From assembly GCA_017557535.1 (NCBI GenBank), contig JAFYYM010000045.1, forward strand, positions 1 to 56,783: 56,783 nucleotides of DNA, written 5' to 3'. Position 1 is the first letter of the stretch. Every line of letters starts with the position of its first letter. The DNA comes from Bacteroidales bacterium. GTDB lineage: Bacteria > Bacteroidota > Bacteroidia > Bacteroidales > UBA932. The notes beneath the pieces are model-generated. The model saw only the letters and a program-made list of their open reading frames with translations. It had not been told where the DNA came from and did not search any database. The translations under genes and the position numbers were made by a program. Positions 1 through 56,783 of the stretch are shown piece after piece.

Positions 1-31
1 CATCCTGAGCCAGGATCAAACTCTTCTTTGT
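1..31 (-). rRNA. rrs: 16S ribosomal RNA, 5' end only (runs off the window)
   Basis: The reverse complement of the first bases reads AGAGTTTGATCCTGGCTCAG, the nearly universal start of bacterial 16S rRNA. Only about 31 bases of the gene lie in the window; the rest is to the left. The exact mature 5' end is estimated by aligning the GAGTTTG block to E. coli position 9. A leader of about 135 bases (32-167) separates it from its promoter. It is transcribed leftward, away from everything else here. Confidence 0.95.
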
Positions 32-172
32 ATATACACTATAAATCTTAGTCCGACCCCGACAGCTTCTCTAAAGAAATCAACGCTCTCGATTCAATTT
101 ATTCTCGGTACTTGCTTGTACTAATCTTTCAGTATTTTCAAAGATCATGATGCTTCATTCAGAAGCGGGCTG

Positions 173-203
173 CAAAGGTAACAACTTTTTCTTTCTCCAC
201 AAA
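173..203 (-). promoter_or_regulatory. rRNA operon promoter (Bacteroidota type)
   Basis: On the minus strand a -33 TTTG (203-200) is followed after 19 bases by a -7 TACCTTTG (180-173), a full match to the Bacteroidota housekeeping sigma consensus. Transcription should begin near 167 and run into the 16S gene. A perfect 7-bp inverted repeat (CCACAAA/TTTGTGG, 197-213) covers the -33 element. On the plus strand it is followed by a T run, so it resembles a terminator for plus-strand transcripts, but no plus-strand gene precedes it. Confidence 0.85.
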
Positions 204-231
204 TTTTTTGTGGATTTTTTTGAAAAAGAAT

Positions 232-2448
232 CTAGTACCATACGGCGGGACTTTCTCCCATCTTGAAGACAAGGTCTCCTCCCGCCATTATTTCTGAATA
301 CTCCACATATCCTCTATCAAGCTTTTTCCCGTTCAAGGTGACCTCCTGAATATACTTGTTGGATGCGTCAAGTCCTTTAGCCTTGATTCTCAATACACCA
401 CCCGGAACAGTCACTTCCGCTTTCTCGAATGCCGGGGCGCCGAACCAGAATCGGGTTGACGCAGGCTCCATCTCATAGAATCCCAGTGATGAGAGAACAT
501 ACCATGCGGACATTTGCCCGGCGTCCTCATTGCCTGCTAGACCCTCGGTATTGTTCTGGTAAAACTCGGCATATACCCTGCGGACAAGATCGGCGGTCTT
601 CCAAGGCTGTCCGGCCATCGAGTAGAAATATAAAATGTGGTGACTCGGCTCATTGCCGTGGACATATTGGCCGATCAAACCGGTGATGTCACTGGAGACA
701 TTGTCACCTTCAAGATGGGAATCGGCAAGGAAGAGGGAGTCCAGTCTCTCTATGAATAGGTCCTTGGAACCATAAAACTCTATCAAACCGTCATAGTCCT
801 GGGGGACAAGCCACGTATATTGCCAAGCGGTGCCCTCGCAGTAATCTGTGACCTCATGGGCGGAATGATAGGGGCTGAATGGTGTCCTCCAACTACCGTC
901 TGACAACCTGCCGCGGGCCTGAAGCGTATTTTTGTCCATATAATTCCTGTAGGAGTGGCTTCTCTCGCGGAAATAAGCGGCATCCTCACTCTTCCCAAGA
1001 TGCTCCGCCGCGGAGGCCATAGCTCCATCAGCGATGGCGTATTCCATGTCATAGGCGACAGATTGGTTGAAAAGGTCGGACGGGATGAAGCCATACCTCT
1101 TCCTTAGATCCTGGCCTCTGTCATCGCCCATCGCGGTGTTTTTCAACGCCTTCCAGGCTTCTTCCTTATTGACCCCGGGGACATCCTTGACGACGGCGTC
1201 AGCCACGGCGATGATCCCGGGGTTGCCGACCATGCAGTCGGTCTCATTGGCCATCAGGTGCCAGACAGGAAGCCTCCCTTGCTCCTCGTTGATACTGATC
1301 ATGGTGTTCACCATGTCGGCTTCCCTGTCCGGATGAAGGATTGTCATCAGTGGCATCTGGGCCCTGTAGGTGTCCCAGAGCGAGAATGTGGTATAGGTGC
1401 TGTGTGTGACGGACGGATGGACCAAACCGTCAGCTCCACGGTATTCCCCGTTGACATCGCTGAAAACGGAGGGCACAATCATGGTGTGGAACAAGGCTGA
1501 GTAGAACACGGTCTTAGTGTCGTCATCGCAGCCGCTGACCTTCGCCTTCGATAGTTCTTTGTTCCAAGCCGCGACAGCAGCCTTCTCAGTAGCCTCGAAG
1601 TCCCATCCGGGGAGCTCGGCTTCCATATTCATCTTGGCGTTCTCCTCGCTGACAGCTGAAATCGCGACTTTGACCATCACCTGGTCGCCGGCCGCTGTCT
1701 TGAAACACGCCCTGCCGAATTTGACTGAGCCGGATTCGCCTTCTTTCACTGAGATGACCTCGAGCGACTCGAAAGGCTTGTCGAAGACGGCGTAGAAGAA
1801 AATCTTCTGGTTTTTGGCCCAGCCGTGGGAGAATCGGTAGCCCGAGACAGTATTGTTGTCAATAATCTCAATTCCTGTGTCGTAGGCTGAGTCCCAGCAG
1901 CCTCCATTCTGGAGGTCGATAACGACCGCCGCTTCGTCAGAAGCCGGGAAAGTGTAACGGCTCAACCCTACCCTGCAAGTCGATGTCATCTCCGCGGTGA
2001 TTCCATAACGGGTCAGGGGTACGCTATAGTATCCCGGCCGGGCGATTTCCTTTGACCTGTCAGCGTATGACCAAAGACCTGAAGACGGGTCGTCTTCAAC
2101 GCCTCTGGAATAATTGACATCTCCTATCACCGGCATCAATGTCACGTCGAACAGGTCACCTATTCCGGTCCCGCTCAAATGCGTGTGGGAGAAGCCTATG
2201 ACTGTTTGGTCGCTGTCGTGGTAGCCTGAGCACCAATCCCAACTCTGGGGAATGCTGGTGGGGCCAAGTTGGACCGCCCCGAAGGGGACGCTCGCTCCGA
2301 CGAACACATGTCCGTGACCTCCTGAACCTATCTTGACATTGACATATTGCGTGAGATCATCTTCTGACGCATTGGATGTGGTGCATGCGCAAGCCAAAGA
2401 CGCGATGGCGACTAATGCCGCGGCGACAGGGATTCCTTTAAGATTCAT
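232..2448 (-). CDS. GH92 family alpha-mannosidase, lipoprotein
   Basis: This is a 738-aa glycoside hydrolase of family GH92, calcium-dependent exo-alpha-mannosidases (mostly alpha-1,2). Hallmarks include the N-terminal segment with PFGAVQLGP and GFSHTHLSGTG, then HGNEPSHH and GNEDAGQMSAWYVLS near the C terminus, which carry the acidic catalytic and calcium-binding residues. A hydrophobic signal peptide ends in a lipobox (ASLACAC), so the enzyme is probably anchored in a membrane facing the periplasm or cell surface. The length equals the GH92 core with no added domains, unlike the copy at 39265. It stands alone between the rRNA promoter and the mutL group, not in a Sus locus. Stop is TAG. Linkage specificity cannot be read from sequence. 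Confidence 0.93.
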   Translation of the reverse strand: MNLKGIPVAAALVAIASLACACTTSNASEDDLTQYVNVKIGSGGHGHVFVGASVPFGAVQLGPTSIPQSWDWCSGYHDSDQTVIGFSHTHLSGTGIGDLFDVTLMPVIGDVNYSRGVEDDPSSGLWSYADRSKEIARPGYYSVPLTRYGITAEMTSTCRVGLSRYTFPASDEAAVVIDLQNGGCWDSAYDTGIEIIDNNTVSGYRFSHGWAKNQKIFFYAVFDKPFESLEVISVKEGESGSVKFGRACFKTAAGDQVMVKVAISAVSEENAKMNMEAELPGWDFEATEKAAVAAWNKELSKAKVSGCDDDTKTVFYSALFHTMIVPSVFSDVNGEYRGADGLVHPSVTHSTYTTFSLWDTYRAQMPLMTILHPDREADMVNTMISINEEQGRLPVWHLMANETDCMVGNPGIIAVADAVVKDVPGVNKEEAWKALKNTAMGDDRGQDLRKRYGFIPSDLFNQSVAYDMEYAIADGAMASAAEHLGKSEDAAYFRERSHSYRNYMDKNTLQARGRLSDGSWRTPFSPYHSAHEVTDYCEGTAWQYTWLVPQDYDGLIEFYGSKDLFIERLDSLFLADSHLEGDNVSSDITGLIGQYVHGNEPSHHILYFYSMAGQPWKTADLVRRVYAEFYQNNTEGLAGNEDAGQMSAWYVLSSLGFYEMEPASTRFWFGAPAFEKAEVTVPGGVLRIKAKGLDASNKYIQEVTLNGKKLDRGYVEYSEIMAGGDLVFKMGESPAVWY

Positions 2449-2491
2449 ATAAGTCTGTATAATTGTGAATCGCTAATTTAAGAAAAATAAT

Positions 2492-2499
2492 TATATTTG
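2492..2499 (+). promoter_or_regulatory. -7 promoter element TATATTTG upstream of the mutL operon
   Basis: TATATTTG matches the Bacteroidota -7 consensus TAnnTTTG. No good TTG is seen at the expected -33 distance. The predicted transcript start is near 2505, downstream of the ATG-like codon at 2497, which supports translation of the next gene from ATG 2524. Confidence 0.55.
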
Positions 2500-2523
2500 T
2501 TTTTCACGAAACAATCATTCGCC

Positions 2524-2838
2524 ATGGGCTTTTTCACATTCCCCGGCCAGCAAGAGCATAGGAAGTTCAACTACAGGCCGATATACTACGACAAGGACGA
2601 AGAGGAGCGCCGCCAGGTGTTCGGCAAGGTCGACGGCAGGCTTGACGCCGAGAAAGCCAAGGAGAAGGAGAACGGCGAATATAAGGCCGGTTCCTACATC
2701 CGAGGGGCCTTCCGGGATGGCAACTACGCCAAGAGGGATGACACCGCCACAGCTGCCCAGAAAATCATTGGCATTGTGGGGTTGATCCTTCTCGCCGTTG
2801 TCTTGATATATCTTTGCAAATTCTATCTACTGCTGTAG
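2524..2838 (+). CDS. Small conserved protein with C-terminal membrane anchor
   Basis: A 104-aa protein beginning MGFFTFPGQQEHRKF. It has a soluble, highly charged part (Tyr/Asp/Glu/Lys/Arg rich, about residues 15-75) and one C-terminal transmembrane helix (about residues 82-102, IIGIVGLILLAVVLIYL). I recall proteins with the same MGFFTF start next to mutL in other Bacteroidota, but no function. ATG 2524 is preferred over the upstream in-frame codon at 2497 because that codon lies inside or upstream of the promoter. The stop TAG is one base before the mutL start, so the two are co-transcribed and probably translationally coupled. Confidence 0.8.
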   Translation: MGFFTFPGQQEHRKFNYRPIYYDKDEEERRQVFGKVDGRLDAEKAKEKENGEYKAGSYIRGAFRDGNYAKRDDTATAAQKIIGIVGLILLAVVLIYLCKFYLLL

Positions 2839-2839
2839 G

Positions 2840-4639
2840 ATGGAACTGAGGATTCTTCCTGGGAATATAGCTAATATGATCGCAGCGGGGGAGGTCGTCC
2901 AGAGACCGGCCTCCGTGGTCAAGGAATTGATGGAGAATTCCATCGATGCGGGCGCTCGTCAGGTGAACGTGGTTATCGGAGACTCTGGGCGGACTTTGAT
3001 CCAAGTTATAGATGATGGCTCCGGCATGACTCCGGACGATGCTGTCTTGTGTTTCGAGCGCCACGCCACCTCTAAGATAGCCACAGCTGAGGACCTTCAG
3101 GAAATCATGACCTATGGTTTCCGCGGGGAGGCTCTGGCATCCATAGCCGCAGTGGCTGAAGTCACATTGAAGACAAGGACGGCCCAAAACGAGACCGGCT
3201 GCCAGGTCGAGATGGCAGGATCGACGCACGTCTCCACTTCTGAGGTATCCACGCCGGTGGGAACCAACATCTCCGTCAGGAACCTGTTCTACAATATTCC
3301 AGCGAGAAGGAAATTCCTCAAGTCGGACAATGTGGAACTCAAACATATCACTGAGGAGTTCACTAAAGTCGCTCTCACACGCCCCGACACAGGATTCTCG
3401 CTGTCCCATAACGGAAGGGATATTTTTGTTCTCAGACCGGCCAAGTCCCTGAAATACAGAATTATGGACTTGCTGGGCACCTCTGTCGCCGGCGATTTGG
3501 TGGATCTTGCCGCTGACACTTCCATGGTGAGCCTTCGAGGTTTCGCCGGCAGGCCGGACACGGCCCGGAAGACTCTCGGCAACCAGTTCTTCTTCGTTAA
3601 CGGGCGCTATTTCCGAAGCCCTTATCTTCACAAGGCTGTGATGAGGGCGTATGAGGGTCTTATCCCGGAGGGAGTCACCCCCTCATATTTCATTTATCTG
3701 GAGACGAATCCGAGCTCGGTCGATGTGAATATAAGTCCTACGAAGTCAGAAGTCAAATTCGAGGATGACTCCCTGGTGTTCCAGGTGGTTTATGCGGCTG
3801 TGAAAGAGACTCTCGGCAAGAATTCTTTCGCTGGAGATATCGACTTCTCCAACCCGGAGGTAAACGATATGCCTGTTCTCGGGAAGCATTTCTCGGAGTA
3901 TAAACCGGATGTCGCTCCTAGGGTCCAGGTGGATCCAGGTTACGATCCATTCGAGCCGATGTTTCGCGACCATGAATTCCAGCCGTCTTCCGCCAAAAAT
4001 CCCGGTTACCAGCCAGGAGGGTTGGTCGACAGGAGGGAGGACTATGGGAAGTTGTTCGAGGATAAGTCGTTACCAATCACCCAGACCCTGATTTTGGGAG
4101 GACGGTATATTATCGCCCCGGCAAAGGACGGAATGATGGTGGTGAACATCCGCAGGGCTTGGGAAAGGGTCCTTTACGACAGGGCGATAGCTGCTTTGAC
4201 AAAGCAAGGTCATGTCACCCAGACCAACATGTTTCCCGTGAAAGTGGAGGTTGGAGCGCCGGGCAGGCTCCTTCTTGATTCTAAGGCATCCTTGCTCACA
4301 TCGCTCGGTTTTGATATCTCACCTTTTGGTACAGACACAATCGTGGTGAACGGCGTGCCGGAAGGGTTCTCCGGTGAGCCCGGCAAGGTTGAGACGATGA
4401 TCCAGGACCTGTTGCTGATTCTCTCTGACGACAGTGTTTCCCTGCCGGGTGTCATGGAGTCATCGATGGCGGAGAAAATAGCGCTTTTAGGTGCTTCGAC
4501 TCGTGACCAACTCACTTCTCCCATGGAGGCGAGAGCTTTGTTGGACGCCCTTTTGTCAAGCGCTAACCCCGAGCTGACTATCTCGGGGAAAAAGACGATG
4601 TCTGTGATGACGGCTGCCCAGATAGACAAACTTTTCTGA
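2840..4639 (+). CDS. mutL: DNA mismatch repair protein MutL
   Basis: A 599-aa MutL. The N-terminal GHKL ATPase is clear: IAAGEVVQRPASVVKELMEN (ATP/Mg site), DDGSGM, RHATSKI and GFRGEAL, followed by the S5-like transducer domain to about residue 330. MutL links MutS mismatch recognition to strand removal. After a divergent linker comes a C-terminal dimerisation domain. The position of the endonuclease motif DQHAxxE reads VNIRRAWE here, and the usual C-terminal CPHGRP zinc motif reads TISGKKTM, so nuclease activity is doubtful (see findings). The gene follows the small membrane protein by one base and precedes the rhomboid gene by 10 bases. Confidence 0.97.
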   Translation: MELRILPGNIANMIAAGEVVQRPASVVKELMENSIDAGARQVNVVIGDSGRTLIQVIDDGSGMTPDDAVLCFERHATSKIATAEDLQEIMTYGFRGEALASIAAVAEVTLKTRTAQNETGCQVEMAGSTHVSTSEVSTPVGTNISVRNLFYNIPARRKFLKSDNVELKHITEEFTKVALTRPDTGFSLSHNGRDIFVLRPAKSLKYRIMDLLGTSVAGDLVDLAADTSMVSLRGFAGRPDTARKTLGNQFFFVNGRYFRSPYLHKAVMRAYEGLIPEGVTPSYFIYLETNPSSVDVNISPTKSEVKFEDDSLVFQVVYAAVKETLGKNSFAGDIDFSNPEVNDMPVLGKHFSEYKPDVAPRVQVDPGYDPFEPMFRDHEFQPSSAKNPGYQPGGLVDRREDYGKLFEDKSLPITQTLILGGRYIIAPAKDGMMVVNIRRAWERVLYDRAIAALTKQGHVTQTNMFPVKVEVGAPGRLLLDSKASLLTSLGFDISPFGTDTIVVNGVPEGFSGEPGKVETMIQDLLLILSDDSVSLPGVMESSMAEKIALLGASTRDQLTSPMEARALLDALLSSANPELTISGKKTMSVMTAAQIDKLF

Positions 4640-4649
4640 ATATTATAAT

Positions 4650-5348
4650 ATGGCACAATACTACGGCTACGACAACAACCAAGAAGGCGGCATCCTGTCA
4701 AGGATCATGGGCAATATTCCTGTAGTGACAAGGAATATCTTCATGATCAATGTGTTGATGTTCATAGCGACTCTCATCAATCAAGGTTTCATGATTGAGA
4801 CCTTCTCCGTTTTTTACCCCAAGTCGCCATATTTCCGCCTCTGGCAGCCTGTGACATATCTCTTCATGCACGGCAATTTCTGGCATATTTTCGTGAATAT
4901 GTGGTGCCTCCTCATGTTCGGATCTGTTCTTGAGAGAGCTATCGGATCCAGGAAGTACCTGATATTCTATTTTGTGACAGGACTCGGTGCGTTGCTAATA
5001 CACTTCCTGGTCCAGGATATTCAGGCTCAGGTATGGCTTGCCGACGGTTCCGATATGCAAAAATATTACGCCCTTCTCGGAACCCCGACGCTGGGAGCTT
5101 CGGGAGCCATATTCGGAATCCAGATCGGCTACGCCATGCTTTATCCCAACGCCCTCTGGACCCTTGTGTTCCCTCCTATCACCCTTAAGGCCAAGTGGTT
5201 CGTTCTGATCTTCATGGCGATAGAATTGTTCACCGGCATCACTGGGACTATGGATGGAATAGCCCATTTCGCTCATCTAGGAGGCGCTTTGTTTGGTTTT
5301 CTGCTTATTCTTTGGTGGAAAAAGAAAGGTACGCTTTGGCAAAGATGA
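4650..5348 (+). CDS. Rhomboid family intramembrane serine protease
   Basis: A 232-aa polytopic membrane protein with about six hydrophobic helices. The catalytic dyad is visible: GASGAIFG with Ser151 and AHLGGALFG with His209. The HGNFWHIFVNMW segment matches the conserved H/N region of rhomboids. It would cleave membrane-anchored substrates within the cytoplasmic membrane; the substrate is unknown. It lies 10 bases after mutL and its stop overlaps the next start (ATGA), so mutL, rhomboid and the EEP gene probably form one operon. Confidence 0.95.
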   Translation: MAQYYGYDNNQEGGILSRIMGNIPVVTRNIFMINVLMFIATLINQGFMIETFSVFYPKSPYFRLWQPVTYLFMHGNFWHIFVNMWCLLMFGSVLERAIGSRKYLIFYFVTGLGALLIHFLVQDIQAQVWLADGSDMQKYYALLGTPTLGASGAIFGIQIGYAMLYPNALWTLVFPPITLKAKWFVLIFMAIELFTGITGTMDGIAHFAHLGGALFGFLLILWWKKKGTLWQR

Positions 5349-6424
5349 GAAATAAAGGTTTGGGGCTTACTGGGATAGTGGCGAGGATATTGATGCTTCT
5401 CGCCGCCGGCTTGCTGCTGATGTCCTATGCCTCCACTATCGTCAATCCTGCCAAGGCTTGGTATATGAACGCCTTAGGGCTTCTTTTCATCCCGATAGCC
5501 GTACTAAACCTGTTCTTGCTGATATGGGCGGCCAAACGCAAGTCAGGAGCCATCTTCATTCCTCTTTTGGCCTTGCTTCCTTCCTTCATCCTGATCGGCA
5601 GATATGTCCAATTCTCATCTGGTGCGGACGAGGGCGACAAGCCCGTCAAAATGGTCTCTTACAATGTCGGCCGCTTCATCATGGGAAGAAAGCCTGAGTT
5701 CAAAACCACGGGAGGCCCTGTCGCCTGCATGGATTCTGTCGTGAGGTTCATCAAGGCCACTGATGCGGACATCATCTGTCTCCAGGAGGTCGATCTTTCC
5801 GGGGAATATGATGTGGCGGGTTTCATTCGGGAGCATTTCCCCGATTATGAGACGGCCTATTTCATGCATATCAACAAGGAAGGCGCCTACGGGAACGTGA
5901 CATTGAGCCGCTTCCCAATTGAAGGGAAGGGCCATTTCCAGTTCGAGAAAAGCTCGAACCAAGCAATATACACGGACCTGAAGGTTAATGAAGGCTCTAA
6001 GATAAGGGTTTACAATTGTCACTTCCAGAGTTATAACATCTCGATAAAGGATCTGGTCAAATCGGGGGGAAAAGACAGCACCTTGGTAAGGAACACTGAG
6101 GAGAAGTTGAAACAATCGATAGCCAGGCGTCCCGAGCAAGTTGAGCGAGTGATGGCGGACATCGAGAATTGCCCCTTGGAGTCTTTTGTGGTCGGGGATT
6201 TCAATGATAACCCCATGTCGTACACTTACCATCGGCTGAAGAAAGGGCGCAAAGACACCTTCGTGGAAGTCGGTAGAGGATTCGGAGCGACTTACTCGAC
6301 CCTTTGGCCTTTCATCCGCATTGATTACATCCTGTACCCCAGCCACTTCAAGGCCGTATCCAACCGTATTCCCAAACTAAAGTATTCCGACCACTACCCT
6401 GTGGTGGCGGAAATACAATTCTAG
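5345..6424 (+). CDS. Membrane-anchored endonuclease/exonuclease/phosphatase (EEP) family protein
   Basis: A 359-aa protein starting at ATG 5345, overlapping the rhomboid stop by four bases. About three N-terminal transmembrane segments (residues about 8-90) precede an EEP (DNase I-like) domain. Its catalytic motifs are present: SYNVG (Asn), ICLQEVD (Glu), VVGDFND (Asp/Asn) and SDHYPVVAE (Asp-His). EEP enzymes hydrolyse phosphoester bonds in nucleic acids, phospholipids or inositol phosphates; the substrate here is unknown. The domain orientation suggests catalysis outside the cytoplasm. A longer reading frame extends upstream inside the rhomboid gene, but the overlap start fits operon spacing better. 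Confidence 0.9.
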   Translation: MRNKGLGLTGIVARILMLLAAGLLLMSYASTIVNPAKAWYMNALGLLFIPIAVLNLFLLIWAAKRKSGAIFIPLLALLPSFILIGRYVQFSSGADEGDKPVKMVSYNVGRFIMGRKPEFKTTGGPVACMDSVVRFIKATDADIICLQEVDLSGEYDVAGFIREHFPDYETAYFMHINKEGAYGNVTLSRFPIEGKGHFQFEKSSNQAIYTDLKVNEGSKIRVYNCHFQSYNISIKDLVKSGGKDSTLVRNTEEKLKQSIARRPEQVERVMADIENCPLESFVVGDFNDNPMSYTYHRLKKGRKDTFVEVGRGFGATYSTLWPFIRIDYILYPSHFKAVSNRIPKLKYSDHYPVVAEIQF

Positions 6425-6443
6425 GTGGATATTGGATGAATCC

Positions 6444-7070
6444 CTAAGAACGGATTATCTCTACCTCTCCGTCTAGGCCGATCTTGATGATCTGGGAGGC
6501 CTCGCCGGTGGCACCGGCCTCCAGTCTGGCGTCGGCGATGTAATCCACGGCGCTGGTGATCTCCTCGGGAATATCCTTGAATTTCCTCGGGGCGGGTTTG
6601 CCGGAGATGTTGGCGGAGGTTGAGACGATAGGTCTTCCGAATTTCTCCACCAGCTTAAGGCAGAAATCCATCATCGGGATGCGTATACCCACTGTACCGT
6701 CCGAGGCTACCACATTACAGGCGAGGTGGTATTTGTCGGCCTTAGGGGCTTCTCCTTCTTCCGGGAACGGATAGGCGATGGCTCCAGGATAAATGATAGT
6801 CATCGGTTTGTCATTTACCTCGACCAGATCTATCGCCATAGGTGGGATTTTCTTCACGTATCTCGCCACTTGGTCAAGGTCGCTGGCCAGTAAAACCATC
6901 GATTTGCTGTCGCCCCTCCGTTTGATTGAATATATCCTCGCGACCGCCTCGGGGTTGGTGGAGTCGCATCCCAGGCCCCAAACCGTGTCTGTCGGGTAGA
7001 GAATCACTCCACCTTTCCTCAATGTCTCTAGGGCTTCTTCCAGAACTTTCTCAATCTCATTCTTTCGCAT
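6444..7070 (-). CDS. tsaC: Threonylcarbamoyl-AMP synthase (Sua5/YrdC family)
   Basis: A 208-aa YrdC-fold protein that makes threonylcarbamoyl-adenylate from threonine, bicarbonate and ATP, the first step of the tRNA t6A37 modification. Diagnostic segments: GGVILYPTDTVWGLGCD near the N terminus, IKRRGDSKSMVLL, VGIRIPM, and STSANISGKPAP. The length matches the short TsaC/YrdC form without the C-terminal Sua5 domain. Convergent with the EEP gene (19-base gap, no clear terminator). The rsmE stop lies 8 bases upstream of its start, so the two minus-strand RNA-modification genes are probably co-transcribed. Confidence 0.93.
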   Translation of the reverse strand: MRKNEIEKVLEEALETLRKGGVILYPTDTVWGLGCDSTNPEAVARIYSIKRRGDSKSMVLLASDLDQVARYVKKIPPMAIDLVEVNDKPMTIIYPGAIAYPFPEEGEAPKADKYHLACNVVASDGTVGIRIPMMDFCLKLVEKFGRPIVSTSANISGKPAPRKFKDIPEEITSAVDYIADARLEAGATGEASQIIKIGLDGEVEIIRS

Positions 7071-7078
7071 ATCCGTGA

Positions 7079-7801
7079 TTATTTCAAATAGTGGAGATAT
7101 ACAGCTGTTGACGCAACTACCGCGGCAGTCTCGGTGCGGAGCCTTGAAGGACCTAGATGTACGGGGATGAAGCCGTTTTCCAAAGCTAACCCCGCCTCTT
7201 CCGGAGTAAAGTCTCCCTCTGGCCCAATCATAATTGTAATATCCGCGCCCTCAGCTACTTCCGTAAGCACGTCCTCTATTGAACGCCTCTCGTTTTCACC
7301 CTCGAAGCAGTAGCATATCATCTTTATTGTCCGCGGCCCTGCTGAAGTGATGAATGACTTGACGGAGGTGGGCTCATCGATTATCGGCAACTGGGCCTTA
7401 AGGCTCTGCTTCATGGCCGAGAGAGCGATTTTGCGAGACCGCTCAGTCTTGAATACCCTTCTTTCTGACCTTTCCCCGATTATCGGGGCGATTCTGTCCA
7501 CCCCCACTTCTGTGGCTTTCTCTACAAACCATTCGTACCGGTCATTGTTTTTGGTGGGGCATACCGCCATAGTCAAAGAATAAGGATGGCCACCCCAGCC
7601 GGCGGTCTTCTCTAGGATCTCGGCTGAAGCTCCCTTGGGAGAGTCATCGGTCAATCTGCACCGCATCATCGTCCCAAGACCGTCGACGACAGTGATCTCA
7701 TCCCCGGTCCTGTGCCTCAATACCTTGACGCAGTGGGCGCTCTCTTCCGGGTCTAGGGATACTGTTTTCCCGTAACACTCTTTGGCGTAGAATATCTCCA
7801 T
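7079..7801 (-). CDS. rsmE: 16S rRNA (uracil(1498)-N(3))-methyltransferase RsmE
   Basis: A 240-aa SPOUT-class methyltransferase that uses S-adenosylmethionine to methylate U1498 of 16S rRNA. It has an N-terminal PUA-like RNA-binding part (ESAHCVKVLRHRTGD) and a C-terminal trefoil-knot domain with the family signature IGPEGDFTPEE and LGPSRLRTETAA, which form the cofactor-binding knot. Length is typical. It is the first gene of a minus-strand pair with tsaC and is divergent from the phosphoesterase gene at 7848 across 46 bases. Confidence 0.95.
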   Translation of the reverse strand: MEIFYAKECYGKTVSLDPEESAHCVKVLRHRTGDEITVVDGLGTMMRCRLTDDSPKGASAEILEKTAGWGGHPYSLTMAVCPTKNNDRYEWFVEKATEVGVDRIAPIIGERSERRVFKTERSRKIALSAMKQSLKAQLPIIDEPTSVKSFITSAGPRTIKMICYCFEGENERRSIEDVLTEVAEGADITIMIGPEGDFTPEEAGLALENGFIPVHLGPSRLRTETAAVVASTAVYLHYLK

Positions 7802-7833
7802 AACGCGAAGATACCAATTTGCCTCAAAAAGAC

Positions 7834-7841
7834 TATCTTTG
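7834..7841 (+). promoter_or_regulatory. -7 element TATCTTTG, very close to the start codon
   Basis: TATCTTTG ends 6 bases before ATG 7848. If the transcript starts 4-7 bases after the element, as usual in Bacteroidota, the mRNA would have almost no leader. No clear -33 TTG is seen at 19-21 bases. Confidence 0.5.
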
Positions 7842-7847
7842 TAAGGT

Positions 7848-8378
7848 ATGAAAATAGGGCTTATATCGGATACTCATGGAGTTTTCGCCCCGGATGTCAA
7901 GGCTTTCCTGGAACCTGTGGACCAGATTTGGCACGCCGGAGACTTCGGGACACTCTCCTGCGCCTCTGTCATAGAGGCTTTCAAGCCGCTCGTCGGAGTC
8001 TATGGCAATTGCGATGGCTTGGATGTGAGGCAGATATATCCCCGTTATCAGAGGTTTGAGTGTGAGGGGTTGAGGATCATTATGACCCACATAGGGCTCC
8101 GAAGGGGAAGCTACTGGGCTTTTGACACCAAACGACCGCTTTACGACGAGTTCGCCAAGGAGTTGATAGACATGTTCCATCCGGATATATTCGTGTGCGG
8201 CCATACTCATATTCCCCAGGTCTATAGAGACAGCAGGCAGGACTTCCTTTTCATGAATCCGGGTGCATGTGGCTATCAGGGTTCAAGGGATGTTCCCAGG
8301 ATGGCTCTGCGATTCGATATCGCCGGCGGGAAAATCTCTAACCTCGAGAAATGCGAGTTACCATGGGATAACAATTAG
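7848..8378 (+). CDS. YfcE/MJ0936-type metallophosphoesterase
   Basis: A 176-aa calcineurin-like phosphoesterase. The metal-binding motifs are complete: ISDTHG (Asp, His), HAGDFG (Asp), GNCD (Asn), MTHIG (His) and CGHTHIPQ (His pair). Family members hydrolyse phosphodiesters such as bis-pNPP in vitro; the natural substrate is generally unknown. No signal peptide, so cytoplasmic. The stop TAG ends 8 bases before the radA start, consistent with co-transcription with radA and the peptide deformylase. Confidence 0.9.
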   Translation: MKIGLISDTHGVFAPDVKAFLEPVDQIWHAGDFGTLSCASVIEAFKPLVGVYGNCDGLDVRQIYPRYQRFECEGLRIIMTHIGLRRGSYWAFDTKRPLYDEFAKELIDMFHPDIFVCGHTHIPQVYRDSRQDFLFMNPGACGYQGSRDVPRMALRFDIAGGKISNLEKCELPWDNN

Positions 8379-8386
8379 TGAATTAT

Positions 8387-9766
8387 ATGAAAGAGAAAAC
8401 GGTCTGGTTCTGCACCAATTGTGGGAATGAGTATCCGAAATGGATGGGGCGCTGTCCGGCTTGCGGGGAGTGGAACACATTGACGGAACAGAAGATAACC
8501 CCTTCACCTGGAGCTGGGAAGAAAAGCTCCGGATTATCTTCCGTCCCAGGAGCCGGAAGGGCTCCGCGCAAGCTGTCTGACATCGACTCGTCCTCCGAGG
8601 CGAGGATGTCCCTGAATAATGAGGAGGTTGACCGTATTCTTGGCGGAGGGATTGTTGAAGGGTCATTGGTGTTGATCGGTGGTGAGCCGGGGATCGGCAA
8701 GTCAACGCTCTCGCTCCAGATCCCTCTCGGATGCCCATCGATGAAGACTCTATATGTCACTGGAGAGGAGAGTGAGAGGCAAGTCAAGATGAGGGCTGAC
8801 CGTCTCGGAGGCGACGCATCCAACTGCGTCATCTACAGCGAGACCCTGATTGAGAACATAATCGAGCAAGCCAAAGAGATGGATCCCGACCTGATGATCG
8901 TGGATTCGGTTCAGACAATGTACACTGAATCAGTTGATTCCACTCCGGGTTCCGTCTCCCAGATCAAGGAGGTGGCGGCTGTTTTGCTGCGTTTCGCCAA
9001 AGAGTCCGGGATACCGGTGATTCTGATTGGTCATATCACCAAGGAGGGCTCGATAGCGGGTCCGAAGATTCTTGAGCATATTGTGGACGTTGTGCTTCAG
9101 TTCGAGGGAGACAACAGGGGGGCATACAGGATTCTCCGCAGTATCAAGAACCGTTTCGGCTCCACATCAGAGCTGGCTGTATTCGAGATGACCGGAACGG
9201 GTCTCCGCCAGGTTGCCAACCCCTCAGAACTGCTTGTCCCGATGCATGAGGAAGGCCTTAGCGGTGCTGCGATAGCAGTCATGATGGATGGGGCTAGACC
9301 ATTTCTGTTTGAGGTTCAAGCCCTTGTAAGCTCCGCTGTCTATGGTACGGCCCAGCGTTCCGCGACCGGGTTCGACACCAGGCGTTTGAATATGCTCCTG
9401 GCTGTTCTTGAACGCAGGGCAGGCTTCAAACTCGCTCAGAAAGACGTTTTCCTCAATATGGCTGGAGGCTTAAGGATAAATGATCCCGCTTGCGATATGG
9501 CAGTGGTGTGCGCCGTTCTCTCATCCAATTTCGATCTCCCGATTCCGCCGGATAATTGTTTCGCGGGGGAGATTGGCCTCAGTGGTGAGATCCGTCCGGT
9601 GGCACAGGCTGACAGGCGTGTCGCGGAGGCGGCCAGGTTGGGTTTCAAGCGGATATTCATCTCGTCTTTCACATCCCTGGAAGGCAAAACCAAGGGAATT
9701 GAGGTTGTCAAGGTGGCAGATGTCCCTGCTCTTGTCAGAAAGCTCTTTCAGGCTGGAAATCAGTAA
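8387..9766 (+). CDS. radA: DNA repair protein RadA/Sms
   Basis: A 459-aa RadA, a RecA-like branch migration ATPase in recombination. Seen in order: an N-terminal C4 zinc finger (CTNCGNEYPKWMGRCPACG), Walker A (GGEPGIGKST), a Walker B-like segment (LMIVDSVQ), the RadA-specific KNRFG motif, and a C-terminal Lon-protease-like domain (FAGEIGLSGEIRPV). ATG 8387 is chosen; a GTG at 8378 would add three residues and overlap the upstream stop. The peptide deformylase gene follows after 8 bases. Confidence 0.97.
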   Translation: MKEKTVWFCTNCGNEYPKWMGRCPACGEWNTLTEQKITPSPGAGKKSSGLSSVPGAGRAPRKLSDIDSSSEARMSLNNEEVDRILGGGIVEGSLVLIGGEPGIGKSTLSLQIPLGCPSMKTLYVTGEESERQVKMRADRLGGDASNCVIYSETLIENIIEQAKEMDPDLMIVDSVQTMYTESVDSTPGSVSQIKEVAAVLLRFAKESGIPVILIGHITKEGSIAGPKILEHIVDVVLQFEGDNRGAYRILRSIKNRFGSTSELAVFEMTGTGLRQVANPSELLVPMHEEGLSGAAIAVMMDGARPFLFEVQALVSSAVYGTAQRSATGFDTRRLNMLLAVLERRAGFKLAQKDVFLNMAGGLRINDPACDMAVVCAVLSSNFDLPIPPDNCFAGEIGLSGEIRPVAQADRRVAEAARLGFKRIFISSFTSLEGKTKGIEVVKVADVPALVRKLFQAGNQ

Positions 9767-9774
9767 TAATCAGT

Positions 9775-10389
9775 ATGAGAAGTTTTTTTTATGTATTCGT
9801 AGCGGCACTGGCTCTCACAGCGTGTGGAGTCCGGTCGGGAAAGTTGGGACTGACTCCGGAAGAAAAGGCTCTCATCTCTGGCTCTGATTCGCTGATGCGT
9901 GTGCTGACAATCTATGACAGGGAAGACTCCCTATTGTTGAGGGCATTATCTATTGACTTTACGGATAAGGATTTGCGCTCTGAGGCATTCAAGGCGCTCG
10001 CGGCGAAGATGCTTTACACGGTCCAGGACCCCTCTCAGGATGGAGTCGGAATCGCCGCACCCCAAGTCGGCCTGAATCGCAGGATTGTCTGTGTCCAGCG
10101 TTTCGACAAGCCGGGAGAGCCTTTCGGGGTTTATCCGAACGTTCGCCTTGACTCCCTCTGGGGAGAGAGATTACCAGGTCGTGAAGGTTGCCTCTCGATT
10201 CCCGGATGGGCCGGCAGTGTTCCGAGGTTCGCTAACATAATCATCTCTTACACCGATCCTGTCACATTGAATACAGTCCGTGAAACCGTGGATGGCTACA
10301 CCGCGGTGATATTCCAGCACGAGGTTGACCACTTGGACGGCATCATTTACACCGACCGGGCTGATTCCTTGTGGGTTAGTGGCCGTTAA
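9775..10389 (+). CDS. Peptide deformylase-like lipoprotein
   Basis: A 204-aa protein with all three peptide deformylase motifs: GVGIAAPQ, EGCLSIPG (metal-binding Cys) and HEVDH (metal-binding His pair and catalytic Glu). Deformylases remove the formyl group from the initiator Met in the cytoplasm. Here a signal peptide with a lipobox (LALTAC, Cys at about residue 17) and about 60 extra residues come first, which predicts export and lipid anchoring. It may not be the housekeeping Def; it could act on formylated peptides outside the cytoplasm. Last gene of the yfcE-like/radA group. Confidence 0.85.
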   Translation: MRSFFYVFVAALALTACGVRSGKLGLTPEEKALISGSDSLMRVLTIYDREDSLLLRALSIDFTDKDLRSEAFKALAAKMLYTVQDPSQDGVGIAAPQVGLNRRIVCVQRFDKPGEPFGVYPNVRLDSLWGERLPGREGCLSIPGWAGSVPRFANIIISYTDPVTLNTVRETVDGYTAVIFQHEVDHLDGIIYTDRADSLWVSGR

Positions 10390-10421
10390 CGACGATACGA
10401 TAATTGATTTAGATAAAAATA

Positions 10422-10453
10422 TTTGGCGGCTCGGTTCTATTTCATTACCTTTG
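10422..10453 (+). promoter_or_regulatory. Promoter of the DASS transporter gene
   Basis: TTTG (10422-10425) and TACCTTTG (10446-10453) are separated by 20 bases, a full consensus Bacteroidota promoter. It predicts a start near 10459 and a leader of about 54 bases before ATG 10513. The rest of the 123-base gap is AT-rich with no clear terminator. Confidence 0.8.
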
Positions 10454-10512
10454 AGACACTAAAATCATAAAGAATACCACTTATTTTTTATACAAAACAA
10501 ATTTAAGTATTT

Positions 10513-12063
10513 ATGAAACCTGAAGAGGTACAACAAGAGTCTTCTTTTGATCGCAAAAGACACATCGTTGGTGCGATTGCAGGACCTATCTGCGCCATTT
10601 TGGTTTATTTGCTACCTATTGCCGGACTTAGTCCTGAAGCCCACAAACTATTGGCCATCGTGACATTCGTGGCCTTCTGGTGGATATGCGAGCCCGTACC
10701 CATTCCTGTCACCTCTGTTTTAGGTCCTACACTATGCGTCATTTTCGGTGTAGTATCGGCGACAGATGCTTTCAAAGCCTTCGCGAATCCGATGATTTTC
10801 CTGTTCATGGGAGGTTTCCTCATCGCTAAAGGTATGATGGTCAACGGACTTGATAAACGTATCGCCTATGGTATCATGTCCATGAAATGGGTGGGTGACT
10901 CACCCCGTAGGATATTCCTGGCCATAGGTCTCGCGTGTATGCTTTGTTCCGGATGGATTAGCAACACCGCTACCGCCGCCATGATGTTCCCCATCGCCCT
11001 CGGCCTGCTGGAGGCTATCCGTGAGATGATGGCTGCCAATGGCAAAGAGATTGACCTTAGAAGTTATAAATATGCCACAGGCTTGATGCTGATGACAGCA
11101 TATGCTTGCTCTATCGGTGGTGTGCTCACACCTATCGGCACTCCTCCGAACATCATCATGATAGGTTTCATCAGGGAGCTTGCGCCGGAGGCTCCTCAGA
11201 TCACATTCTTCAACTGGATGGTCTGGGGCTTCATCGCTATGGTGCTCTATTTCATCGTCACTTACTTTGTGCTTTGGAAGATGTTCCCTGCTGACGTGAA
11301 GCATATTGACGGTGCTCAGGAGTTTATCCAGGAGCACAGGAACAGTTTGGGTAAATGGACCCGCGCGCAGAAGAACACCCTGATCGCTTTCATCGTGGCT
11401 GTTGTCCTTTGGGTTCTCCCCGGCATACTAAATGCTATCCAAAGCATCGCTCCCGGAGCTGTTGATGGCGAAATATTAAAAACCTACAACAAGCATTTCC
11501 CTGAAGCGATCGCCGCCATGGTAGGTGGTTTGCTCCTGTTCCTTATGCCGACAGATATCAAGAAGGGCGAGATGACATTGAAGTGGAAAGATGGACTCGC
11601 CGGTATCGACTGGGGTACGCTGTTGCTCTTCGGTGGTGGTCTTGCGATTGGAGGAATGGTTTTCTCAACCGGGCTTTCAAAGTGGATTGGTGAGTCATTG
11701 ACCAGCGCATTGGGAGGTCATCCTTCTGAATATCTCTTCCTCACGTTGTTCGCTGTCACAGCACTGTTCCTTTCTGAGCTCACGTCCAATACCGCTGTCG
11801 CGAACCTTATGGGCCCGATCGCTATCGCGACGGCCGTGTCATTGGGCTTCAGCCCTGTTCCGGTCTGCGTCGTTATGGCTCTCTGCACATCGCTCGCGTT
11901 CATGCTTCCTGTTTCGACTCCTCCTAACGCCATCACATACTCTTCCGGTTACATTCCTATCACTAAGATGATTAAGGCAGGTGTGATTCTCGATATAATC
12001 GGAGTGTTCGTGATCACTGTACCTCTGGTGTATTTCCTTGTAAAGGCTATAATGGGGGTTTAA
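10513..12063 (+). CDS. DASS/SLC13 family sodium:dicarboxylate (anion) symporter
   Basis: A 516-aa membrane protein with about 11-12 hydrophobic segments. The two inverted-repeat signature motifs of the divalent anion:sodium symporters are visible: SNTATAAMMFPIA with GTPPNIIM in the first half, and SNTAVANLMGPIA with STPPNAIT in the second. In characterised members these SNT and TP segments bind sodium and the carboxylates. Probable substrates are succinate, fumarate or malate, but sulfate or citrate cannot be excluded. It has its own strong promoter, and the nitroreductase gene follows after 16 bases. Confidence 0.93.
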   Translation: MKPEEVQQESSFDRKRHIVGAIAGPICAILVYLLPIAGLSPEAHKLLAIVTFVAFWWICEPVPIPVTSVLGPTLCVIFGVVSATDAFKAFANPMIFLFMGGFLIAKGMMVNGLDKRIAYGIMSMKWVGDSPRRIFLAIGLACMLCSGWISNTATAAMMFPIALGLLEAIREMMAANGKEIDLRSYKYATGLMLMTAYACSIGGVLTPIGTPPNIIMIGFIRELAPEAPQITFFNWMVWGFIAMVLYFIVTYFVLWKMFPADVKHIDGAQEFIQEHRNSLGKWTRAQKNTLIAFIVAVVLWVLPGILNAIQSIAPGAVDGEILKTYNKHFPEAIAAMVGGLLLFLMPTDIKKGEMTLKWKDGLAGIDWGTLLLFGGGLAIGGMVFSTGLSKWIGESLTSALGGHPSEYLFLTLFAVTALFLSELTSNTAVANLMGPIAIATAVSLGFSPVPVCVVMALCTSLAFMLPVSTPPNAITYSSGYIPITKMIKAGVILDIIGVFVITVPLVYFLVKAIMGV

Positions 12064-12079
12064 TCAATAGAATCTGAAG

Positions 12080-12697
12080 ATGAAGAAGAGTTTTTTCAGC
12101 CGTTTTAGCGATACCGGCAAGATTTTGAACCGTGCCGCCTTTTCAGACATCGACCAGAAGATCACTAAGTACAAGTATGGTTCGGATGCGTTCATGCGCA
12201 TACTTGAGAGTCGCTATTCGTGTCACTCTTTTGATAGTTATCCCGTCTCAGATTCCAAGTTGAATATGATTCTTGAGGCCGGACGTTTGGCTCCCTCGGC
12301 AAAGAACCTCCAGCCGACCAGGATCTGGGTCGTCAAGAGCGAAGAGGCTTTAGCTCGTATGAGATCATTGCATCCTTGCTACGGTGCGCCTGTCGTCCGT
12401 GTTGTCGGATGCCGGAACGATGAGGCATGGGTCCGCGAGAGTGACGGCGTGAATGCGGCTAAGACCGATGCCGCCATTGTTCTCACGCACCTTATGCTTA
12501 CAGCCACGGATATGGGTCTGGCGAATATGTGGATATGGGATTTCAATCCCACCAAGATTCGTGAGGTCTTCCCGGAGATGCGTGAACACGGCATTTATGG
12601 CCTTCTCGCCATAGGTTATCCGAATCCCGATGAAGGTAAACCCACAGAACTGCACGCTGTTAGAAAATCGTTGGAGGAGATGGTGATGACTTTATAA
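12080..12697 (+). CDS. Nitroreductase family protein
   Basis: A 205-aa FMN-dependent nitroreductase-fold protein. The segment RYSCHSFDSYPVSD, then EAGRLAPSAKNLQP, is the typical N-terminal FMN-binding region, and the C-terminal GLLAIGYPNPDE is also characteristic. Such enzymes reduce nitro compounds, quinones or flavins with NAD(P)H. The first 38 residues precede the family core; ATG 12194 (MRILESRYS) is an alternative start. It ends the operon with the DASS transporter, followed by a strong terminator. Confidence 0.87.
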   Translation: MKKSFFSRFSDTGKILNRAAFSDIDQKITKYKYGSDAFMRILESRYSCHSFDSYPVSDSKLNMILEAGRLAPSAKNLQPTRIWVVKSEEALARMRSLHPCYGAPVVRVVGCRNDEAWVRESDGVNAAKTDAAIVLTHLMLTATDMGLANMWIWDFNPTKIREVFPEMREHGIYGLLAIGYPNPDEGKPTELHAVRKSLEEMVMTL

Positions 12698-12730
12698 TCA
12701 GATTCGCTCCGATCAATAGATTATTCCGAT

Positions 12731-12788
12731 AAACGGGAACGTGCTCATCTAAGGAGATTGATGACGCGTTCCCGTTTTCATTTTTTTT
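12731..12788 (+). terminator. Rho-independent terminator after the nitroreductase gene
   Basis: An 11-bp perfect stem (AAACGGGAACG 12731-12741, CGTTCCCGTTT 12767-12777) with a 25-base loop is followed by TCA and eight T residues. Confidence 0.85.
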
Positions 12789-12799
12789 GATGTATTGGT

Positions 12800-12807
12800 T
12801 ATCTTTG
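12800..12807 (+). promoter_or_regulatory. -7 element TATCTTTG upstream of the heparinase-like gene
   Basis: TATCTTTG matches the Bacteroidota -7 consensus and lies 16 bases before ATG 12824. No TTG at the optimal -33 distance; the terminator T run overlaps that region. Confidence 0.5.
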
Positions 12808-12823
12808 GGAAAACTACTCTAAC

Positions 12824-14755
12824 ATGAAACGGATACTACTCTCAGTGCTGGCTATGTGCATCTTGGCCACAGGATATATGTCAGCATATGTGGATCGTGA
12901 CATCCTCCGAAACCGAGCGGATGAGGCGGCATTGAGAACCATTCTCATTCCAGACCAGAAGTGGGTACCTTTCCCGGCTTACGCCGACCGTTCCGGATGG
13001 GATAGAGTATTGGGCGACTGGAAGGATGAATTCATCGCTCGCGGCGAGGATGCCTTGGATTACGAGTGGAAGGTGGTCACTGCGACCGATTATCTCACGC
13101 ATGACCGCGGAGGTTCACAAGGCGATGCGGGTCGCAACATCAATTCCAATGCGATCAAGATAGTGGATCTGTTTTTCGCTGAACTGGCAAGCGGAAATGG
13201 CCGTTACATCGACCAACTGATGAATGGCGTTTTCGCCATGTGTGAGACGACAACCTGGGTCCTCTCTCATCATCTGAATCTTCAGAAAAGCAGACATTAT
13301 TTTCCCCAGTCTTATGATAATGCCATCGACCTCGTATGTGGGGATATCGGTTCCATCATGGCATGGGTCTACTACTTCTTCCACGAGGAGTTCGACAAGA
13401 TCGAGCCGGAGATCAGCCGTCGCCTTTATGAGGAACTTGACAAGCGTATAATGACCCCTTACCTGACCGAGACTCATTTCGGATGGAAAGGAGACAACTT
13501 CGATCCTGAGAAAGACCACCTCAACAACTGGACACCCTGGTGCAGTGTCAACTGCCTGGAAGTTTTCGCTCTCCTGGAGAAAGACATTAATCGCTTCGCG
13601 AAAGCCGCCTACATGACCATGGAGTCAGTCGACAAGTATCTCAACAACATTGAGGGAGACGGCTGCTGTGATGAAGGACCCAGTTACTGGTACCAAGGTC
13701 CAGCGAAGAACTTCGAGTATCTATTGTTTCTCAGCTGGATCACAGGGAACAAAGTCAATGCATTGGACGACCCGATGATCAAGAGGATGGGGGAATATAT
13801 ATCCAGCTCGGTGATCGGAAACGGCTGGGTGGTCAATTTTTCCGATGCCGGCGCCCGCGGGGGAGGAGCTCCGCTTGTAATCTACAACTATGGGAAAGGC
13901 GTTGATAGTCAGCTTATGAAGCGTTATGCCGCATATGTTCTGGATGGAAAACCGCTTTCGCCAGATAGGGAGCGTTACATTATACGTATGTTCTATTCCA
14001 TTTTAATCAAGGAGGATCTTAAGAAAGAGACGCCAGAACTTATAATGGAGCCCTATACCTGGTATCCTGAGACCCAGATATGTTACATGAGGGAGCAGGA
14101 CGGATTCTTCGTGGCTTCAAAAGGCGGTCACAACGCCCAGAGCCACAACCACAATGACATAGGCACCGTTTCTCTCTACTATAAAGCCATCCCGTTCCTA
14201 ATCGACGCTGGAGTTGGAACTTATATCACGAAGACTTTCAGTTCCCAGCGTTACGAGATATGGACAATGCAGGCAAACTACCATAACATTCCGATGCTCA
14301 ATGGTATTCCCGAGAAAGAAGGCCGCCAGTTTGAAAGCAAGCAAGCTGAATTTGATCCGAAGACCATGACTTTCTCCGTGGATTTCGCGGGGACATATCC
14401 TTCAGAGGCATGCGTCAAAAGCATGCTCAGGAAGGTCTCATTGAAGAACGGGAAGGTTGCCATCAAGGACAGTTATTCGCTTTCGGAATCAAAAAAACCG
14501 GCTGACTTCCATTGGCTTACCTGGGGAGATGTTGATATCTCTACTCCGGGCAAGGTCACCATCACTGTGCAGGGAGAGACTCTGACACTCAATTACGATG
14601 GAAAGAAACTGGAACCGATCATCGAGACTATTGTCCAGGATGACCCGCCCTTGTTACGAGTCTGGGGAGACAAGATTTATCGTGTCACTTTGCGTGAAAG
14701 CAAGGCTTCTCTGAAAGGTTCTTACACCTTTACTGTTCAGCCAACAGCAAAATGA
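12824..14755 (+). CDS. Heparinase II/III-like protein (probable polysaccharide lyase)
   Basis: A 643-aa secreted protein with a signal peptide (to about residue 20). The N-terminal half is an alpha-helical toroid-like domain; the C-terminal half carries the heparinase II/III-like region with SHNHNDIGT and DAGVGTY, where the His/Asn residues match the conserved core of the family. Members cleave uronic acid-containing polysaccharides such as heparin, heparan or alginate by beta-elimination. The substrate here cannot be assigned, and no SusC/D or sulfatase lies beside it. It is monocistronic, between a terminator and the island-like segment that starts at 14819. Confidence 0.85.
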   Translation: MKRILLSVLAMCILATGYMSAYVDRDILRNRADEAALRTILIPDQKWVPFPAYADRSGWDRVLGDWKDEFIARGEDALDYEWKVVTATDYLTHDRGGSQGDAGRNINSNAIKIVDLFFAELASGNGRYIDQLMNGVFAMCETTTWVLSHHLNLQKSRHYFPQSYDNAIDLVCGDIGSIMAWVYYFFHEEFDKIEPEISRRLYEELDKRIMTPYLTETHFGWKGDNFDPEKDHLNNWTPWCSVNCLEVFALLEKDINRFAKAAYMTMESVDKYLNNIEGDGCCDEGPSYWYQGPAKNFEYLLFLSWITGNKVNALDDPMIKRMGEYISSSVIGNGWVVNFSDAGARGGGAPLVIYNYGKGVDSQLMKRYAAYVLDGKPLSPDRERYIIRMFYSILIKEDLKKETPELIMEPYTWYPETQICYMREQDGFFVASKGGHNAQSHNHNDIGTVSLYYKAIPFLIDAGVGTYITKTFSSQRYEIWTMQANYHNIPMLNGIPEKEGRQFESKQAEFDPKTMTFSVDFAGTYPSEACVKSMLRKVSLKNGKVAIKDSYSLSESKKPADFHWLTWGDVDISTPGKVTITVQGETLTLNYDGKKLEPIIETIVQDDPPLLRVWGDKIYRVTLRESKASLKGSYTFTVQPTAK

Positions 14756-14818
14756 ATCTTTCGTAGGAACAGACCTGTCGTCAGATGAACCAATGATGAT
14801 GGTTTTTCGTGAAAAAAC

Positions 14819-14873
14819 GCTATATTTGTTGCAAATTATAACAGAACGATATGAATCTTAGAGACATTAAGAA
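14819..14873 (+). repeat. Left copy of imperfect direct repeat
   Basis: GC-TATATTTG, a 22-base leader, then ATGAATCTT and GACATTAAGAA match the unit at 22388-22442 base for base in spacing, with about 80% identity by eye. Similarity fades within about ten codons. Confidence 0.75.
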
Positions 14874-14892
14874 AGGTCATAAAGAATTATAA
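14851..14892 (+). pseudogene. Truncated start of an MNLRDIKK-type gene
   Basis: The reading frame encodes MNLRDIKKGHKEL and stops at TAA. The first eight residues equal those of the intact 94-aa protein at 22420, and the promoter and leader upstream are similar too. It has one extra A in the AAGAAAGG run relative to the intact copy. It is best read as the remnant left when this locus was duplicated or interrupted. A functional 13-aa peptide is possible but unsupported. Confidence 0.65.
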
Positions 14893-14914
14893 TCTTTTGA
14901 GTCTCACAATATTG

Positions 14915-14942
14915 GAAAAGGCCGCGGCGATGCGACCTTTTC
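14915..14942. terminator. Hairpin terminator, probably for the BRO-N-like gene on the minus strand
   Basis: GAAAAGGCCGC (14915-14925) pairs with GCGACCTTTTC (14932-14942) with one mismatch and a 6-base loop. On the minus strand it sits just after the ancestral TAA (14948) and the stem ends in TTTTC; on the plus strand it ends in CCTTTTCTTCG. It could stop transcripts from both sides. Confidence 0.6.
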
Positions 14943-14947
14943 TTCGT

Positions 14948-15824
14948 TTATTGATCTTCTCCTTTCTGCTCTTCAGGAAATGGGATTTCCTCTGGTGATT
15001 TGATATAGTCTATCGCTTTCTCTGGTGAAACCACGCTATGGCCGAGACGTTTTTTCAACCTCTTTGCGGGTCGCTTTTGCGACTTCCGCTCCTTCTTTTG
15101 CAACGCTGGCATTCTCCGACAAACCTTCCGGATTGCGCTGTTTGCTTATTTCGGTTGCGGTTTCTTCGGCAAGGGCATTCAGCAGTAATTCCATGATGGT
15201 CATGTTGTTGCGAAGGTTTTCCTTTGTGAGACCTTTGTACTTCTTGTACTCGCGAGTTGTTAGGCCACTCCACGTCTTGGACATCAGGTCTGTCAGGAAA
15301 ACAAAGTCCACTTCTTTGGTTACTCCGCCACGTTTCCATTCATCCGTAAGTCCTTTGCGGATTTCGATGGTCTTGATTCTACGGGTAATCCACGCCTCTG
15401 AATACCCTAAACGGCGATAGTCTGCCACAGCCTGGTCTATGCTGCGCTCTGGGTCGATCATCTGGTTTACCCGCTCTGAAGCCACTTGAGCCAGCCACTG
15501 TTTAAAGGGCTCTGCTTTCTTGGACGGAATAGACTGTATTACACGTAATATCCAAGCCAGATCGCCCACGTCGGTTTTATAATTCTTTCCGTCTTTAGGG
15601 GATTTCATGTGCAGTTGGTAACAATTTGATACCAACTCAAAACCTTCGGCAATCAGTCTGCCTTTTAATACTTTTCAGTATTTTCTGGCACCGTCATAGT
15701 CTGGCTGCTCTGTTAATACACCACACACATCCACGATGGAGAAGAACCATTCCTGCTTCTCTTCGTCCCACGCTGTCCGGACCTTCTTGTTCTCGAACAA
15801 CTGTATCCTCTCCAAATCAGACAT
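14948..15824 (-). pseudogene. BRO-N / DinD-like protein gene with a nonsense codon and a frameshift
   Basis: Read on the minus strand from ATG 15824, the frame encodes MSDLERIQLFENKKVRTAWD, the usual start of Bacteroidota BRO-N domain proteins. It then meets TGA at 15677-15675 (codon 50; KY-stop-KVLKGRL, where Trp is expected). The same frame continues through the DinD-like C-terminal part (GYSEAWITRRI, LTDEWKRGGV, GLTTREYKKYKGL) to about 15040. There a run of six A residues shifts the frame; with five A it continues RLGHSVVSPEKAIDYIKSP and ends at TAA 14948. Two independent lesions argue for decay, although sequencing error is possible. BRO-N proteins are common in phages and mobile elements; the function is poorly known. 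Confidence 0.85.
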
Positions 15825-15846
15825 AACTACATCGTTTACTACAAAA

Positions 15847-15854
15847 CAAAGTTA
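15847..15854 (-). promoter_or_regulatory. -7 element TAACTTTG for the BRO-N-like pseudogene
   Basis: On the minus strand TAACTTTG (15854-15847) lies 22 bases before ATG 15824. No convincing -33 element. The remaining sequence to the TetR promoter (15855-15965) shows no gene. Confidence 0.5.
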
Positions 15855-15965
15855 ATGATTTTTAGCGTTACTCCCTTGTCGTTGGGGCGGAAATCATTTA
15901 CGATATGCGTTGCTTTTTAGCGTGGAATTCAGTCATTCCGGTTCTCCAATAATAGTACTATAAAA

Positions 15966-15996
15966 TTTGCAAGTTCGAAAAAAAGTAATACCTTTG
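15966..15996 (+). promoter_or_regulatory. Promoter of the TetR-efflux operon
   Basis: TTTG (15966-15969) and TACCTTTG (15989-15996) are 19 bases apart, a full consensus match. The start is expected near 16002, inside the palindrome at 16000-16013. Confidence 0.85.
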
Positions 15997-15999
15997 CAT

Positions 16000-16013
16000 T
16001 AACAAACATGTTA
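16000..16013 (+). promoter_or_regulatory. Putative operator for the TetR-family regulator
   Basis: TAACAAACATGTTA is an inverted repeat (TAACA / TGTTA, 4-base spacer) with an overlapping AACATGTT palindrome. It covers the predicted transcription start, and a further TTGTTA at 16021-16026 is complementary to TAACAA at 16000-16005. This is where an autorepressing TetR protein would bind. Binding is inferred, not shown. Confidence 0.55.
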
Positions 16014-16029
16014 GACAAAATTGTTATCT

Positions 16030-16638
16030 ATGGGAGATTCAGAGAAAAAGAATACTGAAAACCGTATCCTGGAGGCCGCTGAGGCCGAATTCCTGGAGCA
16101 GGGCTACGATGGTGCCCGCACAATTTCCATAGCGGAGCGTGCAGGAGTGACGCATGCAATGCTTCATTATTATTTCAGGACCAAAGAGCAGCTATTCCAC
16201 AGAATCCTGGAGGAAAAGGTTGACGCGTTGGTGCATTCGGTCGTCACAGCCTTCATTAATCCGGAGAAGCCGTTCCTGCAACGCATCGAAGAAGGTATTT
16301 CCGCACATTTCGATTTCCTGGCAGCCAATCCACGGATTCCGCTGTTCATCGCCCGGGAGATAGGGAAAAGGGATCTTGGGATTGAGGACAAGCTCCGTGG
16401 GAACGTCGCTCCCTTGTTCATGAGGATACAGTCCGAGATCAATGCATTGGCGGACAAGGGTGAGGTAAGGTCCGTCGATCCGGTGATGCTGTTTCTGGAT
16501 ATAATTTCACAAAACGTATTCCCTTTCATGATCCTTCCCATCGCCGCTCCCGCCTTGGGGATTTCAGACAGTAAAGCCCTCCTGGAGCGAGTCAAACAGG
16601 AGAATGTTATAATAATCCTATCGCGACTCAAGCCATGA
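16030..16638 (+). CDS. TetR family transcriptional regulator (CecR-like)
   Basis: A 202-aa regulator starting at ATG 16030 (MGDSEKKN). The N-terminal DNA-binding domain is typical: RILEAAEAEFLEQGYDG, then the helix-turn-helix TISIAERAGVTHAMLHYYF. The C-terminal ligand domain is helical. It is the first gene of an efflux operon and its stop overlaps the TolC start (ATGA), so it probably represses its own operon through the palindrome at the promoter. The same arrangement (TetR beside a ybhGFSR-type exporter) is known for E. coli CecR. The inducer is unknown. Confidence 0.92.
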   Translation: MGDSEKKNTENRILEAAEAEFLEQGYDGARTISIAERAGVTHAMLHYYFRTKEQLFHRILEEKVDALVHSVVTAFINPEKPFLQRIEEGISAHFDFLAANPRIPLFIAREIGKRDLGIEDKLRGNVAPLFMRIQSEINALADKGEVRSVDPVMLFLDIISQNVFPFMILPIAAPALGISDSKALLERVKQENVIIILSRLKP

Positions 16639-17915
16639 AACGTTTCTTATTGCTTTTGATAGTTGTCACGCTGCCCCTTGCCGCCAGCGCACAACTGACA
16701 TTGGACCGATGCCAGGATTTGGCTCGCAAACACTATCCTGAAGTGGCCCGGTATGACCTTATCGCTCAGACGGAAGCCTTCAACCTTGGCAATGCATCCC
16801 GAGGCTGGATCCCTCAGGTTTCCTTGAGCGGGCAGGCCTCCTGGCAGTCTGCCGCAGCCACCTTCCCCGAGCAACTTCGAAACATGATGACGTTGCAGGG
16901 CATGGACCTTCAAGGAATTCCGCAGGACCAATACAAGATTGCCCTGGATGTAAACCAGACCATTTACGACGGTGGCCTTTCACGGGCAAACAAGAAACTT
17001 GCCCATGCTGAGGCAGCCGAGCAGCGGTTGTCCAGCAATGTGAGCCTCTACGGTATCGAAGAGCGTATCAGCGAGATATTCTTCAGCATCCTTCTTCTGG
17101 ACGAAAACTTGAGTATGGCACGTTCAAGGGCCAGCCTCCTGGAGGCAAATGCCGGCAAATTGGAGTCCCTTGTGCGCGGCGGGGTGGCACTTCAGTCCGA
17201 CCTTGACCTGGTCCGTGTGGAGCAACTGTCCCTGGAGCAACAGATCTCGCAGAACGAATCTTCCCGTGCCGCCTTCACCACAATGCTGGAAACCTTTATA
17301 GGAGAACCTTTGGAAGGAAGAAACCTGGTGAAACCGGAGCGTGTACTCGTGGCCAAGGATTATCCTTCCCGGCCGGAGCTTTCCCTCATTGATGCTCAAA
17401 TCGCAAGATTGGATGCCCAGGAGGGGCTTATATCCAGCGGCATTAAGCCGAAGGTGAGTTTCTTTGCACAGGGTTATTACGGAAATCCCGGCCTTGACAT
17501 GTTCCGGGCGATGACCAGTAGGGCCTGGACATGGAACGCATATCTGGGCGTACGTATGCAATGGAACGTAAGCGCCTTGTTCACAAGGAAAGAGGACCTT
17601 CGCAGGTTGGAGACGGCTAAAAGTTCACTGGCACTTCAGAAGGATGTATTCAATTTCAACAACTCTCTCCAGACAACCAGGCAAAACAGCGAGATATCCC
17701 GCATGCAGGAGGCCCTTTCACAGGATGACCGGATCGTGGAGCTCCGTTCCGGCATCCGAAAGGCGGCCGAGACACAGCTGGACCACGGCATCATCGACAC
17801 AGCGGCACTCCTGCAGCGTATAACGGAAGAATTCACGGCCCGTTCCTCCCGCTGCATCCACGAGATAGAACTCCTTAAGGCACAGTATCAACTAAAGCAT
17901 ATCCTTAATCAATAG
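16635..17915 (+). CDS. TolC family outer membrane efflux protein
   Basis: A 426-aa outer membrane factor. A signal peptide ending near ASAQ is followed by two repeats of the outer-membrane efflux fold, with long heptad-rich helices (NKKLAHAEAAEQRLSSN; SDLDLVRVEQLSLEQQ) that build the periplasmic tunnel. The length is typical of TolC-type exit ducts. It provides the outer membrane channel for the adjacent adaptor and ABC transporter. It overlaps the TetR gene by four bases and is separated by 3 bases from the adaptor gene. Confidence 0.93.
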   Translation: MKRFLLLLIVVTLPLAASAQLTLDRCQDLARKHYPEVARYDLIAQTEAFNLGNASRGWIPQVSLSGQASWQSAAATFPEQLRNMMTLQGMDLQGIPQDQYKIALDVNQTIYDGGLSRANKKLAHAEAAEQRLSSNVSLYGIEERISEIFFSILLLDENLSMARSRASLLEANAGKLESLVRGGVALQSDLDLVRVEQLSLEQQISQNESSRAAFTTMLETFIGEPLEGRNLVKPERVLVAKDYPSRPELSLIDAQIARLDAQEGLISSGIKPKVSFFAQGYYGNPGLDMFRAMTSRAWTWNAYLGVRMQWNVSALFTRKEDLRRLETAKSSLALQKDVFNFNNSLQTTRQNSEISRMQEALSQDDRIVELRSGIRKAAETQLDHGIIDTAALLQRITEEFTARSSRCIHEIELLKAQYQLKHILNQ

Positions 17916-17918
17916 ACA

Positions 17919-18806
17919 ATGAAACAAGCATTTCTGTTAACCATCAGTATATCCATCCTCGCAGCCTGTTCCGGCAAGACTGCCTTCGATGCAACCGGTA
18001 CGTTCGAGGCCGTCACCGTGACCGTTTCAGCCGAGACAAGCGGAAAGATTCTTTCTTTTGATGCCGCGGAAGGGGAAAATCTCCTGGCCGGAGATGTAAT
18101 CTGCAGGATAGACTCGACAGCCCTTTTACTGCAGCGCAATACCCTTGTCCAGCAGCAGAAAGCTTTGTTGGCGGGCAAACCGGACAAAGCCAGGCAATTG
18201 TCTGCAATTAAAGAGCAGATCGCGAAGCAGAACACCGAAATCACCCGCTTGCGTGCCCTTGTCGCTGACAATGCCGTACCGCGCAAGCAGTTGGAAGATG
18301 CCGAGTCCGGCCTTGCCGTCCTGCAGAGCCAGTACGATGCTTCCCTTTCCTCGCTCGGAAAGAGCAGCGCCTCGATAGACGGCAACGCAGCGGTGATTAC
18401 CACTCAAATGGACCAGATCGACTGGAATATCGGCAAATGTCGCGTCACCGCTCCTGTCGGCGGTACGGTTCTCGCTCAATATGCGCGGGCGGGAGAATTC
18501 GCTGCGGCAGGCAAGCCGCTGGTCAAAATCGGCGATACTGATCACATGTATCTCAGGGCTTACTTTTCTTCCGTCCAGCTTCCCCTTCTCTCCCTCGGGC
18601 AGAAGGTGAAGGTATGGGCTGATTTCGGGGGTGACGAGCGCTATCCTTACGAAGGTACCGTCACTTGGATCTCCGACGACAGCGAGTTCACTCCCAAGAA
18701 CATCCAGACCAAAAGTTCCCGGGCCAACTTGGTATATGCGGCAAAGATAGCCGTGAAGAACGACGGTAAACTTAAGATAGGCCTGTACGGAGAGGTGGAG
18801 CTTTGA
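17919..18806 (+). CDS. HlyD/YbhG family periplasmic adaptor, lipoprotein
   Basis: A 295-aa membrane fusion protein. It starts with a lipobox signal peptide (SILAACSG), then a biotinyl-lipoyl-like half (VSAETSGKILSFDAAEGENL), a coiled-coil hairpin (about residues 70-140, rich in Gln/Glu/Lys), the second lipoyl half (VTAPVGGTVLAQYARAGEF) and a beta-barrel domain. It should bridge the inner-membrane ABC transporter to the TolC-type channel. The stop overlaps the next ATG by one base (TGATG). Confidence 0.93.
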   Translation: MKQAFLLTISISILAACSGKTAFDATGTFEAVTVTVSAETSGKILSFDAAEGENLLAGDVICRIDSTALLLQRNTLVQQQKALLAGKPDKARQLSAIKEQIAKQNTEITRLRALVADNAVPRKQLEDAESGLAVLQSQYDASLSSLGKSSASIDGNAAVITTQMDQIDWNIGKCRVTAPVGGTVLAQYARAGEFAAAGKPLVKIGDTDHMYLRAYFSSVQLPLLSLGQKVKVWADFGGDERYPYEGTVTWISDDSEFTPKNIQTKSSRANLVYAAKIAVKNDGKLKIGLYGEVEL

Positions 18807-19510
18807 TGAAAGCGATCGAGGCATATCAGCTGACCAAATCCTACGGAAGCGTACAAGCCCTGAAAGGGGTCGGTTTTGACGTGGACAGAGGAGAAATATT
18901 CGGACTTATCGGCCCGGACGGAGCCGGCAAGACCAGTCTTTTCCGTATCCTCACGACACTGATCCTGCCGGACGGCGGCGGTGCTTCCGTGGACGGACTG
19001 GATATCGTCAAGGATTACCGTACCCTCCGTTCCCGGGTAGGTTACATGCCGGGGAGGTTCTCTCTGTATCCCGACCTCAGCGTTGAAGAAAACATCAATT
19101 TCTTCGCAAACCTCTTCGGAGTGACGCTGGAAGAGAACTATGACCTTGTGGCACCGATTTACCGTCAGATCGAACCTTTCAGGAAACGGCGCGCCGGGAA
19201 ACTGTCCGGCGGGATGAAGCAGAAACTTGCACTGTGCTGCGCCCTCATCCACAAACCTGACGTGCTGTTCCTGGACGAGCCCACCACCGGAGTGGATGCC
19301 GTGTCGTGCGTCGAATTCTGGGAAATGCTCGCCAGGCTGGCGGAAGGCGGTATTTCCATGCTCGTGAGTACGCCCTATATGGACGAAGCTGCCAGATGCG
19401 GCAGGATCGCCCTGATCAACGAAGGAGAAATATTGCAGATTTGTCCTCCCCCCGACCACCTGGAAGACTACTTTATAGACCTTATGCAGCATCATGGACA
19501 AAGTCATTGA
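18806..19510 (+). CDS. ABC transporter ATP-binding protein (YbhF N-terminal half equivalent)
   Basis: A 234-aa ATPase. Walker A is GPDGAGKTS (Lys42), the signature LSGGMKQK is canonical and Walker B is VLFLDEPTTGVD. However, the Q-loop Gln is replaced (YMPGRF, Gly83) and the H-loop His is replaced by Pro (VSTPYMDEA). It therefore probably offers a good signature motif but a poor catalytic site. E. coli YbhF carries two ATPase domains in one chain; here they are two genes that overlap by 17 bases. ATG 18806 is chosen; a TTG three bases earlier is also in frame. Confidence 0.93.
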   Translation: MKAIEAYQLTKSYGSVQALKGVGFDVDRGEIFGLIGPDGAGKTSLFRILTTLILPDGGGASVDGLDIVKDYRTLRSRVGYMPGRFSLYPDLSVEENINFFANLFGVTLEENYDLVAPIYRQIEPFRKRRAGKLSGGMKQKLALCCALIHKPDVLFLDEPTTGVDAVSCVEFWEMLARLAEGGISMLVSTPYMDEAARCGRIALINEGEILQICPPPDHLEDYFIDLMQHHGQSH

Positions 19511-20213
19511 GGTACATAATCTTACCAAAAGGTTCGGCTCCTTTGCGGCGGTCGATGCCATCTCCTTTTCCGTGGATAAAGGGGAAATCTTCGGCTTTCT
19601 GGGGGCTAACGGGGCGGGGAAGACCACGGCGATGCGTATGCTCTGCGGCCTGAGTTATCCCTCGGAGGGAAGCGGCCGGGTGGCCGGTTTCGACGTGATG
19701 ACGGAAGGCGAGCGGATCAAGCGTCGCATCGGTTATATGAGCCAGCGTTTCTCCCTATACGAAGATCTGACTGTATTTGAGAACATGCAACTGTTCGGTG
19801 GTATATACGGGATGGACGATTCCAGGATCAAGCGGCGCTCCGCGGAACTTTTGGAAAGGGTCCGGTTCTCCGGTCACAGGGACGACATTGTCGGTTCGCT
19901 ACCGCTGGGCTGGAAGCAGAAACTTGCATTCCTCGTTGCCACGATGCACGATCCCGAGATAGTCTTCCTGGACGAGCCCACCGGCGGAGTGGATCCGATT
20001 ACACGCCGGCAGTTCTGGATGATGATCCGGGAGGCGTCTTCGGCGGGGACTACCATGTTCGTGACCACACACTACATGGACGAGGCCGAATACTGCGACC
20101 GGGTTTCCATCATGGTGGACGGCCGAATCAAGGCGCTGGACAGCCCCGAGGCCTTGAAACGAGCGTATGGGGCGGCATCGATGAACGAAGTATTCGTAAA
20201 GTTATGCAGGTAA
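19494..20213 (+). CDS. ABC transporter ATP-binding protein (YbhF C-terminal half equivalent)
   Basis: A 239-aa ATPase. Walker A is GANGAGKTT (Lys43), the Q-loop is YMSQRF (Gln84), Walker B is VFLDEPTGGVD and the H-loop His is present (TTHYMDEAEYCD). The signature motif is degenerate (LPLGWKQK instead of LSGGQ). It complements the preceding ATPase: its own catalytic residues are complete while its signature is poor. The two should form a heterodimer with one active site. It overlaps the first permease gene by 10 bases. Confidence 0.94.
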   Translation: MDKVIEVHNLTKRFGSFAAVDAISFSVDKGEIFGFLGANGAGKTTAMRMLCGLSYPSEGSGRVAGFDVMTEGERIKRRIGYMSQRFSLYEDLTVFENMQLFGGIYGMDDSRIKRRSAELLERVRFSGHRDDIVGSLPLGWKQKLAFLVATMHDPEIVFLDEPTGGVDPITRRQFWMMIREASSAGTTMFVTTHYMDEAEYCDRVSIMVDGRIKALDSPEALKRAYGAASMNEVFVKLCR

Positions 20214-21265
20214 GGTTGTCGGCATTTGTCAGGAAGGAGATGCTGCATATTCTCCGTGATCCCCGCACCTTGCTGGTCGTGCTGGTGATTCCGGTTGTGC
20301 TGATCCTCCTGTTCGGCTTCACGGTCAGTACCGACGTGAACAACATTTCCGTAGCGGTATGCGCTCCCGTACGTTCCGACGCCGTGAGGGAAAGTGTGGA
20401 TAGGCTTTCTTTCAGCCCGTTGTTCAAGTGTACGGGTTATATCGACCGGGCTGAAATAGACAGGACACTCCGGACGGGGAAAGCTTCGGCAGTCGTGGTC
20501 TTTGACGATGACTACACCAATTCCGGATTATTCCAGATCCTGGTCGACGGTGCTGACGTCAATACGGCTCGGACTGCTCAGGCCTACTTGCAAAGCGTTC
20601 TGTCGGGCGAAACGTCGCGTCAATCCCTGTTTGAGGTGAATCAGGTTTACAATCCACAGCTGCGTAGTTCCTATAATTTCGTTCCCGGCATAATGGGCAT
20701 GATTTTCCTTCTGATATGTGCCATGATGACCTCCATCAGCATCGTCAAGGAAAAGGAGACCGGTACGATGGAAGTGTTGCTTGTAAGTCCGGTGAAGCCT
20801 GTCTATATCATCATATCCAAAATGCTGCCTTATCTGCTGCTTAGCAGTCTGAACCTGGTGACTATACTCCTTCTTGCCCGCTATGTGCTGGACGTGCCGT
20901 TGTCGGGAGGAGTTTGGAGTATTGTGGGCTTCTCTGTGTTGTATCTGCTTCTGGCCCTTGCTTTGGGATTGCTGGTGTCCAACATAGCGGGCAGCCAGAT
21001 AGTAGCCCTGCTCATCAGCGCCATGGTGATGATCATGCCGGTCATCTTCTTTTCCGGCCTGCTGTTCCCGACTTACAACATGCCGTGGGCTCTTCGCTGG
21101 ATTTCCTACGTCGTTCCTGCGCGCTGGTACATCGACGCGATGAGGAAACTTATGATCCAGGGAGTCGCCTTCCGGGGTGTCCTGCTTGAGTTCGGCATCC
21201 TGCTGGGCGAGACGCTGCTGCTGCTGGCTGCTGCCACTAAGAAGTTCAACGACAGATTGGAGTAG
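20204..21265 (+). CDS. ABC-2 type permease (YbhS-like)
   Basis: A 353-aa inner membrane permease of the ABC-2 type. One N-terminal transmembrane helix (LLVVLVIPVVLILLFGF) is followed by a large extracytoplasmic domain of about 130 residues and five or six C-terminal helices. The segment KEKETGTMEVLLVSPV, which contacts the ATPase, is characteristic. It pairs with the following permease. Substrates of such exporters include cationic drugs or dyes and sodium or lithium in some reports; the natural substrate here is unknown. Confidence 0.92.
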   Translation: MQVRLSAFVRKEMLHILRDPRTLLVVLVIPVVLILLFGFTVSTDVNNISVAVCAPVRSDAVRESVDRLSFSPLFKCTGYIDRAEIDRTLRTGKASAVVVFDDDYTNSGLFQILVDGADVNTARTAQAYLQSVLSGETSRQSLFEVNQVYNPQLRSSYNFVPGIMGMIFLLICAMMTSISIVKEKETGTMEVLLVSPVKPVYIIISKMLPYLLLSSLNLVTILLLARYVLDVPLSGGVWSIVGFSVLYLLLALALGLLVSNIAGSQIVALLISAMVMIMPVIFFSGLLFPTYNMPWALRWISYVVPARWYIDAMRKLMIQGVAFRGVLLEFGILLGETLLLLAAATKKFNDRLE

Positions 21266-21268
21266 AGT

Positions 21269-22372
21269 ATGGGATGTCTTAAGTATCTGCTCCGAAAGGA
21301 GTTCACTCAGTTCCGAAGGAACAAGTTCCTGCCGCGTCTGGTGTTCGTTTTCCCAATCGTGGTCATGCTTATCGTCCCCTTGATAGCCAACATGGACGTG
21401 AAAGGGGTGAATATCGCCCTGGTGGATTCCGACCATTCGGAGGTCTCGTCCCGTTTGGTGTCCCATCTGGATGCTTCTCCCTATTTCAAGGTGAAGATGG
21501 TGACGCCGGATTACAACGCCGCCTGGCGCCTTCTTGAAGAAGGAAGGGCCGATATCATCGTATCTCTTCCGGAGGGATTCGAACGCGGGATGTTCTCGGG
21601 CGACACTCCAAAGGTCAAAGTGGATGCAAATGCAGTAAATGCCACAAAGAGCGGACTTGGGTCGCAGTACGTGATCATGACCATAGTCTCGGCGCTTTCG
21701 GAGATTGCGGGGGAGAGTGGACGGTCGGTCAGTCCGGATCCGGTGAGTGTCCGCTATTACTATAACGAGACGCTGGACTACCGCTTCTATATGATTCCGG
21801 CGTTCATGATAATCCTCGTACTGATGGTCTGTTGTTTCATCCCGGCGCTGAACGTGGTCCTGGAGAAGGAAAAGGGCACGATCGAGCAGATTAACGTGAC
21901 GCCTGTTTCCAAGTTTGAGTTTACCCTCGGGAAACTGATTCCCTACTGGCTCATCGGAATAGTGGTACTGACCGAGGGAATCCTTACGGCGGGTTTTGTC
22001 TACGGACTATGGCCGGAAGGCAGTATTCTTGCCATCTATCTGGCGGCCATACTCTTCGCTTTCGCCATGTCCGGTTTCGCTATCATCATCGCCAACGGTT
22101 CCGACACAATGCAGCAGAGCATATTCGTGCTGTTCTTCTTCGTGATGATCTTCATGCTGATGAGCGGCCTGCTCACTCCTCTCGGTTCCATGCCGCAGTG
22201 GGCGAGGGGGATTACGGTAGTATTCCCGCCACGCTATTTCGTCGAGATCATGCGCGCTGTCTACCTGAAAGGCGCCAGCGTAGCGGAATTGGGGGTGGAC
22301 TATCTGGCTTTGGCCGCATTTGCCGCCGTATTCGGACTCATCGCGGCCCTGACTTATAAGAAACAAGGATAG
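21269..22372 (+). CDS. ABC-2 type permease (YbhR-like)
   Basis: A 367-aa permease with the same layout as its upstream neighbour: an N-terminal helix, an extracytoplasmic domain, the coupling segment EKEKGTIEQINVTPV, and five or six C-terminal helices. It starts 3 bases after the preceding stop and closes the operon. No terminator is obvious between its stop and the promoter of the 94-aa gene 17 bases downstream, so read-through into that gene is possible. Confidence 0.92.
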   Translation: MGCLKYLLRKEFTQFRRNKFLPRLVFVFPIVVMLIVPLIANMDVKGVNIALVDSDHSEVSSRLVSHLDASPYFKVKMVTPDYNAAWRLLEEGRADIIVSLPEGFERGMFSGDTPKVKVDANAVNATKSGLGSQYVIMTIVSALSEIAGESGRSVSPDPVSVRYYYNETLDYRFYMIPAFMIILVLMVCCFIPALNVVLEKEKGTIEQINVTPVSKFEFTLGKLIPYWLIGIVVLTEGILTAGFVYGLWPEGSILAIYLAAILFAFAMSGFAIIIANGSDTMQQSIFVLFFFVMIFMLMSGLLTPLGSMPQWARGITVVFPPRYFVEIMRAVYLKGASVAELGVDYLALAAFAAVFGLIAALTYKKQG

Positions 22373-22387
22373 AATCTGAAAAATATT

Positions 22388-22442
22388 GCTATCTTTGTCC
22401 AGAATTAAAACAGATAGTTATGAATCTTCGTGACATTAAGAA
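22388..22442 (+). repeat. Right copy of imperfect direct repeat
   Basis: It includes the -7 element TATCTTTG (22390-22397), a 22-base leader and the first codons of the intact 94-aa gene. It matches 14819-14873 at about 80% with identical spacing. Confidence 0.75.
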
Positions 22443-22704
22443 GGACATTGAGTATGTGATCGGGGCTTTCATCGACGATTGCTCGCTTTTCAGCTCTGTC
22501 AACACAAAGGCTGACGACGAGGCTCTCGGCGCTCTTCTCGACGACGCTATCAATCTCTACAATGACCTTAAGGACAAAGTTAACATGAAGGGAGAGGGCA
22601 AGAAGGGTGAGTATTTCGCTTCACTCCGCAAGGAACTCCTCGAGAAAACTGACGAGCTTTACGCTAAACTCAGCGACGTGGTTAAGAAATCCGGTGCCGA
22701 GTAA
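22420..22704 (+). CDS. Small acidic conserved hypothetical protein (94 aa)
   Basis: A 94-aa soluble, mostly helical protein (MNLRDIKKDIEYVIGAFIDD) with many Asp/Glu/Lys residues, no Cys pairs beyond a single Cys, and no membrane segment. I recognise it only as a Bacteroidales-type small hypothetical. It has its own -7 promoter element (TATCTTTG, 22390-22397) and a strong terminator after it, so it is likely monocistronic. Its 5' end and promoter exist as a second, truncated copy at 14819-14892. Confidence 0.8.
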   Translation: MNLRDIKKDIEYVIGAFIDDCSLFSSVNTKADDEALGALLDDAINLYNDLKDKVNMKGEGKKGEYFASLRKELLEKTDELYAKLSDVVKKSGAE

Positions 22705-22734
22705 TAAGCTCTCGTCTTAGATAGAATTATCTTC

Positions 22735-22761
22735 GGGAGGGCTGTATGTCCTCCCTTTTTT
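22735..22761 (+). terminator. Rho-independent terminator after the 94-aa gene
   Basis: GGGAGG (22735-22740), a 9-base loop and CCTCCC (22750-22755) are followed by six T residues. The asd start codon follows 17 bases later, so the asd promoter must lie very close to or within this hairpin. Confidence 0.85.
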
Positions 22762-22778
22762 ATAAAACGAACAAGAAT

Positions 22779-23777
22779 ATGAAAGTTGCCGTTGTAGGTG
22801 TGACCGGACTGGTCGGAACCAGGATGGTCGAAGTCCTCGAAGAGAGGAATTTCCCTGTCGATGAATTCATTCCCGTCGCCTCAGGAAGGTCTGCCGGGAA
22901 GATTATTGGTTTCAAGGGCAAGGAGTATCCTGTCGTAACGGCAGAGATCGCCGTCGCCATGAAACCCGACCTTGCCCTGTTCTCAGCGGGAGCTGATATC
23001 TCCAAAGAGTGGGCGCCTAAGTTCGCTGAAGTCGGATGCCGTGTGGTGGACAATTCCTCTTGCTGGAGAATGGATCCTACCAAGAAACTGGTGGTTCCGG
23101 AGATTAACGCCGATGTCCTGACGGAGGATGATTATATCATCGCCAACCCCAATTGTTCCACCATCCAGATGCTCCTTCCGTTGGCTCCCCTCCATAAGAA
23201 GTATGTGATCAAGAGGATTGTTGTCTCCACCTATCAGAGTGTCACCGGCTCCGGGACTCCCGCTATAAACCAGATGATGACGGAGAGGAACGGGGGCAAA
23301 TGGGGAGAGTATCCCGCCTTCTACCACTATCCTATTGACCAGAATGTCATCCCCCATATTGATGATTTCCTTGAGAACGGCTACACCAAGGAAGAGATGA
23401 AGATGGTCAACGAGACACACAAGATTTTGGCCGACTATTCGATAGGCGTCAGCCCGACCACCGCCAGAGTCCCTGTGCAGGGAGGCCATTCCGAGTCCAT
23501 CAATCTTGAGTTTGAGAAAGATTTCACCTTGGAAGATGTCTGGGACATATGGTCAAAGACCGAAGGCGTAACGGTTCAGGACAATCCCTCCGAGTTCATC
23601 TACCCGATGCCGTTGTACTCGCTCGGCAAGGATGATGTGTTCGTGGGACGTCTTCGCAGGGATCCTTCCGTGAAGTTTGGCCTCAATTTCTGGTGCGTCA
23701 GTGACAACATCCGCAAGGGTGCCGCCACCAACGCCGTCCAGATCGCTGAGGTGCTTTTGAAGAAAGGCTGGTTGTAG
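22779..23777 (+). CDS. asd: Aspartate-semialdehyde dehydrogenase
   Basis: A 332-aa enzyme that reduces aspartyl phosphate to aspartate semialdehyde with NADPH, on the route to lysine/diaminopimelate, threonine and methionine. The N-terminal Rossmann segment is VAVVGVTGLVGTRMVEVL; the catalytic Cys126 lies in NPNCSTIQM; the substrate-binding VQGGHSESI follows. ATG 22779 (MKVAVVG) is preferred over an upstream in-frame ATG at 22746, which falls inside the terminator hairpin. Convergent with galE, one base apart. Confidence 0.96.
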   Translation: MKVAVVGVTGLVGTRMVEVLEERNFPVDEFIPVASGRSAGKIIGFKGKEYPVVTAEIAVAMKPDLALFSAGADISKEWAPKFAEVGCRVVDNSSCWRMDPTKKLVVPEINADVLTEDDYIIANPNCSTIQMLLPLAPLHKKYVIKRIVVSTYQSVTGSGTPAINQMMTERNGGKWGEYPAFYHYPIDQNVIPHIDDFLENGYTKEEMKMVNETHKILADYSIGVSPTTARVPVQGGHSESINLEFEKDFTLEDVWDIWSKTEGVTVQDNPSEFIYPMPLYSLGKDDVFVGRLRRDPSVKFGLNFWCVSDNIRKGAATNAVQIAEVLLKKGWL

Positions 23778-23778
23778 C

Positions 23779-24804
23779 CTATTTCCCGGCGATATGCTTT
23801 TCCCAGGCCCAGGCGGCGGCGAGGGTATCCTCGGTCCGCCGCTCGGCTTTCCAACCCAACTCTTTGTTCGCGAGAGTCGGATCAGCCCATAAAGCGGAGA
23901 TGTCCCCGATTCTTCTCGGGGCTATCTTGTAATTGAGTTTAAGGTTGTTAGCTTTCTCGAATCCCTTTATCAGTTCCATTACCGAGAGGGGAGTGCCGGT
24001 ACCTATGTTGTAGATCTCATAGTCTTTTTTCATCTGCCCTTCCATCATCCTGCGGACGGCGAAAACGTGAGCCTTCGCGAGATCGACCACGTCGATGAAA
24101 TCCCTCAAGCAAGTTCCGTCAGGGGTAGGGTAGTCGTCCCCGAACACAGACAGGCACTCCCGTTTGCCGATGGCGGTTTGGGTGATGAAAGGAACCAGAT
24201 TGTTAGGGATACCTCTGGGAAGCTCACCAATCAGAGCGGAAGGATGGGCTCCGATCGGGTTGAAGTACCTCAGGGCTATTCCCTTAATCTCGGGATAAGC
24301 CTTGACGCAGTCCCTGAGGATATCTTCACACATTGTTTTTGTGTTGCCGTAGGGTGATGTGGCAGGCTGTCTGGGGGTCTCCTCCGTCACGGGCAGTTTC
24401 TCCGGTTCACCGTAGACTGTCGCCGATGAGGAGAAAAGGATATTCGCGCAACCGTGAGCTTTAGCGCTTTCAATCACGTTCATGAACGAACTCAGGTTGT
24501 TCTTGTAATATTTGAGAGGCTCGTCGACTGATTCTCCCACGGCCTTAAAGGCTGCGAAATGAATCACCGCGTCAATCTCATTAGTGGTGAACAGCAGTTC
24601 AGTGGCCACGGGATCAGTGAAGTCAATCTTGAAGAAAGGAATATCATCCCTTCCTGTTATCTTCTTCACCCCCTCGAAGCAGGTCATGTCACAGTTGGAC
24701 ATATTGTCCGCCACAATCACATCATACCCTGCCTCAATTAGTTCCACAGTTACGTGGCTGCCGATGAATCCGGCTCCACCAGATACGAGAACACGATTTT
24801 TCAT
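23779..24804 (-). CDS. galE: UDP-glucose 4-epimerase
   Basis: A 341-aa extended short-chain dehydrogenase. The NAD-binding motif is GGAGFIGSHV, the catalytic Ser/Thr region is FSSSATVYGE and the catalytic Tyr-Lys pair is in SPYGNTK. It interconverts UDP-glucose and UDP-galactose for surface polysaccharide synthesis and galactose use. Specificity for N-acetylated UDP-sugars cannot be excluded. It ends one base from the asd stop and is divergent from dacB. Confidence 0.95.
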   Translation of the reverse strand: MKNRVLVSGGAGFIGSHVTVELIEAGYDVIVADNMSNCDMTCFEGVKKITGRDDIPFFKIDFTDPVATELLFTTNEIDAVIHFAAFKAVGESVDEPLKYYKNNLSSFMNVIESAKAHGCANILFSSSATVYGEPEKLPVTEETPRQPATSPYGNTKTMCEDILRDCVKAYPEIKGIALRYFNPIGAHPSALIGELPRGIPNNLVPFITQTAIGKRECLSVFGDDYPTPDGTCLRDFIDVVDLAKAHVFAVRRMMEGQMKKDYEIYNIGTGTPLSVMELIKGFEKANNLKLNYKIAPRRIGDISALWADPTLANKELGWKAERRTEDTLAAAWAWEKHIAGK

Positions 24805-24827
24805 ATTCGATGATTATTAGTCGAGTT

Positions 24828-24835
24828 CAAAGTTA
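24828..24835 (-). promoter_or_regulatory. -7 element TAACTTTG for galE
   Basis: On the minus strand TAACTTTG (24835-24828) lies 23 bases before the galE ATG. The -33 region has no good TTG. Confidence 0.5.
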
Positions 24836-24846
24836 GTGTTTTTTGC

Positions 24847-24854
24847 TAAATTTG
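24847..24854 (+). promoter_or_regulatory. -7-like element TAAATTTG just before dacB
   Basis: TAAATTTG matches TAnnTTTG but ends only 5 bases before ATG 24860, so a transcript from it would be leaderless or nearly so. No -33 partner is obvious. Confidence 0.4.
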
Positions 24855-24859
24855 TGAAT

Positions 24860-26398
24860 ATGAGAAACCTGAAATTATTCTTCGCCGTTTCCCTTACGGC
24901 CCTCTCCCTAATCCGGGTTGACGCGCAGTCGCCCGCCGCCAAGACTAGTCCAGAGAAAAGCAAAGCCCAGAAATACATCGAGACTGTCGCTGCGAACAAC
25001 ATTTTGCGAGGCTCCACTTTCGGAGTGTTCGCCGTGACCGAGGGCGGGCGAACGATAGCATCCTGGAATCCTGGCCAACGTCAGGTTCCCGCTTCGACGA
25101 TGAAGCTTATCACAACAGGAGCCGCGATGCATAAGCTAGGGCCTGACTTCAAGTTCACGACCAGGCTTGGCTATATTGGTGAAATTAAGGACGGGACCTT
25201 GGATGGGGATCTTTACATAGTTGGCGGCGGGGATCCAACTATCGCCTCGAAAGACTCGATAGCGTTGCGACGCGATGTTCTATTCGCCCAGTGGAAAGGA
25301 TTCCTTGACAAGGCAGGTATTAAGAAGATAAATGGCAGGGTAATAGGGGATGGGCGTTATTTCGACGGTCCCATCGAGAGGGACTCCTGGCAGTTCCAGG
25401 ACATCGGAACCGCTTATGGCACAGGAGGTGACGGCCTTTGCTTCTATGAGAATGCGATTGATATGAAAGTCACTCCGGGACCCGCTGTCGGCTCGGCTGT
25501 CCCGGTCGTCGTGTCTTTTCCCTCGCTTCCTTGGATGAAATATCAATTCTATTGCAAGACCGGCAAGGCCGGCACGGGCGATCAGCTATATATGTTCACC
25601 TCCGAGTTCGCCCCTTACGCTGAGGTGAGGGGCACTTTCGCGATAGACCGTAATGCGAAGACAGAAGAGTTCTCAAACAAATTCGGGGCGTATACCTGCG
25701 CTCATTTCTTCGCGGAATATCTTCGCTCCAAAGGAGTTGAGGTCGTTGGTGGAGTAGCGGATGTCCGCATGGGACGTATCAGGGGAAACTTGTCTTCCCT
25801 CGATCCTGGACCTTTCGCCGCCAAGGTTGACGATCTCAAGATGATCGGCATGTCGTATTCCCCGTCCTTGAAGAAAATCGTCAGGGAGACCTTGCTGAAG
25901 AGTGATAACTTTTATGCTGAGACTCTGTATCGGATACTCGGGCGCAGGCTTCATCATTCCGCCTCTGCCGACTCTTGCGCCTCAGCCCTCAGTGATGTGC
26001 TGAGAAGTATTGGCGCCGCTCCTGACGGCATCAGGATTGACGATGGAAGCGGCTTGTCCAGAATATCTTACATTTCTCCGGAGTATTTCGTGAAGTTCCT
26101 TTCCGTCATGATGGACAGTCCTGTGTTCGAGGATTTTATCGAGACTCTAGGACAACCTGGTGGGCGCCATTACGAATCCCGTCTGAAGGGCGAGCCGGAG
26201 GCCATCAAATCAAGGGTCCATCTAAAGAGCGGATCGATGGGAGGTGTCCGATGCTTCAGTGGTTACATCGAGCCCTCCGAGGGCTCCAAGTCAGACGCCA
26301 TCGTTTTCTCGATAATGGCCAATAACTTCACGACATCAATAAGCAAGATAGATCCGATCATAGACCGGATCATAACCTTGCTGGCTGCTGATAATTGA
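24860..26398 (+). CDS. dacB: D-alanyl-D-alanine carboxypeptidase/endopeptidase (PBP4 type, peptidase S13)
   Basis: A 512-aa periplasmic penicillin-binding protein of the DacB class that trims or cuts peptidoglycan cross-links. The three active-site motifs are visible: STMK (Ser79), SDN (in LLKSDNFYAE) and KSG (LKSGSMGG). A signal peptide ends near VDAQ. The long insert between the first two motifs is typical of S13 enzymes. ATG 24860 (MRNLKLFF) is chosen because it gives a normal signal peptide; upstream in-frame codons overlap the promoter region. Convergent with the Ig-like lipoprotein gene, 5 bases apart. Confidence 0.95.
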   Translation: MRNLKLFFAVSLTALSLIRVDAQSPAAKTSPEKSKAQKYIETVAANNILRGSTFGVFAVTEGGRTIASWNPGQRQVPASTMKLITTGAAMHKLGPDFKFTTRLGYIGEIKDGTLDGDLYIVGGGDPTIASKDSIALRRDVLFAQWKGFLDKAGIKKINGRVIGDGRYFDGPIERDSWQFQDIGTAYGTGGDGLCFYENAIDMKVTPGPAVGSAVPVVVSFPSLPWMKYQFYCKTGKAGTGDQLYMFTSEFAPYAEVRGTFAIDRNAKTEEFSNKFGAYTCAHFFAEYLRSKGVEVVGGVADVRMGRIRGNLSSLDPGPFAAKVDDLKMIGMSYSPSLKKIVRETLLKSDNFYAETLYRILGRRLHHSASADSCASALSDVLRSIGAAPDGIRIDDGSGLSRISYISPEYFVKFLSVMMDSPVFEDFIETLGQPGGRHYESRLKGEPEAIKSRVHLKSGSMGGVRCFSGYIEPSEGSKSDAIVFSIMANNFTTSISKIDPIIDRIITLLAADN

Positions 26399-26403
26399 CA
26401 ATC

Positions 26404-28515
26404 TTATTGGCTTTCGATCACGCAGACGTCTATGAATTCCTTATTGGAGGTGTAAAGGATATTCTCATTCTTATAGAGTCTGTTGTCTGACCACTCCGAA
26501 TGGCCAGTAACACTCACATAGACATCTCCTTTGCTTGTCACCCAGAAAGGATCGTCCCCGAAGATGACATCCTTGTCCACATTGAAACTCTTGAATAAAA
26601 CACCGTTCTTATGGATGCGGATTTGCTTTTTCGGGAAGTCGTTTGTCAGAGTGTAGACATCATTCCCTACGCACCTTATCGACTGGTAGTAGTTGAAAGC
26701 CACCTTGTCGATGGTCTTGTCCAGTTTTCCGTTCTTGTAGAGGCGCCCGTACGTTCCGTCACTTCCCTCATCGCAAGTGAAAATATACACATCTCCCGAT
26801 TGGGTGACATCCACGTAACCGGAATTATTCTCATTTAAGAAAGTGGACTTCAAGGTTCCTGCCGTTGAGATATTGAACCATCCAAGATACGAATGGTTGA
26901 AAGAATCAATAAAATTGGAGGTGACGTGAAGGTCTCCACTCGGAGCCACCGCGAGGTAAGGGTAGAAGAATTCCTTTGCGGTCCCTTTCAGAGAGAAAGA
27001 GTCGACATATTTGTCGCCTTCCTTATACTTTATCACTAACAAATCGCTTGGGTCGAAGTCTTTTAACAGCACTAGCGCATAGATCCCGTTTCTTGCCGAG
27101 AAACCGTAGAATACGTATGATTTTACCTGTGATGTGACCTCGAACATAGGCTTCCTGTCCTTGCAGAACCACGCCTCTTCGCCATCAGAGGTATAATAAT
27201 GCTCAAAGGAGTAAAGATGCTTCCCGTCGGTGTCTATAGCAGTGGTTCGAATATACTTGACACTGTTCCCCACATTGTATGCTCCGTCCATCGGGTCGGG
27301 GACACCGTTGACTTTGAGGACGCCTCCGCTCTCAAGAGTGTACACGATGGGACCAGAGGTCTTGGTCACTGTCACCTTGCACTCCGCCGTGAACCCTCCT
27401 TCCTCGGAAGTCGCTGTGATTGTGGCGATTCCTTCCTTGACTCCCACGACTTTCCCGTTGGCGACAGTGGCTATTGAATTGTCGGATGATTTCCAAGTCA
27501 CATTTTTGTCGGCGGCATATTCGGGATTGTAAGTCACAATCAATGTCCTCGTCTCGCCCGCTTGGATCTGAATCTCCTTAACGTCGAACGAGATGCCCTT
27601 CAGGGCGTCATCCGGGGTGACGGTCACCTCGCAGAGACCTTGCTTGTCCGGGAAGGACTTGGACCTGACAGCAATCACGGTCTTTCCGACTTTTACAGCC
27701 GTGACAAGACCATTCCCGTCAACGGTAGCTATCTGTCCATTTTGAGATGCCCACTCCACACTTTGGTCGGCGTCAGCCGGGCTGACTGTGGCTTTGAGCT
27801 GAGTGGTCGCACCTTCTTTTATCTCGATCGCGGCTGGTTCGACAGTCACGCTCTCAACAGCTATAGGTGTTACTGTTACAGAACAAGTGGCTGTTTTCCC
27901 TCCGTCCTTTGTTTTGACGGTTATCGTGGTGGTACCAGCTTGGACGGCTGTCACTTTCCCGGTGGCGTCGACAGTGGCGACCTTGGCGTCAGAACTGGTC
28001 CATTCGACAGATTTATCCGACGCGTTGTCCGGGCTGACTGTGGCTTTCAATTGTTCGGTCTCACCCGTGGTTAACTCCAGTTTGTCATGATCTAGGGCTA
28101 CACCTGATACCGTCACTGTCTTAGCGGTGACAGTGACAGTGCATGTGGATGTCTTGGAACCATCGGTGGTTGTGACAGTTATCGTGGCTGAACCTGCTTT
28201 GACAGCAGTCACCTTACCAGAATTGTCCACCGTTGCTATCGTCGCGTCGGAAGACTTCCAGCTGACGGCCTTGTTTGTGGCATTATCCGGGGTGACGGTG
28301 GCCGTCAAGGTCTCGGATCCACCTTCGACGAGGCTGAGAGATGTTTTGCTGATTGTCACGCCTGTCACAGATACGGTGCTGGATCCTCCACCTCCGTTTC
28401 CTCCATTTCCACCACCGCCATTGTTGTCGGGCTCTTCCGGCCCGCAAGAGAAGAATGTCATGGAAAGAGCGACGGTGACTATCGCCGTGATAGATGTCCT
28501 AAATAGCTTTCTCAT
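26404..28515 (-). CDS. Lipoprotein with tandem bacterial Ig-like (Big_2) domains
   Basis: A 703-aa surface or periplasmic lipoprotein. A lipobox signal (FFSCG) is followed by a Gly/Asn-rich linker and about five Big_2 repeats, each with a pattern like VSWKSSDATIATVDNSGKV and AGSATITV (to about residue 385). The C-terminal 300 residues contain repeated short segments of the type LYKNGKL and look like a propeller-type domain. No catalytic motif is seen. A close paralogue lies in opposite orientation at 30766. Likely roles are adhesion or glycan binding, but this is not established. Confidence 0.85.
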   Translation of the reverse strand: MRKLFRTSITAIVTVALSMTFFSCGPEEPDNNGGGGNGGNGGGGSSTVSVTGVTISKTSLSLVEGGSETLTATVTPDNATNKAVSWKSSDATIATVDNSGKVTAVKAGSATITVTTTDGSKTSTCTVTVTAKTVTVSGVALDHDKLELTTGETEQLKATVSPDNASDKSVEWTSSDAKVATVDATGKVTAVQAGTTTITVKTKDGGKTATCSVTVTPIAVESVTVEPAAIEIKEGATTQLKATVSPADADQSVEWASQNGQIATVDGNGLVTAVKVGKTVIAVRSKSFPDKQGLCEVTVTPDDALKGISFDVKEIQIQAGETRTLIVTYNPEYAADKNVTWKSSDNSIATVANGKVVGVKEGIATITATSEEGGFTAECKVTVTKTSGPIVYTLESGGVLKVNGVPDPMDGAYNVGNSVKYIRTTAIDTDGKHLYSFEHYYTSDGEEAWFCKDRKPMFEVTSQVKSYVFYGFSARNGIYALVLLKDFDPSDLLVIKYKEGDKYVDSFSLKGTAKEFFYPYLAVAPSGDLHVTSNFIDSFNHSYLGWFNISTAGTLKSTFLNENNSGYVDVTQSGDVYIFTCDEGSDGTYGRLYKNGKLDKTIDKVAFNYYQSIRCVGNDVYTLTNDFPKKQIRIHKNGVLFKSFNVDKDVIFGDDPFWVTSKGDVYVSVTGHSEWSDNRLYKNENILYTSNKEFIDVCVIESQ

Positions 28516-28586
28516 AATGAACCAAGTTGAATGGGTACTTCACAAAAATACGAAAATCGGCCGAATAACCAAACCGTCAGAGCCGG

Positions 28587-29696
28587 TTATCTCGGGAAAT
28601 AATCCTGGCTGCTGAAAATAGAGATCACACCGGAGCCCGCTACGTCAACCTGTCCCACTACTCTTCTGGCACACAACGGTTTCCTGTCGTAATAGTCCGG
28701 TGCTGAAGGGTCAAGGGAACTGACTCTCACGACCAACGATGAGTGGATGAACCGCCCGTCACCGATGTAAATTCCCACATGGGTGGCCTTGGCGGGAACC
28801 CCATTTGCCGCCTCTCGTCCCCAAAAGACGAGGTCGCCGGGATGGAGCCCGGTCCATATCACCTCACCGTCAGCGCTGAACAGAGGCAGGTTCTCCCCGA
28901 TCCTTCCCTGCTGGGAAGCGTTGCGCGGGAGAAGAATCCCGTTTGCCAGGAACACGCTCCTCGCGAGTCCGCTGCAGTCAACGTTCTTTATGGAAGTGCC
29001 TCCCCACATGTAGGGGACGCCGATAAACCCCCTTGTGGTCTCGACCAGGCTCCTTCTCAATGCATCTTCCTTGTTCAGGCCCTCATACTTGCCTTTGGCC
29101 CACTTATAAAACACCGCCACATCAGAGGCGGGGACATAACCTGTCTTTCCGGAAGGTAGCACGACTCCGACAAACTTTTTCTTCAGGACCACCTGTCCCT
29201 CCTCGTATCCTTTGAGGCTGCCTTTGGTGTGAGTGATGGTCTTGTACATGATGCGGACCAAATCCCCGAGAATAAACTCAGACACTATCCCGGATTTGAT
29301 TGACGGCTCTTCATAGACATATGACTTGAATGCGGTACATATGTATTTGGGAGCCTCCAGATAATCAGCTATTTCCCTATCATTCATCATGACAAGCCCC
29401 CGGATGTCAACCCAGGCCGTGTAAGGCTCAGGGGACTTGATCCTGGCCCAGCCGTCTTTCTCTTCCAGAACCTCGACAACAGTGCCCATCAGGGCCTGGT
29501 CACCTAGCTCGGCCTCATATTCGGGAGCCTCTCTCATGAAATTCGCTGACAGGTCCACGACGGCTCTCCGTGGAGCCTTGGCTTCCATCTCTTTGTCACC
29601 GAATCTCAGATGAGTCGATCTTTCCTCTTGTGCGAGAACCGAGGTTGACAAGCAGATGACAAATAAAGGGATAATGGTTGATAAAATGCTTTTCAT
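28587..29696 (-). CDS. NlpC/P60 family cysteine peptidase with SH3-like domains
   Basis: A 369-aa secreted protein with a signal peptide (VLAQ). Two SH3-like domains (about residues 40-200) precede an NlpC/P60 domain whose catalytic Cys (NVDCSGL, about residue 239), His (THVGIYIG) and third polar residue (RFIHSS) are all present. Such enzymes cleave the gamma-D-Glu to diamino acid bond in cell-wall peptides (YkfC-like), for wall recycling or remodelling. It sits 71 bases upstream of the Ig-like lipoprotein gene on the same strand and may share its transcript. Confidence 0.92.
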   Translation of the reverse strand: MKSILSTIIPLFVICLSTSVLAQEERSTHLRFGDKEMEAKAPRRAVVDLSANFMREAPEYEAELGDQALMGTVVEVLEEKDGWARIKSPEPYTAWVDIRGLVMMNDREIADYLEAPKYICTAFKSYVYEEPSIKSGIVSEFILGDLVRIMYKTITHTKGSLKGYEEGQVVLKKKFVGVVLPSGKTGYVPASDVAVFYKWAKGKYEGLNKEDALRRSLVETTRGFIGVPYMWGGTSIKNVDCSGLARSVFLANGILLPRNASQQGRIGENLPLFSADGEVIWTGLHPGDLVFWGREAANGVPAKATHVGIYIGDGRFIHSSLVVRVSSLDPSAPDYYDRKPLCARRVVGQVDVAGSGVISIFSSQDYFPR

Positions 29697-29747
29697 ATTC
29701 GATGTAATGCCTCAAAAGGCGAATATAACGATTTTTAATGTAACTTT

Positions 29748-30725
29748 ATGGCATGGAAGGAGGATATCGAGATGCTTTGTTTTCCTGAAGGCAAAAGATA
29801 CAACACGGCATCTGGACGCTATCGCCGCCTTTATGGTGAGCGTCTGCAGAAACTGGTGATTGACGCCGGTTTCACATGTCCCAACAGGGATGGTACCGTG
29901 GGATATGGCGGCTGCTCTTATTGCGACAATGCGGCCTTCCATCCTGGCTACAGTATACCTGGTAAATCTCTTCACCAGCAGATTGACGAGGGAATCGAAT
30001 TCCATCAACGCAGATATCCCAAGGTCAATCATTATATCGCCTATTTCCAGTCATACTCAAATACTTACGCTTCCCTTGACAAGCTTAGGGAACTATATGG
30101 GGAAGCCCTGTCCCATCCTTCGGTGGTTGGTTTGGTGATAGGCACCCGCCCGGACTGTGTCGATGAAGAGAAACTCGATTATCTCGCATCGCTCGCCCGG
30201 GAGAAAGTGATTGTCGTGGAATACGGAATAGAGTCGTGCTATGACAAGACACTCTTGAGAATAAACCGGGGGCATGATTTCGAGACGGCGAGAAAAGCGG
30301 TTGAGATGACGGCGGAAAGAGGGATTGACGTAGGGGCGCACTTCATTCTGGGACTTCCGGGAGAAAGTAGGGAAATGCTTCTGGACCAATGCTCTGTGAT
30401 CTCGTCACTGCCACTCACTTCAGTGAAGTTCCACCAGCTCCAGATAGTCAAAGGCACCAGGATGGAGAAGGAATATGACAAGAACCCCGGCGAATTCCTC
30501 AGGCTCAGTCTCGATGAATATCTTGACCTGGTGGTGGATATCCTTGAACGCCTCCGCCCGGACCTATGTATCGAGAGAGTGGCGGGGGAAGTGCCTCCGA
30601 GATTTGTCAAGGAGACACCATGGGGCCTTATCCGCAACGACGGCATCCTGCGGCTCCTGGATAAACGACTTGAAGAGAAAGAAACCTGGCAAGGAAGATT
30701 TTATAATTATCCTACTGATAATTAA
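29748..30725 (+). CDS. TIGR01212/YhcC family radical SAM protein
   Basis: A 325-aa radical SAM enzyme. The iron-sulfur cluster Cys residues appear in FTCPNRDGTVGYGGCSYC, with the longer first spacing typical of the YhcC family; downstream segments include VEYGIESCYDKTL and HFILGLPGE. The natural reaction is not firmly known. ATG 29748 overlaps a sequence resembling a -7 box (TAACTTTA, 29741-29748), so translation may instead start at in-frame ATG 29772 (MLCFPEGKRY), which leaves the whole core intact. Confidence 0.9.
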   Translation: MAWKEDIEMLCFPEGKRYNTASGRYRRLYGERLQKLVIDAGFTCPNRDGTVGYGGCSYCDNAAFHPGYSIPGKSLHQQIDEGIEFHQRRYPKVNHYIAYFQSYSNTYASLDKLRELYGEALSHPSVVGLVIGTRPDCVDEEKLDYLASLAREKVIVVEYGIESCYDKTLLRINRGHDFETARKAVEMTAERGIDVGAHFILGLPGESREMLLDQCSVISSLPLTSVKFHQLQIVKGTRMEKEYDKNPGEFLRLSLDEYLDLVVDILERLRPDLCIERVAGEVPPRFVKETPWGLIRNDGILRLLDKRLEEKETWQGRFYNYPTDN

Positions 30726-30735
30726 TAGTTTTTCT

Positions 30736-30743
30736 TATCTTTG
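30736..30743 (+). promoter_or_regulatory. -7 element TATCTTTG for the Ig-like lipoprotein gene
   Basis: TATCTTTG lies 22 bases before ATG 30766, at a normal leader distance. No good -33 TTG. Confidence 0.55.
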
Positions 30744-30765
30744 TCAAGTACTGATCCGTATTGTT

Positions 30766-32745
30766 ATGAAAAGACTATTTGAATTATTCTCAGCGGCTTT
30801 AGTCGCCGTGCTTGTTTCCCTTACATTGTTCTCTTGCGGACATGAGGATCCTGTCCCGGCGACGGTGGGTGTCTCCGGAGTCTCAATCAATAAAACAACT
30901 CTCAGCCTCACCGAGGGCGGGTCAGAGACCCTGACCGCCACTGTGGCCCCTGATAATGCCACAAACAAGGCCGTCAGTTGGAAGTCCTCAGACACCGGAG
31001 TCGCCACGGTGGATAATTCAGGTAAGGTAACCGCCGTGAAAGCCGGATCCGCGACGATAACTGTCACAACCAATGATGGTTCCAAGACCGCGACCTGTTC
31101 TGTCTCAGTTGCTTCCAAGACAGTTTCTGTCACAGCGATATCGCTCGACAAGACCACTCTGGAACTTGCGGAGGGCGCCGAGGAGACACTTAAGGCGACT
31201 ATCACTCCGGCGGACGCCACAAATCAGGTTGTCACCTGGAGCACCAGCGACCATAATGTCGCCAACGTGTCTGACGGAAAAGTCACGGCCGTGAAAGCGG
31301 GTGAGGCCACTATCACCGTGACGACCTCGGACGGCGGGAAGACCGCCACCTGCAAGGTTACAGTAAAGTCTGTCGCCCTTGAGGGCTTGTCCGTGAATCC
31401 GGCAACGCTCGAGATTGTGGAGGGTGGAACCAAGCAACTTGAGGTGATATTCACTCCAGAGGCTTTTGGTGATAAGACAGTACAGTGGGCCTCGGACAAC
31501 ACCAACGTCGTCACTGTTGACAATGATGGCCTTATAACGGCAGTGAAACCTGGTACCGCCAAGGTCTTTGTCGAGAGTCAGGCAGATAAGACTAAACAGG
31601 CTTTCTGCGAGGTTACGGTCACTCCCGATCCTACCCTTAAGGGAATCTCTTTCCCTTATACCAGCCTGACCATGATAAAGGGAGAGGCCAAGCAGTTCCA
31701 GGTGGTTTACAATCCGGATTATGCGGCAAACAAGAAGGTCACGTGGAAGTCTTCCGATCCGGCTGTCGCCACGGTTGACGATGCCGGGATAGTGACGGCT
31801 GTATGGAACGGAGAGGCGGATATCACCGCCACGAGCGAGGAAGGAGGCTTCACCGCCACTTGTAAGGTTACAGTCTCCCAGCAGGAGGGAGTCCAGGTGT
31901 ATATCAGGACTCACGCAGGGGTTTTCCTTAACGGAGATGATTTCGTTGGCAGTAGGCCGGAGCTGAACGATATTTATTACGATGGTACCGACTTTTATGA
32001 GTGTTATGTCTATGGTGGCATTTATAAGAACGGGACCCAGTTTCTGAAAAACTTCTATAAAAGTGGAGATTTCATGGGCATGGTCGCCGGAAGGTTGTAC
32101 TATTTCGATAATTACATGATCAAGATATATGATGCGGAAAACGGCAATCCTTTATTCGAGGAAATGCTCTCGACCGCTAACGGTTACAGGAACGAGGCCA
32201 TGGTGGTCGCTGCGGACGGTACAGCCTATGTGGCAGGTTACAGCTTTGACGCTTTTGGGAAAAGGGTAGGAAGGCTGTGGACCATTTCCAAAGGATTTGA
32301 GATCACTGAGAAAACAATGTATCACGGCGGATCTGAGGAGATATCCACCGATTTGGCTTTTGACGGAGAAGGGAATGTCTGGGCGCTGACGAAGGCTGAT
32401 GGCTGCTTGAATCTCTACAAGAATGGCGAATACGTCCGCTCCATTGATGCCGACAGGGACGGGAACCAGGATCATTTCCTTTCTTTCCACGATAAGGATC
32501 TTTATGTGGTGACCACCTTGCGCACCCAGAAGGATGTCGTGGTCTATAAAAATGATAAGATTCTTTACAAAGTGTCTTCCACGGATGGGTTGATGGCGCG
32601 CTCCAAACCGTTGTTCTCCAAGGATGGTGATCTGTATTTCGCGGCTGGAAGCAGCGGAATAGGCAAGTCTCATGTCTATAAGAACGGCAATATCTTATAC
32701 ACGGTTGGAGGAGAATACGTTTTCAGGCTGTTTGTTGTCGATTAG
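30766..32745 (+). CDS. Lipoprotein with tandem Big_2 domains (paralogue of 26404-28515)
   Basis: A 659-aa lipoprotein (lipobox LFSCG) with about five Big_2 repeats to about residue 380 and a C-terminal part with repeats such as YKNGNILYTV. The first repeat is almost identical at protein level to that of the inverted paralogue (DNATNKAVSWKSSD and NSGKVTAVKAGSATITV), and short DNA blocks are near-identical as well. The frame is open well upstream, but ATG 30766 follows a promoter element and starts the signal peptide, so it is preferred. Function is unknown; adhesion or carbohydrate binding is plausible. Confidence 0.85.
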   Translation: MKRLFELFSAALVAVLVSLTLFSCGHEDPVPATVGVSGVSINKTTLSLTEGGSETLTATVAPDNATNKAVSWKSSDTGVATVDNSGKVTAVKAGSATITVTTNDGSKTATCSVSVASKTVSVTAISLDKTTLELAEGAEETLKATITPADATNQVVTWSTSDHNVANVSDGKVTAVKAGEATITVTTSDGGKTATCKVTVKSVALEGLSVNPATLEIVEGGTKQLEVIFTPEAFGDKTVQWASDNTNVVTVDNDGLITAVKPGTAKVFVESQADKTKQAFCEVTVTPDPTLKGISFPYTSLTMIKGEAKQFQVVYNPDYAANKKVTWKSSDPAVATVDDAGIVTAVWNGEADITATSEEGGFTATCKVTVSQQEGVQVYIRTHAGVFLNGDDFVGSRPELNDIYYDGTDFYECYVYGGIYKNGTQFLKNFYKSGDFMGMVAGRLYYFDNYMIKIYDAENGNPLFEEMLSTANGYRNEAMVVAADGTAYVAGYSFDAFGKRVGRLWTISKGFEITEKTMYHGGSEEISTDLAFDGEGNVWALTKADGCLNLYKNGEYVRSIDADRDGNQDHFLSFHDKDLYVVTTLRTQKDVVVYKNDKILYKVSSTDGLMARSKPLFSKDGDLYFAAGSSGIGKSHVYKNGNILYTVGGEYVFRLFVVD

Positions 32746-32750
32746 CCATT

Positions 32751-34270
<1,520 letters not shown>

Positions 34271-34280
34271 CAGAACTGAC

Positions 34281-35147
34281 ATGTCCCGGAGATTCCCGGC
34301 ATTTGCTATAATCGCTTTATTGGCGCTTTTGCCTTCCTGCAAGGCCTTCCAGTCGTTCATTCACGACGGGGAGGTGGTCGCTAAGTTGGGGGAGCATAAA
34401 TTGTACCTCTCCGAGTTGGAGAAAGTCATCCCCAATGGGATCAGCCCTGAGGACAGCGCCGGCCTGGCTAATCTTTACATCAACTCCTGGGCTACCGGCA
34501 AGGCCTTCCAGGACATCGCCGAGCAAAAGCTCAGCAAGGAGGAGAAAGATGTGTCAAAAGAGCTTGAGGACTATAGGCAGTCCCTCCTTAGGTATCGTTT
34601 CGAGCAGAGGTTCATTTCCGAGAGGCTTGACACGACTGTCTCGTCAAAGGAAGTTAATGAATATTACGAGGCCCATAAGGATAATTTCAAACTGGAGAGA
34701 CCTATCATCAAGGCCAGGTTCATGAAGATCTCCGAGGATTCCCCTAACTTGCAAAAGATCAAGAAACTGATGTCCTCGGACAAGGTTGAGGACGTGATCG
34801 CAGCGGACAGTCTGGCTTTCAACTCCGCCCAGCGTTATGTCGATTGCTCGGACACGTGGATTGACGCCGCCACTTTGGCGGGGGATTTCGGTGTGGATTA
34901 CGTGGAGATGCTGTCGAAAAAGAATGGCAAGTTCATTGAGATCAAGGACGGTGACGGGTTCCTTCTCGTGGCTTTCATCGCTGACATGGTGAAAGCCGGT
35001 GATGTGCCTCCCGAGGAATATTGTGAGGAAAGAATCAAGGATATAATCATAAGCGGGAGAAAGCACAAGCTGCTGACGACTTTGGAACAAGACTTGATAG
35101 AAGACGCCAAGGCCAAGGAGAAATTTGAAATCTACTCTACGAAATGA
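34281..35147 (+). CDS. Periplasmic lipoprotein, PPIase/SurA-like chaperone
   Basis: A 288-aa lipoprotein (lipobox LLPSCK). After the signal it shows the SurA-type N-terminal pattern (VVAKLGEHKLYLSELEKVIP) and mostly helical, charged sequence. A clear parvulin active-site domain is not visible, so it may be a chaperone-only member of the SurA/PpiD group. Its position just downstream of guaB and overlapping the next PPIase gene by four bases (ATGA) matches the arrangement I recall in other Bacteroidales. Confidence 0.8.
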   Translation: MSRRFPAFAIIALLALLPSCKAFQSFIHDGEVVAKLGEHKLYLSELEKVIPNGISPEDSAGLANLYINSWATGKAFQDIAEQKLSKEEKDVSKELEDYRQSLLRYRFEQRFISERLDTTVSSKEVNEYYEAHKDNFKLERPIIKARFMKISEDSPNLQKIKKLMSSDKVEDVIAADSLAFNSAQRYVDCSDTWIDAATLAGDFGVDYVEMLSKKNGKFIEIKDGDGFLLVAFIADMVKAGDVPPEEYCEERIKDIIISGRKHKLLTTLEQDLIEDAKAKEKFEIYSTK

Positions 35148-36535
35148 TAAAGAAATCAATAGTCACTTTATTGGCGGTCCTCGCCACATGCTCGGCAGGC
35201 TTCGCGCAGAAGTATAAATACATAGATAAATCGGTCGCGGTAGTCGGCAATGAGTTGATTCTTATCTCGGACATTGAAGGTTCCGTGAAGGAGAGGAGGG
35301 CGCAAGGTCTGATGTCGGACAGGAATGTCCGTTGTGAGGTCCTTGAGACTATGCTCGAGTCCAAACTCCTGCTGATGCAGGCCAGGGTCGACTCCCTTTC
35401 TGTCAATCAGGACAATGTCGATGGCATGTTGTCACAGAGAGTGGATCAGCTCCTCACTTATATGGGTGGCCAGGAGCAACTTGAGGAATATTTCGGAAAG
35501 CCGCTGTACCGCATACGTCAGGACTGGCGCAAGCAGTATGAGGATCTGAGCCTCACACAGCAGGAGCAGATGGAGATCATGAAGACCGTACCTGATATGA
35601 CTCCCTACGATGTTAAGGAATACTTGGATACGGTCGATACCAAGAACCTTCCCATAGTCCCGATAAAATATCAGCTCAGCCAGATTTGTCTCTATCCGGA
35701 CCGTGATGCCGCCAATCTGGCTGTGCGTGAGAAGCTTCTGGAGTTGCGGGAGAGAATCATCAACGGTGAGAAGTTCTCCACCCTCGCCAGAATGTATTCT
35801 GAGGATCCGGGTAGCGCCCGTAGGGGTGGAGAGCTCGGAATGGCCTCCAAATCAATTTATTGGCCTGTTTTTTCTGATGCGGCGATGGCCTTGAAGCCAG
35901 GTGTTATCTCCCAGATAGTCGAGACTCCTGACGGATTCCACATCATTGAGGTCCTTGAGAAAAACGGTGATATGTTCAATTGCCGCCATATCTTGATGAA
36001 GCCTCAGTATACATCTGCTGACAAGGAGAAGGCTTTCAAGACTTTGGACAGCTTGAGAACGGAGATTCTCAACGGGGCTGTCACGTTCCAGATGGCTGCC
36101 AGCTTTTATTCGCAGGATGCTCCCACCAGGACTAACGGTGGGCAGATGTCAGATCCCAACACCGGCTCCGCCTATTTTGAGATCGACCAGCTCAAGCCGG
36201 AAGATTATAAAGCCATTAAGGACTTGAAGGAAGGTGAGATCTCTGAGCCGGTCCAGTCCACTGACAATGATGGACGACCGGACCAGGTCAAGGATTTCGT
36301 GGTCGGTAAGACCAACTACAAGATTATCCGTGTTGATAAGATTCTCCCCGCTCACACGGCGTCTTTCGAGTCTGATTTCTCGCAGCTACAGGAGGAGGTC
36401 AAGAGAGAGAAGCAGCAGGCGGCTTTGGACGAGTTCCTGGAGAAGAAGATAAAAGACACCAGGATAGTCATTGATCCAATGTTCAAAGACTGCGAGTTCC
36501 ACCGTTCCATCTGGACTTCTAAGTTCAGTGAGTAA
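35144..36535 (+). CDS. surA: SurA-type peptidylprolyl isomerase (parvulin)
   Basis: A 463-aa periplasmic chaperone and isomerase for outer membrane proteins. A signal peptide (SAGFAQ) is followed by the SurA N-domain (SVAVVGNELILISDIE). Two parvulin domains come next; the first (about residues 170-275) includes FSTLARMYSEDPGSARRGGE and the second (about 280-400) FQMAASFYSQDAPTRTNGGQ. The C-terminal helix closes the chaperone module. It should deliver beta-barrel proteins such as SusC and TolC to the assembly machinery. 3 bases or so separate it from the OstA-like gene. Confidence 0.92.
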   Translation: MIKKSIVTLLAVLATCSAGFAQKYKYIDKSVAVVGNELILISDIEGSVKERRAQGLMSDRNVRCEVLETMLESKLLLMQARVDSLSVNQDNVDGMLSQRVDQLLTYMGGQEQLEEYFGKPLYRIRQDWRKQYEDLSLTQQEQMEIMKTVPDMTPYDVKEYLDTVDTKNLPIVPIKYQLSQICLYPDRDAANLAVREKLLELRERIINGEKFSTLARMYSEDPGSARRGGELGMASKSIYWPVFSDAAMALKPGVISQIVETPDGFHIIEVLEKNGDMFNCRHILMKPQYTSADKEKAFKTLDSLRTEILNGAVTFQMAASFYSQDAPTRTNGGQMSDPNTGSAYFEIDQLKPEDYKAIKDLKEGEISEPVQSTDNDGRPDQVKDFVVGKTNYKIIRVDKILPAHTASFESDFSQLQEEVKREKQQAALDEFLEKKIKDTRIVIDPMFKDCEFHRSIWTSKFSE

Positions 36536-36540
36536 GTGTG

Positions 36541-39171
36541 ATGTCTGTTCGCCGCCTCGCATATTCCATCCTTTTTATTCTGCTCCCGCTGGTAGCTCAA
36601 GCCCAGTTTTCTGAGCGGAAAGACAGTCTTGTACGCCTTCTCGGGTGTGACAAGCTTCAACTGGAGGAGGTGGGCGGCCATAGTTTCAGGAAGGCTCTCG
36701 GGAACGCCCGTTTCGAGCATAACGCCACAAAATTGATTTGCGACACCGCCTTGTGGGATGTCGACGCCAATGTCATCAAGGCTATCGGCCACGTGAGGAT
36801 CATCCAGAACCGGACTGTTCTCACTAGTGACAATCTGGATTATTATATCGGCAGCAGTCTCGCCGAGTTCAGAGGCAGCCTGGTCCAGCTTCAGGATAAA
36901 GATAGGAACACGCTAAGGACGAGGAACTTGGACTATGACACGGCCGATAGTGTCGCCATTTTTCGTAACGGAGGGTCTTTCCGGGATAAGGATGGCCAGA
37001 TCATCGAGAGTGATGTTGGAAGATATGACGCCAAGACAAAAACTTTCCGTTTTTACCGCGATGTAAACATGTATACCGACTCCGTGTTCGTCAAGACAGA
37101 TGACCTTGACTTCAACACTGAGACCTCTGTCGCGGTATTCGGTACAGGCACGCATGCTTGGAGGGGAGATAATATGCTCTCCGCCAATGCGGGCTCTTAC
37201 AACCGGGCCGCGGAAGTGTTCACTTTCACGAAGAATGTCCATCTCCTGACTTTGAACCAGGAGGCTTGGTCCGATACTCTGGTTTACGAGAGGGCTTTCA
37301 ATAATGCCGAGATGTTCGGCAACGTGGAGCTTCTAGATACGACCAGAAATGTCACGGCTGTGGCGGGTTACATGCAATACGTTGATTCCCTCGAGCGGAT
37401 AAGGATGCTCAGGGATCCCTCTGTGATCGCTGTTTTCGAGCAGAATGGCACTAAAGACACTGTGTATGTCCGAGGGGACGAGCTTTTGTATTGGGCTGTT
37501 CCCCGGAACGAGGTGTCTGAGAATGAGGTGGCCAAGTCCCGGAAACGCATGGAGGAGCTTGCTGTTGACCCTGTCTCTGAATACAGGCGCAAGGCTTATG
37601 AGGCTGCTGTTTCCGCGGCTGAAGAGGCGAAAAGGAAGAGGGAGGAAGAGGATCCTAATTTCAAGGGCAGCCGGCCGAAGGGAGGCCCGTATTCTGAGCC
37701 TTTATGGCGAGTCTCCGACTTGTCGGCTCCTCCTGTCCAGGTCGATTCATTGGACTCGGAGCTCTCGGACTCCACCAAAATCGGTTTCCTCTATGCGTTG
37801 CGAAACGTCAAGGTGTTCCGCAAAGACATGCAGGTGGTTTGCGACTCGCTTGAATACAATGACCTTGACTCTCTGGTGAGGCTGTATCGTTCCCCGGTTG
37901 TGTGGAATGAGATTCGCCGTCAGTATTCCGCGGACAGCATTACCGTGGTCTTGAAGAACAGGGCTCTTGACAAGGCCAGCCTCATGTCCAATGCCTTCAT
38001 CGTGGTTCAGGAAGACTCCCTTTGCTTCGACCAGATCAGAGGCACGGAGATGATGGCGTACTTCGACTCGACAGGCACTTTGAGGCGTTTTGATTCCATG
38101 GGAGGGGCATCCGGTCTTTTCTTCCTTGAGGAGAAAGGAGCCTTCGCGACAGTGAACAAATTCGAGGCGAAGATGCTCTCGGCAGCTTTCATTAAAGGGA
38201 ACATCAATGACCTGGTCTATTATGAGCAGGTTAAGAGTGACGCATATCCTGCCGTTCAGCTCAAGAAAGATGAGCGTATACTTAAAGGGTTCGAGTGGCA
38301 GCCGGAAAAGCGCCCGAAAGGTCCTGAGGATATCGTCGCATATACGCCTCGAAAGACGGAAAGAGCTCGTTATGAGAGTGTTCCGCATGCTAAGTTCGCT
38401 CAAACTGAGATTTATTTCCCGGGTCATATAGCTAATATAAACAAGATGCTCGCCAGCGCTGATTCCCTCAAGAGGGCCAGAGAGGCGGAGCGTAAGGCTG
38501 CGGAAGAGTTGAGGAAAGCCGAAGAGGCCTTGGCGGCTCAGAACGCTCAGGAGGCTAAGGCTGCACAAGAAGCTCAAGATGCCCAAGAAGCTCAGGAGGT
38601 AAAAGAGGAGAAGGTTGAAGGACAGGCGAAAGTGTCTGGGAAGAAGCCTGTGGAGGTTACTGGAGAGCCTACCACACCGAAGGAGTCTATCCAATCCAAT
38701 AAACCCACCGAGGCGCTTGATTCGTTGGGAGCCGCGGTATCCGATTCGCTGGCGGCGGTGTCCGATTCCCTGGCTGCGGCAAAGTTGTTGGCGAGGGAGA
38801 AGTTTGTGGCTGATTCGTTGAAGACAGCGAAGATGGATTCGCTAAGACGGGCATTGACAGCGGACCTGGATGCTGAGAGGGCTTTGAAGAAGGCTCAAAG
38901 AGACGCGAAGAGAGCCTCTCAAGACAGTTTGCGCCAAGCCAGGGCAGCCAAGAAAGAGGCAAAGTGGGCCGCTCTTGACGCGAAAGATGCTGAGAAGGCC
39001 GCCAGGAAAGCGGAGAAGAAAGCTGAAAGTCAACGACTCAAACTGAAGAAAATGTTGAAGGCTAAAGCGAAGTCTGATGCCAGGGAACAGAAGTTCTTTG
39101 AACGCTATAAGGCTCGTTATGAGAAGAAAAAGGCCAGGCAGGATGCTGCCGCCTTGAAGAAGAAGCATTAG
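36541..39171 (+). CDS. OstA/LptA-like protein with long charged C-terminal tail
   Basis: An 876-aa protein. A signal peptide (VAQAQ) precedes an OstA-like beta-jellyroll region (about residues 25-330, then 410-600), with repeats such as ATKLICDTALWDVDANVIKA and LTSDNLDYYIG. LptA/OstA proteins carry lipopolysaccharide across the periplasm. A charged insert spans about residues 330-410. The last 240 residues (from about 636) are Ala/Lys/Glu/Arg-rich, strongly helical and basic near the end, much like a TolA stalk. Such a tail is unusual for this family. ATG 36541 is preferred over a GTG one codon earlier. It closes the guaB-surA group. Confidence 0.82.
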   Translation: MSVRRLAYSILFILLPLVAQAQFSERKDSLVRLLGCDKLQLEEVGGHSFRKALGNARFEHNATKLICDTALWDVDANVIKAIGHVRIIQNRTVLTSDNLDYYIGSSLAEFRGSLVQLQDKDRNTLRTRNLDYDTADSVAIFRNGGSFRDKDGQIIESDVGRYDAKTKTFRFYRDVNMYTDSVFVKTDDLDFNTETSVAVFGTGTHAWRGDNMLSANAGSYNRAAEVFTFTKNVHLLTLNQEAWSDTLVYERAFNNAEMFGNVELLDTTRNVTAVAGYMQYVDSLERIRMLRDPSVIAVFEQNGTKDTVYVRGDELLYWAVPRNEVSENEVAKSRKRMEELAVDPVSEYRRKAYEAAVSAAEEAKRKREEEDPNFKGSRPKGGPYSEPLWRVSDLSAPPVQVDSLDSELSDSTKIGFLYALRNVKVFRKDMQVVCDSLEYNDLDSLVRLYRSPVVWNEIRRQYSADSITVVLKNRALDKASLMSNAFIVVQEDSLCFDQIRGTEMMAYFDSTGTLRRFDSMGGASGLFFLEEKGAFATVNKFEAKMLSAAFIKGNINDLVYYEQVKSDAYPAVQLKKDERILKGFEWQPEKRPKGPEDIVAYTPRKTERARYESVPHAKFAQTEIYFPGHIANINKMLASADSLKRAREAERKAAEELRKAEEALAAQNAQEAKAAQEAQDAQEAQEVKEEKVEGQAKVSGKKPVEVTGEPTTPKESIQSNKPTEALDSLGAAVSDSLAAVSDSLAAAKLLAREKFVADSLKTAKMDSLRRALTADLDAERALKKAQRDAKRASQDSLRQARAAKKEAKWAALDAKDAEKAARKAEKKAESQRLKLKKMLKAKAKSDAREQKFFERYKARYEKKKARQDAAALKKKH

Positions 39172-39231
39172 TCTTGCGTGATTTGGGGTGTAGGAAGGCG
39201 CGTTTGTTCCAATATTTGTCTCTCCTTTAGC

Positions 39232-39239
39232 TATCTTTG
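39232..39239 (+). promoter_or_regulatory. -7 element TATCTTTG at the head of the glycan locus
   Basis: TATCTTTG lies 25 bases before the TTG start of the GH92 gene. TTTG occurs at 39203-39206 and 39215-39218, but neither has the ideal 19-21 base spacing. Confidence 0.5.
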
Positions 39240-39264
39240 CTAAATACCATATAATGCTAAAGTT

Positions 39265-42126
39265 TTGAGACCAATTTTCCGATCAGCCCTGTTCCTTGTT
39301 TTATCTGTCGCTTTCACGGCATGTTCTGGAACTTCTGAGACAAACCTTGTCTCGTATGCGGATCCCTTTGTCGGGACCGGTTTTCATGGTCATACATATC
39401 CCGGTGCCACAACCCCTTTCGGGATGGTCCAATTGAGTCCCGACACCAGGAACACGACCTGGGATGGATGTTCTGGCTACCACTACAGCGATGCTTCCAT
39501 CCTTGGCTTCTCGCACACTCATATCAGCGGCACCGGTTGCGCTGATCTCGGTGATTTTCTTTTTCTTCCTTTCATTGGGAAGGATATTCCCATAAGCCTT
39601 CCATTCTCTCATGACGACGAGAAGGCCTGTCCTGGATACTATAAGGTGGCTTTCCCTAAAGCTGGCCTTACTGTCGAGTTGACGGCGACAACCAGGGCCG
39701 GAGTTCATCGTTATACATTTAAGGGAGAAGGCGAGCGCCATGTCTTGATTGACGCCGCCTATAACATTGGTGAAACCCATCCTGACCGGATATTCATGGA
39801 TGTGGAGGGCGATTCTGTTGTCAAAGGAGGTCGCCATGTCAGCGGTTGGGCTCCTGACAGGCAGGTTTATTTCAATGCCGTTTTCTCGGTCCCGTTCTCT
39901 TCGGCGGAAAAGCTTGAAGGTGACAGGATACTTCTTACCTTCCCTGAGGCGACGACGGAAATGACTGTCTCTGTGGGGCTTTCACAAGTTGATACTGACG
40001 GCGCTGCCCGAAATCTCGCCACTGAAGTTGGTGATAAAGATTTCGACACCATACTCTCGGAGGCTTCCGATACCTGGGCTGAGGCTCTTGGGGCTATAAA
40101 GGTTGAGGGTGGTAGCAAGGAGGACAGGACCAATTTCTACTCGGCTCTTTACCACACCATGATAGTTCCTAACCGATGTGATGACGTGGATGGTCGCTAC
40201 AGGGATTTCCGTCAGGAGATCGCCACTGTGCCGGAGGAAGGGGCGTTCTATTCCACACTGTCCTTATGGGATACTTTCAGGAGCTGGAATCCGTTGATGA
40301 CGTTTATCAATGTGCCTCTTGTCAATGACATGGTGTTCAGCCTCATGGACATGGCAGAAAAGGGCGGGCGACTTCCCATGTGGCCTTTGACCAGCTCTGA
40401 CACCGAGTGCATGATAGGCTATCACGCCGTCTCGATGATGGCGGACGCTTGGCTCAATCTCCACTCTTTCGATTGTGAGGAGCCTTTCAAGGCCATGTTC
40501 ACAGCCTCCAACACGGATGCGAGCTCTGAGTCATACAACGCTTATGGGTATGTTCCCGCCAACATTCAGGCAGAGTCGGTTTCCAAGACTCTGGAGTTCG
40601 CCTACGATGATTGGTGCATCTACCGGATGGCTGAGGAATTGGGTCTTGAAGATATAGCCAATGAGTATTATTCCAGGGCGAGACGCTACACCGCCCTGTT
40701 TGATGCCTCCACCGGTTTTATGCGTGGAAGGGATTCTGAGGGCAACTGGATGCCAAGGTTCAATCCGATTGGCAGCTCCAGGGACTACACCGAGGGGATC
40801 CCTTGGCAATACCGGTTCTTCGTCCCGCACGACTTCAATGGATTGACAGCCCTTATGGGGGGCAAGGACGCCATGGTTGCCGCTCTGGATTCCTTGTTCA
40901 CATATGATGAGAGGGATCCCGGGACTGATATCGGTGATATGACAGGTCTTGTCGGGCAGTATGCCCACGGCAACGAGCCCAGCCACAATATGGCATATCT
41001 ATACAATTTCCTGGGTCAGCCGTGCAAGTCTCAAAAGCTTGTACGTCAGTTACTTAAAGAAATGTATTCTCCCACCCCTGAGGGCATCAGCGGTAATGAG
41101 GACTGCGGCCAGATGTCGGCCTGGTATGTCCTCTCGGCTCTCGGAATATATCCTGTTTGTCCCGGAACTGGTGAATATGTATTCTCGGCTCCTCTTTTCA
41201 ATAGGGCGGTCATCTCCTTGTTCGGTGAGGAGGATCTTGTCATCACTGCCGATCATCCGGAATATCCATACATCAAATCAGTCACCTTTAACGGGGAACC
41301 TATTGATGCTCAGTTTATTACTTTCGATAGACTGCGTGATGGAGGCGAGTTGGCTTTCAAGTTGTCAAAGAATCCGCTTACAGACCGGGATGATCTCCAG
41401 GCTCCTTATTCCTTGACAGCAGGTGATCAGGTCTCCATGCCTTATGTGACTGGAGATCCGGTATATTACGAAGGAGACTTTGAGGTTATGCTGCGGAGCA
41501 GGACTGAAGGAGCCACAATCAGGTACACCCTTGATGGCAGCGATCCGGACGAGAGTGCCGCTCTTTTCGAGAAACCATTCACAATCGATAGTGATATGGT
41601 TATCACCGCCAGGGCGTTTAAGGATGGGCTGGCTCCTAGCGAACAGATGAGGATACATGCTGTTCCCGCTGTTTTCTTACCTGCGGCGAAGGTGTCTGGA
41701 TTAAAGCCGGGATGTGAATACACCTACCATACAGGCCTGTTCTCCCGTACCGCTGATGTCAGGGCGAGCCGCCCTGTTTCCTCAGGGGTGATGGAATCTC
41801 CCTCGATTAAGGATGCTCCGGACGAGGATCATTTCGGATATGTGTTCACTGGGTATCTGGATATCTCCGAGGATGGCATTTGGGACTTCGCTCTCCGTAG
41901 TGATGATGGCGCCCTTTTAGAGATTGACGGAAAGATTGTGGTGGACAACGATGGTTCACATGCGGCTTTCACCGCCACCGGGCGTATTCCTTTGATGAAA
42001 GGACCTCATCCTTTCCGCCTTTCCTATCTGGAGGATTACGAGGGTCAGAGCCTTTTCTGGGCTTGGAAGTCTAAAGGGGAAGAGAAGTTTGAGAGGATAC
42101 CGAATGGTTCAGTTTGGCATAAGTAG
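39265..42126 (+). CDS. GH92 alpha-mannosidase with CHB_HEX-type and PA14-like C-terminal domains
   Basis: A 953-aa lipoprotein (lipobox VAFTACSG). The GH92 catalytic core covers residues about 30-710, with GFSHTHISGTG, HGNEPSHN and GNEDCGQMSAWYVLS. It is followed by a chitobiase C-terminal-like Ig domain (about 720-790, IRYTLDGSDPDES) and a PA14-like domain (about 810-950, LRSDDGALLEIDG), which may bind glycan. The only start giving this signal peptide is TTG 39265; a nearby ATG at 39254 is in another frame and stops after four codons. It should remove mannose residues from the locus target. First gene of the PUL-like cluster. Confidence 0.92.
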   Translation: MRPIFRSALFLVLSVAFTACSGTSETNLVSYADPFVGTGFHGHTYPGATTPFGMVQLSPDTRNTTWDGCSGYHYSDASILGFSHTHISGTGCADLGDFLFLPFIGKDIPISLPFSHDDEKACPGYYKVAFPKAGLTVELTATTRAGVHRYTFKGEGERHVLIDAAYNIGETHPDRIFMDVEGDSVVKGGRHVSGWAPDRQVYFNAVFSVPFSSAEKLEGDRILLTFPEATTEMTVSVGLSQVDTDGAARNLATEVGDKDFDTILSEASDTWAEALGAIKVEGGSKEDRTNFYSALYHTMIVPNRCDDVDGRYRDFRQEIATVPEEGAFYSTLSLWDTFRSWNPLMTFINVPLVNDMVFSLMDMAEKGGRLPMWPLTSSDTECMIGYHAVSMMADAWLNLHSFDCEEPFKAMFTASNTDASSESYNAYGYVPANIQAESVSKTLEFAYDDWCIYRMAEELGLEDIANEYYSRARRYTALFDASTGFMRGRDSEGNWMPRFNPIGSSRDYTEGIPWQYRFFVPHDFNGLTALMGGKDAMVAALDSLFTYDERDPGTDIGDMTGLVGQYAHGNEPSHNMAYLYNFLGQPCKSQKLVRQLLKEMYSPTPEGISGNEDCGQMSAWYVLSALGIYPVCPGTGEYVFSAPLFNRAVISLFGEEDLVITADHPEYPYIKSVTFNGEPIDAQFITFDRLRDGGELAFKLSKNPLTDRDDLQAPYSLTAGDQVSMPYVTGDPVYYEGDFEVMLRSRTEGATIRYTLDGSDPDESAALFEKPFTIDSDMVITARAFKDGLAPSEQMRIHAVPAVFLPAAKVSGLKPGCEYTYHTGLFSRTADVRASRPVSSGVMESPSIKDAPDEDHFGYVFTGYLDISEDGIWDFALRSDDGALLEIDGKIVVDNDGSHAAFTATGRIPLMKGPHPFRLSYLEDYEGQSLFWAWKSKGEEKFERIPNGSVWHK

Positions 42127-42147
42127 AATGACAATATAAACAACGAT

Positions 42148-44082
42148 ATGCGTAAAACACTGATAATCTTCGCCGCGGCGGTGCTATGCCTGACTCTTCA
42201 GGCTCAGCGTCCAATCGCTTATCACTCCCACAATGACTACGATCGTATAGCTCCTTTCTGGGAGGCGTATTCACAACATTGTACTTCGATTGAGGCCGAT
42301 GTGTTCCTTCAGGACGGGGAGATTCTCGTGGCTCACAACCGGGAGGATGTGAAGGCTGACCGTAGCCTGAGAACCATGTACATTGAGCCGATAGTCAAGA
42401 AGTTCCGTGAAAATGGCGGCCGAATGTGGAAAGGAAGCGATGACCTCCTTCAGCTGGTTGTCGATCTCAAGAGCTCTGATGCCCTTCCCGGAGTCGTGGC
42501 TCTCGCTGAAGAGTTTCCGGATGTGTTCGCTGGCGAGAAAGGCGTCAGGATAGTCATCACCGGTGGGTATCCCGCCCCGGCGGATTATGATAAATGGCCA
42601 TCCTGGCTTTGGTATGACGGGGACTTCACGGACGGGAAGCTCGATTATACCCCTGATCAGTTAAAGCGAATCGCGATGATCAGCACCGACTTCCGTCGTT
42701 TCGCGAGGAAATGGAACGGTAAGGGCAGGATGATTGAGTCTGAAATGGAGGCCGTTACGGCCGCCATAGAAGCTGTACATGCTATAGGGAAACCTATACG
42801 CTTCTGGGATGCGCCAGAAGGGACCACCGCTTACTTCACCTTCCACAGGCTTGGGGTGGATATATTCAATACGGACCATCCCGCCAAGTGCGCTCTTTTC
42901 TTTGATGACTGGACCAACAAGAACTTCAGGATGGGACGCCATACCGTCAAGTCTGGTGTCACCGGGACAAAGAAGCTGGACAAGGCGACCCGTGATTTCC
43001 AGGGCTTCCAGAATGAGAAGATGATGCTCGACAAGGGAATTGACGTCTATACTCCCACTTACAGGAACGACGGTTCCACCAAGAAAGTGAAGAATGTCAT
43101 ATTCCTTATCGGAGACGGTATGGGATTGAATCAGATACTGTCCGGGGCTTATGCTAACGGCCGGGACCTTTCAATGTTGAGAATGAAGAACATGGGTCTT
43201 CAGTTCTACAATCCCAATGACGATTTTATAGGGGATTCCGCTTCTGGTGGCAGTGCTTTGGCGACGGGTGAGATATCCTGGACCAGACATATCGCCTCCA
43301 ATGAGGACGGATCGGTGGAGTATCCTTCTTTGAGCGACTATTTCCACGCCCAAGGTAGGGCTGTCGGAGTTGTCACATTGGGCGACCTCGCTGACGCCAC
43401 TCCCAGTGTTTTCTATGCCCACACCGCTGAACGCGACAGTATTGACAAGGTTACTAGGTACTTGGCCACAAACAAGACCCTTGACCTTCTTGCCGGAAGC
43501 GGGACCGACTATTTCGAGGATCCCCGTGAGGAAGGTTTCGACCTTATGAATGCGATCAAGGCTAATGGATTCAACTACACACACGACGCTTTGAGCATCA
43601 GTTCCATTCCTGGCAGAGTGATTTGCGCTGACCGGAGGATGGGGGCCTATGCTCGTCAGGAGACTCTGAGTTTCCTCGCTGACATAACCAAGGAGTCCAT
43701 AGCCAAGCTCCAGAAATCCTCAAAGAAAGGATTCTTCCTGATGGTGGAGGGCGCTAAGATCGACTATGCTGGGCATTCAGACTGCCTGCCCGCCTCGATT
43801 ATTGAGACTCTGAGCTTCGATTTGGCTGTGGCAGAGGCACTTAAGTTCGCTGATAGCAACGGTGAGACACTTGTTGTGGTGACTGCGGACCACGAGACCG
43901 GAGGGCTTACCATTCTTGATGGGGATCTTGCCACCGGTCACGTGCTGGCCATATACAATTCAGACGACCACACCCCGCTCGCTCTGCCGGTGTTCGCTTA
44001 TGGGCCCGGATCACAGGAATTCAAGGGTACTTATATGAATTACGACATCGCGCGAGCGATAAAACGGATAGTTAAGAAATGA
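42148..44082 (+). CDS. Fusion: PLC/GDPD-like phosphodiesterase + alkaline phosphatase
   Basis: A 644-aa secreted protein (signal ending LQAQ). The N-terminal domain (about residues 20-270) resembles the PI-PLC/GDPD TIM-barrel superfamily: YHSHNDY, IEADVFLQDGE and LVAHN supply the His, Glu-x-Asp and His expected for catalysis. The C-terminal domain (about 310-640) is an alkaline phosphatase: FLIGDGMG, nucleophile Ser364 in GDSASGGSALATG, EGAKIDYAGHS and TADHETGG. Such a fusion could cleave a phosphodiester and then remove the remaining phosphate. It follows GH92 and overlaps the GH63-like gene by four bases. Confidence 0.88.
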   Translation: MRKTLIIFAAAVLCLTLQAQRPIAYHSHNDYDRIAPFWEAYSQHCTSIEADVFLQDGEILVAHNREDVKADRSLRTMYIEPIVKKFRENGGRMWKGSDDLLQLVVDLKSSDALPGVVALAEEFPDVFAGEKGVRIVITGGYPAPADYDKWPSWLWYDGDFTDGKLDYTPDQLKRIAMISTDFRRFARKWNGKGRMIESEMEAVTAAIEAVHAIGKPIRFWDAPEGTTAYFTFHRLGVDIFNTDHPAKCALFFDDWTNKNFRMGRHTVKSGVTGTKKLDKATRDFQGFQNEKMMLDKGIDVYTPTYRNDGSTKKVKNVIFLIGDGMGLNQILSGAYANGRDLSMLRMKNMGLQFYNPNDDFIGDSASGGSALATGEISWTRHIASNEDGSVEYPSLSDYFHAQGRAVGVVTLGDLADATPSVFYAHTAERDSIDKVTRYLATNKTLDLLAGSGTDYFEDPREEGFDLMNAIKANGFNYTHDALSISSIPGRVICADRRMGAYARQETLSFLADITKESIAKLQKSSKKGFFLMVEGAKIDYAGHSDCLPASIIETLSFDLAVAEALKFADSNGETLVVVTADHETGGLTILDGDLATGHVLAIYNSDDHTPLALPVFAYGPGSQEFKGTYMNYDIARAIKRIVKK

Positions 44083-45683
44083 GACGAATCCTTATTACAA
44101 CCGCCTTAATGGCGCTTTGCGCGGCTGGAATATCGGCCCAGGACCTCAAGTCCGGACCGTATGACCTCCCGTACAAGAACACCTATGTCAAGAATATCTT
44201 CGTCTCGGAGAACTCTTTCCGGACGATGAAGCCGGAGACAAAGTCTCCCAAATCTTTCAAGGAGGCGCAGAAGATTCTTCCATCTCCTATATGGGAGGGC
44301 CATGAGAAGGAGATTGAGATGTACTGGCATGCCTGGAAGATCGCTGTCGGCAACATCCGACAGCCTCAGGAGGGCTCAGGCTTCGTCTCCCCGTATCTTG
44401 ATGTCGCTTACAACGGGAATATATTCATGTGGGATGATTCTTTCATGATGATGTTCGCCCGTTACGGGTACCGTTTCTTCCCATTCCAGAGGACGCTGGA
44501 TAATTTCTACGCCAAGCAGCACCAAGATGGTTTCATCTGCCGGGAGATCCGCGCGGATGGCTCCGACTGCTTCGAGCGCTACGATCCCACTTCCACTGGC
44601 CCCGATCTTCTGCCGTGGGCTGAATTGCTGTATTACAAGCAGTTCGGGGATATCGACAGGCTCCATAAGGTGTTCCCAGCCCTTGTGGCTTACGCCCAGT
44701 GGTGGAAGCTCAACCGCACTTGGAAGGACGGAACCTACTGGTCCAGCGGCTGGGGTACCGGTATGGACAACATGCCCCGCGTCCCGGAAGGATATAACCA
44801 GATATTCTCCAACGGCCACATGACGTGGCTGGACACCAACCTCCAGCAATATCTTGTGAACGACTGCCTTATGCAGATCGGATTCTACATCGAGCGCTGG
44901 CAGGAGATAGAGGAGATGGAGGATGAGATGAAGTTCCTGAAGAAGTGGATAAACGAGAATATGTGGGATGAGGAGACAGGTTTCCTGTACGATGTCTATG
45001 GAGATGGAAGTCGCAACTCCACAAAGGGTATCTCCGCTTTCTGGGCTCTCAAGACAGATGTCCTGGACAAGGATAAATTGGATCGCGTTGTGGCTCATCT
45101 GTCGGATGAGAAAGAGTTCTCAAGAGTCCACAGGGTGCCTTCTCTCTCGGCCGACCATCCGAAGTACAACCCGAAGGGCCGTTACTGGCAGGGTGGGATC
45201 TGGCCCGGAGCCAACTATATGGTAATCAGTGGTCTTTGGGAGAGAGGATATCGCAAGGAGGCTATGGAGATTGCCTGCAACCACTTCGACAATGTGTTCA
45301 AAGTCTGGCAGGACACCGGCACTTTCTGGGAGTATTACTCGCCGGAGGAGACCGCTCCCGGCTTTATGGCGCGCAAGGATTTTGTCGGTTGGACAGGCCT
45401 TCCGCCGATCGCCGTTTTCATCGAATATATACTCGGCATCCGTTCTGACTTCAGCGAGGGCAAGGTTGAGTGGGATGTCCACAATCTCGAGGCTCACGGC
45501 ATCGACAGGTACCCGTTCGGCCCTGAGGGAGTCGTGTCTCTCAAGACAGCCTCCCGTAAAACCCCTTCTGACAAACCAGTCATCACAGTAACCACAAATA
45601 TTCCTTTTGATTTCACCGTGACGTGGGGAGACGGACAGACCGCTACCGTCCATGTTGAAAAAAGCGGCAAGGTAACACTTTAG
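44079..45683 (+). CDS. GH63/MGH1-like (alpha/alpha)6 glycoside hydrolase
   Basis: A 534-aa secreted protein (signal ending ISAQ) with an (alpha/alpha)6-barrel pattern. Key segments include FMWDDSFM, SGWGTGMDNMPR (probable acid Asp), GGIWPGANYMV and TFWEYYSPE (probable Glu), as in GH63 and related mannosylglycerate hydrolase-like enzymes of clan GH-G. GH63 enzymes release alpha-glucose, for example from glucosylated high-mannose N-glycans, and some act on glucosyl- or mannosylglycerate. Substrate unproven. It overlaps the phosphatase fusion (ATGA) and lies 12 bases before the ROK gene. Confidence 0.82.
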   Translation: MRRILITTALMALCAAGISAQDLKSGPYDLPYKNTYVKNIFVSENSFRTMKPETKSPKSFKEAQKILPSPIWEGHEKEIEMYWHAWKIAVGNIRQPQEGSGFVSPYLDVAYNGNIFMWDDSFMMMFARYGYRFFPFQRTLDNFYAKQHQDGFICREIRADGSDCFERYDPTSTGPDLLPWAELLYYKQFGDIDRLHKVFPALVAYAQWWKLNRTWKDGTYWSSGWGTGMDNMPRVPEGYNQIFSNGHMTWLDTNLQQYLVNDCLMQIGFYIERWQEIEEMEDEMKFLKKWINENMWDEETGFLYDVYGDGSRNSTKGISAFWALKTDVLDKDKLDRVVAHLSDEKEFSRVHRVPSLSADHPKYNPKGRYWQGGIWPGANYMVISGLWERGYRKEAMEIACNHFDNVFKVWQDTGTFWEYYSPEETAPGFMARKDFVGWTGLPPIAVFIEYILGIRSDFSEGKVEWDVHNLEAHGIDRYPFGPEGVVSLKTASRKTPSDKPVITVTTNIPFDFTVTWGDGQTATVHVEKSGKVTL

Positions 45684-45695
45684 TAAATTTACTTT

Positions 45696-46529
45696 ATGAG
45701 AATCGCTATTGATCTCGGCGGAACCAATGTGCGTGTGGCAACCGTCCTTCCCAATGGGAACATAGGCAGGATTGTCTCTGAGCCCACTTTGTCCAGTGGC
45801 AGTGAGCGTGTGGTTTTGGAGCAGCTGTTCCGTTTAATTGACACCCTGATAACCCCTGATGTGGATGGGATAGGAATCGGGGTCCCTTCAGTTGTCAACA
45901 CCGAAGAGGGCATAGTCTACAATGTGGTTGGCATCCCTTCCTGGCAAGAGGTACACTTGAAAGAGATCCTTGAAGACAGGTATCATGTTAATGTCGCTAT
46001 AGACAATGACTGTAATTGCTTCGCTCTCGGAGTGACTCGTTTCGGCAAGGATGGCCCCCACAAGGAGGCTTTCTGCGCCACTCTTGGTACTGGTGTGGGC
46101 GGTTCGTTAGTAGTTGATGGGAGGCTTTACCGCGGGCGCAATGCTGGGGCTGGGGAGATAGGTAGCATACCTTATCTTGACAAGGATTATGAGTATTACT
46201 GCAGCAGCCGTTTTTTCGTGGGAAAAGGAACCACAGGAAAGGATGCCGCCATCGCGGCCGCGGGAGGGGATTCTGAGGCTTTGGCCATAATGGATGAATT
46301 CGGTGGACATATCGGCAAACTGGTCCAGATGATCATGTTCGCCTATGATCCTTCCGTAATCATCCTAGGTGGTAGCATCGCCAAGGCTTTCCCTTTATAT
46401 AGCGAACCTATGTGGCGGATTATCAATGAGTTCCCCTATCCTAAGAGTGTGGAGAACCTCAATCTTTACGCCACCGACCTGGATCATCCCGGAATTCTTG
46501 GCGCCGCCCTTCTCTGCGGAGAGTTATAG
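45696..46529 (+). CDS. ROK family sugar kinase
   Basis: A 277-aa cytoplasmic kinase. The ATP-binding motif DLGGTNVRVA, the catalytic Asp in AIDNDCNC, and GTGVGGSLVVDG are typical of ROK kinases. The usual zinc motif (CxCGxxGC) is replaced by a segment reading EYYCSSRFF, a variant I recall in Bacteroidota members. It would phosphorylate the monosaccharide released by the locus, mannose or glucose. It is the only cytoplasmic enzyme in the cluster. Confidence 0.9.
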   Translation: MRIAIDLGGTNVRVATVLPNGNIGRIVSEPTLSSGSERVVLEQLFRLIDTLITPDVDGIGIGVPSVVNTEEGIVYNVVGIPSWQEVHLKEILEDRYHVNVAIDNDCNCFALGVTRFGKDGPHKEAFCATLGTGVGGSLVVDGRLYRGRNAGAGEIGSIPYLDKDYEYYCSSRFFVGKGTTGKDAAIAAAGGDSEALAIMDEFGGHIGKLVQMIMFAYDPSVIILGGSIAKAFPLYSEPMWRIINEFPYPKSVENLNLYATDLDHPGILGAALLCGEL

Positions 46530-46530
46530 T

Positions 46531-46558
46531 TTGTCATTCCGGACGAAGTTAAGAATCT
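46531..46558 (+). repeat. Degenerate extragenic repeat (GTCATTCCG...GAATCT type)
   Basis: TTGTCATTCCGGACGAAG...AAGAATCT resembles the short extragenic repeats of the form GTCATTCCGAGCGAAGCGAGGAATCT seen in many bacteria. It begins one base after the ROK stop. A related unit lies at 55149. Confidence 0.45.
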
Positions 46559-46571
46559 AATAACCATCAAT

Positions 46572-48299
46572 ATGAAACGAATCCTCCTTCTGGCGTTACT
46601 GCCTCTTCTGACTTTTTCCTGCAAGAATGATAAAGCGTCCGTCGAGACACTCCCTGTCATGTCCTTCAATGTCCGTTACGGCACTGCTGATGATGGTGAC
46701 AATATATGGGAGAATCGCCGCGATGCCGCCTGCGCGATGATCTTGGATCAGAGGCCGGCTGTTTTTGGAGTCCAGGAAGCTCTTGATTTCCAATTAGATT
46801 ACTTTGTGGAGAAATGCCCTGGCTACAAATGTGTCGGAGTTGGCCGTGAGGATGGTATCCACGATGGTGAGCATATGTCTGTGTTCTATGACACGGATCG
46901 GATCGAGTTGAGAGAGTGGGGGACCTACTGGCTTTCAGAGACACCTTTTGAGCCATCCCTGGGGTGGGATGCGGCATGCCGCCGCACGGCCACCTGGACC
47001 TTGCTATATGACAAAGCGGCCGACCGTTCTTTCTATTTCGTGAACACCCATCTAGACCATGTCGGTAGGGAAGCGAGACGTAAAGGTCTGCTCCTTTTGG
47101 TCGACCGTATAGGCGCTATGAATCCGGATGGCTATCCGATGATTCTCACAGGTGACATGAATGTCATTCCAGAGGATCCTTGCCTTACCGAACTCCGCAA
47201 CCTTATGTCCGACGCGCGCCAGACAGCTCCGGAGACTGACAATGAGGTCACCTGGCACGACTGGGGCAAGATCACGAGCGGCAAGCCTATTGACTATGTG
47301 TTTTATTCAGGCTTCGAAGGATGCGATAAGTTCGAGGTTATCCGTCAGGCTTATCCAGGCGCTCCTTTTGTCTCCGACCACTATCCGGTGAAGGCTATTC
47401 TTCATTATGGAGCGGCTCCCGAGGTGAAGAAGGTCGAACCGGTGGCTGAGGCTCCCAAGTATATCGTCGATGTGGAGGCCCATAGGGGCGGAATGGGGCT
47501 TTATCCCGAGGAATCCCTCCCGGCGATGCTCAACTCCGTCAAGTTGGGCGTCAACACCCTTGAGATGGACCTTTGTGTCACTAAGGACAAAAAGGTCATC
47601 CTTTCCCATGATAAATACTTCCATCCCCGTTACTCAACCCGTCCGGACGGAACGCCGGTTTTGGGCGGTGATCCTAAGACGTATCTTTATCACTTGCCCT
47701 ATAGCGAGGTGGCAAAATGGGATGTGGGAATCAAATACAATCCAGGATGGCCCGAGAAGCACTGTATGCCAGTCTGTAAACCCATCGCTTCAGAGGTTAT
47801 TTCAGCTGTTGAGGCATGGACAAAGGAGAATGGACACTATCCGATGCATTATGACATTGAGATCAAGAGTGATCCTGATTACGATGGCGGTGTCGAAGGC
47901 GTGGATTGGCCTGAGTATCATGAATACACAGACCTCTGTATGGCGATGATGGAATCTCTGGGACTCGGTGACCGCCTGATGATCCAGTGTTTTGATGAGA
48001 GGGCTCTGAATTATATTAACGAGAAGTATCCCGGTCACACTCTCGCATTCCTTGTGGAGGGCTGGGAGACGGATTTCGACCAGTATATGGCTCTTCTGAA
48101 CTTCACTCCACAGTGGCTTAGCGCCCCCCATGAGAATGTTGATAAAGCCCTTGTTGAGAAGGCTCATGCCAGAGGTATGAAGGTTAATACCTGGACGGTG
48201 GACGATCCTGATGAGATGAGACGTCTTATCGCAGCCGGAGTCGACGCCATCATCTCCAACTATCCCGATCGCCTGTTGCAAGTCGTTAAAGAGTATTGA
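46572..48299 (+). CDS. Fusion: EEP phosphatase/phosphodiesterase + glycerophosphodiester phosphodiesterase
   Basis: A 575-aa lipoprotein (lipobox LLTFSCK). The N-terminal EEP domain (about residues 28-280) has [29 protein letters not shown] and SDHYPVKA, so its metal and catalytic residues are complete. The C-terminal GDPD domain (about 298-572) has [22 protein letters not shown] and LSHDKYF, again complete (His-Arg, Glu-x-Asp, His). The protein should carry two different phosphoesterase sites on the cell envelope. It fits a role in stripping phosphate-linked groups from the imported or surface-bound glycan. No close functional match is recalled for this pairing. Confidence 0.9.
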
Positions 48300-48392
48300 T
48301 TTAAAGTAACCCAATGTCACAAAACCGGGGAGTTTTGCGCGTTTTGGGAAAAGTAATACGCAAATTGACGCGATTGAAGAAAACCGTTTTTA

Positions 48393-48400
48393 TAACTTTG
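48393..48400 (+). promoter_or_regulatory. -7 element TAACTTTG upstream of susC
   Basis: TAACTTTG lies 82 bases before ATG 48483. TTG occurs at 48374-48376 and 48365-48367, with spacings of 16 and 25 bases, neither ideal. The gap 48300-48482 holds nothing else recognisable. Confidence 0.5.
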
Positions 48401-48482
48401 CTTGTTACTTATGCGGTATTGTGGGTTTTTACGAACACTAATTGAACACTATATTTTTACCAAACCAATTAATTATCAAAAC

Positions 48483-51400
48483 ATGTTTTCCAAGAAGCTA
48501 TTCTGCGTGGTTGCTATGCTGATTATCAGTGTAGCGGCAAGTTTTGGTGTTTACGCCCAGAACGTGACAGTACGCGGAACCGTCAAGGATGCGACCGGCC
48601 CGGTTGTGGGAGCGGTTGTGCTCAGCGGCGGAGCTAACGCTGTCACGGATGTGAATGGAAACTATTCCATTACAGTTCCCTCGAACGCTGTTCTTGAGGT
48701 TTCGTGTCTAGGTTATCAGACCCAGAACGTCAACGTCAACGGCCGTTCAGTTATCGACGTCGTCCTTTCTGAGGATGTCGAGATGCTCCAGGAGGCTGTC
48801 GCCCTCGGTTACGGTGCCCAAACCAAGAAGAAGGACCTGTCCGCTTCTGTAGGTATTGTATCCAATCCCGAGAAGCTCGCTGGCCGTCCTGTCACTTCGA
48901 CGACCGGTATGCTCCAGGGCCAGATCCCTGGTGTGGTCGTTTCCTATTCCAATGGTTCGCCTACCAGCGGCCCTGGCATCCTCATCCGTGGACAAGGTTC
49001 CCGTAATGGTGATGGTGTTCTCTGGGTTGTTGATGGTGTCCCTGGTGGTCCTATCACTTCCATGAATGACATTGAGAGCATCGTAGTCCTTAAGGATGCT
49101 GCCTCCGCCGCTATCTACGGAGCCTCCTCTGGAGCTGGCGGTGTTATCATCGTCACGACCAAGAAGGCAGGCAACGGTATCCATGTCGAGTATGACCTCG
49201 TCACCGGTATCCGCCACGCCAGCAACCTTCCCGAGTGCCTCACCGCTGAGGAGGAGATCCAGATGAGGACCATTTCCTCCAAAAACGCTGGGATCACCCT
49301 TGACACAGGTTAGAATCCTGAGATCAACCCTTGGATCGCTACCACTCGCACCGACTGGATGGACGAGATTTTCCGTGACGCGCTCTATCAGCGTCACACC
49401 GCCACTCTGAACTATGGTACTGACGCTCTTAAGAGCCGTCTGACCTTCACCTTCAGCGACAACCCCGGAGTTCTGGTGGGAACATACTCCCGTAGCTTGG
49501 GTGTCCGTTACAATGGCCAGTACCAGATGAACAAGTGGCTCAAGATCACCGAGAACATCCACTTCGGTGACGGCAAGAGCCGCGGTACTGACACTGGTTC
49601 CAGCCACACCGGAACCATCCTCTCAGCTCTCTATATGCCGCCGTCCGCTGAGGCTTACGCCACCGCGGGACCTTACGCCGGTTCATTCGGTGGTACCACG
49701 ACCGAGGATCCCGAATATGTCGCCAAGTATGGTAACAACTTCGCCGGTCTTCACGGTGACGCCGTGAACCCCCTGCGTTTGTTGCTCGCTGACACTTCCT
49801 ATGGCCACAGCATCAGCTTCTGGTCCACGACCGGAATCGAGATCGCCAACATCGTCAAAGGTCTCAAGTTCCTCGACCAGTTCTCATACAACGTGGGTCA
49901 GGGTATAAGCAAGAACTTCACTCCGAAGCGTCCTGAGATCGGTAAGCCCAGCCTCACCAACTCTTTGAGTGAGAGCGCCAGCCGCAGCGACTCTTGGCGT
50001 AACGAGGCCACCCTCACCTACGACCGCACCTTCGGCAAGCACACTGTCGGAGCTCTCGGCGCTGTCACCATTAACAGGCAGTGGGGCCGTGGATTCGGAG
50101 TAAGCGCATCTTCCTTCGACATCGAGGCGCCTTCCATGCAGTATATGGCTTTCGCAGGCAGCTACGGTATTCCTACCGACTACTACAGCGGTCCTGACGC
50201 CAACATCGCTTTCGTTGCCCGTGGATCATACAGCTTCGATGACCGTTATTTCTTCACCGCCTCCTGGCGTCGTGATTACGCCGGCCGTCTGCCTCTTGGA
50301 CACAACTATGGCGACTTCCCGGCCGTGACCGGTGCTTGGAAAATCTCCAGCGAGCCTTTCTTCCCGAAGAGTGACAATATCAACCTCGTTAAGGTTCGTG
50401 CTTCCTGGGGCCGCGTTGGTAACCTGGGTTCCATCGGTTGGAACTACAAGTCCCCGACCCTCAGCCAGATGGGAGACAACACCGATAACAGGATGGCTGG
50501 ACGTGAGCTCGGTGGCCAGATGAGAGGTATCACCTGGTCCCTCACAACCGCTTTCAACCAGGAGCTGACCTGGGAGACCTCGGAGCAGACCGACCTCGGT
50601 CTCGATATCGACCTCTTCAGGGATCGCCTGTCGATGTCCCTCGACCTCTACAATAAGAAGACCTTCAACCTTATCCAGGACCAGACCATGGAATGGCCGA
50701 CCTACATGGGAATTAACCCTAGGAAGATCAACCTCGGTGAGATCAACAACCGTGGTATCGAGTTCGTCGCTACCTGGAGAGACAAGGTTGGCAAGGACTT
50801 CAGCTACTATGTGACAGGTAACATCGCTTACAACCGCAACCGTGTCATCAACACCGGTGTGTTCGACTCAGAAGGTAATTCCGCCCCTTGGGTTGGTGGT
50901 GGCGGCTACGGTCTTGAGACCACAGCCATCTACCGCAGCGAGGTAGGCCAGCCTATCAACTCTTTCTATATGATTCCTTACGAGGGTATATTCCAGAGCA
51001 TTGAGGATATCTGGGATCATCAGAAGGATGGCAAACTCATCCAGCCTGGTGCCCGTCCGGGAGACCTCAAGTTCACCGATGTCAATGGTGACGGAAAGAT
51101 CAACACTGACGACCGTGTCTATCTCGGCAATCCTACCCCTACTCACACCTTCGCTCTTTCCGGAGGCTTCACTTGGAAGAACTTCAATGTCGATGTGATG
51201 CTCCAGGGTGTGGCCGGCAATAAGATCGCCTATATGGCCAAGCAGCTCATCCTCGCTGATGTCGAGGGTAACTTCAGCCGCGCCAAGGAGATCCTCAACG
51301 CTTGGAGTGAGACCAACCGTGACTCCACCATTCCTCTCCTCTCCAGGAACGATCCCAACCAGAACCTCGCTACACCTTCCGGTTGGTATCTCGAGGATGG

Positions 51401-51629
51401 TAGCTACCTCAGGCTCAAGAACTTGACCATTGGCTACGACATTACCAAGGCCATGCGCAAGATCCCTCACTTCGCTGAGAGGAACTCTTCCTGCAACATC
51501 TACTTCTCCGGTGAGAACATGTTCACTCTCACCAAGTACTCCGGAATGGATCCTGAGGTCGGTGGCTACGATACCCTGACCTACCCGGTCCACAAGATTT
51601 TCGCCTTCGGTGTTAAACTCAACTACTAA
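48483..51629 (+). pseudogene. susC: SusC-type TonB-dependent glycan transporter, interrupted by an in-frame TAG
   Basis: The frame runs from ATG 48483 for 1048 residues with one TAG at 49311-49313 (codon 277, TLDTG-stop-NPEINPW); the frame before and after is the same. Upstream are a signal peptide (VYAQ), a carboxypeptidase-regulatory-like domain (about residues 25-100) and the TonB plug (VDGVPGG, KDAASAAIYGASSGAGGVIIV). Downstream is the 22-strand barrel ending FAFGVKLNY. Most likely a Tyr codon became TAG. TAG ends many other genes here, so recoding is unlikely. Unless suppressed or an error, the product is a 276-aa plug fragment. Confidence 0.9.
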
Positions 51630-51635
51630 TGAATA

Positions 51636-51640
51636 GGAGG
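51636..51640 (+). promoter_or_regulatory. Shine-Dalgarno sequence deciding the SusD start
   Basis: GGAGG lies 9 bases before ATG 51650. An earlier in-frame ATG at 51629 overlaps the SusC stop (TAATG) and would put seven charged residues before the signal peptide, so 51650 is preferred. Confidence 0.65.
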
Positions 51641-51649
51641 ACAACACAT

Positions 51650-53356
51650 ATGAAAAAGTACATATATATAGCTTTTGCGGCTCTTTGCGCTTTGACTCTT
51701 GCCTCTTGCGACGATTTCTTGGGTTATTCATCCCAGGGAGCTCCCGCACAGGACAACTTCTTCCTTTCGGACGATCAGGCCAACGGCGCTATTGAGAACT
51801 GCTACTACGGCCTCTTCGAGAGGGACGGAATGTTCAGCCGTGAGATCTATTGGGAGCAGGGTTGCGCCAATGATATGGTATGGGGCAAGACCCGTGGTTT
51901 CAATAATCTCGCCACCCTCACCTACAACGGCAATGAGTCTCCTCTGCTTGACTCATGGAACAGGATTTATAACCGTTACGGTATCCCCAAGGCCAACTGG
52001 GTGATCATGTCTCTCCTTAACAAGCAGGCTGACAAAGGACTTACCCCTGTTGAGACCAGAGTTCTGGGCGAGGGTTATTTCCTCCGCGCGCAGTACCATC
52101 TGCTCGCCGCCTACCGTTACGGCACAAAGGAACTCGGTGTTCCCTTCGTGGCTTACGAGGATGTTGAGGGTGGTTACAACTATACCATTCCTCCGCAGCT
52201 TCCTTCTGTGACTGACAACTACGCCTATATCGTCTCTGACCTCAAGAAGGCTGAGGAACTTCTCCCTCGCCTGGAGGAATACGGCGCTATTGACCGCGGC
52301 CGCGCCCACAAGGCTTCCGCCGCCGCTTTGATGGCGAAGGCTTACGCTTACTGGGCTATGTGGGACAGCTCTCAGTGGTCTAATGTCATCGAGTGCGTCA
52401 ACCGTTTGGAGAGCTCCTACGGACGCGGACTTGTGGACAACTATTCCGACCTCTTCTCCCCGGATTACAGCAAGGGCTTCTACAATAAGGAGTACTGCTG
52501 GGGTATCCCCGGATCAGGTGGCGCTGACTACACTGGTAACGGTGGAGTCGAGCTCCCTGGTGTTATGCTTGAGGACAAGGGCTGGGGCAAGTTCAATGGC
52601 TGGGGCCAGATCAAGCCTTCCTATGACCTCTACGAGGAGATGGCCAAGGATAACGACGACACCAACGGTGACGGTAAATCTGACTATCAGGACACCAAGA
52701 ACGTCCGTTTGGCCACCACTATCCTGGAATACAACGATGAGTTCCAGTATTTCGGTGAGACCATGCGTTTCTACTCACCCGTGAACATCGAGGCCGGTTT
52801 CCAGTGCAACAAGTACATGCAGGCATTCGCTCCTGCCAATCCTATTGCCGCCGGCACCCTTCTTGACAACGGTAACTGGCCTGTCACCAAGGTCATGTGG
52901 CATATCGTCAGGTTCGCTGACTGCTTGCTGCTCCGCGCCGAGGCCAACCTCGCCCTGGGCAATGCCGCCGCTGCCGCGACTGACATCAACAAGGTTCGTG
53001 TCCGTTCGAAACTGAAGCCTCTCGCCGGTCCCGCTACCTGGACTGACCTGTATCACGAGCGCCGTTGCGAGCTCGCTTTCGAGTTCGCCGCCGACCATGC
53101 TTTCGACTGCAAGAGGTGGGCTGTCTCTGGTGCCTCTGAGATCAAGGCTCTTGCCATCAATGAGCTGAACTCCCATCCGAGGGTCCGTATTTACGACGAC
53201 CGTATGGATCCGGAATCCAACTATGTGATCGGTCCTTATCAGGATTACATGTCCCCTGTCAAGGTTTGGAGAGACCAGTGTCTCACCTTCCCTTATCCTA
53301 CCGACGAAATCACCAAGGCGAACGGAGCTCTCCAGAATCCTCCGTCCTGGCGATAG
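51650..53356 (+). CDS. susD: SusD/RagB family surface glycan-binding lipoprotein
   Basis: A 568-aa lipoprotein (lipobox TLASCDD). SusD features include the N-terminal half with TPR-like helices (LGEGYFLRAQYHLLAAYRYG) and the C-terminal RagB/SusD segment DCLLLRAEANLALGNAAAA, DINKVRVRS and LYHERRCELAFE. It caps the SusC barrel and binds the oligosaccharide. Intact, in contrast to SusC. It overlaps or abuts SusC, as in nearly all such pairs. Codons are strongly biased, consistent with high expression. Confidence 0.95.
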   Translation: MKKYIYIAFAALCALTLASCDDFLGYSSQGAPAQDNFFLSDDQANGAIENCYYGLFERDGMFSREIYWEQGCANDMVWGKTRGFNNLATLTYNGNESPLLDSWNRIYNRYGIPKANWVIMSLLNKQADKGLTPVETRVLGEGYFLRAQYHLLAAYRYGTKELGVPFVAYEDVEGGYNYTIPPQLPSVTDNYAYIVSDLKKAEELLPRLEEYGAIDRGRAHKASAAALMAKAYAYWAMWDSSQWSNVIECVNRLESSYGRGLVDNYSDLFSPDYSKGFYNKEYCWGIPGSGGADYTGNGGVELPGVMLEDKGWGKFNGWGQIKPSYDLYEEMAKDNDDTNGDGKSDYQDTKNVRLATTILEYNDEFQYFGETMRFYSPVNIEAGFQCNKYMQAFAPANPIAAGTLLDNGNWPVTKVMWHIVRFADCLLLRAEANLALGNAAAAATDINKVRVRSKLKPLAGPATWTDLYHERRCELAFEFAADHAFDCKRWAVSGASEIKALAINELNSHPRVRIYDDRMDPESNYVIGPYQDYMSPVKVWRDQCLTFPYPTDEITKANGALQNPPSWR

Positions 53357-53383
53357 TTTGATGACTTTAAAAAGATATAAAAT

Positions 53384-55138
53384 ATGAAAAAGATATTTTA
53401 CGTGATTATGGGAGCCGCCCTTCTTCTTCTCGCCGGTTGTGAGGAGAAAGGAGAAGTGTTCTACCAGAATCCTTACAGGGTTATCGTCGACTACCTGCCT
53501 TCGACATTCACGATCAATGGAATCTCCGGCAATGTGACCCCTGATGATAACTACGACTGGATCATCTCAAACGGTGGCGGTAGCTTCACCGTGAGGCGTA
53601 ATACCACCGGTTTGATCCGCCGCGCCGAGTTCACCATCTCCGGAACCAAAGATAAGGCGATTGTCAACCAAAGGGCCCACGGCCTGGACGGAAAGGTCGC
53701 TTCCACCATGGTTAATAAAGACGGTGACGCCCAGACCGCGGACATGAAGGTCTCGGTATCCACAGGTAATCCTGACGATTATGAGTCATGGGGTTATATC
53801 TTCGGATCCAGCCAGGATATGTCCGCCAACAAGGATTACCCTCAGGGCAAATTCTCCTTGGATGACAAGACTGTCAGCTTGACTGGTGTCGATCCTGAAG
53901 CGAACTACTATTTCTGGTCCTATATCGTTTCCACTGAGGGCGACAAGATCTATTCAAGCGTTTTCGGAATTTCGAAGCCCGTTCCCGTACGTGCCGGAGA
54001 AGACCTTCAGGCCGCTATCAATTCCGCCCAGGAATTCGCCGAGCTTCGTGTTGAGGGAGGCCAGGTTTATGATGGTCCTATCTTCCTCCGCGACAATGTG
54101 AAAGTCTCCGGTGGATGGAATTCCACTTTCGATAAGCAGGATCTGAATAACCGTACCGTCATTGACGGAGGCGGTAAGAAGCGTTGCGTTATCTCCGGTA
54201 TCACCGCTGACGGAAACCGTCCTGGTGCCAAGAATGCCTGCCTCAATGGTTTTGAGGTCCGTAACGGTCTTGGCTCCGGTATAGTTTTCAACGGTAAACT
54301 GACTGTAGAGTATTGCTATGTCCATAATTGCTCCAACTCTGACAAGGGTGGCGGTATCATGGCTACGGAGGCTCCTGGCGACGAGCTCGTTCTCGCCAAC
54401 AGCATCATCGCCTGGAACAAGGCTGATGCCCATGCCGGCGGTGTGAGTGTCTCTGGTTCCGGTACCAAGGTTACTGTTGTCAACACTCTCTTCAGGGGCA
54501 ACGCCTCCATCGCCCAGTATGGTTACACCGCCGCCATCCATGGCCAGGCCGGTGTCCAGGCTTATGTGGCCAACTGCACCTTCGTGGACAATGTGAACTG
54601 GCGTGACGGTAGTTCCGCGACTTCGTCCCCTTGGAGCTGCATCATGTTCCGTAACGGTGGTACCCACATCGAGTTCGTGAACAATCTGGTCGCCGGTAAC
54701 TGGTACTTCCTGCCCGGTGTGGCCGACAAACCTGACGAGCATCCCGACCGTTATGACATGCCGATCAAGCCCGAGTATATTCTTGAGCAGCAGGTTCAGC
54801 AGTGTGATATGAATGTCATGGGCGGTGACGATCCTAACTGGGTCTTCCAAAGCAACGTCATCTGCGGCGCTTCGGCCAGCAACTTCATCGGCCGTGCCGG
54901 TAACGGTGCCGCCCAGAATAAGGCCCAGGAAGCCTGTACCTTCGTTCAAAACGATGACTTCAAGACTGTTTTCGTCAATTATGACGGTGGCGACTTCCAT
55001 CCGGCCGGTCCTGCTTTGACCACCGGAGAGGCAAGTTCCAAGGTCAGTGACATTCTTGGAAACTACAATACCGATCTTGATGGCAAGCCCCGTTACACTG
55101 CCGGTAAGATCAACGTAGGCTGCTACCAGGCCCAGTGA
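53384..55138 (+). CDS. Beta-helix lipoprotein, putative surface glycan-binding protein
   Basis: A 584-aa lipoprotein (lipobox LLLAGCEE). An N-terminal part with Ig/BACON-like beta sequence (about residues 25-200) is followed by a right-handed parallel beta-helix (about 205-470) with repeats such as GNVSV-like turns, VIDGGGKKRCVISG, NGFEVRNGLGSGIVFNG and YCYVHNCSNSDKGGG. No lyase or esterase catalytic set can be assigned with confidence. Its place after SusD is where PULs usually encode a surface glycan-binding protein. A lyase or esterase role is an alternative. It shares the SusC/D codon bias and ends before a strong terminator. Confidence 0.82.
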   Translation: MKKIFYVIMGAALLLLAGCEEKGEVFYQNPYRVIVDYLPSTFTINGISGNVTPDDNYDWIISNGGGSFTVRRNTTGLIRRAEFTISGTKDKAIVNQRAHGLDGKVASTMVNKDGDAQTADMKVSVSTGNPDDYESWGYIFGSSQDMSANKDYPQGKFSLDDKTVSLTGVDPEANYYFWSYIVSTEGDKIYSSVFGISKPVPVRAGEDLQAAINSAQEFAELRVEGGQVYDGPIFLRDNVKVSGGWNSTFDKQDLNNRTVIDGGGKKRCVISGITADGNRPGAKNACLNGFEVRNGLGSGIVFNGKLTVEYCYVHNCSNSDKGGGIMATEAPGDELVLANSIIAWNKADAHAGGVSVSGSGTKVTVVNTLFRGNASIAQYGYTAAIHGQAGVQAYVANCTFVDNVNWRDGSSATSSPWSCIMFRNGGTHIEFVNNLVAGNWYFLPGVADKPDEHPDRYDMPIKPEYILEQQVQQCDMNVMGGDDPNWVFQSNVICGASASNFIGRAGNGAAQNKAQEACTFVQNDDFKTVFVNYDGGDFHPAGPALTTGEASSKVSDILGNYNTDLDGKPRYTAGKINVGCYQAQ

Positions 55139-55148
55139 TGATCCGACA

Positions 55149-55183
55149 GTCATCCTGAGGTAGCTTCAGCGACCGAAGGACCT
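55149..55183 (+). repeat. Degenerate extragenic repeat (GTCATCCTGAG...GAAGGACCT type)
   Basis: GTCATCCTGAGG, CAGCGACCGAAGGACCT resembles the same repeat family as 46531-46558 (GTCATyCyGAGCGnAGCGAAGGATCT). It can form a weak hairpin. It lies between the beta-helix gene and the terminator. Confidence 0.45.
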
Positions 55184-55192
55184 GAATAAAAG

Positions 55193-55229
55193 CAGGGACG
55201 GACCGTTTGGCCCGTCCCTGTGTTTTTAT
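55193..55229 (+). terminator. Rho-independent terminator after the SusC/D/beta-helix genes
   Basis: CAGGGACGG (55193-55201) pairs perfectly with CCGTCCCTG (55212-55220) around a 10-base loop, followed by TGTTTTTATT. Confidence 0.88.
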
Positions 55230-55266
55230 TTAAGAACCAAGGGTTTGAATACAGGAATTAATTCTG

Positions 55267-55274
55267 TAAATTTG
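55267..55274 (+). promoter_or_regulatory. -7-like element TAAATTTG next to the third GH92 gene
   Basis: TAAATTTG ends 3 bases before ATG 55278. If used, the transcript would start at or inside the start codon. No -33 partner at the normal spacing. Confidence 0.35.
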
Positions 55275-55277
55275 GAT

Positions 55278-56783
55278 ATGTATAAATCCAAGAGTTTTCT
55301 CGCCCTTGCGATCGCGGTTTTTGCCGCCTTTTCATGCTTCCATGACAAAGAACCCGTAATGGAGGTCAACCCTTTCATCGGGACGGCTCTGGACGGGCAC
55401 ACCAGTCCCGCTGCCAGCGCCCCGTTCGGCTTGGTGCAGCTGGGGCCGGACACAGTGGATGGAGGAGTGGCCGGCTATCATGACAAAGACAGCCTCATCC
55501 TTGGCTTCTCCCATACCCATCTGAGCGGTACCGGCCAGGGGGATCTCGGAGATTTCCTCTTTGTACCGGTTATCGGGGAAGTGCCTCAGGATGAGGATGG
55601 TTTCGCGGTCCAGCCGCTTCCTTTCTCCCATAAGGACGAGCAGGCGCACGCGGGGTATTACCGTGTCAAGTTCCCTTCACTCGGCATCGTAGCCGAGATG
55701 ACAGCTTTGTCGCACACCGGTTGTCATCGCTATACTTTCTCTGGAAAAGGTAAGAGGAGTATTCTGGTGGACATGAGGCACAATGTCGGGAATACAAGGC
55801 CAGACAGCATATTCTTCCGGAAAGTTTCGGACAACCGGATAGTGGGAGGCCGCCACGTGAAAGGATGGGCTCCGGACCGCTGGGTGTATTTCTCCGCCCT
55901 TTTTTCCGTTCCATTCTCGGACTGCGTCTCGGATGGTCATGACAGTTATCTTCTTACTTTCCCTGAAGACACGAAGCAGGTCACCATCAGTGTCGGCCTT
56001 TCCTCCGTTGATGCGGAAGGCGCTGAGAATAACCGTCTTGCGGAGATTCCGGAAACCGATTTCGATGGCGCTTTACGAGCCTCTGAAGCGGCATGGAACT
56101 CCAGTCTGGGCAGAATCGCCGTGGAAGGAGGAACCAAGGAACGCCGTGAGGTTTTCTACACAGCACTTTACCACAACTTTGTCGTTCCTAACCAGATGGC
56201 AGACCTCGACGGCCGTTACAAGAACCATTTCGGGGAAGTCAAGACCGCCCCTGCGGGAGAGGGCTTCTATTTCCCTCTGTCCCTCTGGGACACCTTCCGC
56301 AGTTGGAACCCTCTGATGACTCTGCTGGAGCCTGACCTTGTGAATGGTATGGTGTTCAGCATGCTGGACATGTACGACTTGAACGGGCAACTGCCACTCT
56401 GGCCGCTTTGGGGAGACGAGGTGGACTGCATGATAGGCTACCATGCGGTCTCGGTGATCGCTGACGCCTGGCTCCGGGGGATAGCCGGTCAGGCCGGCTA
56501 TGACGGGGAGAGGATGCTTAATGCCATGATCGCTACCTCGAACTCCTACCCCGCCACGGACTGGTACAACCACTACGGCTACATCCCCTGCGACCTCACC
56601 CCCCAGTCCGTCTCGATGACCCTTGAATACGCCTACGACGATTGGTGCATAGCCCGTATGGCGGAGTCGCTCGGTCACGCTGATATAGCCGCTGAATATG
56701 ACACCAGGGCACTCAGCTACAGGAATATCCTGGATACTTCGACAGGATTCTTCCGTGGAAAGGACTCCGACGGCAACTGGAGA
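55278..56783 (+). CDS. GH92 family alpha-mannosidase, N-terminal part (cut by window end)
   Basis: The first 502 residues of a GH92 lipoprotein (FAAFSCF lipobox). N-domain motifs ASAPFGLVQLGPD and GFSHTHLSGTGQGDLGDF and the central SLWDTFRSWNPLMT, LPLWPLWGDEVDCMIGYH are clear. The frame is open to the last base; the catalytic GNEPSH and GNEDxGQMSAW region lies beyond the window. It is closer to the 39265 enzyme than to the 232-2448 enzyme in these segments. It has its own start after a terminator, so it may be a separate transcription unit of the same locus. Confidence 0.93.
   Translation, partial: MYKSKSFLALAIAVFAAFSCFHDKEPVMEVNPFIGTALDGHTSPAASAPFGLVQLGPDTVDGGVAGYHDKDSLILGFSHTHLSGTGQGDLGDFLFVPVIGEVPQDEDGFAVQPLPFSHKDEQAHAGYYRVKFPSLGIVAEMTALSHTGCHRYTFSGKGKRSILVDMRHNVGNTRPDSIFFRKVSDNRIVGGRHVKGWAPDRWVYFSALFSVPFSDCVSDGHDSYLLTFPEDTKQVTISVGLSSVDAEGAENNRLAEIPETDFDGALRASEAAWNSSLGRIAVEGGTKERREVFYTALYHNFVVPNQMADLDGRYKNHFGEVKTAPAGEGFYFPLSLWDTFRSWNPLMTLLEPDLVNGMVFSMLDMYDLNGQLPLWPLWGDEVDCMIGYHAVSVIADAWLRGIAGQAGYDGERMLNAMIATSNSYPATDWYNHYGYIPCDLTPQSVSMTLEYAYDDWCIARMAESLGHADIAAEYDTRALSYRNILDTSTGFFRGKDSDGNWR

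Follow-up and report, generated by a model that had tools for sequence, protein, structure and literature searches.

Phosphorylated glycans are present in fungi, protists and animals, and the polysaccharide utilization loci (PULs) with which Bacteroides thetaiotaomicron degrades yeast alpha-mannan were reportedly described by Cuskin et al. in 2015. PULs are well known, and mannan PULs with phosphatases have been described (PMC10154615, in the part consulted). A search of literature titles and opening abstract lines, in which few subscription journals were covered, returned no PUL with several different phosphoesterases. Within the GH92 family, BT3965 is an alpha-1,4-mannosidase for which GPI has been raised as a possible substrate, and BT3130 is an enzyme whose preference is uncertain and whose alpha-1,3 activity is weak (PMC5930347, in the part consulted). 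The alpha-1,2 activity of the family has been tied to a His-Glu pair in the 580-loop (PMC12858847 and PMC5930347) and the alpha-1,2 group also to a DED motif (PMC12858847), as stated in the portions of these sources that were seen.

The DNA analyzed here (the window, 56,783 nucleotides) is the whole contig C23 of the genome of a rumen-type gut bacterium of the Bacteroidales (3.38 Mb, in 139 contigs and 95% complete). Its end, from position 39265, is a Sus-type PUL, with adjacent SusC and SusD genes accompanied by carbohydrate-active enzymes, all on the forward strand. By Pfam and NCBIfam, the locus opens with GH92a (39265..42126), a lipoprotein-like exo-alpha-mannosidase that also carries CHB_HEX_C and PA14 domains (PF07971 at 543 bits, PF17678, PF13290 and PF07691). 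It is followed by a fusion (42148..44082) of a PLC-like domain of the GDPD superfamily (approximately residues 20-260) to an alkaline phosphatase (approximately residues 310-640; PF00245, E 7.7e-45), the stop codon of which is overlapped by the start ATG of a GH63-like (MGH1-like) glycoside hydrolase gene with a signal peptide (44079..45683; PF22422 at E 1.5e-30, and PF03200, the GH63 C-terminal domain, over its cut-off). A ROK-family sugar kinase (45696..46529; PF00480, E 3.6e-36) and a lipoprotein-like fusion of an EEP domain (approximately residues 30-275) to a GDPD (approximately residues 300-566) come next (46572..48299; PF03372 and PF03009, with 3g6s, 4c1r and 3ch0 as solved relatives). 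SusC (48402..51629), a SusD-like lipoprotein (51629..53356; PF07980 and PF14322) and the N-terminal part of a second mannosidase, GH92b (55245..56783; PF17678 and PF07971 1-258), which is cut by the contig end, complete the set. Between SusD and GH92b lies a lipoprotein (53384..55138) that matched neither Pfam nor NCBIfam and looks parallel beta-helix-like by eye; its orthologues, with 80-81% identity, are located downstream of SusD in G786 and G787. The two GH92 enzymes, the GH63-like enzyme, the ROK kinase and the SusC/D pair listed by the sequence-only reading were recovered at or near the positions it had named, and all four phosphoester-cleaving domains that it had placed in two fusion proteins are present. 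An OstA-like gene (36538-39171), placed outside the locus, precedes GH92a, and the same gene was found upstream of GH92a in all seven close loci reaching that far.

SusC is split by a TAG at 49311-49313 into two ORFs of the same frame, both matched by TIGR04056 (model positions 1-245 and 278-980). Three relatives (L142, L144 and L147) carry SusC as one uninterrupted ORF, and the possibility of a recoded TAG was rejected for that reason; the SusC of L146 is also broken, but differently. In the ROK kinase, a motif scan detected no CxCGxxGC motif, and capture of the freed sugar by this kinase is plausible.

Residues expected for catalysis were conserved in the phosphoesterase domains. In the alkaline phosphatase part, D323, S364, D416, T418, E534, D539, H543, D581, H582 and H608 were invariant in all ten orthologues, and we take these positions to be the nucleophile serine and the metal ligands of the family. 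The PLC-like domain of the window itself gave no Pfam match and, searched alone against the PDB, no real match. Two histidines and an ExD pair, presumably the two catalytic histidines and the E-x-D metal ligands, were invariant across its 12 aligned sequences. GDPD_2 was matched by 8 of these 12 members at E≤5 (best 5.4e-12) and GDPD by 5 at E up to 5, and the profile of the domain matched the GDPD profile (93.6%, E 2e-7). Judged by these matches, the PLC-like domain belongs to the GDPD superfamily. Against the PDB, the same profile returned weak matches with GDPDs among them (best E 0.069). The motif residues expected of the EEP and GDPD families were likewise invariant, in 12/12 and 5/5 sequences, respectively. 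Structure predictions of the PLC-alkaline phosphatase fusion (mean pLDDT 34.9) and of the GH63-like enzyme (mean pLDDT 40.5) gave unusable models.

The EEP domain matched the mannosyl-6-phosphatase 4c1r, which we take to be BT3783, at E 5.9e-34 over residues 27-199. A midpoint-rooted tree of 31 EEP rows, from which the branching alone was used, paired the window EEP with L030 from the same genus (100/98). One fork (91/91, not starred) contained the EEPs L121, L118, L119, L115, L060, L038, L040 and L042, the last three being the copies from the PULs L049, L054 and L055; 3g6s, L044 from the reduced locus L150, and L047, whose surroundings (L151) contained no GH92, were members of the same fork beside these PUL EEPs. 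4c1r paired with L051 at a third place in the tree (95/88). The window EEP was therefore rejected as an orthologue of the mannosyl-6-phosphatase, and the specificity of 4c1r is not transferable to it because the two lie in different branches. The window lineage seems, from this branching, to have recruited its EEP separately, which would favor the view that an enzyme of this type is needed.

The arrangement is retained in close relatives. Nine loci of other genomes, all from Bacteroidales or Bacteroidia, matched the PLC-alkaline phosphatase fusion at 79-97% identity, and their sources include RUG579, RUG790 and RUG13086 (presumably rumen genomes), yak rumen, goat omasum and water buffalo omasum. 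A GH92 gene before the fusion and the GH63-like gene after it were found in 9/9 of them, and ROK followed by EEP in all six that extend that far. EEP and GDPD share one ORF in L068, L069 (cut), L071 and L074, the EEP of L072 stands without GDPD, and L067 is cut before this arrangement can be read. Downstream of the GH92b orthologue, L144 and L147 encode a GH130-like protein, a further GH92 and a phosphoesterase of the calcineurin-like type. Another contig of the window's genome, C71, opens with a GH92 C-terminus. This fragment shared 87% identity with GH92b of L144 and 78% with that of L147, compared with 59% for GH92a and 48-49% for the third GH92; further along, C71 encodes the GH130-like protein and the calcineurin-like enzyme. 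Since its GH92 end most resembles the GH92b copies of these two loci, C71 very probably continues the locus after GH92b, with about 60 profile positions missing between the contigs.

To follow the locus further away, the GH63-like enzyme served as the anchor. It is distant from solved structures (best E 5.5e-11, 7r6j) and fell below all NCBIfam cut-offs, and the sugar on which it acts is a guess because it has no close solved relative. It is also sparse, being found at E 1e-60 or better in 20/393 genomes of the order and 17/395 of the phylum, with the window's own genome and G059 counted in both sets. Besides the own genome, 11 genomes matched it at 57-75% identity: G368 (of the window's genus), G133, G372, G205, G059, G289, G339, G272, G238, G303 and G690. 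Ten of them lie within the order, in seven families counting that of the window, and G690 belongs to the same class but lies outside the order; variants of the gene set thus occur in gut-type bacteria that are only distantly related. The loci of the 27 remaining matches (34-51% identity) were compared as controls. Domains were counted with HMMs at 60 bits, seeded from hits in loci already fetched, near and control ones included, on loci as fetched (at most 20 kb; 35 kb for L049 with L050).

All 11 near loci contained at least one phosphoesterase, and none was detected in the 27 control loci at either 60 or 20 bits. Specifically, the near loci carried alkaline phosphatase (9/11), the PLC-like domain (8/11, in L120 as a 119-codon ORF at 73 bits), EEP (6/11) and calcineurin-like enzymes (MPE, 6/11, raised to 8/11 by Pfam matches in L117 and the G303 locus), as well as GH92-PA14 (9/11), SusC and SusD (9/11), GH125 (4/11) and ROK (4/11, with L148 adding ROK to G303); GDPD was found in 0/11 at 60 bits. 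Absences in L118, L125, L126, L131 and L157 are weak because these are short contigs. Among the controls, GH92 occurred once (L159) and GH125 in 0/27. The chance of the 11:0 versus 0:27 split is 1 in 1,203,322,288 if the loci are independent, a figure made less extreme by kinship, and the association of phosphoesterases with the near GH63-like loci is far above chance. In reduced loci the anchor gene was absent from the fetched stretch: L054 has alkaline phosphatase, SusC, SusD and an MPE-EEP fusion, L060 has GH92-PA14, MPE-EEP and GH125, and L150 has SusC, SusD, GH92-PA14 and EEP. The phosphoesterase domains also appear in changing fusions. PLC-alkaline phosphatase occurs in the window, L049, L114 and L115, PLC-alkaline phosphatase-MPE-PA14 in a single 1128-codon ORF in L116, MPE-EEP in L054 and L060, and SusD-alkaline phosphatase in L127; the PA14 of the calcineurin-like enzymes is of the GH92 type. 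Such repeated re-fusion would be expected if the domains acted one after another on a single substrate. Searched by itself, the calcineurin-like domain had no real PDB match, and the hits of its profile, to purple acid phosphatases and phosphohydrolases, were weak (best E 5.2e-4).

The linkage preference of the mannosidases was approached through solved relatives. GH92a matched best, in score order, 6f8z (BT3130), 7zgm and 6f91, which was taken as BT3965 from its matching residue numbers; the same numbers placed the 580-loop in the alignment with GH92a. The His-Glu pair was missing from all 23 readable loops of the locus GH92s, which have NED instead, in a comparison that ran without an alpha-1,2 positive-control sequence. 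The loop was unreadable in five copies (GH92b of the window, L142, L146, and one each in L144 and L147), and the pair was also missing from the other GH92s read in the window's genome. A reading of the GH92 as an alpha-1,2-mannosidase was dropped on the missing signature and the NED motif of the loops read. Because GH92a is closest to the BT3130 and BT3965 group, its sequence points to alpha-1,3, alpha-1,4 or mixed activity.

Taken together, the locus is probably a Sus-type PUL that imports and dismantles a short alpha-mannose glycan bearing phosphodiester and phosphomonoester groups, and removal of the phosphoesters is likely coupled to removal of mannose. The glycan would be bound by SusD and the lipoprotein and imported through SusC. 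The GDPD-superfamily domains and the calcineurin-like enzymes of C71 and relatives would open the phosphodiesters, the phosphodiesterase-phosphatase fusion would pass on its phosphomonoester product, and alkaline phosphatase and EEP would strip the phosphates left by diester opening. GH92 and the GH63-like enzyme (GH125 in relatives) may then take off the sugars singly, and the ROK kinase may phosphorylate the released hexose. Counting against this reading are the place of the window EEP outside the branch of the solved mannosyl-6-phosphatase, the lack of GDPD in the 11 near loci, the stop codon in the window's SusC and the distance of the GH63-like enzyme from solved structures. A mannose-rich glycan with phosphodiester groups had been the proposal of the sequence-only reading, and it gains from GH92 and phosphoesterase genes being kept together in close relatives, across seven families and in one genome outside the order, as well as from the conserved residues. 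In its pathway of phosphodiester cleavage, dephosphorylation, mannose removal and kinase capture, the last step is plausible. As to particular targets, bulk yeast mannan is weakened, the readable GH92 loops are free of the alpha-1,2 His-Glu pair, and the EEP lies outside the 4c1r branch.

Fungal phosphomannan or a phosphorylated N-glycan, whose mannose-phosphate caps would be opened and removed before the mannose is trimmed, is a possible target that we hold tentatively. The membership of the EEP in the family of 4c1r, the alpha-1,3-type motifs of GH92, GH125 in 4 of the 11 near loci, the GH130-like protein on C71, L144 and L147, and a GH20 in L114 are consistent with it, as are the phosphatases of the B. 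thetaiotaomicron mannan pathway (PMC10154615, in the part consulted). Against it, 4c1r falls in another EEP branch, and the Pfam scan of the genes in the window's locus found no GH76, GH99, GH38 or endo-N-acetylglucosaminidase; no endo-acting enzyme was seen there. The best GH76 score in the own genome was 20.0 bits against a cut-off of 25.9, and GH76 exceeded the cut-off in 5 of the 14 genomes with this or a related locus (G368, G133, G372, G205 and G272). The lack of a GH76 over the cut-off in the own genome and in nine of the 14 weakens bulk yeast mannan and sets the locus apart from a yeast alpha-mannan PUL.

It is unlikely that the target is a GPI anchor or some other mannose glycan linked to phosphatidylinositol. 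Here the PLC-like domain would free inositol phosphate, the calcineurin-like enzyme would free ethanolamine phosphate, and exo-mannosidases would trim the short chain. The likeness of the GH92s to the BT3130/BT3965 group fits this, GPI having been raised for BT3965 (PMC5930347, in the part consulted). It also fits that a GDPD/PLC-superfamily domain and calcineurin-like enzymes (by HMM or Pfam) each occur in 8 of the 11 near loci and that the hydrolases, with GH125 in four of these loci, are exclusively exo-acting. GPI cores require an alpha-1,2-mannosidase, but the alpha-1,2 signature is missing from the 23 loops read, and the calcineurin-like domain resembles, weakly, purple acid phosphatases and phosphohydrolases. 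The broader proposal of a Bacteroidales-wide PUL class for GPI anchors or other phosphodiester-linked mannose glycolipid glycans, in which up to five phosphoesterase domain types would be re-fused along the bonds of one substrate and the GH63-like signature would have a new specificity, is equally doubtful. Least probable is that a phosphorus-scavenging set settled beside a mannose locus and supplies phosphate from phospholipid head groups rather than degrading a glycan. In its favor, P0001 (mostly its alkaline phosphatase part) and P0002 were matched in 151/198 and 99/198 genomes of the order, and members of the window EEP lineage occur away from such loci. Against it, the phosphoesterases accompany GH92-PA14 in nine of the 11 near loci and are missing from all 27 controls, L127 has a SusD-alkaline phosphatase fusion, and the calcineurin-like enzymes share the PA14 type of GH92.

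With the phosphodiester-bearing alpha-mannose glycan as the preferred reading, the locus could bring to light a PUL that acts on a mannose glycan rich in phosphodiesters. With its recurrence and its recognizable anchor gene, it supplies a defined enzyme set for assay, and it offers a concrete test case for GH92 action on GPI, as suggested in the part of PMC5930347 consulted.

Compared with known systems, the locus shares SusC/D, GH92, GH125 (in its relatives) and an EEP-family phosphatase with the yeast alpha-mannan PULs of B. thetaiotaomicron (PMC10154615, in the part consulted). It differs from them in having a GH63-like enzyme, phosphodiesterase-phosphatase fusions and three to five kinds of phosphoesterase domain where they have one, and in that no GH76, GH99 or GH38 was seen in the window's locus. 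The GH63-like enzyme carries PF22422 and the GH63 C-terminal domain in common with MGH1-like/GH63 hydrolases, whereas it stands far from their solved members and misses the NCBIfam cut-offs. The EEP fold family is common to 4c1r and the window EEP, but the latter occupies another branch of the tree and is fused to a GDPD. Like BT3130 and BT3965 (PMC5930347, in the part consulted), against whose structures it scores best (6f8z) and third (6f91), GH92a has no His-Glu loop and carries the NED motif; in contrast to them, it adds CHB_HEX_C and PA14 domains, and phosphoesterases adjoin it.

The susC gene of the glycan locus (48402-51629, plus strand) contained an in-frame TAG codon at 49311-49313. 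In three loci of close relatives (L142, L144, and L147), susC was present without interruption, and the susC of a fourth, L146, was also broken, but differently from the TAG of the window. This codon may represent either a true null allele or an error in the assembly consensus. A tyrosine recombinase gene was found to adjoin susC in the same three relatives (L142, 1337-2257; L144, 10570-11850; L147, 6778-8431), and inverted repeats of 47-48 bases were located at the susC start in L144 and L147. Similar repeats were searched for in the window and none were found. The susC-susD-lipoprotein block was in inverted orientation in L144/L068 (L068 is also a handle among the close-relative loci), and L147 contained a relic ORF in which the susC start was joined to the end of the lipoprotein gene. 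The susC/D DNA of these close relatives looks invertible or shuffling.

A motif scan showed that CxCGxxGC was absent from the ROK kinase of the window (45696-46529). Among the five ROK proteins tested from related loci, four also lacked the motif, with that of L120 as the sole carrier.

The genome of the window yielded 13 GH92 matches above the cut-off, two of which are probably the halves of the contig end-truncated GH92b. Pfam searches identified an additional GH92 gene (232-2448, minus strand) at the contig end opposite the glycan locus. They also revealed many Big_2 Ig-like domains in two ORFs of the window (26404-28515 and 30475-32745), which lie on different strands and flank one NlpC/P60 and one radical SAM gene.

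The related locus L114, from the genus of the window (genome G368), contained in order a calcineurin-like gene, a GH20 gene (11920-13566), and a gene for a large RHS/DUF6443 protein (13573-19899). Fusions were encoded in two further related loci: a single ORF of 1281 codons in L127 (13943-17785) combined an N-terminal SusD with a C-terminal alkaline phosphatase, and one of 1128 codons in L116 (10626-14009) united four domains: a PLC-like domain, an alkaline phosphatase, a calcineurin-like domain, and PA14.
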